Shown here: one piece after another, positions 1-48,535 of the stretch | Position numbering within the stretch: the stretch's first letter is position 1 | How the letters are laid out: each line of letters starts with the position of its first letter | Assembly: GCA_029210725.1 (NCBI GenBank) | Contig: JARGFM010000026.1 | Coordinates: 943 to 49,477, forward strand | Direction: 5' to 3' | Source of the DNA: Bacteroidales bacterium | GTDB lineage: Bacteria; Bacteroidota; Bacteroidia; Bacteroidales; GCA-2748055 | DNA: 48,535 nt | Made by a program: the position numbers and the translations under genes | The notes under the pieces: generated by a model | Seen by the model: the letters and a program-made list of their open reading frames with translations, nothing else | Told to the model about the DNA's origin: nothing | The model's database searches: none

Positions 1-195
1 GCTGGCAATGGAGCACAGTAAGGATCTGAACCACACATCCTGCATCAAGGCGTTCAACACCTCTTCGATCTTTGCTGCAAGAAACCTGTTCATCAATTCT
101 GTCAAGGATTGTTCAAACTCATTATATCGCAGATTCTCCTTGAACTCTTCGGTGATTTCTGCTACTTTTGAAAATAAACTCTCGTAGTTTTTCAT
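1..195 (-). CDS. Start of a cut-off leftward gene, possibly a transposase
   Basis: The first 65 codons of a leftward gene run off the left edge of the window. The start is the ATG at 195-193. The visible peptide is charged and helical (begins MKNYESLFSKVAEI) and has no signal peptide. It continues with an alternating hydrophobic helix ending near VLNALMQDVWF. I do not recognise it with certainty. The helical N-terminus, the lone position next to AT-rich repeat-bearing DNA, and a possible element end about 70-95 bases upstream would fit an insertion-sequence transposase. The family cannot be told from this fragment. It could equally be an unrelated cytoplasmic protein. Confidence 0.4.
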   Translation of the reverse strand, partial: MKNYESLFSKVAEITEEFKENLRYNEFEQSLTELMNRFLAAKIEEVLNALMQDVWFRSLLCSIAS

Positions 196-230
196 TGGGT
201 TGTACGTGTTTAGCGATTCGTAAACCCAAT
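194..230. repeat. 8-bp inverted repeat over the start of the edge gene
   Basis: ATTGGGTT at 194-201 and AACCCAAT at 223-230 are perfect inverted copies separated by 21 bases. The left arm overlaps the start codon of the leftward gene. In its mRNA this would form a hairpin covering the initiation site, or the arms could be a dyad operator. No function can be assigned from the sequence alone. Confidence 0.5.
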
Positions 231-722
231 GTTTTTTATTTATCCGGTATCATACAACTAATCTTTTCCACAAATTGGGAGTGCACCCCCCATGACCGGT
301 ACCCTCTAGTTTTGTGAAAGTCTATGACATTTTTCATGATGCGGATACCAGTAAATTAAGAGTTAGGAAACTAAATGTCAAGCATACAAATCATTACAAT
401 GGTAGAAACTAAGGCTTTCACATAACTCCAATTTCCTAACTCGGGTATTTTTCGGGTCGAAAATGGGTGAAAAATGGTTAAATTTGGGTGAAATGACCCT
501 TGTATATATTTGGATATCAATGAATTATAAAAAGTTAGGAAATGCCTATTTTTGATGCTTTGTATCATATTGAATATTAAATGGTTAAGAGTTTTGTGAA
601 GCCCTATTTATTACGAAAGCAAGTTAGGAAAATTTTCCTCCGTGGCCTTAGCGAATTCTCTCAGTTTAAGGGAAGTTAATAAAGAAGAAGGAACTTCAGC
701 TTTATACGAAACGGACTCCTGC
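196..722. other. Gene-free AT-rich region with repeated motifs
   Basis: No convincing gene lies between the edge gene and the small secreted protein. A 65-codon open frame on the minus strand (371-568) crosses the repeats and looks accidental. A possible element end (263-291, reading inward from the right as GGGGGGTGCACTCCC) lies upstream of the edge gene. Further right are repeated 10-13 bp motifs in both orientations, two nearby GGGTGAAA copies (about 465-500), and a weak stem with arms at 672-677 and 692-697 that could end transcription of the leftward gene at 723. Confidence 0.5.
308..631. repeat. Cluster of two interspersed motifs, direct and inverted
   Basis: Motif B (AGTTAGGAAA) occurs at 361-370, 533-542 and 622-631 on the plus strand, and inverted at 432-441. 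The 360-370 and 432-442 copies form a perfect 11-bp inverted pair. Motif A (AGTTTTGTGAA plus AG or G) occurs at 308-320 and 590-601, with a one-mismatch inverted copy at 415-427. The order is A+, B+, A-, B-, B+, A+, B+. This is not a regular tandem array. It could be nested mobile-element ends, regulator sites or debris from duplication. Confidence 0.6.
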
Positions 723-1187
723 TTAGTCCGGGTCTTCTTTCACGGTACCCGAGGCTAGAATATTTGCCTTTGAATTACCCGGGAATCTGTTTTTTTCAGC
801 TGCAATTTTGTTTGGCTTCTGGCGGATATCCAGATAAATCTGAGCGGAGAATTCATCGCCTTCCGTGGATTTGATATTCGAAGCCTCTTTGTTTATAAGT
901 AGTTTTGTGGGGAGTATTTCACGGTAATCTGCCTGCGTAAAAGCCTGTTTGCCGGCCGCCTGGTTCCGGTGTTCTCCGTAGGAAAGAAAAACGGTATCCC
1001 TCGCAATGGTATAGGTTCCTGTAAATGTCTGATTGTCGTCCACACAGAGCACAAAATCTTTGCCTTTTTCAAACAGCCTGATATACTCCGACTTGTCAAC
1101 CGCTCCAAATACGATATCCTGTCTCGGTCTGACCAGGAACATGCAGAAAATAAAAAAAGCAAAAATGAGTGTATTCCAGACTTTCAT
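723..1187 (-). CDS. Small exported protein of unknown function
   Basis: A 154-residue protein that I do not recognise. Residues about 5-20 (TLIFAFFIFCMFLV) form one hydrophobic segment, consistent with an uncleaved anchor or signal peptide. The rest is hydrophilic, with a short beta-rich middle (VDDNQTFTGTYTIARDTVFLSYGEH) resembling a small extracytoplasmic beta domain. There is no lipobox cysteine and no catalytic motif. The start at 1187 faces the TPR protein gene on the other strand across about 190 bases, so the two are divergently transcribed. The C-terminus is low in hydrophobic residues and probably disordered. Confidence 0.6.
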   Translation of the reverse strand: MKVWNTLIFAFFIFCMFLVRPRQDIVFGAVDKSEYIRLFEKGKDFVLCVDDNQTFTGTYTIARDTVFLSYGEHRNQAAGKQAFTQADYREILPTKLLINKEASNIKSTEGDEFSAQIYLDIRQKPNKIAAEKNRFPGNSKANILASGTVKEDPD

Positions 1188-1375
1188 TACCGGTAATTTT
1201 TTCTTCAGGCTCTAAGGTAAGGAGGGATGAGATTGCAAATAGGTTGCGTTATCATAAGTTATTAACCTCTATTATTATGGATCGGGACATATTCCCGGTG
1301 ACTGTTTCATACAGAATTGTTCCGGTCATCGGCTTTTTTTTCATAAGTTTACCTGAACACCAACTTAAACGCCCG

Positions 1376-3370
1376 ATGACCGGCAGGGACCCAAGATTCT
1401 TTAAGTTCTGGCAGGAATTAAAACGACGGAATGTCCCCAGGGTACTGGCTATTTATGCCGGGACCGCTTTTATTATATTAGAGGCGGCCGATATTATATT
1501 CCCCCGTTGGGGATTCCCCGACTGGACGGTGGACCTGGTTTTGTATCTCTTGCTGCTGGGGGCGCTTATAGCTGTGGTTCTGTCCTGGATCTACGACATT
1601 TCTCCTTCCGGCATTGTGAAGACCCCATCGGATGAGGCGGCCGGGACCGTTGGAAAGAAAGTGCAGGAGCGGGTCAGAAGACCCGTGGTCAGTAACATCA
1701 TTATTGCGGTGCTCGTTGTAGTTATCGGTTTGTTGATGTATCCAAAGATATTCAGGAACAGCAATTCTCCCCTGAGCGGGGTCAGCCAGAGCTCCATTGC
1801 TGTGCTGCCCTTAAAGATTATCGGGAACGATGCGGAACTGGGCTTTTTTGCCAGTGGACTGGTGGAATCGCTCACCTATATGCTGTCCAGGGTGGGGAAT
1901 TCGGAACAGATTTTTTCTGTGATTCCGCCCAGTGAGATTGTAGAAGCCATAACCGCAGCAGAAGCCAGGAAGAAATTTGGTGTTTCCCTGGTTATTTCGG
2001 GCAGCATCCAGATGGATCAGACCTCCAGTCGTCTGATCCTGAACCTGATTGATGCCAGAACCCAGAGCCTGATCCGCTCCGAAAAACTCGACTATTCCAA
2101 AGGGCAAAACCTGATTATCCAGGATGAAGTGATTTCGGTCATGGTGTCCATGCTCGGGCTGGAACTGGAATCTGAAACAAAGGAACGGATCACCCTGGGC
2201 GGACCAAGCCTCCATGAGGCTAATGAACTCTACCTGACAGGAAGGGGGATTCTAAGGGAAGGGATAGAGACAGAGGAGCATATAAATGAGGCCCTGAAGC
2301 TGTTTCTTTCGGCCATTGAAAAAGATTCTCTCTTTGCCCAGGCCTATGCGGGGGTTGCCCAGGCCTATACCCTGAAATACCATTTTACGCTGAATGCGGC
2401 CTGGAACGATGAATCCCTGAAATATGGCCGGAAAGCTGTGGAACTCAATGACCAGGATGCCTATGCCCTGATGACCCTGGCTTCTGCCCTCGTTGAAAAG
2501 GGAGAGTTTGAAGAGGCTCTGTCCTACTACGAGCAGTCCAGATCCCTGGATTCAGTCAGGTCCGATATATACTCCGAACTGGCCTATCTCTATGAAATGA
2601 CCGGGGAGGCGGAAAAGGCCGAGCAGCACCATCGCAAAGCGATACAGATGGATCCCGATTCCCATCTGACGCATTACTATCTGGGAGGGTTCTATTTTGC
2701 ACAGACCAGATTCAGGGAGGCCATGGAGGAATTTGAGCTGGCATTGAAATTTTCGCCCGGTCATCTGACCATTATGCACGCTATCGCTGCGTGTAATTTT
2801 GAACTGGAAAAGTTTGATGAAGCCCTGGCGGGTTTCGGGGAGATTCTGGAGCAGGACAGCGCGCAGGGACAGGTCTTGTGGAATATGGGAATCATTTATT
2901 ATTATCAGGGCGAATTTGAAAAATCGATCCATTGTTATCAGAAAGCGCTGAACTATACTCCTCAGAATTATAATCTTCATGGGGCCCTGGGTCGCGCCTA
3001 CCTGTTATCGGGCAAAGAATCTCTGGCCAGCGAATCCTTTCGGAATGCCATATCCATTGGACACCAGGACCCCAACTGTCCGGATTTGAAATTTGCCACC
3101 TGGTTTGGTTTGCTGGGGCTGGAGGATTCAGCATTGTTTTACCTGGAGCGCTTTGATCCCCCGGAAGATCCGGAAGATCTGGATACCACAGCTGCCTTTG
3201 TTACAGGTGAACTCTTCCTGATTCTGGGAAAGAAGCAACCGGCATTCTCCTACCTGGAGAGCGGACTAATACGGGGCTATGGCTGGAATGAGGTCAGGTA
3301 TTCTCCTTTATACAAGGACCTCAGGCAGGACACAGAGTTCAGGGAGCTGATCGGGCGCCCGGAGAATTGA
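1376..3370 (+). CDS. Membrane FlgO/TolB-like domain protein with TPR repeats
   Basis: A 664-residue inner-membrane protein. I chose the ATG at 1376, although the frame stays open upstream to 1169, because the family's typical N-terminus (FFKFWQELKRRNV) begins right after it. Two helices at about 22-40 and 52-71 end in the common WIYDISPSGI motif. A third helix lies at 106-122. A FlgO/TolB_N-like domain follows (about 139-265, SIAVLPLKIIG through GSIQM). From about 310 to 600 there are roughly seven TPRs for protein-protein contacts. Homologues with this membrane module often carry a class III cyclase or other signalling domain, but none is present here. The partner is unknown. It is convergent with the DUF5916 gene, with two bases between stops. 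Confidence 0.75.
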   Translation: MTGRDPRFFKFWQELKRRNVPRVLAIYAGTAFIILEAADIIFPRWGFPDWTVDLVLYLLLLGALIAVVLSWIYDISPSGIVKTPSDEAAGTVGKKVQERVRRPVVSNIIIAVLVVVIGLLMYPKIFRNSNSPLSGVSQSSIAVLPLKIIGNDAELGFFASGLVESLTYMLSRVGNSEQIFSVIPPSEIVEAITAAEARKKFGVSLVISGSIQMDQTSSRLILNLIDARTQSLIRSEKLDYSKGQNLIIQDEVISVMVSMLGLELESETKERITLGGPSLHEANELYLTGRGILREGIETEEHINEALKLFLSAIEKDSLFAQAYAGVAQAYTLKYHFTLNAAWNDESLKYGRKAVELNDQDAYALMTLASALVEKGEFEEALSYYEQSRSLDSVRSDIYSELAYLYEMTGEAEKAEQHHRKAIQMDPDSHLTHYYLGGFYFAQTRFREAMEEFELALKFSPGHLTIMHAIAACNFELEKFDEALAGFGEILEQDSAQGQVLWNMGIIYYYQGEFEKSIHCYQKALNYTPQNYNLHGALGRAYLLSGKESLASESFRNAISIGHQDPNCPDLKFATWFGLLGLEDSALFYLERFDPPEDPEDLDTTAAFVTGELFLILGKKQPAFSYLESGLIRGYGWNEVRYSPLYKDLRQDTEFRELIGRPEN

Positions 3371-3372
3371 TC

Positions 3373-6009
3373 TTACCTCAGGCCAAAGCGGTAGGAGAAT
3401 TTCACCAGGAAGGTGTTGGTGGCCCGCTTATTCGTAAACATGTGGTTCATGTTCTCCCACAGAGCGAAATCCCCGTCCTGTATGTAATAGTCCCTGGTCT
3501 GTGACCATACCAGGTAGGCTGTGGATCCAGGCAAAAATTCCCACCGGATAACCAGGTTCGACAGCCACTCATCCACTGAAAAATCGGGGTTTTCGAAACT
3601 GTAATCCACATTCATATCCAGATTCTCATCGATCTCATAGCTTTGATCATTCAGATGGATCTGATCGGCTGCATAGAGATGATACCTGTCGGAAAAACGC
3701 TCCGCTTTGGGATCGGTGATCATTTTAAAATCAGAGTATTTGCCGGAGGCTGTGAAGGGCTGGCCCCAGTACTGGATGGTCAGGTCGGGAGTGATATTGT
3801 AGTTGATCCTCAGCGACATGCTAAGCACTTTCTGATCGATGGAAGCAAAGATATACCGGGCATCTTCATTCATATCCGTCTGGTTTACATACTGAAGTTC
3901 CTGCTTGCTGGGAGAAAAGGACGGGAAGAGCGAAACGGAGAGGGTATTCAGGGGCCGGATGGTCAGTAAAAGAGAATAGGAGTACCGTTCATAATACTTA
4001 TCTGCACCCCGGCTGATATTTCCGAAGAATCCCCCGGAAATGGCTTTGCGGTCATCGGACATCACCCGGAAATAGAACCTCCCGTCGCCGGGAAGGTACA
4101 TGGAGGGTCCGCCCCTCAGGGTTCTGTTCGAAATATTGTGAGCGGTGATTCCTCCTCCAAAACCTGCGCTCCAGAAGTTCTTGAAGCTGGCATTTGCGTT
4201 ATACTCGTAACCGATACCGGTGATGGTACCCCCGAAATCATTGCTTATGTGCACATCGGTATTCAGGCGAAGGCTCCGGAAGATACTGAAGGGTTCTGTG
4301 AAATTATATCCGGTCCACAGCACATTCAGCATATGATCGGAAAGCTGCATATAGCCCATGTCATTGAGCTCGAGGCCAGGTGTTTTGAATATATGCATAA
4401 ACAGGAAATTCCAGTTCCCGCCTATCTTCCCGAACTCAAGTTTCCCCCCGGCTCCGGAGAGGCTGGTACGGGTCCCGTCAAATTCCATGTAATCGGCATC
4501 GGGTCGCTGAAAATACCTGGCCGAAGATTGCTGGGTGCGGGAGATGGCTTCTTCACTCCCCTGCACATGGCTCATATACAGGGAGGCATTAAGCATGTAA
4601 TTGCGCTCCTTGTAATACTGGGTAAAATCAACTCCGGCGGTAGTGGCATTTTTATGCAGGTAGTCCATTTCGGTCCCCTCCAGTCTGCGTATGGTGCTGG
4701 TAAGGGCTCCTCCAACAATCGTATTTCCCTTGTTGAAGTCCTTTTGTACCCGAGCCAGAGAGTAGTTGGTAAGTGGCTCTACGGTTTCCTTTCGTTCGCT
4801 ACCTTCCTGATCGATCCTTGCTTTTGTGTCGGCTGTAAGGGCCTCCATAATGCCCACTGACAATCCGTTTTCTGTCTTTCCGGTAAGCTTGGCAGCTCCC
4901 AGAATACGGGTGAACCTGGGTACGGTGGTATACTCATCATCATCGATGGATGGGTAGCCCTGAGGCCTTCGTCCTATGCGGCGGGAGTAAAAGAGATTGT
5001 CATTTCCCACATCCCCGTCGCCCAGTCCCACATTAAAACTGGTGATGCTTTTCCCTTCAATGAAAAAGGGCCGTTTCTCTTCGAAGAAGTTCTCAAAGGC
5101 GGTCAGGTTCACTTCTGAGGGGTCCGCTTCCACCTGTCCGAAATCGGGATTGATGGTGAAATCCAGGGTGAGGTTATTGGTAACGCCAATCTTGCCATCC
5201 AGTCCCATGTTGAGTTTGTAATCGTATCCATCTGCATAAGGATTTCCCTCCTCCGGTTCGTAGGTATTTAGTGCGGCAACCCCGTATGGCATCAGATCGA
5301 GCTGTTTCCTGGGTTCGATATCCTGAAGGCCGTTGAGTTCCCCCATGGCATGCATCAGTCCCGGTGCATTCCTCGGGATGGGGTGCCACAGACTCAGTTC
5401 ATTTTCCCTGAATATTTGTCGCGCCACCTCAAAACCCCAGACCTCCCGGGAGTTTTTTTTGAAACGTAACTGGGTAAACGGGATTTTCATTTCAGCTCCC
5501 CATCCCCAATCGTGAAGCTGCGCCTTTCCCAGCCAGATAGGATCCCAGGTGGGGTCCTCATTCTGTCCGTTATTGGTCTGGATCATATCAAACCTGACCC
5601 CTGAGGAGCTCAGTCCAAATATAAAACCCGTTCGCAGATCGTGATAGCTGTCAAATATGATAAAGACCATATCCCCGTCTCCGTTGTCGCGCCGGCTCAT
5701 CCGGTTGGTAATGCTGTCCGGGGCGCTGTCCAGTGCCTTCACGGCAATATAGAGGTTCATATTGTCAAAGGCCACCTTAAACTCGGTCGGCTGCGACGGG
5801 GGCCTGTCGGCATAGGGCTCGAGCTGGGTGAAATCGCCTGCCCAGCTGCCCTGCTTCCAGGCCTCATCATCGAAGATCCCGTTAATGACAGGAGCTTCCT
5901 CTATCCGGAAGGCTTCATATTTTTTTTTTGGCAGGTATTCGGTCTGCCCCCTGAGAAGGGATGTTGTGGCTAAAGTGATCAGGGTAGTGAGGGTCAGGAG
6001 CTTGATCAT
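3373..6009 (-). CDS. DUF5916 outer-membrane protein with CBM9-like domain
   Basis: An 878-residue exported protein. A signal peptide covers about residues 1-21. It is followed by a CBM9-like carbohydrate-binding sandwich at about 40-210 (typical opening INGIFDDEAW, then TEFKVAFDNMNLYIAVKA). The remainder matches DUF5916: conserved ENFFEEKRPFFIEG and FYSRRIGRRPQG, then many alternating beta strands of a predicted outer-membrane barrel ending KFSYRFGLR. Family members are widespread in Bacteroidota and often sit near transporters or hydrolases. The molecular role is not settled, and binding or passage of a ligand at the outer membrane is inference. It appears to be monocistronic, and its length is usual for the family. 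Confidence 0.85.
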   Translation of the reverse strand: MIKLLTLTTLITLATTSLLRGQTEYLPKKKYEAFRIEEAPVINGIFDDEAWKQGSWAGDFTQLEPYADRPPSQPTEFKVAFDNMNLYIAVKALDSAPDSITNRMSRRDNGDGDMVFIIFDSYHDLRTGFIFGLSSSGVRFDMIQTNNGQNEDPTWDPIWLGKAQLHDWGWGAEMKIPFTQLRFKKNSREVWGFEVARQIFRENELSLWHPIPRNAPGLMHAMGELNGLQDIEPRKQLDLMPYGVAALNTYEPEEGNPYADGYDYKLNMGLDGKIGVTNNLTLDFTINPDFGQVEADPSEVNLTAFENFFEEKRPFFIEGKSITSFNVGLGDGDVGNDNLFYSRRIGRRPQGYPSIDDDEYTTVPRFTRILGAAKLTGKTENGLSVGIMEALTADTKARIDQEGSERKETVEPLTNYSLARVQKDFNKGNTIVGGALTSTIRRLEGTEMDYLHKNATTAGVDFTQYYKERNYMLNASLYMSHVQGSEEAISRTQQSSARYFQRPDADYMEFDGTRTSLSGAGGKLEFGKIGGNWNFLFMHIFKTPGLELNDMGYMQLSDHMLNVLWTGYNFTEPFSIFRSLRLNTDVHISNDFGGTITGIGYEYNANASFKNFWSAGFGGGITAHNISNRTLRGGPSMYLPGDGRFYFRVMSDDRKAISGGFFGNISRGADKYYERYSYSLLLTIRPLNTLSVSLFPSFSPSKQELQYVNQTDMNEDARYIFASIDQKVLSMSLRINYNITPDLTIQYWGQPFTASGKYSDFKMITDPKAERFSDRYHLYAADQIHLNDQSYEIDENLDMNVDYSFENPDFSVDEWLSNLVIRWEFLPGSTAYLVWSQTRDYYIQDGDFALWENMNHMFTNKRATNTFLVKFSYRFGLR

Positions 6010-6308
6010 GGAGTCTTGTGGTCAAAAATATTTTCAGGATTCGGAGTTTTCCTTTCGGATTTAGTAGTAAAGACGGATAAATATCCTTTTCGTTACAATC
6101 CATAAAGATTATTTTTTCGTGGAAGCCTGGAGGACCAGCCTGATTGATGATGGAGAATTTATTCATTAACTTGGATGTCGTATATATCCGGGCTATTTGA
6201 CCGGAATACCCTGTAAGTCAGGTGCATGTCGCTAGAAAGTCATGTGAAAGTCACCGCTACGTCGTTCTCCGTTTTGAAGTTAAATCCTAAAATTGCCTGA
6301 GAATTCAA
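6010..6308. other. Intergenic region between divergent genes
   Basis: About 300 bases separate the starts of the DUF5916 gene (leftward) and the HTH fusion gene (rightward). I see no RNA gene and no open frame worth calling. A TATTTTTG element lies on the minus strand at 6030-6023. It matches the -7 consensus but is so close to the DUF5916 start that it would leave almost no leader, so I do not call it a promoter. Confidence 0.4.
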
Positions 6309-7013
6309 ATGAAAATGAAACAGCCCGAATTAGGCAGAAAAATCGCAGACCTGAGAAAAGCAAAAGGCTATACTCAGGAGGAACTTGTGGAAAAGTGCAA
6401 CCTGAGTGTCCGGACCCTTCAACGGATCGAATCCGGGGAGGTCGAACCCAGGAGTCACACCATCAGGGTCATTTTTTCAGCGCTCGATTACCAGGTTTAT
6501 GATTCATCGAACATCCGGCTCAGGCTGTTTTTCAAACAGGTAAGTAATGTATTTAACCTTAAAACCAACACCATGAAAAAACTTTCGATTCTGGCCATGG
6601 CATGTGCCGCCGCCATTTTTGTTTTGCTGAGTATCTGCGTGGATGGAAATGCTCAGTCTGAGAACCAGGTCAGGGAGCTTATTACCAACAACAACGCCAA
6701 TTCCATTCGCTGGTTTAATTCGGGGAATGTGGATTCCCTGCTGACCAAATACAGCGAAGGTGCCTGCGTACTGGGGGAGGGATGCGGTACATCCGCCATC
6801 CGTGACTTTTACCGGTCTCAGATGGGCGAATTCCAGTTTGAGAGCCTGGATATTACTTCCCTTCATGCTTCGAAATCCATGGCCGTGGAAAAAGGCCGCT
6901 GGATGATCCGTCTGGAATCGGGATTGAGAGTCGGGGGCGAATACCTCTGCGAATGGCACCAAAGGGATAAAAAGACCTGGTTGATCGTAAACGAGGTCTC
7001 TGTTCCGGATTAG
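6309..7013 (+). CDS. XRE-type HTH protein fused to membrane helix and NTF2-like domain
   Basis: 234 residues in one open frame. Residues 5-62 are an XRE/Cro-like helix-turn-helix (GRKIADLRKAKGYTQEELVEKC, then SVRTLQRIESGEVEPRS). Residues about 91-110 are a hydrophobic helix preceded by KTNTMKK. Residues about 117-234 look like an NTF2/SnoaL-like (DUF4440-type) cone fold: IRWFNSGNVDSLLTKYSEG, then IRDFYRSQMGEF, closing with TWLIVNEVSVPD. The helix would place DNA binding in the cytoplasm and the ligand-pocket domain in the periplasm, so the protein could be a one-component transmembrane sensor. Met89 begins what could itself pass as a signal peptide, so a separate internal start giving a secreted NTF2 protein is the alternative. 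Confidence 0.7.
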   Translation: MKMKQPELGRKIADLRKAKGYTQEELVEKCNLSVRTLQRIESGEVEPRSHTIRVIFSALDYQVYDSSNIRLRLFFKQVSNVFNLKTNTMKKLSILAMACAAAIFVLLSICVDGNAQSENQVRELITNNNANSIRWFNSGNVDSLLTKYSEGACVLGEGCGTSAIRDFYRSQMGEFQFESLDITSLHASKSMAVEKGRWMIRLESGLRVGGEYLCEWHQRDKKTWLIVNEVSVPD

Positions 7014-7051
7014 GGGTATCCCATCCGGCAGGCTGAGTTCAAAAAGTTTTT

Positions 7052-7702
7052 CTATGGACTGCATCCGGAGGTGAAGATCACCCGGGGGCTGCCCTTTATA
7101 TCCACCTGAAGCCCGGGAGGAGGAAATGGCAGGGTCCATACACATACTCCCTGCAGGTCGGGAAGGTCCTCCAAAAACAGATGGGTCAGATTCTTATTGC
7201 CAGAGATATTCAGACTCCTCAGGGCGTTCCCCCCACAGGCAAGGTAGGTCAGTCCGCTGTTCGCGGAAACATCCAGGGTTTTCAGTTCATTACCGTAGCA
7301 ATTCAGAAAGCTTAAGCCGGGCGACTCTGAGACATCGAGGCTGGTTAGCTGGTTGAATCCGCAGTCCAGATGGCTGAGGGAAGGGTTGTTGCTCAGGTCC
7401 AGATCAACCAGTCGATTCTGATAACAATTTAATTTCAGCAGCTTGGTGAATGCCTCAATTCCATTCAGATCGGTAAGCCCCCTGAACTGTACATTCAGAT
7501 CCAGGACCTCCCGGGCCTCTGCATGGCTGATAATGCCATCGTTATTGGTATCCACTCCTGCAGCCAGAAGGGCAAAGATGAACTGTGTGCTGAGGTTCTC
7601 CACCGGAACAATTTCCAGGGTCTCAGGCTCCCTGCTGCAGGAGGTCCAGACAAGAAAGAGGAACAGGAGCGTCGGGACGGTCTTCCTCGCCGTATGTTTC
7701 AT
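7052..7702 (-). CDS. Lipoprotein with EF-hand loop and leucine-rich repeats
   Basis: A 216-residue predicted lipoprotein. I chose the ATG at 7702 because it overlaps the stop of the upstream hydrolase as ATGA, although an ATG nine bases upstream is possible. The signal peptide ends at Cys22 (VWTSC). Residues 51-62 (DTNNDGIISHAE) form a complete EF-hand calcium loop, with D/N at positions 1, 3 and 5, G at 6, I at 8 and E at 12. Residues about 86-178 hold about four 21-residue leucine-rich repeats of the Bacteroidota form LxxLxCxxNxLxxLDVSxN. Such lipoproteins bind surfaces or polymers, but the ligand here is unknown. It is translationally coupled to the agarase-like enzyme, which suggests a joint role at the cell surface. 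Confidence 0.75.
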   Translation of the reverse strand: MKHTARKTVPTLLFLFLVWTSCSREPETLEIVPVENLSTQFIFALLAAGVDTNNDGIISHAEAREVLDLNVQFRGLTDLNGIEAFTKLLKLNCYQNRLVDLDLSNNPSLSHLDCGFNQLTSLDVSESPGLSFLNCYGNELKTLDVSANSGLTYLACGGNALRSLNISGNKNLTHLFLEDLPDLQGVCVWTLPFPPPGLQVDIKGSPRVIFTSGCSP

Positions 7703-9636
7703 TCGTTCCACAGGTCCGGGATGGCATGATGTCCACGTGCCTTAGAAGGAGCCTGGTCAAAGGCTCTTGTCCTGCCGGAGTGAATCCCGTAGATCCGGGT
7801 GGCTGTCTCGGAGATGGCATCCACCAGGAGGGGGTAGGGCCGGTCGCTTACATCGACCAGTCCGCAGTTGTAGTTTTCGCCGTCGTAGCCCCGTCCGGTC
7901 AGGTCCTGGTCGCACCACTGAAAGTAGGAGGTGCCTATCAGGGCCGGGTGTTCATAGGCCCTTTCGGTATAATAACGGTAAGCCACCCCTCTCTCTTCCT
8001 GCGAAGAAACCTGCCAGAGGGACTGCGCCATGCCCCGGTCCACCGTTCCGAAGTGATATTCCCCGATGAACAGGGGTTTACCGGTCACCTCCGAGAAGCG
8101 GTCCATCATCTCTTTACGCGGGAAGAGGTCGTAGCAGTTAAAGCTGAATACATCAAACACATCCTTGCACAGTTCCAGGATCTTACTGTCGGCTTCCTGG
8201 CCGAAGCGGATTCCCAGGGTCAGGTGGTTGGGATCGTGTTTTTCCAGTACCCGGTCGACCGTTTCAATAAAGATCCGGAAGGTATGGTGGATAAACCGGA
8301 TCCTGCTTTCAGGCGTGTCTTCCTCCGCAAGATGATCCTGCAGTTCTTTTTTAATGGCCCGGTCCTCTCCCTGGAGGATCAGATCGCAGAGTCGCTGTTC
8401 CCGTCCCAGGAAGGAGGGCTCATTATAGGTAAAATATCCCAGCAGCCATGGATTATCCCGGTAGGGCTCCACACTGGTCCGGATCGCTTCGTCAATATTT
8501 TTTTCGAAATCGCTGTCATACACATCTGCAAGTCCCATCAGTCCGCCCTCAATGCCAATGTCATTGAGTTGAAGGGTGAAGGCTTTTTCGTTTCGTTGGT
8601 ATACTTCCCGGTTGGACCAGTTGGCAATGGTATTGAGACCCCAGCGGTCCATCCGGGTAAGGATGTTGTCTACAGATTTTTTACGGGCCTCTTCCCCGTA
8701 GCGCCGGGTGAGGTTCCATCTTCCAAAGGAAGTGGCGCGGTACCTGTCGTTCCGGGAGCCGGGATCCTCAGGCGGAAGTTCCTTGAAAAGGTTCCGGCGC
8801 TGTTCCAGCCGATAGACCCCGCCTCCTCCGCCGGGCCCCACACAGTTCACTCCGTGGGACAGAAAAAGGTAGCCTTCCGGGTCCACGAACCACCAGCGGC
8901 CATCCACTTTCTCCGTTCTGAAGAAACCGGTGCCCTGATCGATCCTGGCATCCAGGTACCCTCCATATTTGGAGTAGTTGAACCGGGCCGGGTCTGCGGG
9001 TAAAACATCTTCTGCCGTCCACTCCTCCTGCAACTGTTCCAGGGAATAAATCTTTCCCTCCCAGTCTCCCAGGTTGTATTGTCCGAACTCGTCCACCACG
9101 GGAAGCTCCCCCAGGTACTGATCGCCCGGATCTTCTTTGGAAAGACTTACGGAACGCAATTTCATGTGCGGGTTGCCGATGGGGACATGCATGCGGATGC
9201 CTATCGAATCCACTCCCTTTAAAGGCATCCGGGTGCCACTCAGATTGATCCATCCCGTATACCTGGGCTGGTTGAAGGTTCCCGCCAGGTCGCCCCGGGC
9301 ATCTGGTGGTTCCCTGTAAAAACGCAGCGGGATGGCCAGGCGGTTCCATCCACCGGGGGTATAACTCATGATACGCAGTTCATTATAGCCGGTCTCTGTG
9401 GTGAATCCCACATGAAAACGCTGCGGGGTGCTGATCATAAATTCCAGAACCACAAACTCATATCCATCCCAGTTATCCGGCAGTCCCGCTGAGATTTCCT
9501 CCAGGGCAAATTTCATTCCGGAAACCTCCATGTCACTGTCGAATGGAATGGTGACATAATCCTGATTGCATGAGAAAAGGCTGATCAGAAGGAGGAGAGT
9601 AAGTCCCCTGAGAACTGTTGAAGCAAAGCTATGCAT
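7699..9636 (-). CDS. Agarase-like (GH50/GH-A type) glycoside hydrolase lipoprotein
   Basis: A 645-residue lipoprotein with signal peptide and lipid-anchor Cys23 (ISLFSCNQ). Residues about 30-165 form a beta-sandwich resembling a carbohydrate-binding module. The catalytic barrel starts near 225, with the signature RWWFVDPEGYLFLSHGVN (247-264) seen in agarase-like GH50-related enzymes. Glu406 in YNEPS is the likely acid/base and Glu526 in FIGEYHFG the likely nucleophile, at the usual strand 4 and 7 positions of clan GH-A. By family it would cleave beta-linked galactan such as agar, but the exact substrate cannot be read from the sequence. It is first of a two-gene leftward operon with the EF-hand/LRR lipoprotein. 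A TACTTTTA element at 9679-9672 is a one-mismatch -7 candidate. Confidence 0.75.
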   Translation of the reverse strand: MHSFASTVLRGLTLLLLISLFSCNQDYVTIPFDSDMEVSGMKFALEEISAGLPDNWDGYEFVVLEFMISTPQRFHVGFTTETGYNELRIMSYTPGGWNRLAIPLRFYREPPDARGDLAGTFNQPRYTGWINLSGTRMPLKGVDSIGIRMHVPIGNPHMKLRSVSLSKEDPGDQYLGELPVVDEFGQYNLGDWEGKIYSLEQLQEEWTAEDVLPADPARFNYSKYGGYLDARIDQGTGFFRTEKVDGRWWFVDPEGYLFLSHGVNCVGPGGGGGVYRLEQRRNLFKELPPEDPGSRNDRYRATSFGRWNLTRRYGEEARKKSVDNILTRMDRWGLNTIANWSNREVYQRNEKAFTLQLNDIGIEGGLMGLADVYDSDFEKNIDEAIRTSVEPYRDNPWLLGYFTYNEPSFLGREQRLCDLILQGEDRAIKKELQDHLAEEDTPESRIRFIHHTFRIFIETVDRVLEKHDPNHLTLGIRFGQEADSKILELCKDVFDVFSFNCYDLFPRKEMMDRFSEVTGKPLFIGEYHFGTVDRGMAQSLWQVSSQEERGVAYRYYTERAYEHPALIGTSYFQWCDQDLTGRGYDGENYNCGLVDVSDRPYPLLVDAISETATRIYGIHSGRTRAFDQAPSKARGHHAIPDLWNE

Positions 9637-9791
9637 AAGGCTGCTGTATGAATTGATTTGATCTTTCCGAATAAAAGTACGTAAATATATTTTCTATTTT
9701 TACAGATGCATGAACGGAGTATCCTTCCGGCCGGCAATTGTCCGGCCAGGCTTGTTATCTCAGGTAAAACTCCATACATTTATAGATCAAG

Positions 9792-10667
9792 ATGGAACGA
9801 AAAAAGGCAAGTTACCTGGAGGGGACCGTCTCGATTCTTGTGAATACGGCCCTGTTCGCATTGAAATACTGGGCAGGGATAGTTTCCGGATCCGTAGCCC
9901 TGATGGCCGATGCCTGGCACACGCTGTCGGATTCAATCAGCTCCGTGGTGGTTATCGTGGGTGCCAGGCTGGCCTCCAGGAAGCCCGATAAGGGTCATCC
10001 TTACGGCCATGGCCGGTGGGAATTGATCTCTTCCATTATAATCGCTTTGATACTGGTATGGATTGCCATTGGCTTTGTCCGGGATTCCATAGTTAACCTG
10101 CAAACCAGGGAATCTGCAAACTTTGGCACCGTGGCCCTTGTTGTAACGATAGTGTCCATTGCGGTCAAGGAGCTGATGGCCCAGTTTGCATTTTATCTGG
10201 GAAGGAGATCGGGTAGTTCAACGGTGAAGGCTGATGGCTGGCATCACCGGACCGATGCCCTGTCCTCCCTGGTCATCCTGGTCGGAATCCTGGTCAAGGA
10301 TTATTTCTGGTGGATCGACGGGGTCCTGGGCATTGTCGTTTCCCTGATGCTGATGTATGCGGCCTATGAGATATTGTTGGAGGCTGTCTATAAAATCCTG
10401 GGGGAGGAACCGGGTGAAGAGCTGATCCGGGAGATAAAGGCTCATATCCGCTCACTGTATGATTATGACCTGCATCCTCACCATTTTCATATCCATAATT
10501 ATATCAGCAGCAAAGAATTAACCTTTCATATCAAGATTAAAAACAGTGTTTCGGTGGAAGATGGGCATGCCATAGCTACGGCTATTGAGGAGCTGATCGA
10601 TGAAAAACTGGACCTGAAATCCACCATTCACCTGGAACCTCTGGATTATGATCATCGGAATGACTGA
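9792..10667 (+). CDS. Cation diffusion facilitator, probable zinc exporter
   Basis: A 291-residue CDF transporter with six membrane helices and a cytoplasmic C-terminal domain. Helix 2 holds DAWHTLSD (Asp40, His43, Asp47) and helix 5 holds DGWHHRTD (Asp148, His151, Asp155). The intramembrane site is therefore His-Asp/His-Asp, the pattern of zinc-selective CDF proteins, unlike the Asp-Asp/His-Asp site of E. coli YiiP. The loop motif HPYGHGRWE (69-77) is also typical. The C-terminal domain (about 210-285) has a histidine-rich stretch, LHPHHFHIHNY, suited to metal binding and dimerisation. It would exchange cytoplasmic zinc for protons. The next gene begins about 50 bases after the stop. Confidence 0.9.
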   Translation: MERKKASYLEGTVSILVNTALFALKYWAGIVSGSVALMADAWHTLSDSISSVVVIVGARLASRKPDKGHPYGHGRWELISSIIIALILVWIAIGFVRDSIVNLQTRESANFGTVALVVTIVSIAVKELMAQFAFYLGRRSGSSTVKADGWHHRTDALSSLVILVGILVKDYFWWIDGVLGIVVSLMLMYAAYEILLEAVYKILGEEPGEELIREIKAHIRSLYDYDLHPHHFHIHNYISSKELTFHIKIKNSVSVEDGHAIATAIEELIDEKLDLKSTIHLEPLDYDHRND

Positions 10668-10716
10668 GGTTCCTGGCCAAAAAAGTGGTAATTTTCCCCA
10701 TATTTGTCCGATCCGG

Positions 10717-11433
10717 ATGAAATATCCTTCCTTGTTTATATTTATGGGATTCGCGCTGGGCCTATCCCTCCTTGACCCTTTTGAACTGCGGGCTCAGGGA
10801 AGTTTTTCGGAACTGGTCGACCGGAGCTTTGGAAGCAAGCAGGAACTGGTAAACGGGATTCAGTTCAGCAATCAGTATATTCGCTCGGAAGGCCAACCGT
10901 ACTGGATTGACGGGCACTTCCGCAAAGGCAGTGTGTGTATCAATCAACAGTGGTACGAGCAGGTGAAAATACGCTACAACCTCTATTCCCAGAAGCTGGA
11001 GCTGGAATATCACAGCCCGGAGGGCCATCTGAACCAGATCATGACGGTGCCTGAGAATATTTCGGACTTTTCCCTGGAAGGCTATGTCTTCAGACGCATG
11101 CAGTTCGCGGAGGAGCTACCTGCTTATTACCAGGTGGTTTCTTCCGGAACCACTATCTGCTATGTCGGGTGGAGCCGGGATCTGCTGGGCAACAGTTCGT
11201 CCGGAACCAGCTTTGCTCCCCCGGAACGCAGATACCGGATCCTGCAGGGGGATCAGTGGAAGGTGTTCAGGGACCAGAGAACTTATTTGCGCGTATTTCC
11301 CAAAGAGCGGAAAAGGGACTTTAAACGCTTGCTTAGGCAGAGGAACTATAACTTTCAACGAGCCACCACCAGGGAGATGGTGGAGATGCTTCTGGACACC
11401 ATGCGGCTCCTGGAAGAAGGGGGTGGGGCATGA
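10717..11433 (+). CDS. Secreted protein of unknown function, first gene of TonB-receptor operon
   Basis: A 238-residue exported protein. The frame is open from 10648, overlapping the CDF gene. I chose the ATG at 10717 because it gives a standard signal peptide (MKYPSLFIFMGFALGLSLL, cleavage near residue 27). The mature part is beta-rich (YWIDGHFRKGSVCINQQWYEQVKIRYNLYSQ) and ends in a charged helix (RKRDFKRLLRQRNYNFQ). I do not recognise the family, though small secreted proteins with a similar opening are common in Bacteroidota. Its stop overlaps the TonB receptor start by four bases (ATGA), so production of the two is coupled. A periplasmic accessory role for the receptor is inference. Confidence 0.65.
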   Translation: MKYPSLFIFMGFALGLSLLDPFELRAQGSFSELVDRSFGSKQELVNGIQFSNQYIRSEGQPYWIDGHFRKGSVCINQQWYEQVKIRYNLYSQKLELEYHSPEGHLNQIMTVPENISDFSLEGYVFRRMQFAEELPAYYQVVSSGTTICYVGWSRDLLGNSSSGTSFAPPERRYRILQGDQWKVFRDQRTYLRVFPKERKRDFKRLLRQRNYNFQRATTREMVEMLLDTMRLLEEGGGA

Positions 11434-14231
11434 GGGAGAGAGTCTTAACGGGACTGCTTGTTCTGGCGTTTTTCCTGAGGGGATTGAGTGCTCAGGAAGC
11501 AGGGCTGAGCTTCAGCGGCTCATTTCAGGAAGTTCCCTTTTCAGAATTTGCAACAGCGGTGGAGGCACAAACCGGAACCACCATATACTACCTCGACACC
11601 TGGGTGCGGGACCTTCAGGTGACCCTGGAGGGACAAAACCTTTCTCTTCCTGCGGTCCTGGATTCCATCCTGAAGCCCGCCGGACTGGATTACTACCTCG
11701 ATGAGTGGGGTCATCTTTTTCTGACAGACGGGGCCGCCTTATTAAGCGCGTTGCCGGATTATGAAGGTGCCAGGAAGAGCCCCGTTCCGGAGTATGGGGA
11801 GCTCCCGGAAGCTGTGGAGGAGGACCTCACCCTGGCCGAACAAAAGTATATCAACGGCCGGAGGGTGAGGGTGCTGGAAGAGATCCATGTGGGATCGGCC
11901 GAACAGGCCGGGTCCGGGAGAAAAGCCCTGATCAGCGGGCAGATCCATGACGAAGAGAGCGGGGAACCCCTGGTGGGGGTCACCGTATATATGGAAGTCC
12001 TTCGCAAAGGGGCCTCCACCGCTTCGGACGGGCGCTTTAACTTTTTACTCGTACCCGGGACCTACGGGGTATTGTGTCAGAGTTTGGGAATGGAGTCGCT
12101 GCAGTTTACCATGGTGGTGCATTCCGGCGGGGAACTGAAACTGGAAATGAAGAAGACCCTGATTCCGCTGGACGAAGTGGTGGTTACGGCCGGACGACAT
12201 GATCATGTAAGTGGTAATCAGATGGGCTACGAAAGGCTCAACTACTCGGTTCTGAAGCAGGTTCCGCTGCTTATGGGCGAAAGGGATATTCTGAATGTGG
12301 TGAAACTGCTTCCGGGGGTACAGAGTGTGGGAGAAGGCTCGTCCGGATTTAATGTTCGTGGAAGCAGTGCGGACCAGAACATGATTTATATCAATAAAGT
12401 CCCGGTATACAACAGTTCCCACCTCTTCGGTTTTTTCACGGCTATCAGCCCGGAAATTGTAAGGGATTTCAGTCTCTACAAAAGTAATCTGCCCGCTTTG
12501 TACGGGGGAAGGCTGGCTTCCTTTTTTGATATTCAGACCAGGCAGGGGAACATGAAACGTTTGTCGGCGAGGGCCGGGATCAGTTCCGTATCAGCTTACG
12601 CGGCCGTGGAGGGGCCTCTGAAGAAGGATAAAAGCTCCATTGCCCTGAGCCTGCGATCCACCTATTCGGACTGGATCCTGAAACTGATGGAGGATCCGCA
12701 ACTCCGGGAAAGTGAAGCAGGATTCAGCGATGCCAGCGGGGTGTACACCTGGAATGCCAGCGATAGGACCCGACTGAATGTATTTGGCTACCTGAGCAGG
12801 GACCGTTTCAAACTGGGTACGGTTCAGGAATATGCTTATGGCAATGCCGGTGCAGCGCTGGATGTCCGCCACCGCTTCAATCAGCAGATCAGCGGGACCC
12901 TCGCCCTGATATACAGTCGTTATCGTTTCAGGAACCAGGATACCCACCTCCGGACAGCCGGATTTGAGCATGAGAGTTACATCAGGCACTATGAGCTGAA
13001 ATCTGATTTTGAGTGGTTGTCCCTGGGACGGCATAAGCTGACCTTCGGGGGAAGTGGGATTTATTACCAGCTGGACAGGGGCTCCATGGAGCCATTTGGA
13101 GCCGCTTCTCTGAGAGAGAGCCTGGACCTGGGACTGGAAAACGGAGTGGAGACGGCGCTTTATCTGGCCGATGAGCTGACCCTGACGGAGAGACTCAAAG
13201 TATACGCCGGTTTTCGTTTCTCCAGTTTCTTTTCTCTGGGGCCTTCGGAGCTAAGAACATACGCTCCGGGCATGCCCCTCTTGGAGGAGAACATTGCGGA
13301 CACCCTGAGTTTCGGGCGGGGAGAACTCAGCCGGGCCTATGCCGGACTGGAGCCCCGACTGAATATGAGGTACCTGATCAACGACCAGGCATCCCTGAAA
13401 TTCTCCTATAACCGGGGATACCAGTATCTTTTTATCCTGAGCAACACGGTAGCCATGGCACCCACGGATCAGTGGAAGCTGAGTGACTATCACATTGGAC
13501 CCCAGTTCATGGATCAGTTGTCTGCCGGGTATTATCTGGACTTTCCCGGATCGGCCATGAGTGCTTCGGCAGAATTTTATCGCAAATGGGGACAAGGGAT
13601 TGTGGAGTATCGCGACGGAGCCAGTTTTACCGAAAGCCCCTATGTAGAGAGTGCCACCCTGCAGGGAAAGCAAAAGGCTTACGGGGTGGAAACCATGATC
13701 CGGAGAGAAGCCGGCGGACTGAATGGCTGGTTGTCCTACACCTATTCCCGTTCGTTTATGCAGGTGGATATGGAGGAGACCGGAGAACAGATCAATGGGG
13801 GCAGGCCCTATCCCTCTAATTTTGACCGGCCGCACAATGTGTCCCTGGTCGTGAATTACAAACGGGGAAGACGGGTGAGCCTGTCGGGCAACCTGGTCTA
13901 TATGACCGGCAGGCCGAGCACCTACCCGGTGGCCGTTTATTACGAATATGAGCTTCCCTACATTCACTACTCGGACCGGAACAAATACCTGATACCGGAT
14001 TACTTCCGTGTGGACCTGTCCATGAATATTGAAGGGAGTTTGAGAAAACACAAACGCTTCCATAGTTTCTGGATGCTGGGAGTCTATAATGTGACCGGGA
14101 GGAAAAATGCGTATTCGGTTTTTTTCCAGAACGAAAGTGGCCTGATCCGGGGATATAAGCTTTCCATATTCGCCCGGCCCATTATTACGGTATCGTGGAA
14201 TGTTAGACTTGGAAATTATGCCAGCGAATAA
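11430..14231 (+). CDS. TonB-dependent receptor with N-terminal STN domain
   Basis: A 933-residue outer-membrane receptor. A signal peptide (about 1-21) is followed by an STN domain (about 28-100, VPFSEFATAVEAQTGTTIYY through LFLTDG), which in FecA-type receptors contacts a periplasmic signalling partner. Next come a CarboxypepD_reg-like domain (about 172-245, ISGQIHDEESGEPLVGVTV), a plug (about 250-375, with FNVRGSSADQNMIYINKVPV), and a 22-strand-type barrel to the C-terminus. No sigma or anti-sigma gene lies next to it, so an STN signalling role is uncertain. It is the second gene of the four-gene operon, overlapping the genes on both sides. The DUF4249 partner downstream is a recurrent association. 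The ligand is unknown. Confidence 0.88.
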   Translation: MRERVLTGLLVLAFFLRGLSAQEAGLSFSGSFQEVPFSEFATAVEAQTGTTIYYLDTWVRDLQVTLEGQNLSLPAVLDSILKPAGLDYYLDEWGHLFLTDGAALLSALPDYEGARKSPVPEYGELPEAVEEDLTLAEQKYINGRRVRVLEEIHVGSAEQAGSGRKALISGQIHDEESGEPLVGVTVYMEVLRKGASTASDGRFNFLLVPGTYGVLCQSLGMESLQFTMVVHSGGELKLEMKKTLIPLDEVVVTAGRHDHVSGNQMGYERLNYSVLKQVPLLMGERDILNVVKLLPGVQSVGEGSSGFNVRGSSADQNMIYINKVPVYNSSHLFGFFTAISPEIVRDFSLYKSNLPALYGGRLASFFDIQTRQGNMKRLSARAGISSVSAYAAVEGPLKKDKSSIALSLRSTYSDWILKLMEDPQLRESEAGFSDASGVYTWNASDRTRLNVFGYLSRDRFKLGTVQEYAYGNAGAALDVRHRFNQQISGTLALIYSRYRFRNQDTHLRTAGFEHESYIRHYELKSDFEWLSLGRHKLTFGGSGIYYQLDRGSMEPFGAASLRESLDLGLENGVETALYLADELTLTERLKVYAGFRFSSFFSLGPSELRTYAPGMPLLEENIADTLSFGRGELSRAYAGLEPRLNMRYLINDQASLKFSYNRGYQYLFILSNTVAMAPTDQWKLSDYHIGPQFMDQLSAGYYLDFPGSAMSASAEFYRKWGQGIVEYRDGASFTESPYVESATLQGKQKAYGVETMIRREAGGLNGWLSYTYSRSFMQVDMEETGEQINGGRPYPSNFDRPHNVSLVVNYKRGRRVSLSGNLVYMTGRPSTYPVAVYYEYELPYIHYSDRNKYLIPDYFRVDLSMNIEGSLRKHKRFHSFWMLGVYNVTGRKNAYSVFFQNESGLIRGYKLSIFARPIITVSWNVRLGNYASE

Positions 14232-15372
14232 ATTTCTTCCCATACTGACCCTGGCCCTTCTGTGCGGATCGTGCGTGGAGCCTTACGAACCCGTACTGGA
14301 GGAATCACAGGAGGTCCTGGTGATCAGCGGGATGGTCAGTGACCGGCCGGGGCCCCATGAAATTACCATATCCCGGTCGGCTCCATACCGGGAACCCGCG
14401 TTCCGGGGAGTCGATTTTTGCATGGTGTCCGTGGAGGACCAGGAGGGCAACCTGGTTCATTACACCAATACCGGGGAAGGTGTTTATGTGGCCGATCTTC
14501 CCGAATCCTTCCTGGAAGTGGGGGATGCCGTCAGCCTGCTGGTGATTACCCCGGAGGACCGGGTATATCGTTCTGAATTTGACACTCTTCTTGCCTGTCC
14601 GCAGCTGGAAAGGGTTTATTATGAAGCGGGCACCCTGGAGACTCCCGATCCGGAGTTTGCCCGTCCCGGCATCCAGTTCTACCTGGATATGACAGGAAGG
14701 CCTGCCGATTCCAGAAACATCATCTGGATGGTGGATGAAACCTGGGAGTACTGGGCTTCTCTTTTCGGAACCCATATTTTGTATGACTGGGGACATTCGG
14801 AGGAGTTCCGGTCCAATGTAGTCTTTAAGTGCTGGAAGCATCTTCCCCTGGATCATGTGTATATCGCAAGCACACGTAGCCTGTCGGCCAATGAGCTGAG
14901 AAGGCTGCCCCTGAATTTTGTATCCAATGAAATGGACCGGCTTTCCGTGACCTACAGTCTGCATGTGCAGCAACAGTCCTTATCATCGAAGTCATACGAC
15001 TACTGGCGGCGAATGAATGATCAGTCGGTGGGGTCGGGGGGAATGTACGAGAAGCAACCCGCATCCGTTACCGGGAACATCTATAACGTGGATGATCCGG
15101 AGGAGGTGGTGCTGGGTTGCTTTTATGCCACACAACTCAGGGAACAGCGCATTTTTGTGCATAACAATAGTCTCTTTGATTTTCATGTGCCACACATCCA
15201 GTGCGAGTATCAGTCCATGAGTACGCTGGGTGTGCTGGGTCCCGGCCTTTTCCCGGTATACCTGTATATTCCGGGTCCATTCCAGCCTTCTTTCTGGGGC
15301 CCCTCGGAGTGTTTCGACTGCCGCCTGCAGGGAGGGGATACCATTCGGCCAATCCACTGGGAAACATGGTAG
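14218..15372 (+). CDS. DUF4249 outer-membrane lipoprotein
   Basis: A 384-residue lipoprotein with lipid-anchor Cys19 (ALLCGSC). I chose the ATG at 14218 over 14200 because it places the signal peptide correctly. It matches the DUF4249 pattern: after the lipobox EPYEP, then VLVISGMVSDRPGPHEITISRS, a Bacteroidota motif in which a beta-sandwich domain is followed by a longer C-terminal domain. The C-terminal part has a cysteine-rich motif (ECFDCRLQGG) typical of the family. These lipoproteins are nearly always encoded behind a TonB receptor and may act like SusD in capturing ligand. That role is inference. It overlaps the receptor gene by 14 bases and the next gene by seven. Confidence 0.85.
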   Translation: MPANKFLPILTLALLCGSCVEPYEPVLEESQEVLVISGMVSDRPGPHEITISRSAPYREPAFRGVDFCMVSVEDQEGNLVHYTNTGEGVYVADLPESFLEVGDAVSLLVITPEDRVYRSEFDTLLACPQLERVYYEAGTLETPDPEFARPGIQFYLDMTGRPADSRNIIWMVDETWEYWASLFGTHILYDWGHSEEFRSNVVFKCWKHLPLDHVYIASTRSLSANELRRLPLNFVSNEMDRLSVTYSLHVQQQSLSSKSYDYWRRMNDQSVGSGGMYEKQPASVTGNIYNVDDPEEVVLGCFYATQLREQRIFVHNNSLFDFHVPHIQCEYQSMSTLGVLGPGLFPVYLYIPGPFQPSFWGPSECFDCRLQGGDTIRPIHWETW

Positions 15373-17132
15373 CTCACAAACATAGCGTTCAAAAGGGGAT
15401 ATACTGTGGAAGGGGGATTCCGGGGTATATGCAGGTCATGCTTTTGCCGGTGCTGCTGCTTGTATGTGCTGTGGGTCTTGATGCGCAGCGTTCTCCCTTT
15501 GATCCGGCCCGGACCAGCGAGGCTGCTCAGATCCGGGAAGAGGTCGACTTTATGACAGATCGTTCTTTTTATGTGAGCGGCGAGTTGATCCGCTTCAGTG
15601 CCAGGCTTACTGTTTCGGGACCCACCGGTCCGGGTGCATGGAGCAGGGTACTCTATGTGGAACTGCTGTCGGTCGATGGTCAGTCTGTATCCCGGGGCAA
15701 GTATCCGGTTCTGAACCAGGTGTCCTCCGGGGAGATCCGCATCCCCGCTGACTTACTGACGGGGAATTACCTGTTCAGGGGCTATACCCGCTGGATGAGA
15801 AACCGGGGGCCCGGTAATTTCAGTTACCTCCCCCTGCGTATCATTAACCCAAACCGGCCGGAACTTTGCCAGGTGCTTCCCTCGGAAAATGGACTGACCT
15901 TACTGCCCCTCACCGGGGTTGCAGAGCTTACACCGGGATTTAACGGTTTTGTTTCGTCCTGCAGACGGGGGGACAGTCTGACCCTGGAATTATCTCTTTC
16001 CGCTGAGTTGGGTCCGGATTCTGTCGCGGGCAGCCTTGCAGTTGTTCCGCTCAGTGCAGCACCCTCCTCCAGCCGTAGAACGGATCAGCAGTCAGGTGCG
16101 GATTTCCGGGTGGACTACCTGCCCGACAGGTATGGTCCCTCGCTATCAGGAACTGTAGAGTACCCGGACAGGTCCGGGGAAGGACTTTCCCCGGCTGTGA
16201 TCCACCTGACCCTGATGAGCGATGTGTCCGGCTATCTGGTTTGCCGCAGCGATTCGCTGGGAAGATTCACCCTCGGGCTTCCCGTGAGAAGCGGAGAGTA
16301 TGAGATATTTGTCCTGCCGGAAGGACCGGATGGAGAGGAGGTAGAGGTGCGAATCGACCAGGATTTTGATCCCCGCCAGGTACCCGTCAGCCTTCATGCT
16401 TTTAGTCTGACAGAAGGGGAGCTGAAATGGGCGACGCTTATGGCAAGGAATCTTCAGCTATCGGAGATTTATGGTCCGGCCGAAGATCCTGTGGATCCGG
16501 ACTCAGGCATCGGAGCCCCGGCTTTCTATGGTACTCCCACTTTTTCAGTCGATCTGGACGAGTACGTGCAATTGCCTACCCTCCGGGAGGTATTTATCAA
16601 TCTTATTCCGGGTGTCAGCCTGCATACCAGGAAGGGAAGGACCACCCTGCTGATCGAGAGCGAGAACCCCTCCCTCTCCCTGTATGAATCCCTGGTAATG
16701 GTCGATCAGGTGCCTGTCCTGGATATGGAACAATTCATGTCGCTCTCCCCTGCAAAGATCAGACAGATCGATGTGGTTGAAGATGTATATGTCAAGGGGG
16801 ATCTTCGTTATGGGGGGCTTATCAATCTGCTTTCCAGGGATGGCGACATGGCCGGGATAGATTTGCCGGAGCACTCCTTTTTTATTGATTACCTGGCCCT
16901 TCAGCCTGTCATTGAACCTCTTCCGGATCCTGTCGCCCCCGGGGATCGAATGCCTGATACCCGGAACACCCACCTCTGGCTGCCCGATTTCCGGGTTCAG
17001 AAGGGATTCCCTGGCAGGATATCCTTTAAAGCGCCGGATTACCCGGGGGAGTATGTGGTTTTTTTCCGGGGACAGAACGACCGGGGGGAAGCTGTTCTGG
17101 CTGAGACCACCTTTACGGTCCGGGAGGACTAA
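15366..17132 (+). CDS. Exported MG2-type protein with barrel-less TonB plug-like domain
   Basis: A 588-residue exported protein. I chose the ATG at 15366 because it overlaps the DUF4249 stop (ATGGTAG) and gives a positively charged n-region before the hydrophobic core (VMLLPVLLLVCAVGL). ATG 15429 is the alternative. Residues about 55-155 resemble an alpha-2-macroglobulin MG2 domain (TDRSFYVSGELIRFSARL, then LLTGNYLFRGYTRWM). Residues about 400-490 resemble a TonB receptor plug (LVMVDQVPVLDM, then AKIRQIDVVEDVYVKGDLRYGG), but no barrel follows. Proteins of this build are known in Bacteroidota beside TonB systems. It is the last gene of the operon and is convergent with the GH2 gene, with two bases between stops. 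A periplasmic or surface assembly role is inference. Confidence 0.72.
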   Translation: MVAHKHSVQKGIYCGRGIPGYMQVMLLPVLLLVCAVGLDAQRSPFDPARTSEAAQIREEVDFMTDRSFYVSGELIRFSARLTVSGPTGPGAWSRVLYVELLSVDGQSVSRGKYPVLNQVSSGEIRIPADLLTGNYLFRGYTRWMRNRGPGNFSYLPLRIINPNRPELCQVLPSENGLTLLPLTGVAELTPGFNGFVSSCRRGDSLTLELSLSAELGPDSVAGSLAVVPLSAAPSSSRRTDQQSGADFRVDYLPDRYGPSLSGTVEYPDRSGEGLSPAVIHLTLMSDVSGYLVCRSDSLGRFTLGLPVRSGEYEIFVLPEGPDGEEVEVRIDQDFDPRQVPVSLHAFSLTEGELKWATLMARNLQLSEIYGPAEDPVDPDSGIGAPAFYGTPTFSVDLDEYVQLPTLREVFINLIPGVSLHTRKGRTTLLIESENPSLSLYESLVMVDQVPVLDMEQFMSLSPAKIRQIDVVEDVYVKGDLRYGGLINLLSRDGDMAGIDLPEHSFFIDYLALQPVIEPLPDPVAPGDRMPDTRNTHLWLPDFRVQKGFPGRISFKAPDYPGEYVVFFRGQNDRGEAVLAETTFTVRED

Positions 17133-17134
17133 GT

Positions 17135-19978
17135 TCAAAAATCCGGTTTTGTTAATCTCTGGAGTTCCTCCATGGAAATCTCAGGCCCGGGCTGAAACCG
17201 GGATGAGCTCATATATTTTTTAAGGCTGTAGATCAATTGTTTAGCCTCCGGCCGCTTGTCCGGGTCGGATAGCAGATCCACACCGCTCACCAGGATCTGT
17301 CCTTCTCCTGCCCGGGCTTCAAAGACAAGGGCCAGCGGCCTGTTTTCGAACCAGTCATCGATGATCCGCACAATGGGTTCTATCCTTTGTTCAATACCAT
17401 CCAGCCTGATGGCCTGGCCATGATGCATGGCATCCCACCATTGCCAGTTGGAGTGAAATTCGGTGGGGAAATCCGCAAGCGCAGGATGAGCGGGATCGCA
17501 TAAGAGTCCCAGGGTATGCGGAGCCTGTCCGCTTGTCCAGGCCGTGTTCCAGAATATGGAAGAGAATCCCAGGGCAATATTCCCTCCGGTTGAGTCGGAC
17601 AGGCTATTTGGTACCAGTGTCCAGAGGACCTTCCCGCCACCCTTAAGGACCTCCAGGGCAGCCTGGTCCAGGTGGCCCGTCACATAGATGTCGTTTTCCT
17701 TGAATACTGGCAGATGCTCCGGATATACCCAGAAATCCCAGTCGTTGGAATACTGGTTCACCGAGATTTCCAGATTCAGTTTTTCAGGTCCGCTGACCTG
17801 ACTGAGCTCAAACCGAATGCATCCAAGCAGGTTATTATCGAGCTTTATCTCCTTCTTTTCAAAGCGACCGCGGGCCAGGATGGTCTCATCCCGGGTACTG
17901 ATTTTCCAGTGGATATCCGGATTGTTTAAAGCTTCGCTGCCAAAATGGGCCACTTCCACGGTGGCTTCGAAGGTTTCCTCGTTGGTGAAGATTCTTCTGG
18001 TCATCCGTGCAAGGGGTACTGTTGCATTGCAGAAACGGCTGTATTCCCCGGGGGTGATATAGCCTTTCTCTTCCCAGAAGGGGTCCAAAACCCCTACCAG
18101 GGCTGTTCCCTGGCCAGGAAAGTCATGCAGGTCGAGTAACTGAAATCCGGCCATACCGGGGGTACGCAGGGCTGCCTCAATATCGGCCTTGTAGCACAGG
18201 GCCTGGAGTTTGCCGGAAGCAAGCAAAAAGCTGTCTGCCAGATAAGCCATTCCGCTCGCCTCCAGGGTTTCCCTGAAAATTTCAAAATTCCGGGCTTTCA
18301 GTACCCCGTCGTATTTCCCGATCTCTTTGAAATCCGGATAGACACACCACTGTCCTATTTCATGGCTCACATAAGGTTTGGGAACTTTACCGGTGATCTC
18401 CCTGTAGTCGAAGGCGGTCTGGGGAGCCTGGCCGTTGATGATGCTGTTCAGTCCTTCCCCCCAGCGCTGAATGCGGGCATTTGGGTCGCTGAAAAAACCG
18501 GCCGACTCGATATAGGGCCATCCGGCCCCGCCGGTATAGATTCTCCGGGGATCTTTCTTTTTGAAATAGCTGACGAATTCTTCCAGGTACGGAACCTGAC
18601 TGGCACCGGCCGGTTCGTTCCCATAGGCCATCATACAGAAGGATGGATGGTTCCCGTATGAGGAAAGAATTTGTTCAGCCTCTTCGTAGAGCCATAAATC
18701 CAGGGCATGGCCATCTCCGACGGCAGCCCCGGAATTGGCCCAGCTGGAACACTCCACCTGCAGGTAGACCCCCAGCTCATCGGCAGCCTCAAAGGCTGCT
18801 TCGGGAGGGCACCAGGAGTGGAAGCGGATATGATTCAGGCCATGTGCCCTGGCGGCTTTTAAAAGTTTTATCCATGGCCCGGCAGTGGTGGGAGGATAAG
18901 CTGTTTTGGGAAAGATGGCACATTCCAGAGTGCCCCTCAGGAAAAGGGGACGACCATTGATGGTGAAGCGGGAACCTTCGGCCTCGAACTCGCGCATTCC
19001 AAAACTAAGCTGCCTGGTATCCACACCTTCTCCGGATTTCAGTTCCACGTTCAGGAGATAGAGCTTCGGATCGAATTCGTCCCACAAAGCCGGGGAGTCA
19101 CCCATGGGATAGCTAAGCTCGAAAATCTCTCCATCCTCACTCTTTTTAACAACGAACTCATCTGCCACCGGCTTCAGCTTCTCACCACTTTCTCTGGAGC
19201 TGGCCCGGAGTTTCAGGATACAGGACCGCGGACCCTCGGTTAAATTCCCGACTTCTATTGCCACCTTTAGCAGGCCACGCTCCACATCAGGGAAGAGCCT
19301 TATTTTTTCTATGAAAACAAGTGGCAGGGCTTTCAGGGATAGACTCCCCGCCAGTCCGTTCCAGTTCGATTGGGTATGGTCGGCAAGGCTATGCGAATTT
19401 ATCCCGGGATTGATTTCTTTGATCCGGTTATCGACCCGAATGGTTATTATATGTTCTCCTGGATCAAGCTGACCGGTCAGACGGTAGGAGTGGGGAGTCG
19501 CCAGACTGTTCTGCATCCCGATCTCCTGATCATCTATCCAGAGTTTTGTCTCCCAGTGCGGTCTCTCCAGGGACAGGACGATATGTTTATTGCTCCAGTT
19601 TTCAGGAATCGTGACTTCCTTTTGAAACCAGGCGGCGCCTACATACCTGAGTTCAGGTTGGAGCCAGAACGGGATCTTGATATTTCCCTCCTCCCTGTAG
19701 GGGGCATAACGGTCCATCCGGTACCACGAGCTGTCCACAATCTGGCTGGTCCATCTGGTATTTACCGAGATCTCATCTCCCAGTCCATTCTCCACCAGAG
19801 AACCTGGCAGGATGACCGTTTCGGAAATACCGGCATGGTTCGAAAGCTCCGTGAATCCAGAATCTTCTTTGTCCAGGTAAACCTTCCACTTACCGGACAG
19901 ATCCATATACAATTCTTTTTGATGATTGCATGCGGTCAGAGCCAGCAGGATAAGGAGTAATCCGGATAATTTTTTCAT
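17135..19978 (-). CDS. GH2 family glycoside hydrolase lipoprotein
   Basis: A 947-residue lipoprotein with lipid-anchor Cys17 (LLALTACNHQ). The GH2 sugar-binding domain (about 25-220, LSGKWKVYLD, then GAAWFQKEVTIPENW) is followed by the immunoglobulin-like domain (about 222-335) and the TIM barrel from about 338 (FTINGRPLFLRGTLECA). Glu455 in AYGNEPAG is the likely acid/base and Glu540 in VSHEIGQW the likely nucleophile. The long C-terminal region (about 640-947) is not the LacZ small-chain domain, and the substrate may be beta-galactoside, beta-glucuronide or another beta-linked sugar. The lipid anchor suggests action at the periplasm or surface. It is cotranscribed with the sugar symporter 27 bases upstream. 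Confidence 0.85.
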   Translation of the reverse strand: MKKLSGLLLILLALTACNHQKELYMDLSGKWKVYLDKEDSGFTELSNHAGISETVILPGSLVENGLGDEISVNTRWTSQIVDSSWYRMDRYAPYREEGNIKIPFWLQPELRYVGAAWFQKEVTIPENWSNKHIVLSLERPHWETKLWIDDQEIGMQNSLATPHSYRLTGQLDPGEHIITIRVDNRIKEINPGINSHSLADHTQSNWNGLAGSLSLKALPLVFIEKIRLFPDVERGLLKVAIEVGNLTEGPRSCILKLRASSRESGEKLKPVADEFVVKKSEDGEIFELSYPMGDSPALWDEFDPKLYLLNVELKSGEGVDTRQLSFGMREFEAEGSRFTINGRPLFLRGTLECAIFPKTAYPPTTAGPWIKLLKAARAHGLNHIRFHSWCPPEAAFEAADELGVYLQVECSSWANSGAAVGDGHALDLWLYEEAEQILSSYGNHPSFCMMAYGNEPAGASQVPYLEEFVSYFKKKDPRRIYTGGAGWPYIESAGFFSDPNARIQRWGEGLNSIINGQAPQTAFDYREITGKVPKPYVSHEIGQWCVYPDFKEIGKYDGVLKARNFEIFRETLEASGMAYLADSFLLASGKLQALCYKADIEAALRTPGMAGFQLLDLHDFPGQGTALVGVLDPFWEEKGYITPGEYSRFCNATVPLARMTRRIFTNEETFEATVEVAHFGSEALNNPDIHWKISTRDETILARGRFEKKEIKLDNNLLGCIRFELSQVSGPEKLNLEISVNQYSNDWDFWVYPEHLPVFKENDIYVTGHLDQAALEVLKGGGKVLWTLVPNSLSDSTGGNIALGFSSIFWNTAWTSGQAPHTLGLLCDPAHPALADFPTEFHSNWQWWDAMHHGQAIRLDGIEQRIEPIVRIIDDWFENRPLALVFEARAGEGQILVSGVDLLSDPDKRPEAKQLIYSLKKYMSSSRFQPGPEISMEELQRLTKPDF

Positions 19979-20005
19979 ACTTTTATCTTTATAAAATATT
20001 GAATC

Positions 20006-21400
20006 CTATTTGTTTAACAGAGCTTTCTCTATCTCTTCCAGAGATTTCCCCCTGGTCTCAATAAGCCTGGCTTTGATATAGAAGAAGCCTGCCACACAGA
20101 TCAGAGAAAACAACCAGAAACTTCCCGAGGCATGTATCTTATTATTAATAAGAGGGAAGAAATAGGCCAGCAGCAAATTTCCGGTCCAGAGGGCAAAAGT
20201 GGCAACGGCCATGGCTGCACCCCTTACCTTATTGGGGAATATTTCAGACAGAACCACCCAGGTTACCGGTGCAAGGGTCATGGCATAGCAGGCAATGGCG
20301 GCGATCACAAAAATCAGGAGTGGCAAGCCGGTGGAACCGGTAAAATAGAGGGCCCCCACAATGGAATAGATCAGGGCCAGGCCCCCTGCTCCTGACAGCA
20401 GTAGTTTTTTACGTCCGATCCGGTCCACCAGGCTCAGTGCAAGCAGGGTAAAGACCAGATTTACACTGCCGGTGATCATTACATTGAAGAGCATGTCCGA
20501 GATGGTGTATCCTGCAGCAGAGAAGACCTCCTCGGCATACAGGAAGATTACATTGATCCCGCACCATTGCTGGAACAGCGCCAGGATAACTCCTATGACA
20601 AGCACCGGAAAGATGGATTTGCTCAAAATGGAAGCGGACCCGGATTTTCCTCCTTCGGCATCAAGCGAGGCTTCAATCTCCAAAGTGGTCTGTTTTGAAT
20701 AGCGATTGCCGCCAATCCTGCTCAATATGTCCCTGGCTTTGTCGGGGTATCCCTTTTTGATGAGCCATCTGGGACTTTCGGGGACAAACCACATGCAGAG
20801 GAAGAAAAGTATGGCCGGAACCGCTTCTGCCCGGAACATATACCTCCAGCCGGTCTGCCCGTTCCAGGAATTAATAATGAAAGATCCGGCAGCATGATCC
20901 GGCACCGGTTCTGCAATGATCCAGTTGACGATCTGAGCCAGCAGGATCCCGATGACAATGGTCAGCTGGTTTAGGGCCACAAACCGACCTCGGAGGCCGG
21001 CCGGGGCAATCTCTGCGATATACACCGGGGAAAGAGTTGAAGCCAGTCCGATCCCCATTCCTCCCAGAATCCGGTAAGCGATAAAGGCGGAGAAATATTG
21101 AGAGCCACCGGTTCCTGCGGCGGAAACAAGAAACAGCAATGCGGCAAGCATCAGCAGTTTCTTTCTCCCATAGCGCCCGGCAAGAAGCCCGGAGAGGACC
21201 GTGCCAAGAATGCAGCCTGCCAGGGCACTGCTCATGGCCAATCCCTGAAGGGATGGGTTTTGGGCGATCTGAAAGAACTGCTCGTAAAAGGGTTTTGCCC
21301 CTCCGATGACCACCCAGTCATATCCAAACAACAGTCCCCCCAGTGCTGCCACCAGAGAGATGCCCGTGATATATTTCAGATTGAACCTTTGCAAACCCAT
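20006..21400 (-). CDS. Sugar/proton symporter, sugar porter MFS family
   Basis: A 464-residue inner-membrane permease with twelve predicted helices. Sugar porter signatures are clear: GGLLFGYDWVVIGGA (21-35), GRYGRKK (75-81), RILGGMGIG and PVYIAEIAPAGLRGR (about 110-139), PESPRWL (207-213), and DRIGRKK in the second half. It resembles XylE/AraE-type proton symporters for xylose, arabinose or galactose, but the sugar cannot be read from sequence. It lies directly upstream of the GH2 lipoprotein in one leftward operon, so it probably imports the monosaccharide that enzyme releases. Its upstream region is shared with the divergent MFS permease and contains three imperfect repeats. Confidence 0.9.
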   Translation of the reverse strand: MGLQRFNLKYITGISLVAALGGLLFGYDWVVIGGAKPFYEQFFQIAQNPSLQGLAMSSALAGCILGTVLSGLLAGRYGRKKLLMLAALLFLVSAAGTGGSQYFSAFIAYRILGGMGIGLASTLSPVYIAEIAPAGLRGRFVALNQLTIVIGILLAQIVNWIIAEPVPDHAAGSFIINSWNGQTGWRYMFRAEAVPAILFFLCMWFVPESPRWLIKKGYPDKARDILSRIGGNRYSKQTTLEIEASLDAEGGKSGSASILSKSIFPVLVIGVILALFQQWCGINVIFLYAEEVFSAAGYTISDMLFNVMITGSVNLVFTLLALSLVDRIGRKKLLLSGAGGLALIYSIVGALYFTGSTGLPLLIFVIAAIACYAMTLAPVTWVVLSEIFPNKVRGAAMAVATFALWTGNLLLAYFFPLINNKIHASGSFWLFSLICVAGFFYIKARLIETRGKSLEEIEKALLNK

Positions 21401-21461
21401 TCCTGCGGAAATCTTCCTTACCTAAAGTAAGCAAAACAGGGGACATACTGACATGAAGTGT

Positions 21462-21519
21462 ATAGTTTCAGAAGATGTTCATAGTTACAGAAGAAGTGTT
21501 TATTTTTAGAAGATGAGTT
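21462..21519. repeat. Three imperfect ~20-bp repeats between divergent transporter genes
   Basis: Three consecutive repeats occupy 21462-21480, 21481-21500 and 21501-21519. The first two share ATAGTTWCAGAAGA, and the third keeps AGAAGATG. The third overlaps the start codon of the rightward permease. They lie about 60-120 bases upstream of the symporter start. The near-20-bp period places copies on one DNA face, as in regulator-binding arrays. No protein can be named as the binder. Confidence 0.55.
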
Positions 21520-22691
21520 TAATCCGGGCCCTTGAGCAGTGGTCTTTTCCCATGAGAGAAGAGCATAAGCTTCCGCTTTTTTACTTTCTTGTTCTGGGCG
21601 CCTTTGCCGGCTGGCAATCCTATTACAACCTGCACCTCGATGGCATCGGGTTCAGCAGCATGCAGATCGGCATCCTGAATGCGGTCTTTATTTTCACCTC
21701 GGCCCTGGTGGTCCCTTTCTGGGGCATTCTGGCCGACAGGTATGGAGGTAACAGGATACTGCTTCTCTTATCCTCTGTTTGTGCCGTAATGGTTATCCTG
21801 ATCGGGGAAACCTTCAAATTTCACTGGATGCTCATGTTTATTGCTGTGATATCTGTGTTTCATCAGCCCTCGGGAGCGGTGGTGGATGGAATGACTGTTG
21901 GATTCGTCCGGGCAAACCCCCGCTTCTCCTATGGACAGTTCAGACTCTGGACCTCGGTGGGGTATGCGTCTATTTCTCTGATCGTGGGCTACCTGGCCCG
22001 GCATGGAACGGATATCATATTTAAAGTCTCGGCCGGACTCTTCCTGCTGCTTTCTATGATTAACCTCTTAACCCTGCCCGATAAGCCTGTAAGGGGAAAA
22101 GGCCTGGTTACTTTCCGGAGCTTCGGCATCTTCTTTCGTAACTATCGCTTGCTCTTCTTCCTGCTGCTTATTTTCTTCCTGGGCATAGCCATTGCCCCCC
22201 TGATGCAGTTTATCAATCTCTACTATTACGATATTGGCGCAGGGGCTTCCTTTATCGGCTGGGTGTTTTTCCTGCAGGCCCTTCCCGAAATCCCGGCTTA
22301 TATCGTGGGGACAAGGATTGTAAAACGGATCGGCGCCGAAAAGATGATTCTTCTTTCCATGGGGATTTCCATGTTGCGTCTGGTATTTTACGGTCTGATC
22401 GAGGTGCCGGAAGTGGCCATTTTTTTCAGCATTTTTCATTGCATCACCATTGCCTTTTTCCTGATAGGGGTGGTGGAATATGTGCAGGCGCGCACGCCCG
22501 ATCACCTTCAGAATACCGGTCAGGCCCTGATATGGGCTTTTCATTACGGGGCAGGAGTCAGTGTCGGAAATATTATTCTGGGCTATCTCAGGGATGCCAC
22601 CGGGATGCTGAAGGCAATGCATATTCACGCGCTGCTGGCCCTGCTGGTTCTGTTCCTGACCGCCTTGCTTTTTCAGAAAAACCGGGCGTAA
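21513..22691 (+). CDS. MFS permease, MFS_1-like (PF12832 type)
   Basis: A 392-residue, twelve-helix inner-membrane protein. It opens with a short charged segment and the first helix (LPLFYFLVLGAFAGWQSYYNLHL). Further signatures are IGILNAVFIFTSALVVPFWGILADRYGG, with the family's loop 2-3 motif, and QFRLWTSVGYA (about 140-150) in the first half. The build resembles the LacY/nucleoside-permease-like MFS_1-like group rather than sugar porters, and the substrate is unknown. It is divergent from the symporter/GH2 operon, so shared control through the repeats between them is plausible. The ATG at 21513 is the first in frame and lies inside the third repeat. Confidence 0.8.
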   Translation: MSLIRALEQWSFPMREEHKLPLFYFLVLGAFAGWQSYYNLHLDGIGFSSMQIGILNAVFIFTSALVVPFWGILADRYGGNRILLLLSSVCAVMVILIGETFKFHWMLMFIAVISVFHQPSGAVVDGMTVGFVRANPRFSYGQFRLWTSVGYASISLIVGYLARHGTDIIFKVSAGLFLLLSMINLLTLPDKPVRGKGLVTFRSFGIFFRNYRLLFFLLLIFFLGIAIAPLMQFINLYYYDIGAGASFIGWVFFLQALPEIPAYIVGTRIVKRIGAEKMILLSMGISMLRLVFYGLIEVPEVAIFFSIFHCITIAFFLIGVVEYVQARTPDHLQNTGQALIWAFHYGAGVSVGNIILGYLRDATGMLKAMHIHALLALLVLFLTALLFQKNRA

Positions 22692-22896
22692 TATCCAGGA
22701 ACGATCCTCTTAATGATCCTTCCGTACTTTCCAGCAGAATCCCAGAGCTATGTAATTCATTCTGTGGTTGACCCCAGTTCTGAAAGAAAAATCGATCTGC
22801 AGGTTTCCCGGTCATAAAAAGGCGACATTTTTTAATCATTGCCCCGAAGAGAATCTAACAATAGTTTATCTTGGTAAATTAATAAAGCTATGTTGA

Positions 22897-25800
22897 ATGA
22901 GCCGGCGAAAGTTAAGCAGGTTTTTGCTGATTTTCCTGGTGGTGACCCTGGGGTTGGTGATCGTGCTGTTTACGGCTATTAACCTTCCTTTCTCCCGGCG
23001 TTTTGCCACCAGTCGGGTCAACCAGATCCTCAGTCAGGCAGAGCTGCCGCTCCGCATACAGGCCATAAAGAAAATACTGCCTGCTTCGGTTCAGGTTCAG
23101 GGCGCCCTGATAGCGGGACCCCGGGGGGATACCATCCTGTATGCCGGGGAGCTTGAGGCAGATATCCGCCTTCTTGCGCTGCTCAGAAGCAGGGTGGTCA
23201 TCCGGGATCTTCAACTGGATGGTGTTCGGGTCGAAATTGCACGGGATAGCACTTTACAAGAACTGAATATTGCTTCGGTTTTTCAAACGGGGAAGAAAGA
23301 GGAGCCCGAAGTCCCGGAAAAGAATCCTGCCCACTGGAAGATATTCATCAGAAAGGGCAGGCTTTCCAACATCAGTTTCCGGATGAACGACAGCCTGAAT
23401 GGTATACGGGTTTCACAGCACATTTCAGATCTGGGGATGCGCGGATTCCGGCTTTTGCTCGCTGAAAAGGAATTGTTTTTCAGATCTCTGGAAGTAAGCG
23501 GGTCGAGGGGCAATTTGCTCCTGAACTCCAGCCTGCAAACGTCAAATGAAAACTCAGGATTCCCCTGGAATATGGGGTTTCAAAGCCTGGCACTGAAAAA
23601 TATCGATTTTACATTTATGCAGCTTGCCGATAGTCTGAAGCTGCAAGCACAGCTGAAGGAGGCAAACATGCAGGCCGAGAAAATCGATCTCCCGTCAAAA
23701 ACCCTGGATCTAAAAAGATTTGAAATAAAGGATGCCACCTGCTCCCTGCAATCCCAAAGCAGCGGACCGGGGGATCTGTTCAGCGGTATTGATCTGGATA
23801 TGAGAGATGTCAGGTTCGGAGCGGAACAGCTAGGGATGAAAGTGCGGAAACTGAATTTTGAAACGGAAAGGGGATTTATCCTGAAGAAGATGCAGGGTGA
23901 GCTTGATTCCGGCAGCGAGCAGACTGCACTTCAAGTGGAGCTTGAGACCGGGAACAGTCAGATTGCCCTGGAGGGCTTTGCAGGCGCAAGTCTGCCGGTA
24001 CTCCTTAAAGGTCCTGAACAGCTGGAGAACGCTTCCCTGGATATCCGGTCTGGCCGGATATCCCTGAAGGATCTTTCATTCATTTTAAGGCATCCCGTGG
24101 AATCTCCGGTCTATGCTTTCCTCTCACCGGAGACTTTTGAATTGGGAACTGCCCTGAATTACCGGGATTCCACCCTGAATATATCCGGGTTTTCGGTCTC
24201 CCGGGCAGATGGCTTTAATCTGGATCTGAAAGGAAACTTTGACCAGCCTTTCAGCTTCCCGGAATCAAGGACTGAACTGGATCTGGAGATTACAGGGATC
24301 GATCCGTCCTGGGCCGGGAACCTGCTGCAGGAACTGGGGATTGAGGATTCCATCCCGGATGTCAGGGACCTGCTTGTCACGGGACATGTATCCGGTTCAA
24401 TAGAAACACCGGATATCCGGCTGAACTTATTGAGCTCTTCCGGAAGTGTCGGAATTGCCGGTTCCGTGGATATTCCCCGGCGTCGCTTTCAACTGGCCTG
24501 TTCCCTGGATCAGCTTGCTCTCGGGGAGTTTCTCCTTATCCCTGAGTTGGGGACCCTGAGCGCTTCCGGAGAAGTAAAAGGTGCCGGATTGCCGCAAGGA
24601 GGGCTGAATGCTGATTTCTTTGTGCAGATTAACAGCCTCGAGTTCAAGGCTTATACCTACCGGGAATTATTGCTGGTGGGAAGGATGGAACCGGGTGAAT
24701 ATGAGCTCAATCTGGTTGCGAGGGACCCCTCTCTGAAGGGTGACCTGAGTTTGGAGCTGAACCTAAGTGATTCGGTGCTTATGGCAGCTGGCAGCGGTAG
24801 CCTGATGGCGCAGCTTGATCATCTGAATTTGTATGAGGATACCCTGGCCATAGAGCTGGCTTTGGAGGGGCAACTGAGCAGGCAGGAGAGTAGTCTGGAA
24901 TCGGAGATTACCGCCAGTGAGATCCGGATTTCCACCCCTGGCGAAACTGCTCTGGCAGACGAACTGAGGGTAAGCTTTAAATCCGACACCTTAGCTTCAT
25001 GGATTCAGGCCCGGGCAGATTTCTTCCATCTGGACATGATCCTACGGGCGCCTCTGAATCAGCTCGATTCGGCAGGAAAGGATTACAGAGATTACTTTGC
25101 ATCCTTCCGGGAACCCGCTCATATTTTTTCGGCGGACCGGCTGTCGGGCCTCCCCGAAATAGACCTTACAGGGCAGATATCCAGTCACGGGGTCCTGGAC
25201 CTGTTTTTGGCGGATACCGGGATCCATTTCACCACCTTTGATCTTTCCATCGACCACCGTCCGGGAGAAAACATCCTGAGTGCCTCTGTACGGGGAGATG
25301 AGATTTCATACGGGAAGGCGCGTACGGCTCATCTTGATGCATCCATAACCGATTCGGCAGGAACCGTTTTTTATGAGGCTGTGGCAGAACGTTCCTCCAT
25401 GAATTCAGGACCGGAGAACAGGGTGAAGGTCAGTGGCAACCTGAGTAAGGGGAGCACGGTTACCACTATCTCTGCAGTTGATTCCCTGGAAAAAAGCGTC
25501 TACAGGTTGGAGATAGCCGGAAAGGCGGACAGCAAGCGGATTGTTCTGGAGATACCCTCCAGGGAGCTTATTCTGAACCGGCACCGGTGGCAGATGCAGA
25601 GTCCGGATCTGCTGACCATGGATATCTCAACCGGAACAGTGTCTCCATCTTTCCGCCTGGAAAACGATAGTTCACTTATTCAGATCAGAACCCTGGATCA
25701 GAATCAAACTATTAGCTACAACCTTGATCTGAAACAGGTTGAGCTTAGTTCTCTTTTGCGCAGGGGCCTTTTCCCGGGCAGGCCTGATGCTACCTTTACC

Positions 25801-27591
25801 GGCACCCTTAACTATGATACAGGCGAGGATCAGGAGAAGAGAGTATCGACCGGGCTGCAGATAAGTGATGTCAGGTATTCCGGGCAGGATTTCAGCGATA
25901 TTCGCCTGGATGGGACTTTTAATGCCGGGCCTTCTGAAAGTTATACCATTGATTTGAGGGCGCAAATGGATTCTTCCGGTTTTATTTTAGAGGGAGAGAA
26001 AATCGGGAAAGGAGAACGCAGCATGGATGCCTCATTTTCTCATTTCCCACTTATCGCCCTTCAACCTTTCACCAGGGAGTATCTTTCGGATCTGGGAGGT
26101 TTTGTTTCAGGAAAATTTGCGATCTCAACGGTTCAGGGGAGTGAACAGTCACGGGGCGAACTGAATTTTGAAGATGCCCGGGTGAAAGTGAAGCTCTTAA
26201 ACAGTTCATTCAGAATTCCTTCCCAGGGCATCCGGCTTACAAATGAAAGAGTAATGTTTGCCGGTTTTACCGTTCTGGATACCCTCGGCAATGCCCTGAA
26301 AGTTGATGGTTATGTGGATTTTGGGGGAAAAGGGCCGGTTACGGCAGATCTGAATATATCTTCCTCAAAACTGCAGTTGATGAGCAGAGATGAAAATACT
26401 GCAGCGCCAGTTACAGGGAATGTGTTTGTGGATTCCAGGCTTACCGTAAAGGGCCCGCTTACCAAACCGGTGATCGAAGGAAAAATCTTACTTACAGAGG
26501 GCTCTGAGATCTTTTACCAGCAGAAAGAAGACTTAAGGATCTCGGAAAGTGAGAAGATCGTAAATTTTGTCAGCCATGCGGACGGGAACGATGAGTCCCG
26601 AATCCCGTTAGCGGTCAGGCAGCAACAATTCATAAACTCCTCTATCGAAACGCTCATTGAAATTGATCCCTCTACCAGGATCAACTTCACTCTGGACAGG
26701 CGAATGTTCCATATCGACCTGGATGTGAAGGGAGGCGGACAGGTGTTGTATAATATGCTTGAAAATGAAAGGGTAACATTATCGGGTAGTTATGAGATAA
26801 ATGAAGGATCCGCCAGGCTTAATATGATAGGCTGGCCCAGGAAGTCTTTTGCCATTGCGAAGGGTGGCTATATCCGCTGGGATGGGGTGGTTGAGAATCC
26901 GGAATTAAGGTTTGAGGCCGAGAACAGGGTAAGGAGTGCCTTAGTGAATCCGGTGGACGGGAAACGAAGGGATATAGAGTTTCTGGTGATACTGCAGATG
27001 TCTGGCTACCTGTCCGATCTGGAGCTATTGTTTACCATCCGGACCCCGGATCAGTATGTGATGAGCATCCTTAACACCATGAGCCCGGAAGAGAAGATGC
27101 GCCAGGCCATTCAGGTGCTTCTGTTTGAGACTATTGATTTGCCCGGGATTTCCCAGTCGACCGATTATATGACCCAGCAGGTGAATCAGATTCTGGCATC
27201 CCAGTTAAACCAGCTTACCAAAAACACCATCAAGGGAGTTGATATCTCCTTTGGACTTGATTCATATGATCAGGCCTCTGCCGAGGGTGGGAGTGAGTCC
27301 AGCACCAGTCTTTCCTACGAAGTAAGTAAATCGCTGCTGAATAACCGGGGTCAGATTGAAGTCTCTGGACGATTGCACGATCTGAACCAGCAACCCGGGG
27401 CCTCCGACCACGCTGTGAATAATGTATCTTTCGAATACAGTCTTGATTCTGCGGCCACTATGTACCTGAAAGTATACAACGAGCATAGCTACGATGATGT
27501 TTTTGAAGGGGAAGTAACAAAAACCGGACTGGGATTTACCTATCGGAAAAGCTACCGGTCATTCCGCGATATCTGGAGGCGCAAGAAATGA
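22897..27591 (+). CDS. tamB: Translocation and assembly module protein TamB
   Basis: A 1564-residue AsmA/DUF490-superfamily protein. An N-terminal inner-membrane helix (about 8-30, FLLIFLVVTLGLVIVLFTAI) is followed by the conserved start of the family (PFSRRFATSRVNQIL). A very long periplasmic beta-rich region follows, built of repeated short strands that form a lipid-lined groove. The C-terminal DUF490 domain (about 1150-1560) includes LTVKGPLTKPVIEGKILLTEGSEIFYQ and FTIRTPDQYVMSILNTMSPEEK. It would span the periplasm to the outer membrane and work with TamL in outer-membrane protein insertion or phospholipid transport. Its last four bases overlap tamL (ATGA). A TATCTTGG at 22867-22874 is a weak -7 candidate. 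Confidence 0.92.
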   Translation: MSRRKLSRFLLIFLVVTLGLVIVLFTAINLPFSRRFATSRVNQILSQAELPLRIQAIKKILPASVQVQGALIAGPRGDTILYAGELEADIRLLALLRSRVVIRDLQLDGVRVEIARDSTLQELNIASVFQTGKKEEPEVPEKNPAHWKIFIRKGRLSNISFRMNDSLNGIRVSQHISDLGMRGFRLLLAEKELFFRSLEVSGSRGNLLLNSSLQTSNENSGFPWNMGFQSLALKNIDFTFMQLADSLKLQAQLKEANMQAEKIDLPSKTLDLKRFEIKDATCSLQSQSSGPGDLFSGIDLDMRDVRFGAEQLGMKVRKLNFETERGFILKKMQGELDSGSEQTALQVELETGNSQIALEGFAGASLPVLLKGPEQLENASLDIRSGRISLKDLSFILRHPVESPVYAFLSPETFELGTALNYRDSTLNISGFSVSRADGFNLDLKGNFDQPFSFPESRTELDLEITGIDPSWAGNLLQELGIEDSIPDVRDLLVTGHVSGSIETPDIRLNLLSSSGSVGIAGSVDIPRRRFQLACSLDQLALGEFLLIPELGTLSASGEVKGAGLPQGGLNADFFVQINSLEFKAYTYRELLLVGRMEPGEYELNLVARDPSLKGDLSLELNLSDSVLMAAGSGSLMAQLDHLNLYEDTLAIELALEGQLSRQESSLESEITASEIRISTPGETALADELRVSFKSDTLASWIQARADFFHLDMILRAPLNQLDSAGKDYRDYFASFREPAHIFSADRLSGLPEIDLTGQISSHGVLDLFLADTGIHFTTFDLSIDHRPGENILSASVRGDEISYGKARTAHLDASITDSAGTVFYEAVAERSSMNSGPENRVKVSGNLSKGSTVTTISAVDSLEKSVYRLEIAGKADSKRIVLEIPSRELILNRHRWQMQSPDLLTMDISTGTVSPSFRLENDSSLIQIRTLDQNQTISYNLDLKQVELSSLLRRGLFPGRPDATFTGTLNYDTGEDQEKRVSTGLQISDVRYSGQDFSDIRLDGTFNAGPSESYTIDLRAQMDSSGFILEGEKIGKGERSMDASFSHFPLIALQPFTREYLSDLGGFVSGKFAISTVQGSEQSRGELNFEDARVKVKLLNSSFRIPSQGIRLTNERVMFAGFTVLDTLGNALKVDGYVDFGGKGPVTADLNISSSKLQLMSRDENTAAPVTGNVFVDSRLTVKGPLTKPVIEGKILLTEGSEIFYQQKEDLRISESEKIVNFVSHADGNDESRIPLAVRQQQFINSSIETLIEIDPSTRINFTLDRRMFHIDLDVKGGGQVLYNMLENERVTLSGSYEINEGSARLNMIGWPRKSFAIAKGGYIRWDGVVENPELRFEAENRVRSALVNPVDGKRRDIEFLVILQMSGYLSDLELLFTIRTPDQYVMSILNTMSPEEKMRQAIQVLLFETIDLPGISQSTDYMTQQVNQILASQLNQLTKNTIKGVDISFGLDSYDQASAEGGSESSTSLSYEVSKSLLNNRGQIEVSGRLHDLNQQPGASDHAVNNVSFEYSLDSAATMYLKVYNEHSYDDVFEGEVTKTGLGFTYRKSYRSFRDIWRRKK

Positions 27592-29879
27592 GGTTTCGAT
27601 CCAACATAGGTCTGGCAGTCCTTCTGCTTATCCTGGGCGGGTGTTCAAATATCCGTTTTCTCGCTGAGGACCAGGTGCTGTATACCGGACAGACTGGTAT
27701 TGACATTCGAATCGGAGATGATGACGTAAAGCCCTCCGACGTGAAACAAATTGTCAAGTCGGTGCCGGCTCAGAAACCCAACAATTCCCTGTTTGACCGG
27801 CGTCTATTGCCGCCTGTCGGTTTGTGGGTTTATAACTACTGTAAGGATGAGGAACAAAGAAAGCTCAAACACTGGATCTATAAAAGCGTCTCCAAAGCAC
27901 CGGTTTTGATTTCAGATATAAGGCCCGAACTAAGGGCTCAAAAGATGGCCAATGATTTGTTTGATCAGGGTTATTTCGGGGCACGGGCCTGGCCGGTGGT
28001 GGATACCATTGCCCGAAATCCGCGCAAAGCCAGGATTTCCTACTTCATTGAAGTGGACACGCCCTACAGGTATGCGAAGATTGACTTTGATCCGGCCTTT
28101 ACATCCATGGATACTACTATTAAACAGGATGATTTCAGAACTCAGATCAAGCCCGGGGATCCCTTTAATCTTGACAAACTATCCAGAGCGAGGAACGATC
28201 TTTCCAGGCAGTTTCAAAACCAGGGCTATTTCTATTTCGCCAGGGACTTTATTCAGCTGGATGCCGATACAAGTCTGGGGAACAAGGAGATAAATCTACT
28301 GGTTCGCAGCCGGGGAGACCTTCCGGCTTCTGCTCTTTCAAAATACAGCATTGATAGTATCCTGGTCATCGTTCGCTCCCCTGGAGATAGCGCGGAGTCC
28401 GTTGTGGAAGCTTTTCAGTATGAGGGGCTGACCATCTTTTCATCGGGCGATTATTTGAAACCCGAGGTGTTAAGGGCAGCGCTGTTTTTTAATTCAGGCG
28501 ATCCGTATTCCTATACCAGTTATCAGAATTCCCTCACCCGGTTAAATAAGCTGGGAGTATTCAGTTTTGTCCGTATTCACTATGAGAAAAACAGCAGGGA
28601 TAGTCTGAGTCATTTGTTGAATGTGAAGATTGACCTGATTTTGGCCGAACCCGTCAATCTGAATATAGCGGCTGATATGGCTATGAAATCCACGGGATTC
28701 GTCGGTCCTGCCCTTTCAGCCGGTATTTCTCACAGCAACACCTTCCGGGGGGCGGAAAAGGTACAGTTCTCACCCACCGGCGCCCTGGAATGGCAATGGG
28801 GACCCAAACAGGAGAATCAGCTGGGAACCTTCTCCTATGAACTGGGATTAAATTCCGGTATAACTTTTCCGAAACTCACTCTTCTGGGCAATCATCAAAG
28901 AATCAAAGCTCTTATGAATCAGGAGACCTCGGTTAACCTGAATTTTAATCTACGGAACCGTACCAACTATTACTCGATGTTCTCGGCCCTGACCAATCTG
29001 AAATACAGCTGGGGAAAACGCCGGGAGATCAGGCATACTTATGCTCCTGTATACTTAAATTCTGTTTCTCTGCTGGCCACTACGCCGGCTTTTGATTCGG
29101 TAATTGATGGAAATATTTATATCCGGAAAAGTTTCGAAGAGCAATTGATTATAGGAATGAGGTATGATTTCAGCTACGACAATACGTATAAAAAACAAGC
29201 TCACAACCTTTTCTACCAGGCAGGAGTCAGCAGTTCAGGTAATGCTCTGGATTTGTTTGAGGGAATCGGGAGGGGAGCGTCGGACAGACCGTTTGAAATT
29301 CTGAACACGGTGTATTCCCAGCACCTGAAGCTTACATCCGATTTCCGTTATTACCTGAACGGGTTCCAAAAAACCCTGGCCATGCGCCTCTATGCAGGTA
29401 TCGGGATTCCCTACGGCAATTCTTCCGTTCTTCCCTACGTGGAACAGTTCTTCAGTGGGGGTGCCTACAGTATCCGGGGCTTTACAGCCCGGACACTGGG
29501 ACCGGGCTCCTACCACGAGGTGGAAAACAGTTACATAGACCAGTCGGGCGATATGAAGCTGGAAGCCAATCTTGAATTCCGTTTTGGGATCTCCCGCATC
29601 CTGAAGGGGGCTGTTTTCCTGGAAAGCGGGAATATCTGGCTGATCAATGAGGATGAGAACAGGCCCGGATCCCGGTTCCATGTTGATAGCTTTAATAAAC
29701 AGCTGGCAGTGGGTTGCGGGGTGGGACTGAGGTTTGATTTTAACTTTTTTGTTCTGCGGACGGACCTGGGATTCCCCCTCAGAACCCCTTATCTTCAGGA
29801 TGATAAGTACTGGTTCTCCGGAGAAGGAAGCACCTTATCCTCTGCCCTTTTTTACTTCGCCATAGGCTACCCCTTCTGA
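27588..29879 (+). CDS. tamL: TamL, BamA/TamA-family outer-membrane lipoprotein
   Basis: A 763-residue BamA/TamA-superfamily protein. The lipid-anchor Cys19 (LLILGGCS) marks the Bacteroidota TamL form, since proteobacterial TamA is not lipidated. POTRA-like domains occupy about 30-400. A 16-strand barrel follows, with the loop 6 signature GGAYSIRGFTARTLGPG, and the chain ends in an aromatic beta-signal, FYFAIGYPF. It is coupled to tamB by a four-base overlap, and the pair forms the envelope-spanning TAM complex. The gene is complete and of family length. The stop is followed by an A-rich run and then the SusC leader, with no clear terminator. Confidence 0.92.
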   Translation: MRFRSNIGLAVLLLILGGCSNIRFLAEDQVLYTGQTGIDIRIGDDDVKPSDVKQIVKSVPAQKPNNSLFDRRLLPPVGLWVYNYCKDEEQRKLKHWIYKSVSKAPVLISDIRPELRAQKMANDLFDQGYFGARAWPVVDTIARNPRKARISYFIEVDTPYRYAKIDFDPAFTSMDTTIKQDDFRTQIKPGDPFNLDKLSRARNDLSRQFQNQGYFYFARDFIQLDADTSLGNKEINLLVRSRGDLPASALSKYSIDSILVIVRSPGDSAESVVEAFQYEGLTIFSSGDYLKPEVLRAALFFNSGDPYSYTSYQNSLTRLNKLGVFSFVRIHYEKNSRDSLSHLLNVKIDLILAEPVNLNIAADMAMKSTGFVGPALSAGISHSNTFRGAEKVQFSPTGALEWQWGPKQENQLGTFSYELGLNSGITFPKLTLLGNHQRIKALMNQETSVNLNFNLRNRTNYYSMFSALTNLKYSWGKRREIRHTYAPVYLNSVSLLATTPAFDSVIDGNIYIRKSFEEQLIIGMRYDFSYDNTYKKQAHNLFYQAGVSSSGNALDLFEGIGRGASDRPFEILNTVYSQHLKLTSDFRYYLNGFQKTLAMRLYAGIGIPYGNSSVLPYVEQFFSGGAYSIRGFTARTLGPGSYHEVENSYIDQSGDMKLEANLEFRFGISRILKGAVFLESGNIWLINEDENRPGSRFHVDSFNKQLAVGCGVGLRFDFNFFVLRTDLGFPLRTPYLQDDKYWFSGEGSTLSSALFYFAIGYPF

Positions 29880-29945
29880 GATCAAAAAAAAAAGTGTTAA
29901 AAATACATTTCTATTTGATCTGAATTTCTTAAATTTTGAATGTTT

Positions 29946-29953
29946 TACCTTTG
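29946..29953 (+). promoter_or_regulatory. Candidate promoter -7 element for susC-like gene
   Basis: TACCTTTG at 29946-29953 matches the Bacteroidota -7 consensus TAnnTTTG exactly and lies about 78 bases before the SusC start. The surrounding sequence is AT-rich. A TTTG occurs at 29914-29917 but is too far away for the usual 19-base spacing, so the -33 part is weak and an activator may be needed. Confidence 0.6.
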
Positions 29954-30030
29954 AATCTTAGCCTGGAATTTATTCTGATCAAAACACTACCTGTAATAAC
30001 TAACCTAACGATCAACTAAAACTCAAGACT

Positions 30031-33000
30031 ATGAAACAAGATTTACTTCAAAAGTCGGGAAGAAAAATACGGAGTGCTTTGTTACTCCTGTTTTTATTTC
30101 TGACTGGTTTTACCTTTCTGAATGCGCAGGTTACCGTCACAGGGACGGTAAGCAGTGCTGAGGATGATGCTCCGATGCCCGGGGTGAATATCATCGAGCA
30201 GGGCACCACAAACGGAGCCATCACCAATGCAGATGGAACTTATTCCATCACTGTCCCGGCTGATGCGGTGCTGCATTTCTCCTTTGTGGGAATGATCTCG
30301 CAGGATATTCCTGTGGGAAATCAAACGGTGATTGATGTCGTTCTCGAAAGCGGGACCACGGCTCTGGACGAAATCGTGGTTATCGGTTACGGAACGGCTT
30401 CCAAGGCCACCCTTACAGGGGCTGTAGCATCGGTACGGGGAGATGAACTGAAGCAGTCGCCGTCCACCAACTTCAGTAATACCCTGGTGGGACGTGTACC
30501 CGGACTGTTTGCTTACAACCGAAGTGGCGAACCCGGATATGACGGGGCCACCCTGAGGATCCGGGGAGCCAACACCCTGGGGGACAACAATCCCCTGGTG
30601 GTCATAGACGGGATTCCGAACAGGAACCTGGAGAGGCTGGATCCGGCCATGATAGAGAGTTTCACGGTTCTGAAGGATGCGTCGGCGGCCATTTACGGAA
30701 CTCAGGCGGCCAACGGGGTAATCCTGATTACCACCAAACGTGGTAAGATCGGGAAGCCCACCATTACCATCGATATGAATGTGGGTGCACAACAGCCCAC
30801 GGTTATCCCTGAGATGGCCGATGCTGCCACCTATACCATGATGCTCAATGAGATCTCTTATTATAATGATCCCAGTAGCGGGATGTACCAGGTTTATTCG
30901 GAGGCAGATATACAGGCTTACGCCGACGGATCCGATCCCTGGGGACATCCCAATACGGACTGGTTTGAGGAAGTCTTCAAGCCCTGGTCGCTGCAGCACT
31001 ATGAGAATGTTTCGGTCAACGGAGGGAACGACAGGCTGAAATACTACCTCTCCTTTGGGAACAAGTTCCAGGATGCGGTCTATTACAACAGTGCCACCTA
31101 CTATTCGCAGCAGGATTTCCGTAGCAATATCGACAGTAAGATCACGGATAACATCGATCTTTCCTTCGACGTGGCAGCCCGTTCGGAAAACAGGCACTTC
31201 CCGACAGTCAGTGCTGGCAACAGTTTCCGGATGCTGATGCGTGGAAAGCCCAATATGCCCGCTTTCTGGCCCAACGGGGATCCGGGTCCCGATATCGAAT
31301 ATGGTCATAACCCGGCGGTAACCACCACAGATGCGACCGGTTATAACGATGATAAGAACTATTACCTGGAGACCAACCTTCGTCTCAATGTGAAGATTCC
31401 CTGGGTGAAAGGTCTGGCTGTTCAGGGGAACTTTTCTTATGACAAGCGTTTCCGTTATCAGAAAGTTTTTGAAACCCCCTGGTTTCTCTATACCTGGAAC
31501 GGATCCACCACGGATCCGGAAACCACACCCGGGAAGCGGGGTCTGGATGCGCCCCAGCTGACCCAAAGGGCCAATGATGACTATAAGATGACCTATAACG
31601 CCTATGTGACCTATGACAAGGAGTTTGGTGGCAGCGCCCTGAAGGTGATGGTGGGTACCGAGAATCAGAAGGGCCTGAATAACTGGATGTATGCTTTCCG
31701 CAAAAATTATGTGGCCAGTGATATCGATCAGCTCTTTGCCGGTGCTACGGACCAGTATATGGCCAATAACGGATCTGCTTCCCAGTTTGCCCGCCAGAGT
31801 TATTTTGGCCGTATCAACTACAACTATAACGGAAAATACCTGGCCGAGGTGGTTATGCGTTACGACGGATCCTATATGTTTGATGAGGCCTGGGGCTTTT
31901 TCCCTGGTATTTCCCTGGGATGGCGCATTGTGGATGAGGCTTTCTGGAGCAACAACATCAGTTTCTTCGACGACTTCAAGATCCGTGGGTCCTGGGGACA
32001 GACAGGGAACGACAGGATTTACTATGATGGCTCCTTGCAGGAGTACAAATACCTGACTCTCTATGGATTTAGCAACAGGAGTTATGTCTTCGGGCAGAGC
32101 GTGGATAATAAAATGCTCTCTGAGCAGGCGATTCCCAACCCCGATGTCACCTGGGAGGTGGCCAACCAGTTTAACCTTGGTTTCAATACAGCCTTCCTGG
32201 ATAACCGGATGACCCTGGAAGCAGATTACTTCCACAACCTGAGGACTAACATCCTCTGGAGAAGGAACGCATCTGTTCCTACCAGTGCGGGACTTTCCCT
32301 GCCTCCTGAAAACATCGGGGAGGTAGCGAACCAGGGATTTGAGTTTGTTCTGGGATTCAGAGGGGGCTCCTCGGGAAGAGTGAGGTACGACCTGGCTTTG
32401 AATGGATCTTATGCCCATAACGAAATCCTATTCTGGGATGAGACCCCGGGAATCCCCGAATACCAGCAATCCACCGGACAACCTATGGGAGCAGCACTAT
32501 ATTATGAAGCCATTGGTGTGTTCGAAAGCCAGGCTGATGTCGATGCATATCCCCACTGGGCCGGCGCCCAACCCGGAGATGTCATCTTCAAAGACGTGAA
32601 TGACGACGGGGTCATCGATGGCCTGGACCGGGTGAGGCAGGAAAAAAGTGGTCTGCCTTTCTTTACCGGAGGATTATCGGCAAGCCTTTATGTAGGCGGT
32701 TTCGATGTTTCCATCCTGTTCCAGGGAACATCGGGGGCGGTAGCCTATATCAGTCCGGAATCCGGAGAAATCGGCAACTACTATAACGATTACGCCGTGA
32801 ACCGGTGGACTCCTTCCAACCCGAGTTCTGAATATCCAAGAGCATGGAACCGTGATAACGAGTACTGGCGCAGCCAGGGCAATACTTTCTGGCTCCACAA
32901 TACGGACTATATCCGCCTGAAAAATATCGAGATTGGATACAACCTGCCCGATAAAGCCTTAAATGTTATTGGCCTTGCCGGCCTGCGTGTTTATGCCAAC

Positions 33001-33114
33001 GGGTTGAACGTGTTCACCCTCTCCAGGGAGAAACTGATCGATCCCGAGCTTACGTCAGGAACCGCCTATCCCCTGCAGCGGATTATTAACCTGGGTTTGA
33101 CTATAACCTTTTAA
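30031..33114 (+). CDS. SusC/RagA-family TonB-linked outer-membrane transporter
   Basis: A 1027-residue receptor. A signal peptide (cleavage near LNAQ, residue 33) is followed by a CarboxypepD_reg-like domain (about 34-110, VTGTVSSAEDDAPMPGVNI). Next is the SusC plug with its family motif (DEIVVIGYGTASKATLTGAV), then LRIRGANTLGDNNPLVVIDG and DASAAIYGTQAANGVILITT, and a 22-strand barrel to the end. It has no N-terminal STN domain, so it is not of the anti-sigma-coupled type. It forms the glycan import pore, with SusD encoded 11 bases downstream as its lid. The surrounding GH2 and GH36 genes suggest a galactose-bearing glycan as cargo. Confidence 0.93.
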   Translation: MKQDLLQKSGRKIRSALLLLFLFLTGFTFLNAQVTVTGTVSSAEDDAPMPGVNIIEQGTTNGAITNADGTYSITVPADAVLHFSFVGMISQDIPVGNQTVIDVVLESGTTALDEIVVIGYGTASKATLTGAVASVRGDELKQSPSTNFSNTLVGRVPGLFAYNRSGEPGYDGATLRIRGANTLGDNNPLVVIDGIPNRNLERLDPAMIESFTVLKDASAAIYGTQAANGVILITTKRGKIGKPTITIDMNVGAQQPTVIPEMADAATYTMMLNEISYYNDPSSGMYQVYSEADIQAYADGSDPWGHPNTDWFEEVFKPWSLQHYENVSVNGGNDRLKYYLSFGNKFQDAVYYNSATYYSQQDFRSNIDSKITDNIDLSFDVAARSENRHFPTVSAGNSFRMLMRGKPNMPAFWPNGDPGPDIEYGHNPAVTTTDATGYNDDKNYYLETNLRLNVKIPWVKGLAVQGNFSYDKRFRYQKVFETPWFLYTWNGSTTDPETTPGKRGLDAPQLTQRANDDYKMTYNAYVTYDKEFGGSALKVMVGTENQKGLNNWMYAFRKNYVASDIDQLFAGATDQYMANNGSASQFARQSYFGRINYNYNGKYLAEVVMRYDGSYMFDEAWGFFPGISLGWRIVDEAFWSNNISFFDDFKIRGSWGQTGNDRIYYDGSLQEYKYLTLYGFSNRSYVFGQSVDNKMLSEQAIPNPDVTWEVANQFNLGFNTAFLDNRMTLEADYFHNLRTNILWRRNASVPTSAGLSLPPENIGEVANQGFEFVLGFRGGSSGRVRYDLALNGSYAHNEILFWDETPGIPEYQQSTGQPMGAALYYEAIGVFESQADVDAYPHWAGAQPGDVIFKDVNDDGVIDGLDRVRQEKSGLPFFTGGLSASLYVGGFDVSILFQGTSGAVAYISPESGEIGNYYNDYAVNRWTPSNPSSEYPRAWNRDNEYWRSQGNTFWLHNTDYIRLKNIEIGYNLPDKALNVIGLAGLRVYANGLNVFTLSREKLIDPELTSGTAYPLQRIINLGLTITF

Positions 33115-33125
33115 ATTCTCAGACG

Positions 33126-34976
33126 ATGAAACAGATATTTAAGATTTTTATATTTCTTCTGATAGTTGGTCTGACCAGTTCATGCCAGAAAGATTTTCTG
33201 CAGCTTGATCCCTTATCAGATTATTCAGATGCAGCAGTCTGGAATGATCCTGCTCTGATCGAAACCTTTGTAAACAACATTTACAGGAACGCTCTGGGAT
33301 TTCCCTTTGCCATTGAGAGACTCTCAGACTATGTGGATGAGTCTCACTTTACCCCTGACTGGGATGTGACCAATTTCAACAAGTGCCTGATGACCTCTGA
33401 TGGTCTGATGGGCTGGGATGTGGACTGGGGTGATAATTCACCGAGCAAACACACCCGGCATTACCGGTGGGGACCGCTTTACAGTAATGTAAGGGCCTGC
33501 AATATCTTTTTTGAGAAAACTGCCGGTGCTGATTATGGTATTAACCAGAGTTTAGTGGATGACATGGCCGGAGAAGTCCATTTCCTTCGTGCCTATACTT
33601 ATCACTATCTGGCTGCACTCTATGGCGGGGTCCCCATCATTACGGAACCCTATGGACTGAGTGATGATTTTGAAGTTGCCAGGAACACTTACGAGGAGAC
33701 TGTTAATTACATTGTGCAGGATCTGGATGCAGCAGCGGCCATTCTTCCCGATGTACAGGAAGGTGACCGGGCCGGCCGGGCTACCAGGGGGGCAGCCATG
33801 CACCTGAAGGCCAGGACCCTGTTGTATGCGGCCAGTGATCTGCACCATTCCATGCAGACATATGCACCCGGATTCAGTAACCCGGAACTGCTGGGTTATA
33901 CAAGTGGCAGTCAGAATGCCAGATGGGAGGCAGCTAAGGATGCTGCTAAAGCGGTGATGAATCTCGGAATTTATGACCTGGTATCTCCTGATCCCGCTCC
34001 GGGTGATGACATCGCGCAGACCTTTATCGATTATTTCATCTCCTATGGCTACGAAGAGGAGGATATCCTGCTGCAGTATTTCACACCCAAAACCGATGAG
34101 AACTGGGATGGATATAACCCGGCGCTGTACTGCGGCCCCAATGGCTATCACAACTGGGGCAACAACGTTCCCCTGGGGGAGCTGGTGGATGATTACGAGT
34201 TTGCCGATGGTACGAAGTTTGACTGGAGTAATCCGGCCCATGCAGCGGCTCCCTATACCAACCGGGAAGCCAGGTTTTATGCCACCATCCTGTATGAAGG
34301 AGCCGACTGGAGGGTGCGTCCTTCAGATGTCCAGGAGATTGATCCCTGGAACAAGATCCAGGTGGGTCATGTCTACAACCTGGCCGGTGATTTGATTGTA
34401 CCCGGTGTGGATACCCGCAGCGGTCCCATTGAGGACTGGAACGGTGGTAAGTCCGGATACTACGTAAAGAAGTTCGTGGATAAATCCGTTGATCCCCAGT
34501 ACGTAAAGCAGGATATTCCCTTCAGGCATTTCCGCTATGCAGAAACTTTGCTGAACTACGCGGAAGCCTGCATCGAGCTGGAAGAGGATGACGAGGCCAA
34601 GACCTATCTGAATATGATCCGGAAGCGTGCCGGACTGCCTGATATCACCTCTACCGGAGATGATTTGCGTCAGGACTACCGTCATGAGCGCCGGATAGAG
34701 ATGGCCTATGAAGACCAGCGATTCTGGGATGTGAGGCGCTGGGTCATTGGCCCCGAAGCCTATCACCAGACCCACCGGGTGGATGTACGCTATGAAACCG
34801 ATCAACCCGCCACCAACTATCGCCAGGCAGATGGAAGCACCTGGGGCGATCCCATCTTTTCAGAAGCAGAGTTGGGGGGGGATGCCAGGGCATGGTTGGA
34901 TAAGGCCTATTTCTTCCCCATTTACAGGGATGAGATGAATAAGAATTCGCTGCTTATTCAGAATCCTGGTTACTAG
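33126..34976 (+). CDS. SusD/RagB-family glycan-binding lipoprotein
   Basis: A 616-residue surface lipoprotein. The lipid-anchor Cys20 (VGLTSSC) is followed by the family opening DFLQLDPLSDYSDAAVWND and the helical TPR-like core (EVHFLRAYTYHYLAALYGGVPIIT). The C-terminal RagB region includes YAETLLNYAEACIELEEDDEA and HERRIEMAYEDQRFWDVRRW. It binds the glycan on the outer surface and closes over SusC. It is in one unit with the SusC gene. A strong intrinsic terminator follows the stop, separating this pair from the enzymes downstream. The C-terminus is intact. Confidence 0.93.
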   Translation: MKQIFKIFIFLLIVGLTSSCQKDFLQLDPLSDYSDAAVWNDPALIETFVNNIYRNALGFPFAIERLSDYVDESHFTPDWDVTNFNKCLMTSDGLMGWDVDWGDNSPSKHTRHYRWGPLYSNVRACNIFFEKTAGADYGINQSLVDDMAGEVHFLRAYTYHYLAALYGGVPIITEPYGLSDDFEVARNTYEETVNYIVQDLDAAAAILPDVQEGDRAGRATRGAAMHLKARTLLYAASDLHHSMQTYAPGFSNPELLGYTSGSQNARWEAAKDAAKAVMNLGIYDLVSPDPAPGDDIAQTFIDYFISYGYEEEDILLQYFTPKTDENWDGYNPALYCGPNGYHNWGNNVPLGELVDDYEFADGTKFDWSNPAHAAAPYTNREARFYATILYEGADWRVRPSDVQEIDPWNKIQVGHVYNLAGDLIVPGVDTRSGPIEDWNGGKSGYYVKKFVDKSVDPQYVKQDIPFRHFRYAETLLNYAEACIELEEDDEAKTYLNMIRKRAGLPDITSTGDDLRQDYRHERRIEMAYEDQRFWDVRRWVIGPEAYHQTHRVDVRYETDQPATNYRQADGSTWGDPIFSEAELGGDARAWLDKAYFFPIYRDEMNKNSLLIQNPGY

Positions 34977-34994
34977 GATCTGAATGGCCAAATG

Positions 34995-35051
34995 AATGAG
35001 GTCACCCGGTTAGTGTCTTGCACTGATGGGTGGCCTTCATTTTTATTTTTA
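34995..35051 (+). terminator. Intrinsic terminator between SusD and GH2 genes
   Basis: The 5' arm AATGAGGTCACCC (34995-35007) pairs with the 3' arm GGGTGGCCTTCATT (35028-35041) with one bulge and one G-U pair. The loop holds a second short stem (AGTG/CACT). It is followed by the T-rich tract TTTTATTTTT (35041-35050). This would end or lower transcription after susCD, so that the enzyme genes are read at a lower level or from their own promoter. A weak TACCTTG (35054-35060) lies just beyond. Confidence 0.75.
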
Positions 35052-35065
35052 AATACCTTGCATGA

Positions 35066-38317
<3,252 letters not shown>

Positions 38318-38335
38318 ATAGCTGAAAGAGACTAT

Positions 38336-40111
38336 TTGAAAGAGCCTGTCCGGACATATGATCCCATAATCCTGAAGAGAGTCATAGGAGTCTTGGTGAC
38401 TGTCTTATCTTTTCTGTGGTTCTTTTTTCCGGGCGAGTATGCCCTGATCGCCAATCAGGACCTGGGCCTCTTTATCCTTAAGCCTGAGTTCCTGCTTACT
38501 TTCCTGGATCGTCCGGGCGGATTGCTGGAATATGCGGGCAGCTTTCTGAACCAGTTTTTGCGCTTCCGTTTTGCTGGTGCCCTGCTGCTGGCAGGCCTGT
38601 CACTGGCCGGGTATTATATATCCACAGGGATCGTGGAACGGATCTCGGGAAGAAAAGAGCTTCTGATCCCGGGTATCCTGACCCCCATACTTGTTATAGG
38701 GATGCATAACTTTTATTTGCATCAGATCATTCATTCGCTGGGATTTTTTCTGGCCATGGGGCTGGTGGCCATGGTCCCGGTACAAAGAAGCAGGAGGAGG
38801 GTGTTCCTGGCTATCGCGATCCCCCTTGTCTATCTGCTGAGCGGAGGATTTGTATGGGTTTTCTGTGTACTGATCCTGGCAGAGGATATGGTGAGAAACA
38901 GGCGACTGGACTATATAAGCCTGCTGCTCTCTTCGCTTTATCCTGCTATCCTCGTCGTGGCCGCGGCACGGCTGATTTACCTGGATACTCTGCAGGAGCT
39001 TATGCTAATGCATTTACCTTTTGGTAATAGCTACGGAGCCTCTCCCTGGCCTTTTCTGTTTTTGTTCTGGATATTGCTATACATGGTTCTGGCGGGACTG
39101 ACCCATCTTATGGTAAAGCTGAAACCTGTTTGGAGCTATGCTTCCCAAATCATCCTCTCTCTGGCAGTGGCTGCCCTGGTATTGCATTTTTCCTTTAAGC
39201 GGAAGAATGCAGAATTTTTCCAGATCGAGAAGCGGGCCATAGAGGAGGATTGGGAGGGTGTGTTGCAGTACGCTGAAAAGCACCCCTCCAGGAATCTTTT
39301 TGGTTCGTTCTATACAAATCTGGCCCTGGTGAACAGCAACAGGCTTTGTTCCGACCTGTTCCGCTATCCACAGTCCTTTGGCAGAAGGGGCCTCTGCTTT
39401 GAGTGGGATGCAAAAGGGGAGATGCTGCGGAGGGGAAGTGACTTCTACTGGACGGTTCGCTTTGTGAATGAGGCGCATCACTGGGCCTATGAGTCGATGG
39501 TGATTGATGGTTTTACCCGGCGGAACCTCCGGAGGCTTATACAAACCGAACTGGTCAGAGGCAACCATAAGATTGCAGAGAAGTATATGGATCATCTGGA
39601 AAGTGCGCTTTTTCAGCGGAAGACAGCGGAGCATTACAGGCAGTTTCTAAATAAGCCGCAGGCCATGTTGACGGATCCTGAATTCGGTCCGGGGATGGAA
39701 ATAAGGGTGGACCAGGATTTCTTTGCGGAAGGATCGGACCTGGAGAAGAATCTCAGCCTCTTGCTTTGGAACAATCCTGCAAACCCTCAGGCCTTTGATT
39801 ATCTGATGGCCCTCTTCCTGCTGGAGAAGCGGATAGATGAGATAGCGGAAAACCTCCCTGCATATCTGAATATCCGTGCAGGCAGGATGCCTGTGTTGCT
39901 GGATGAAAGCCTCCTGGTTTATAAGATCACCCATCCGGAGGACAGCCTGTTTGACATCCGGGTATCCCGGGCCACCGGGGAGAGGTTTCAGGCATATTCC
40001 CGGGTACTGCGCCAGTATCAGAATCCCGGAGAGGCCGCCAGGATGCTCTACCCGGCTTTTGGGAGTTCATTCTGGTTTCATTTGAATTTCAGTTCTTTAA
40101 CCAGAAATTGA
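38336..40111 (+). CDS. DUF6057-type polytopic membrane protein, TTG start
   Basis: A 591-residue protein. The only reasonable start is TTG at 38336: the preceding in-frame stop is that of the GH2 gene, and no ATG occurs before the first membrane helices. Residues about 15-290 hold eight to ten hydrophobic helices (LTVLSFLWFFF, AGALLLAGLSLAGYYIS and others). The second half (about 295-591) is soluble and alpha-helical, resembling TPR-like scaffolding. The pattern matches DUF6057 proteins, which in Bacteroidota PULs occur beside PD40 proteins like the one downstream. Function is unknown. The PD40 gene starts three bases after the stop, so the two are almost certainly translated together. Confidence 0.7.
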   Translation: MKEPVRTYDPIILKRVIGVLVTVLSFLWFFFPGEYALIANQDLGLFILKPEFLLTFLDRPGGLLEYAGSFLNQFLRFRFAGALLLAGLSLAGYYISTGIVERISGRKELLIPGILTPILVIGMHNFYLHQIIHSLGFFLAMGLVAMVPVQRSRRRVFLAIAIPLVYLLSGGFVWVFCVLILAEDMVRNRRLDYISLLLSSLYPAILVVAAARLIYLDTLQELMLMHLPFGNSYGASPWPFLFLFWILLYMVLAGLTHLMVKLKPVWSYASQIILSLAVAALVLHFSFKRKNAEFFQIEKRAIEEDWEGVLQYAEKHPSRNLFGSFYTNLALVNSNRLCSDLFRYPQSFGRRGLCFEWDAKGEMLRRGSDFYWTVRFVNEAHHWAYESMVIDGFTRRNLRRLIQTELVRGNHKIAEKYMDHLESALFQRKTAEHYRQFLNKPQAMLTDPEFGPGMEIRVDQDFFAEGSDLEKNLSLLLWNNPANPQAFDYLMALFLLEKRIDEIAENLPAYLNIRAGRMPVLLDESLLVYKITHPEDSLFDIRVSRATGERFQAYSRVLRQYQNPGEAARMLYPAFGSSFWFHLNFSSLTRN

Positions 40112-40114
40112 CCT

Positions 40115-41590
40115 ATGAGTAGCGCTGAAAGCAATGATATACGACCCGGTTTTCCATGGATGCTTTTGCTGGGGATGATCTTTTTCTGGAGCAGTTGCGA
40201 AGGGCCACCCCGCGCAGGAGGTGGGCAGATTGCCAGCCTGGAAGGCTCTCCCCGGATATTTCCGGACTATAAAGATATTACCATTCCCTTAAATATCGCA
40301 CCGCTTAATTTTAGGGTAGAAGAGGATGGAGAGCGTTTTGCTGCAAGGCTGGAGGGAGCCAGGGGGGTGGAGATAAAGCTGAAAGCCAGAGGAAGGACAT
40401 TCAGGATCCCGCCTGAAAAGTGGAGGCGGTTTCTGGAGGAGAACCAGGGAACTCGGATCGGGATCCGGGTATTTGTAAAAGCGGACGGGCAATGGGCAGG
40501 ATTTGAGTCCTTCGCTCTCCAGGTGGCTCCGGAAGCCATCGATCCCAGCCTGGTCTACCGCCTGATTCCGCCGGGTTATGAAACCTGGTCCTCTATGGGG
40601 CTCTATCAGCGCGACCTTAGCTCTTTCAGGGAGCGTCCCATCATCGAGAACCGGCATATCGAGGATAACTGTGTGAACTGCCACTCTTTCAGGAATGGCA
40701 GCAGCGAACAGATGATGTTTCATATCAGGGGTACCATGGGCGGGACCATGATTAAACAGGGCAACGACATCAGGAAGGTGGATCTGAACAGAGAAGGGAC
40801 CCTTTCGGCAGGAGTCTATCCATCCTGGCACCCTTCCGGCTTATACATTGCATTCTCCACCAACCGGATCGAGCAGTATTTTCATGCACGTCCTGAAAAA
40901 GACATTGAGGTCCTGGACAGGCAATCCGACCTGGTCCTATACAATACGGCCAGCGGAGAGATAAGTCATGTGCCGGGTACTGAGGACGACCGGTTTATGG
41001 AGACTTTCCCCAGCTGGTCGCCAGATGGAAAAATGCTGTACTTCAGCAGAACAGAGGCAGATGCAGCAACGCCTTTTGATTCAATCAGATACGATATATA
41101 CCGGATCGCTTTTGATGCGGAAGGAGGGGTGTTTGGGGAGACCGAGCCGGTCCTGCCTGCATCGGAAAAGGGGCAGAGTGCCTCCTTCCCCAGGATATCC
41201 CCCGATGGAAAGTACCTGCTGTGCACCCTGCATGATTACGGTACCTTCCCCATCTGGCATAAAGAGGCCGATCTTTGCCTGGTCGATCTGCTCAGCGGAG
41301 AGCGTAAGCCAACGGACAGGGTAAACTCCGGTGATACAGACAGCTACCACAGCTGGGCACAGAATAACCGGTGGATTGTGTTCAGCAGCAGGAGGTACGA
41401 TGGTCGATATACAAAACTATATATCAGCTACCTGAGCGAAGAGGGAGAGTTTCAGAAACCCTTTTTGATTCCCCAGCGGAATCCCGGTTTTTACCATTCG
41501 TTCTTCTACTCCTATAACCGGCCCGAATTGATCACCGGCGCCGTGGATGTGAATCCCCATGCCTGGGTTCAGAAGGCACGTTCAGATTGA
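40115..41590 (+). CDS. PD40/TolB-like lipoprotein with single c-type heme motif
   Basis: A 491-residue predicted lipoprotein with anchor Cys28 (FFWSSCEG). An N-terminal beta domain (about 40-140) is followed by a c-type heme attachment motif, CVNCH (186-190), with nearby Met200/Met201 that could supply a second axial ligand. The C-terminal half is a TolB-like beta-propeller of PD40 repeats (YPSWHPSGLYIAFS, FPSWSPDGKMLYFS, FPRISPDGKYLLCT). Propeller proteins bind ligands or other proteins, and the heme suggests electron transfer or redox sensing. The reason a PUL would encode this is unknown. It lies between DUF6057 and the alpha-galactosidase in one transcription unit. Confidence 0.75.
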   Translation: MSSAESNDIRPGFPWMLLLGMIFFWSSCEGPPRAGGGQIASLEGSPRIFPDYKDITIPLNIAPLNFRVEEDGERFAARLEGARGVEIKLKARGRTFRIPPEKWRRFLEENQGTRIGIRVFVKADGQWAGFESFALQVAPEAIDPSLVYRLIPPGYETWSSMGLYQRDLSSFRERPIIENRHIEDNCVNCHSFRNGSSEQMMFHIRGTMGGTMIKQGNDIRKVDLNREGTLSAGVYPSWHPSGLYIAFSTNRIEQYFHARPEKDIEVLDRQSDLVLYNTASGEISHVPGTEDDRFMETFPSWSPDGKMLYFSRTEADAATPFDSIRYDIYRIAFDAEGGVFGETEPVLPASEKGQSASFPRISPDGKYLLCTLHDYGTFPIWHKEADLCLVDLLSGERKPTDRVNSGDTDSYHSWAQNNRWIVFSSRRYDGRYTKLYISYLSEEGEFQKPFLIPQRNPGFYHSFFYSYNRPELITGAVDVNPHAWVQKARSD

Positions 41591-41617
41591 GTTTACAATA
41601 ACTATGAAGATCCGGAT

Positions 41618-43816
41618 ATGAAAAGAGTAATGATTGTCCTGTTCCTTTCAGGGGCGTTATCCGTCCTCATGGCCCAGGAAATATGCATCCCGGTTTCGAC
41701 CGGTAACAGCCTGATGCTCCTGCAGACCGACCGGGATCAGCGCCTGCGGACCATCTATTTTGGAGAACCGCTGAAGGACACCGGGGAGCATGCCCTGGTG
41801 GAGGAAGGATTTCAATATATGGACTCCAATGCCGGGATTTATAATGCCGTTTACACTCCGGCCGGGACCTGGAATTTGGCCGAGCCGGCCATCCAGGTGG
41901 TTCACGCAGACGGGAACGGCTCCCTGGATCTGAAATATGTGAGCCATCAGCAGGAGCAGGTTGATGCGAATTGCACCCTTACAACCGTGGTGCTTGAGGA
42001 TGAGGTCTATCCTTTCCGGGTGGCCCTGTTCTATAAGAGCTGGATCAGGGAAAATGTCATTGAGCAATGGGCAGAAATTGAGCATCGGGAGTCCGGACCG
42101 GTGCTTATGAAAAAATTTGCCTCGGCAAATCTTTATTTCTCCCGTAAGGATTTCTACCTGACCACCTTCCATAACAGCTGGGCCAAAGAGATGCAGCCAT
42201 CTGAAACAAAGCTTTCCCGCGGGACCCGGTCGGTCGATTCCAAACTGGGAACCAGGGCCATGCTATTGCAGGCCCCCCATTTTATTCTCTCCTTTGACCA
42301 GCCGGCAGCAGAGAATCAGGGAAGCGTTATTCTCGGACATCTGGCCTGGAGTGGGAATTTCAAACTGGAATTTGAACTGGACTCTTACGAGAATCTCCGG
42401 TTTATCGGAGGAATCAATCCCTATGCTTCAGAATATGAGCTTTCTGCTGACCAGATTTTTAAAACACCCTCCCTGATCTATGCCATCTCTCACAGTGGAG
42501 CAGGAGACGCCAGCCGGGGTCTTCATTCCTGGGCAAGAAAATACCGGGTGCTGGATGGAGAGGGCGGTCGTCTGACGCTGCTGAATAACTGGGAGGCCAC
42601 GTATTTCAGTTTTGATGAAGAGCGACTTACCGGGCTGTTTAAGGATGCCAGGGAGCTGGGTGTGGATCTCTTTCTGCTGGACGACGGATGGTTTGGAAAC
42701 AAGTACCCCAGGAACAGCGACAGGGCCGGTCTGGGCGACTGGCAGGAAAATGTTAAGAAATTGCCCCGGGGGATCGGCTATCTGGTAACGGAGGCAGAGA
42801 AAGCAGGAGTGAAGTTTGGGATCTGGATAGAGCCCGAGATGGTGAATCCCAAAAGCGAATTGTATGAGAATCACCTGGACTGGGTGATCCGGCAACCCGA
42901 AAGGCCTGAAAAGTATTTTCGTACCCAGCTGGTACTGGATTTGTCCAACCCGGAAGTCCGGGACTTTGTTTTCGGAGTGGTGGATGGCCTGTTTACTGAG
43001 AATCCAGGCCTGGCTTTTATTAAGTGGGATTGTAATGCGCCCGTATTTAACGCTTATTCGGAATACCTGGAGAGAAACGGGATTCCTCAGTCTCATCTCT
43101 ATATCGAATATGTGAAGGGATTGTACAGCGTCCTGGAGCGGGTCCGGGAAAAATATCCCGGGGTTCCCATGATGCTTTGTTCAGGTGGCGGGGGCCGTGG
43201 AGATTATGAGCTCCTGAAATATTTCACCGAATTCTGGCCCAGCGATAATACGGATCCCCTTGAAAGGGTCTATATGCAGTGGGACTATTCTTACTTTTTT
43301 CCGGCTATAGCGACCGATTGTCACGTGACCAACTGGGGGGACCAGCCCCTGAAATTTAAAGTGGATGTGGCCAGTATGGGAAAGCTGGGATTTGATATTG
43401 TGGCCGGTGAATTGTCGGCCGATGATCTGCAGTTCTGCAGGGAAGCGGTAAAAAACTATCATTCCTTTAAAGAGGTGGTCTGGCATGGCGACCTCTACCG
43501 GCTTGTAAATCCTCATACGGACGATTTATCCTCCATGATATTTGTGAATAAGGAGCAAAGCAGGGCTGTTGTATTTAACTACCTGGTTAATCAGAGATTC
43601 ATGATAACGGCGAGAGAGGAGCCCATTCAGCTGGAAGGGCTGGATCCCTCCCGGAAATATCGAATCCGGGAGATCAACCTTTTTCCCGGGACACGTTCCA
43701 GGTTCAATGGCGACAGGATTTATTCGGGCGACTTCCTGATGAAGGTCGGGGTAAACCCTGGCCTGTCGCTCCGGAGAACAAGCGTGGTCCTGGAGCTCAC
43801 CGAAGTTGTAGAGTGA
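41618..43816 (+). CDS. GH36 alpha-galactosidase
   Basis: A 732-residue exported enzyme with a signal peptide ending near LMAQ (residue 20). The N-terminal beta-supersandwich (about 20-300) is followed by the TIM barrel (LLNNWEATYFSFDEERL, then LFLLDDGWFG). The nucleophile is Asp471 in FIKWDCN and the acid/base is Asp543 in FWPSDNTDP. The substrate-binding CSGGGGR motif is also present. It releases alpha-linked galactose, as from raffinose-type sugars or galactomannan side chains, and shares galactose as product with the LacZ-type enzyme. It is the last gene of the PUL, with 21 bases to the convergent serine hydrolase stop. It is complete and of family length. Confidence 0.93.
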   Translation: MKRVMIVLFLSGALSVLMAQEICIPVSTGNSLMLLQTDRDQRLRTIYFGEPLKDTGEHALVEEGFQYMDSNAGIYNAVYTPAGTWNLAEPAIQVVHADGNGSLDLKYVSHQQEQVDANCTLTTVVLEDEVYPFRVALFYKSWIRENVIEQWAEIEHRESGPVLMKKFASANLYFSRKDFYLTTFHNSWAKEMQPSETKLSRGTRSVDSKLGTRAMLLQAPHFILSFDQPAAENQGSVILGHLAWSGNFKLEFELDSYENLRFIGGINPYASEYELSADQIFKTPSLIYAISHSGAGDASRGLHSWARKYRVLDGEGGRLTLLNNWEATYFSFDEERLTGLFKDARELGVDLFLLDDGWFGNKYPRNSDRAGLGDWQENVKKLPRGIGYLVTEAEKAGVKFGIWIEPEMVNPKSELYENHLDWVIRQPERPEKYFRTQLVLDLSNPEVRDFVFGVVDGLFTENPGLAFIKWDCNAPVFNAYSEYLERNGIPQSHLYIEYVKGLYSVLERVREKYPGVPMMLCSGGGGRGDYELLKYFTEFWPSDNTDPLERVYMQWDYSYFFPAIATDCHVTNWGDQPLKFKVDVASMGKLGFDIVAGELSADDLQFCREAVKNYHSFKEVVWHGDLYRLVNPHTDDLSSMIFVNKEQSRAVVFNYLVNQRFMITAREEPIQLEGLDPSRKYRIREINLFPGTRSRFNGDRIYSGDFLMKVGVNPGLSLRRTSVVLELTEVVE

Positions 43817-43837
43817 GCAGATTCATGGACGGATTTG

Positions 43838-45346
43838 CTAATCCGTCGCTGTGCCTGTGATTTGTCCCGGATTCACCGGTCCGAACGAGGCCCTGTATTC
43901 TGTATCCCAGTACAGTTTATCCTCTTCGAACCTGAAGCTGAAGGTCAGGCTCTGCGGTGTTTCATAGTAAATAAGCTTAAGCACATAGGTATCCCCGGAC
44001 GTCCAGGCACCACTGGCAGCCACCTTATCGGAAACTACGCGTGGATCGGCCAGTACCCCGGGTTCCGTTTCCAGATATCCCACCCTGAGAAGCGATTCTC
44101 CCTGAACGGTGTGGATGGTGATCTCTGTGGCGGGAGCTTCAAAATTGAAAGAGATGGAACGGATGGAACCTTGGTTGGGTTCCAGGCTGTAGATAAGCCC
44201 GCTTACTTCTGAAGCCAGGGGAGAGCTTTTTTCGCCCGCGACTGGGGAGATGGACAATTCCTGAAGCTTCTGATTCAGTTGCTTTAATCCATCCTCGTCG
44301 GGCGGGAGGATGCCCTCCTGCATGGCAGGCAGAAGCTCTTCCCAGACCACATTCAGGATTCCCTGCAGATCGTCGGAGCCTGAGGTCATCGCAAGCACCG
44401 CATCCTGTTCAGGCAAAACGATGCAGTACTGCCCGAATGCCCCGTCGCCCCGGTAGGCATTGTGACGGCACTGCCAGAACTGGTAGCCGTAACCCTGGTC
44501 CCAGTCGCTCTCCGGGTTGCTGCCATTGGAAGTCTGGTAGCCGGTGGCCTCTTCGACCCAGGCTTCGGAGACCAGCTGCCTGCCTTCCCAGATGCCCTTC
44601 TGCAGGTAAAGCTGACCCAGTTTGGAGATATCTTCGGTGCGAACGCTAAGTCCCCATCCACCCACACTGATCCCCCGGGGACAAGTCTCCCAGGTGGGAT
44701 TTTCAATACCCAGGGGTTCAAAGAGGCGGGGCGTCAGGTAGTCCAGGGTAGTCATACCGGTCACTTTCCGGATGATGGCCGAGCACATATAGGTGGCCAT
44801 GCTGTTGTACAGGAAGTGGGTTCCCGGCTTAAAATCGACTTTGTGGGCCAGGAAGGCTTCTACCCAGTTATCGGACTGCATTTGCCGGAAACCGGGCTCC
44901 ACGGCATGTCCCGTGTTCATCCGGAGCAGATCCCTGATGCGCATGGCTTTCAGATTGGCGGATGCTTCCTCCGGAACCTCCTCCGGGAAGAAGGAAATCA
45001 CCAGGTCGTCTATGCTTAATAATCCTTCATCCTGGGCCATTCCGATGGCGGTGGAGGTAAAGCTCTTGGAGAGGGACCACAGCAGGTGGGGACTTTCGGG
45101 ATTATAGGGACCCCACCAGCCGGAGGCCACTACCTGGCCATGCCGGCGAAGCATAAAGCTGTGAATGGCATCTGGCTGAGCTGTTTCCAGGGCCTCCACA
45201 AACTGGAGAATGGACCGGGATGAGATCCCCGCTTCTTCGGGAGTTGCGTTAGCTGTTTCGCTGCCTGATTCAGCCTTTTCGGGGCTGTTGCATGCGGTTG
45301 ATCCCAGCCAGACGGAGAGGATCAGGAAGCATAGTGATTTCTTCAT
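43838..45346 (-). CDS. Serine hydrolase lipoprotein, beta-lactamase/COG1680 type
   Basis: A 502-residue lipoprotein. I chose the ATG at 45346 because it gives the signal peptide and anchor Cys19 (WLGSTACN). The frame's earlier start would overlap the cytochrome gene. The fold is the class C beta-lactamase/D-peptidase type: Ser91-x-x-Lys94 in WSLSKSF carries the nucleophile and base, and Tyr180 in FLYNSMATY replaces the usual YxN motif with YNS. A C-terminal domain (from about 375) is extra beta structure. Such proteins hydrolyse esters, amides or D-peptides, and the substrate is unknown. It starts 10 bases after the octaheme cytochrome stop, so it is probably cotranscribed with that gene. Confidence 0.85.
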   Translation of the reverse strand: MKKSLCFLILSVWLGSTACNSPEKAESGSETANATPEEAGISSRSILQFVEALETAQPDAIHSFMLRRHGQVVASGWWGPYNPESPHLLWSLSKSFTSTAIGMAQDEGLLSIDDLVISFFPEEVPEEASANLKAMRIRDLLRMNTGHAVEPGFRQMQSDNWVEAFLAHKVDFKPGTHFLYNSMATYMCSAIIRKVTGMTTLDYLTPRLFEPLGIENPTWETCPRGISVGGWGLSVRTEDISKLGQLYLQKGIWEGRQLVSEAWVEEATGYQTSNGSNPESDWDQGYGYQFWQCRHNAYRGDGAFGQYCIVLPEQDAVLAMTSGSDDLQGILNVVWEELLPAMQEGILPPDEDGLKQLNQKLQELSISPVAGEKSSPLASEVSGLIYSLEPNQGSIRSISFNFEAPATEITIHTVQGESLLRVGYLETEPGVLADPRVVSDKVAASGAWTSGDTYVLKLIYYETPQSLTFSFRFEEDKLYWDTEYRASFGPVNPGQITGTATD

Positions 45347-45356
45347 ATTTGGTCGT

Positions 45357-46724
45357 TTATCTGGCCCGGCCGCCAATGCGCATGGGATCGTCTTCGTATC
45401 CCAGTTCCTGCCAGTTGAGTCGTTTAGTGTCTTTCCGGGTATGACAATCTGTACATTTTAAAGATTTAGCAGCGGGGGCCACCATATGGTTTACGGGCCA
45501 GTACATCTTTGTCAGTACGAAGCCATACTCTCCCGAATATTCCAGCTTACTTGCAGCCATTCCTTTTTCAGCGGCCCCGTTCCAGTCGAAGTCGGACCAG
45601 TATCCGCCTTCCCCGTACATTTTCGGAGTGATCAGATAACGGTTTTTTACATCGTAGATTTGCTTACCCCGCATCATTTTGAAAGGGGCTATTTTAGCCG
45701 ACTTATCATAGATGTTTCCGGAGAGTTTATTTATCTCCACTCCATTTTCCGGATTGATTTTATCTCCCATCAGATAATAATCTGCTTTCCCGTTGTACCA
45801 TCTGTATTCCGGAATCACGTTCTTCTCCCAGGTGAAATCACCTTTCTTTTTGTCATATACCGGCATGCCGTGTTCATCCGGCTCTACCGTTTTGTCCTCT
45901 CCGGCCGTGGACCAGTCCCACCAGATCTTTGTTGGTTCTTCGCGGGCGAAGGCCGGAATATGACAGGTTTCGCAGGCAACCGAGCTGATGTGATCGTTCA
46001 CCACCTTTTTCCTGTGTGGCTTTTCCGAGTGGCAGTCCAGACAGGAAATATGATTGGTGCCGCTGGCCATGGATCCGTGACTTGCACCCAGGATCATGTG
46101 ATTCTCTCCGGCGTGGCAATCGGAACAGGAGAAACCAAGCTCCCCCATGTGAAAGTCCAGGGCGGGCGATGGGTTGGACATACTGGCGGTAAGGTCCCCG
46201 TGTTTTACACCCGGTCCGCCACCCCCGTTAAAATGACAGGCACTGCAGCTTCTGATGGTGGTTTTTCCAACGCTCTTTGCCACCCTGACCAGGTCAACTT
46301 CAGGATCCGGCATGCCCGCTCCGGTGGGTACCTTCTTATAGGTTCCGGTCCGGTCGTGGCAAACCAGGCAATCAATGTTGTTCGGATCTTCAAAATCAAA
46401 TGTTTCATCTTTCCATCCGAATCCGATATGGCAGCTGGTACAGCGGGGCCAGTTGGAGGGCAGGGAGACGCAGAAGCTGTTGATGAGGTTTTGTTTTCCC
46501 AGTTGCATGCTCACTCCTTCTTTATTGATAAAAGTATCTCCCAGCCAGTTCCAGTGCCTGGTTTTCATAATGGCTTTGTCAATGCCATCGTGGCAGAGTA
46601 GGCAGGTTTCTGTAACTTCCCGGGGGCTTGCAAAAGGACCTTCAATAAATTCTGCATGATCCTCCTGGGCGAAAAGATTGCTGCCAAAAAACAGCACAAT
46701 GCATAGTGTTGCCAGGGTTTTCAT
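45357..46724 (-). CDS. Octaheme c-type cytochrome, tetrathionate reductase family
   Basis: A 455-residue periplasmic protein with a signal peptide ending near LFAQ (residue 20). Eight CxxCH motifs start at residues 41, 95, 119, 160, 200, 228, 251 and 424, each attaching one heme. The spacing and the conserved tail (SLKCTDCHTRKDTKRLNW) fit the octaheme tetrathionate reductase (OTR) family, whose members reduce tetrathionate and also nitrite or hydroxylamine in vitro. The natural substrate here is unknown. No membrane quinol oxidase gene lies alongside. An FNR-type palindrome 70-84 bases upstream implies control by oxygen or a related signal. It is the first gene of a leftward pair with the serine hydrolase. 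Confidence 0.9.
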   Translation of the reverse strand: MKTLATLCIVLFFGSNLFAQEDHAEFIEGPFASPREVTETCLLCHDGIDKAIMKTRHWNWLGDTFINKEGVSMQLGKQNLINSFCVSLPSNWPRCTSCHIGFGWKDETFDFEDPNNIDCLVCHDRTGTYKKVPTGAGMPDPEVDLVRVAKSVGKTTIRSCSACHFNGGGGPGVKHGDLTASMSNPSPALDFHMGELGFSCSDCHAGENHMILGASHGSMASGTNHISCLDCHSEKPHRKKVVNDHISSVACETCHIPAFAREEPTKIWWDWSTAGEDKTVEPDEHGMPVYDKKKGDFTWEKNVIPEYRWYNGKADYYLMGDKINPENGVEINKLSGNIYDKSAKIAPFKMMRGKQIYDVKNRYLITPKMYGEGGYWSDFDWNGAAEKGMAASKLEYSGEYGFVLTKMYWPVNHMVAPAAKSLKCTDCHTRKDTKRLNWQELGYEDDPMRIGGRAR

Positions 46725-46746
46725 ATCATATATTTTATGGCTTATA

Positions 46747-46754
46747 TAAATGTA
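46747..46754 (-). promoter_or_regulatory. Candidate -7 element of the octaheme cytochrome gene
   Basis: Reading leftward, TACATTTA (46754-46747) differs from TAnnTTTG only at the last base. It would place transcription start near 46743, about 19 bases before the ATG at 46724. No -33 TTG is found at the right distance, which fits an activator-dependent promoter. Confidence 0.4.
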
Positions 46755-46793
46755 TGATAATTTAGCGACCCAGCCAGAACTAACTCTATATTA

Positions 46794-46807
46794 TTGATTC
46801 GAATCAA
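46794..46807. promoter_or_regulatory. Perfect FNR-type palindrome upstream of octaheme cytochrome
   Basis: TTGATTCGAATCAA is an exact match to the FNR/Anr consensus TTGATnnnnATCAA and extends to a 16-bp perfect palindrome at 46793-46808. Its centre lies about 58 bases before the predicted cytochrome transcription start, near the spacing of class I Crp/Fnr activation. It touches the stop codon of the XRE regulator gene, so it can only regulate the leftward cytochrome operon. Binding by an Fnr-like protein is inference, since no such gene is in the window. Confidence 0.65.
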
Positions 46808-47032
46808 TTAATTGTCCTTACCCGGATCATAAGTGAATACCTCCTCCAGAGGGGTTTTAAAAATACGGGCAAAGCGAAAGGCCAGTTCCAGAGAAGGGGA
46901 GTAGTTCCCCTTCTCGATGGCCACGATGGTCTGCCTGGATACATGAACCAGGTCTGCCAGTTGTTGCTGGGTCATCTCCCCGGCCTCAAAACGCAGTCGC
47001 CGGATGTTGTTTTGAATCCTGCTTTTAACCAT
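46808..47032 (-). CDS. Small XRE-family HTH regulator
   Basis: A 74-residue protein. I chose the ATG at 47032, one base after the stop of the upstream membrane protein gene, because it gives the common N-terminus MVKSRIQNNIRRLR. The whole chain is one Cro/C1-type helix-turn-helix (MTQQQLADLVHVSRQTIVAIE, then YSPSLELAFRFARIFKTPLEEVF), typical of small regulators paired with a membrane protein. It probably represses its own operon through the dyad array at 47507-47532. It has no ligand domain of its own. Confidence 0.85.
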   Translation of the reverse strand: MVKSRIQNNIRRLRFEAGEMTQQQLADLVHVSRQTIVAIEKGNYSPSLELAFRFARIFKTPLEEVFTYDPGKDN

Positions 47033-47033
47033 T

Positions 47034-47480
47034 TCAGACTCCTTTCCGGTAATAATATATTTGCGAACCATTGTCAATGATCTCTGCGATCAGTCCGCTT
47101 GCCACAAAGGCAATGAATATTCCGTAGACCGGCATTCCCAGGGCCAGTGCCATAACAGCGAGTACAAATCCGCCGGTGAAGGCATAGTAGGAATTTCGCA
47201 TGGCTTTCAGCTTAACCAGTTTGTCCCGTTCATCCTCCTTGGGTACATCCTCCATACGGGTGGCTATGGCATTTAAGATATGGAAGAAAATCTGGATGAT
47301 GATACGGGCCACCACGGAGACTCCGATAAAGAGGAGAAAGATCAGGCCCCATTTACTGAAGTCTTTTGTTAAATCAAATACCCCCTGCAACTGTCTCTGG
47401 TAGACAATCCAGGCGAAGATCGCTGTTATAAGCAATCCGCTGAAAATATTTACGATGTTCTGTTTTTCCTGATAGCTCAT
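47034..47480 (-). CDS. DUF2178-like four-helix membrane protein
   Basis: A 148-residue inner-membrane protein with four predicted helices at about 11-27, 44-66, 99-115 and 118-134, arranged as two pairs around a charged cytoplasmic loop (VPKEDERDKLVKLKAMRNSYY). The pattern resembles DUF2178 proteins, which are often encoded with a small XRE regulator as here. The two genes are one base apart and certainly cotranscribed. No enzymatic or transport function is known to me. The pair may form a membrane-state sensing or regulatory module, but that is inference. Confidence 0.75.
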   Translation of the reverse strand: MSYQEKQNIVNIFSGLLITAIFAWIVYQRQLQGVFDLTKDFSKWGLIFLLFIGVSVVARIIIQIFFHILNAIATRMEDVPKEDERDKLVKLKAMRNSYYAFTGGFVLAVMALALGMPVYGIFIAFVASGLIAEIIDNGSQIYYYRKGV

Positions 47481-47506
47481 GATTTCTCAGATTATGTATA
47501 ATAAAT

Positions 47507-47532
47507 TTTACTATATGTAAATTAATATTTAC
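47507..47532. promoter_or_regulatory. Three-half-site dyad array, candidate XRE operator
   Basis: Half-sites TTTAC (47507-47511), GTAAA (47517-47521) and TTTAC (47528-47532) alternate in orientation at 10- and 11-base steps. The second and third extend to the perfect dyad GTAAAT-N4-ATTTAC (47517-47532). They sit at and just downstream of the predicted transcription start of the leftward operon. This is where an autorepressor such as the encoded XRE protein would bind. Confidence 0.5.
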
Positions 47533-47533
47533 A

Positions 47534-47563
47534 CAAAGATAATTAAAACATACAAAATGACAA
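47534..47563 (-). promoter_or_regulatory. Bacteroidota promoter of the DUF2178-XRE operon
   Basis: Reading leftward, TTG (47563-47561) is followed after 19 bases by TATCTTTG (47541-47534), an exact match to TAnnTTTG at the consensus spacing. Transcription should start near 47528, giving a leader of about 50 bases before the ATG at 47480. It is the best-formed promoter in the window. Confidence 0.7.
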
Positions 47564-47594
47564 GTAAACACGACATAAATTTATTGATTTTTTT

Positions 47595-47615
47595 ACAAAC
47601 TCCATAAGAGTTTGT
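47595..47615. repeat. 8-bp perfect hairpin ACAAACTC/GAGTTTGT
   Basis: ACAAACTC (47595-47602) and GAGTTTGT (47608-47615) form a perfect stem with a five-base loop. It lies downstream of the small gene ending at 47678 on the minus strand. On that strand the hairpin is followed by A residues rather than T residues, so it lacks the U-tract of an intrinsic terminator. Confidence 0.5.
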
Positions 47616-47677
47616 CCAGAAAGCAATGCGGTCCTCCGGGGTCCTGAATATGTTTTTCTGTAATAAGGAGCTTGTTC

Positions 47678-48002
47678 TTAAGCCTTTGTCATATCGTCGA
47701 ATTCCACTGTCTGCCAGGATAACTTTTGCTTATTCAGCATGCTGTCATCTATTTCTTTCTCTTTGAATTTATGCAGTCTGGTAATTTTTGCATACTGCCG
47801 GTACGCGGCCGGTATGATGCGCATGGCATCATTGCTGTTGGTGGTTTTAATAATTAGCCAGGCTTTATTTTCGCCCTCCCTACACCCCCATTCGGCACTG
47901 CTTACATAATGAGTCCGGGTGGACAAAAAGGAATGTATGGATCTCAGGCAGGAGGACTGGTCCCCGCCATTCATTCATAATTTCTATGAGGAATTTTTCC
48001 AT
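47678..48002 (-). pseudogene. Small gene probably frameshifted by a 4-bp duplication
   Basis: The ATG at 48002 opens a frame (MEKFLIEIMN) that leads into 40 codons of unlikely sequence and a stop. One frame over, starting at 47974, is a plausible protein (HYVSSAEWGCREGENKAWLI, then IIPAAYRQYAKITRLHKF). The two join at a tandem repeat, CATTCATTCAT (47968-47978 on the plus strand). Removing one CATT unit gives a continuous 106-residue protein beginning MEKFLIEIMNGGDQSSCLRS, with one small alpha/beta domain. I do not recognise the family with certainty. Alternatively the gene starts at ATG 47974 and is intact at 98 residues, although a TGA precedes that ATG directly. Confidence 0.5.
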
Positions 48003-48301
48003 GATACACTGTTTTGAACAAACAAATAACGAGCGCATCGGCTGTAAGTAAACGTTTAATTGAATAATTAACACTGTATTTAACAAGGAATATAGTGCCC
48101 ATACTGGAAGCCAGAGGGGTTTTGCAAAAATAAAAGTCCTCATAAGCAGGGCCATTACCCCTGTTTTCATCACTGTTTTCGGAGTGATTTATTAGAATTA
48201 AGAAAATCCGCATTTTAGGCGGTTGATTTTTATATTTTTGGGTGTCCTATTATCTTGTAAGGGCGTCAGTTAGGGAGAAAAAGAGCATAGGCGGGACGGT
48301 A
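48003..48301. other. Gene-free region before the tandem repeat
   Basis: About 300 bases without a convincing gene. A weak stem (CCGC 48208-48211 with GCGG 48219-48222) is followed by a T-rich stretch. TATTTTTG (48233-48240) matches the -7 consensus on the plus strand and would drive transcription into the 18-bp repeats, but no -33 element is at the right distance. Confidence 0.4.
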
Positions 48302-48463
48302 AGCGTGCAGGTCCTTCATAGCGTGCAGGTCCTTAATAGCGTGCCGGTTCTTCATAGCGTGCCGGTTCTTCATAGCGTGCCGGTTCTTCATAGCGTGCAG
48401 GTCCTTAATAGCGTGCAGGTCCTTAATAGCGTGCCGGTCCTTAATAGCGTGCCGGTCATTAAT
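48302..48463. repeat. Nine tandem 18-bp repeats
   Basis: Nine head-to-tail units of 18 bases with consensus AGCGTGCMGGTYCTTMAT, without gaps, occupy 48302-48463. Three units are CCGGTTCTTCAT-type and the rest vary at the ninth, twelfth and sixteenth bases, with one further change in the last unit. Since 18 is a multiple of three and the unit has no stop, hexapeptide repeats are open on both strands (SVQVLH-like on plus, MKDLHA-like on minus). A GTG-initiated plus frame (48242-48484) and a minus frame (48266-48520) cross it. Neither has a convincing gene start or domain, so I treat it as a minisatellite. Confidence 0.85.
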
Positions 48464-48535
48464 ATTATGAGTACTAACTTGTAGCAAGGACTTTCCGCTT
48501 AATGAGGAGCGGGTCCACATTGATCTTCAATCCGA
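48464..48535. other. Right edge after the tandem repeat
   Basis: About 70 bases to the end of the window follow the repeat. I see no gene or signal in them. Confidence 0.4.

Follow-up and report, generated by a model that had tools for sequence, protein, structure and literature searches.

A DUF6057 membrane protein and a PD40 propeller lipoprotein probably form an undescribed, redox-active envelope pair in many Bacteroidota

Introduction

Why should an operon for nutrient uptake encode a lipoprotein with a motif of the kind that attaches haem c? The question is raised by a 48,535-nucleotide stretch of Bacteroidales DNA (the window), in which the genes for a DUF6057 membrane protein and a PD40 beta-propeller lipoprotein lie side by side between two galactosidase genes. 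Pfam gives DUF6057 (PF19529) no function, and the family went without mention in the literature searched. Here, we analyzed both genes across related loci and genomes; they probably encode an undescribed, redox-active envelope pair found across many Bacteroidota.

Results

The pair lies within a Sus-type operon

ORF calls and Pfam searches placed six genes in one plus-strand series, beginning with a SusC-like TonB-dependent transporter (30031..33114; Plug and CarbopepD_reg_2) and a SusD-like lipoprotein (33126..34976; SusD_RagB, E=2e-54). A GH2 LacZ-type beta-galactosidase (35093..38317) precedes the DUF6057 gene (38336..40111; PF19529, E=6e-109), which is followed by the PD40 gene (40115..41590; PF07676, E=1e-16) and a GH36 alpha-galactosidase, or melibiase (41618..43816; Melibiase, E=5e-90). 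We thereby recovered the layout given in a preliminary description of this DNA, including the TTG start of DUF6057, the three-base gap between the paired genes and the flanking galactosidases. The TTG start agrees, by eye, with the region around the gene start in locus L033, the nearest relative. With a SusC/SusD pair and glycoside hydrolases, the operon is a polysaccharide utilization locus (PUL); galactan is a substrate predicted solely from the two galactosidase families, GH2 and GH36. Neighbors and genes in all other loci were likewise taken from our own ORF calls.

DUF6057 and PD40 genes are paired and co-diverge

DUF6057 was present in 75 of 80 PD40 loci (79 labelled as Bacteroidota members, one as Gemmatimonadetes), the remaining five being cut at contig ends. 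Eighty-nine pairs were adjacent on the same strand, 82 of them no more than 100 bases apart, and tandem arrays reached four pairs (L089, L090). The sampled order, which we infer from named relatives to be Bacteroidales, comprised 295 genomes; 31 carried a full PD match (E<1e-100, a threshold chosen after the list was inspected), and all 31 encoded DUF6057. Three genomes with PD fragments (G149, G131 and G154) were excluded from the 31, and DUF6057 scored above its cut-off without a full PD match in G011, G149, G154 and G258. For 84 DUF6057/PD40 pairs, the tree distances of the two partners were correlated (r=0.76). When partners were exchanged solely within nine multi-copy loci, the mean r was 0.60, and none of 2,000 shuffles reached the observed value. 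Adjacent partners thus co-diverge beyond species relatedness, and the coupling proposed in the preliminary description stands.

An invariant haem-type motif is accompanied by cytochrome c maturation genes

In the family alignment, CxxCH was found in all 128 distinct full-length PD40 relatives, once per protein and as CxNCH in 127, and so is no chance motif. The window copy, CVNCH (residues 186-190; 40670..40684), is a predicted haem c attachment site. A histidine aligned to His412 (codon 41348..41350), a candidate second ligand, occurred in 127/128 relatives; a distal methionine was dropped as a ligand, since the alignment holds no invariant Met. The predicted lipoprotein cysteine, C28 (codon 40196..40198), had an aligned cysteine in 123/128 relatives, while our own lipobox pattern matched 92/128. 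Together with an N-terminal helix at residues 13-26 of the AlphaFold model (pLDDT 91.9), this cysteine points to export, as a c-type cytochrome requires.

The same ligand-free model puts the CVNCH region in a beta strand (residues 186-192), whereas in known c-type cytochromes a helix follows CxxCH. This placement speaks for another reading, in which CxNCH and His412 bind a non-haem metal such as copper or zinc in the propeller channel, as in propeller metalloenzymes, and the protein is a metal-dependent enzyme whose substrate is an imported glycan or aromatic. The family has many invariant polar residues, much as an active site would, and the weak Foldseek matches include manganese-bearing oligogalacturonate lyase and thiocyanate dehydrogenase. 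We nevertheless consider a non-haem metal unlikely, as genes of System II or System I for cytochrome c maturation, one replacing the other, accompany the family in its carriers. ResB was present in 31/31 full-PD genomes compared with 178/264 others of the order (Fisher p=1e-5), from a high baseline of 209/295 and in genome association tests that, throughout, count related genomes as independent. Four genomes outside the order lack ResB (G333 and G372 with pairs, G454 and G490 with the sister family described below), and all four encode CcmE and Cytochrom_C_asm. Maturation genes were also present in G072, G149 and G167, which carry full-length sister proteins. No maturation system was found in G157 (a sister fragment; 83% complete) or G011 (a lone DUF6057; 61% complete). 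The frequent proximity of ResB/CcsA to the chorismatase-like gene treated below also weighs against a non-haem metal. The earlier proposal that the PD40 protein bears haem is partly supported, by the conserved haem-type motif and the maturation systems in carriers' genomes; that haem is bound at the predicted CVNCH site we infer from sequence.

A sister family and other propeller or haem proteins

The motif extends to a sister family of PD40-CxNCH proteins (members in G064, G072, G149, G167, G454 and G490), whose homology to the paired family spans the propeller (hhalign probability 100%, E=9e-49). Both families share CxNCH, R149, N404 and H412, with CxxCH and H412 in 8/8 sister proteins. In contrast, R166, R205, E265, D268, H382, R427 and K448 are nearly invariant in the DUF6057-paired family only. 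Sister proteins also differ in that, by Pfam, five of eight include TPR repeats in the propeller chain itself (three showed none), and no DUF6057 was labelled on the examined sequence pieces carrying the family. A chorismatase-like neighbor was present in L150, L154 and L155.

PD40 repeats are shared with TolB and other PD40 (WD40-like) propellers, and 65/81 PD40 members matched NCBIfam TolB at E≤1e-4. At 34.1 bits against an equivalog cut-off of 343.15, however, the window protein is not the TolB of Tol-Pal, from which its lipoprotein nature, CxNCH motif and DUF6057 partner also set it apart. In L157 and L159, genes for CxxCH proteins of the HZS_alpha-like type (PF18582) accompany chorismatase-like and ResB/CcsA genes, but these proteins carry two CxxCH motifs as well as FGE-sulfatase and NPCBM domains. 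Homology to hydrazine synthase alpha was rejected: the window protein had no PF18582 match, and hhalign to one such protein gave a probability of 4%. Cytochrome cd1 nitrite reductase, a haem protein with a propeller, was a weak Foldseek match (TM about 0.33, about 9% identity); it differs in carrying haem c in a helical domain of its own.

A chorismatase-like gene marks genomes with the pair

A strong match to a chorismatase-like gene occurred in 27/31 full-PD genomes versus 20/264 others of the order (p=2e-21), strong meaning E<1e-30, a limit set after the list was inspected, with none of the listed matches falling between 7e-34 and 1e-18. The gene was absent or weakly matched in the other four, G239 (65% complete), G244, G247 and G255. 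It adjoins the pair in L166, L169, L171, L172 and L175 and lies near ResB/CcsA and di-haem peroxidase (DHOR) genes, by Pfam, in L164, L165 and L179. Outside PD genomes, the excess of ResB with the chorismatase-like gene was not significant (17/20, p=0.11). In the window genome, the gene is on another contig beside a 3-keto-disaccharide hydrolase, GH127 and GH42, with no cytochrome genes adjoining. Profile matches included 5ag3 (E=7e-32; listed as a putative pteridine-dependent dioxygenase), which we take to be Hyg5, and FkbO (4bps; E=1e-23), and the window genome's copy scored over the cut-off for PF21168. This similarity to FkbO and Hyg5 makes chorismate conversion a predicted activity. A link between chorismatases and cytochrome c was not found in the titles and opening abstract lines of the literature searched, including PMC12423496.

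Sus genes, but not galactosidases, recur beside the pair

A particular SusC/SusD is conserved with the pair in three relatives: SusC copies were 81% (L033) and 78% (L036) identical, and SusD copies 80% (L033), 80% (L036) and 65% (L053, a partial gene). Over the 80 loci, many of them short, 22 had a Sus gene no more than two genes away from the pair, so the link to PULs drawn in the preliminary description applies to a subset of the loci. The proposed tie to galactan was not supported in the form given. GH2 matches in the 80 loci numbered only two, at 30% and 25% identity (the latter in L033), and none of the loci had a GH36 match at E 1e-20. We thus rejected a galactan-specific role, both galactosidases lying in the operon but outside the conserved module. 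With galactosidases not conserved and Sus genes near a subset, the pair resembles an independent module that has been taken up in several settings.

We also rejected a fixed pathway encoded by the surrounding genes, as neighbor functions vary widely. Pfam scans covered 73/91 non-Sus upstream, 11/12 inner and 82/123 non-Sus downstream neighbors, and the commonest families among the best 25 of 105 and 109 were DUF4369 (7/84) and MFS_1 (5/82). A 3-keto-disaccharide hydrolase lies beside L033, with a 91% identical match in L034, and MocA-type and/or TIM-barrel genes lie near L038, L048, L051 and L053; these loci make a 3-keto-glycoside link at most suggestive. DAHP synthase genes (Pfam) were seen near the pair in L042, L047 and L048, too few to carry weight.

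The operon position behind SusC/SusD would also suit a haem- or thiol-based redox or oxygen sensor that gates uptake, with DUF6057 as signal relay, and a lipoprotein propeller joined to a membrane protein with a TPR-like domain fits such a design, as do an ECF sigma factor and a FecR gene (Pfam) in the same gene run in L172. Sensor and regulator families were rare among the neighbors, though, with histidine kinase domains in 3/82 downstream genes. DUF6057 matched no known signalling domain in Pfam, and the tandem arrays noted above argue further against a sensor, which we regard as quite improbable.

DUF6057 is predicted to be a membrane protein with a TPR-like domain

The DUF6057 protein scored 365.9 bits against PF19529 (cut-off 29.8), aligning residues 14-585 to profile positions 7-568 of 569. 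AlphaFold (pLDDT 93.1), hydropathy and loop charge predict about nine transmembrane (TM) helices, with a long first outer loop of amphipathic helices after TM1, followed by a helical, periplasmic TPR-like domain. Hydropathy and most loop charges place this domain outside the cytoplasm, whereas the segment that follows the final TM helix begins with a positive stretch (6 K/R in 30), contrary to the predicted topology. Foldseek matches were weak. The topology is tempting for a GT-C membrane glycosyltransferase, TPR-tailed like the GT-C-type TMTC proteins, with PD40 as partner or acceptor and a structural motif, but we rejected this as highly improbable: profile support was absent (hhalign of the membrane part to 25 TMEM260-like sequences, the only GT-C family tried, gave a probability of 0.5%), no GT-C family was named among the best 50 of 789 Foldseek matches, and the loop acid (E in 55/69) is Q in the window protein, with D adjoining.

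Discussion

Both genes, their conservation, pairing and co-divergence were observed directly, as was their association, at the level of genomes, with chorismatase-like genes and those for cytochrome c maturation. We consider it reasonably likely that the two proteins together serve as a dedicated redox module in the cell envelope of Bacteroidota, a model in which haem, ligands, docking, aromatic and reaction are the conditional elements. The PD40 lipoprotein would be a mono-haem c-type cytochrome, its haem held by C186, C189 and H190 at the mouth of the beta-propeller with H412 as the likeliest second ligand, and the seven residues particular to the paired family could form a substrate or partner site. 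DUF6057 would act as the anchor, spanning the inner membrane with nine TM helices, and its TPR-like domain in the periplasm may dock the propeller, as suggested by the fusion of TPRs to the propeller in several sister proteins. A hydroxybenzoate-type aromatic for the same haem chemistry is probably the product of a separate chorismatase-like enzyme. Placed in a SusC/SusD operon in the window, the module would most likely perform or wire an oxidation-reduction step on an imported molecule.

A broader reading is more tentative. It would add a new class of c-type cytochrome, with haem on a propeller strand, a TPR-tailed nine-TM partner and a chorismate-derived aromatic from the chorismatase-like enzyme, and would have several nutrient-uptake loci recruit this same undescribed, aromatic-dependent envelope redox system; taken jointly, these proposals are possible but doubtful.

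To our knowledge, Sus-type uptake in Bacteroidota has no known covalent haem part. If the redox-module model is true, covalent haem chemistry would enter this mode of nutrient uptake, a Pfam family without a function would be explained and chorismatase-like genes would be tied to cytochrome c maturation. With 31 of the order's 295 sampled genomes carrying it, the pair is frequent enough for tests in culturable species.

Conservation of the DUF6057-PD40 pair

In the window, the pair lies in an operon-like run on the forward strand, in which the genes for SusC (30031-33114), SusD (33126-34976), GH2 (35093-38317), DUF6057 (38336-40111, with a TTG start), the PD40 lipoprotein (40115-41590) and GH36 (41618-43816) are separated by 11, 116, 18, 3 and 27 bases, respectively. 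Re-reading of the window showed that the preliminary description had given the coordinates of the pair and the single CVNCH motif of the PD40 protein correctly. Immediately upstream of the SusC gene are TamB-like and Omp85-like genes in tandem (22897-29879, forward strand). A reverse-strand gene (43838-45376) encodes a beta-lactamase-fold protein, whose top NCBIfam match, 3-succinylated cholic acid synthase (315 bits), is far under the 800-bit cut-off. The window's genome (3.8 Mb, 98.6% complete) holds one DUF6057 match and one full-length PD40-protein match.

With the PD40 protein as query, a search of named genome contigs yielded 80 loci (L-numbers), 75 of which also carry DUF6057; at the remaining five (L034, L066, L098, L103, L106), the stretch starts or stops near the PD40 gene. 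Among 295 sampled genomes of one order, probably Bacteroidales (G-numbers), DUF6057 was matched in 43, 35 of them over the Pfam cut-off. Every one of the 31 genomes in which PD40 was matched in full (E<1e-100) has DUF6057 as well. Across the 80 loci plus the window, gene calling returned 104 PD40 and 96 DUF6057 genes, forming 89 same-strand adjacent pairs with DUF6057 first in 55, PD40 first in 34 and the partners within 100 bases of each other in 82; 15 PD40 and seven DUF6057 genes were unpaired under this rule. Tree distances of the partners correlated (r=0.76, 84 adjacent pairs), a value reached in none of 2,000 free permutations. When partners were shuffled only within nine multi-copy loci, which preserves species relatedness, the mean r was 0.60 and the observed value was again reached in 0 of 2,000 shuffles, indicating that DUF6057 and PD40 proteins evolve as specific partners. 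The coupling proposed at the outset is thus upheld by loci, genomes and co-divergence beyond species relatedness: DUF6057 and PD40 form a real, conserved and undescribed pair. In the collection of papers searched, none was found for DUF6057 or for PD40 with CXXCH.

Several loci are rich in copies, with four pairs in tandem in L089 and L090 and three genes of each partner in L068, L070 and L085. One pair (L047) lies on a contig labelled Gemmatimonadetes, where it converges with genes for a DAHP synthase and a chorismatase-like protein, the latter cut by the contig edge, reflecting either phylum-to-phylum transfer or a mislabelled bin.

Sugar-uptake context

At the nearest relative locus (L033, PD40 72% identical), identity to the window proteins reaches 81% for SusC and 80% for SusD, but just 25% for GH2. 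In L036, SusC (78%) and SusD (80%) are convergent to the pair, and L053 holds a partial SusD (65%). GH36 had no match among the 80 loci at E 1e-20. Thus a particular SusC/SusD accompanies the pair at these loci, and the galactosidases do not. The galactan frame of the preliminary description is unsupported. As to how often such pairs occur in PULs, a Sus gene lies within two genes of the pair in 22 of 80 loci and anywhere on the stretch, stretch lengths differing, in 32; the pair is thus not a general PUL component. In the collection of papers searched, PULs combined with c-type cytochrome and heme matched one mass-spectrometry review.

The CxNCH motif and haem

We aligned 128 distinct full-length PD40 relatives, drawn from the 80 loci and from loci of DUF6057 matches in further genomes. 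Each has one motif, CxxCH in 128/128 and CxNCH in 127/128, and the conservation on which the haem proposal had been made to depend was thus found. Of a subset of 80 of these relatives, 76 are just 34-44% identical to the window protein and four 63-71%, so the motif is under strong constraint.

ResB, which takes part in System II maturation of cytochrome c, was present in all 31 full-PD40 genomes versus 178 of 264 others (p=1e-5, genomes counted as independent), and in genomes of the order with a full-length protein of a related sister family (G064, G072, G149, G167). Four genomes beyond the order, two with the pair (G333, G372) and two with the sister family (G454, G490), offered a test able to break this association. 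None of the four matched ResB, and all four encode CcmE and Cytochrom_C_asm proteins (System I). Maturation genes were not found in G157 (sister fragment, 83% complete) or G011 (DUF6057 only, 61% complete). The AlphaFold model of the PD40 protein (mean pLDDT 91.9) places a strand at residues 186-192, which counts against haem. On this indirect evidence, the PD40 protein likely carries haem c.

On the opposite strand, 3.8 kb from the pair, the window encodes an octaheme tetrathionate-reductase-family c-type cytochrome (45357-46724; TIGR04315, 577 bits versus a cut-off of 375), suggesting that the organism makes c-type cytochromes.

Sister family and DUF6057 architecture

The sister family, traced from weaker PD40 matches in searches of genomes within and beyond the order, bears CGNCH or CANCH and is homologous to the paired family across the propeller (hhalign E=9e-49). 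All eight sister proteins and the paired family share R149, C186, N188, C189, H190, N404, H412, W420 and N468, which may hold the cofactor site; H412 could serve there as second ligand. R166, R205, E265, D268, H382, R427 and K448, near-invariant in the paired family and not kept in the sister family, would instead form a substrate or DUF6057 site.

The AlphaFold model of DUF6057 (pLDDT 93.1) contains about nine membrane helices up to residue 286, in agreement with hydropathy, the first and second of them separated by short helices. Residues 289-585 form a helical domain. Foldseek returned weak matches, mostly TPR proteins among the matches listed. Lysine and arginine counts (2, 2, 0, 2 and 2 in predicted inner loops; 3, in 47 residues, 0, 0 and 0 in outer loops) predict a periplasmic last domain, despite six such residues in its first 30. 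Five of the eight sister proteins carry TPR repeats in the same chain and three have none by Pfam, which suggests by analogy that the TPR-like domain of DUF6057 might do in trans the job of the fused repeats. Profile comparison gave no support for DUF6057 as a relative of one GT-C family.

A chorismatase-like third partner

Clustering of genes up to four places from pairs in the 80 loci revealed, after SusC and SusD, two neighbor families, each at eight loci. The first, DUF4369-type proteins of about 200 residues (L067:7563-8141, L068:3163-3768, L070:3106-3714, L071:4597-5226, L085:1334-1912, L088:3315-3911; also L052 and L057), exceeds the DUF4369 Pfam cut-off for the L070 protein and falls slightly under it for that of L067; it is possibly an extra subunit.

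The second, a family of about 380 residues, matches FkbO_Hyg5-like_N and/or Ribonuc_L-PSP, keeps a C-terminal VCR..LLVEIE stretch, and by profile hits 5ag3, which we take to be Hyg5, at 7e-32 and FkbO at 1e-23. Strong matches (E<1e-30) to this chorismatase-like gene occur in 27 of 31 full-PD40 genomes of the order versus 20 of 264 others (p=2e-21). In ten genomes (G029, G030, G078, G108, G112, G149, G182, G211, G262, G280), G078 and G182 being of one genus with one arrangement, no more than 10 kb separate it from a pair gene. Beyond the order, G333, G372 and G454 carry it within about 2 kb of the PD40 gene or its sister homologue, but G490 does not. In the window's genome it is on a different contig, adjoining 3-keto-disaccharide hydrolase, GH127 and GH42 genes.

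ResB is present in 44 of 47 genomes with the chorismatase-like gene, an excess not significant once PD40 genomes are removed (17/20, p=0.11), and lies within 10 kb of it in at least 13. Their shared loci hold ResB alone (L158, L163), ResB and an HZS_alpha protein gene (L157, L159), or ResB/CcsA and a DHOR di-haem peroxidase gene (L164, L165, L179); L178 has the DHOR and chorismatase-like genes without a labelled ResB. The DHOR-ResB/CcsA cluster recurs in L161 (1370-6528), there with imelysin. The HZS_alpha proteins (L157:8502-12494, reverse; L159:3273-7268, forward), in the same gene run as ResB/CcsA and the chorismatase-like gene, have 1331-1332 residues, NPCBM, HZS_alpha and FGE-sulfatase domains and two CxxCH motifs. 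We infer that a chorismate-derived aromatic may take part in haem chemistry.
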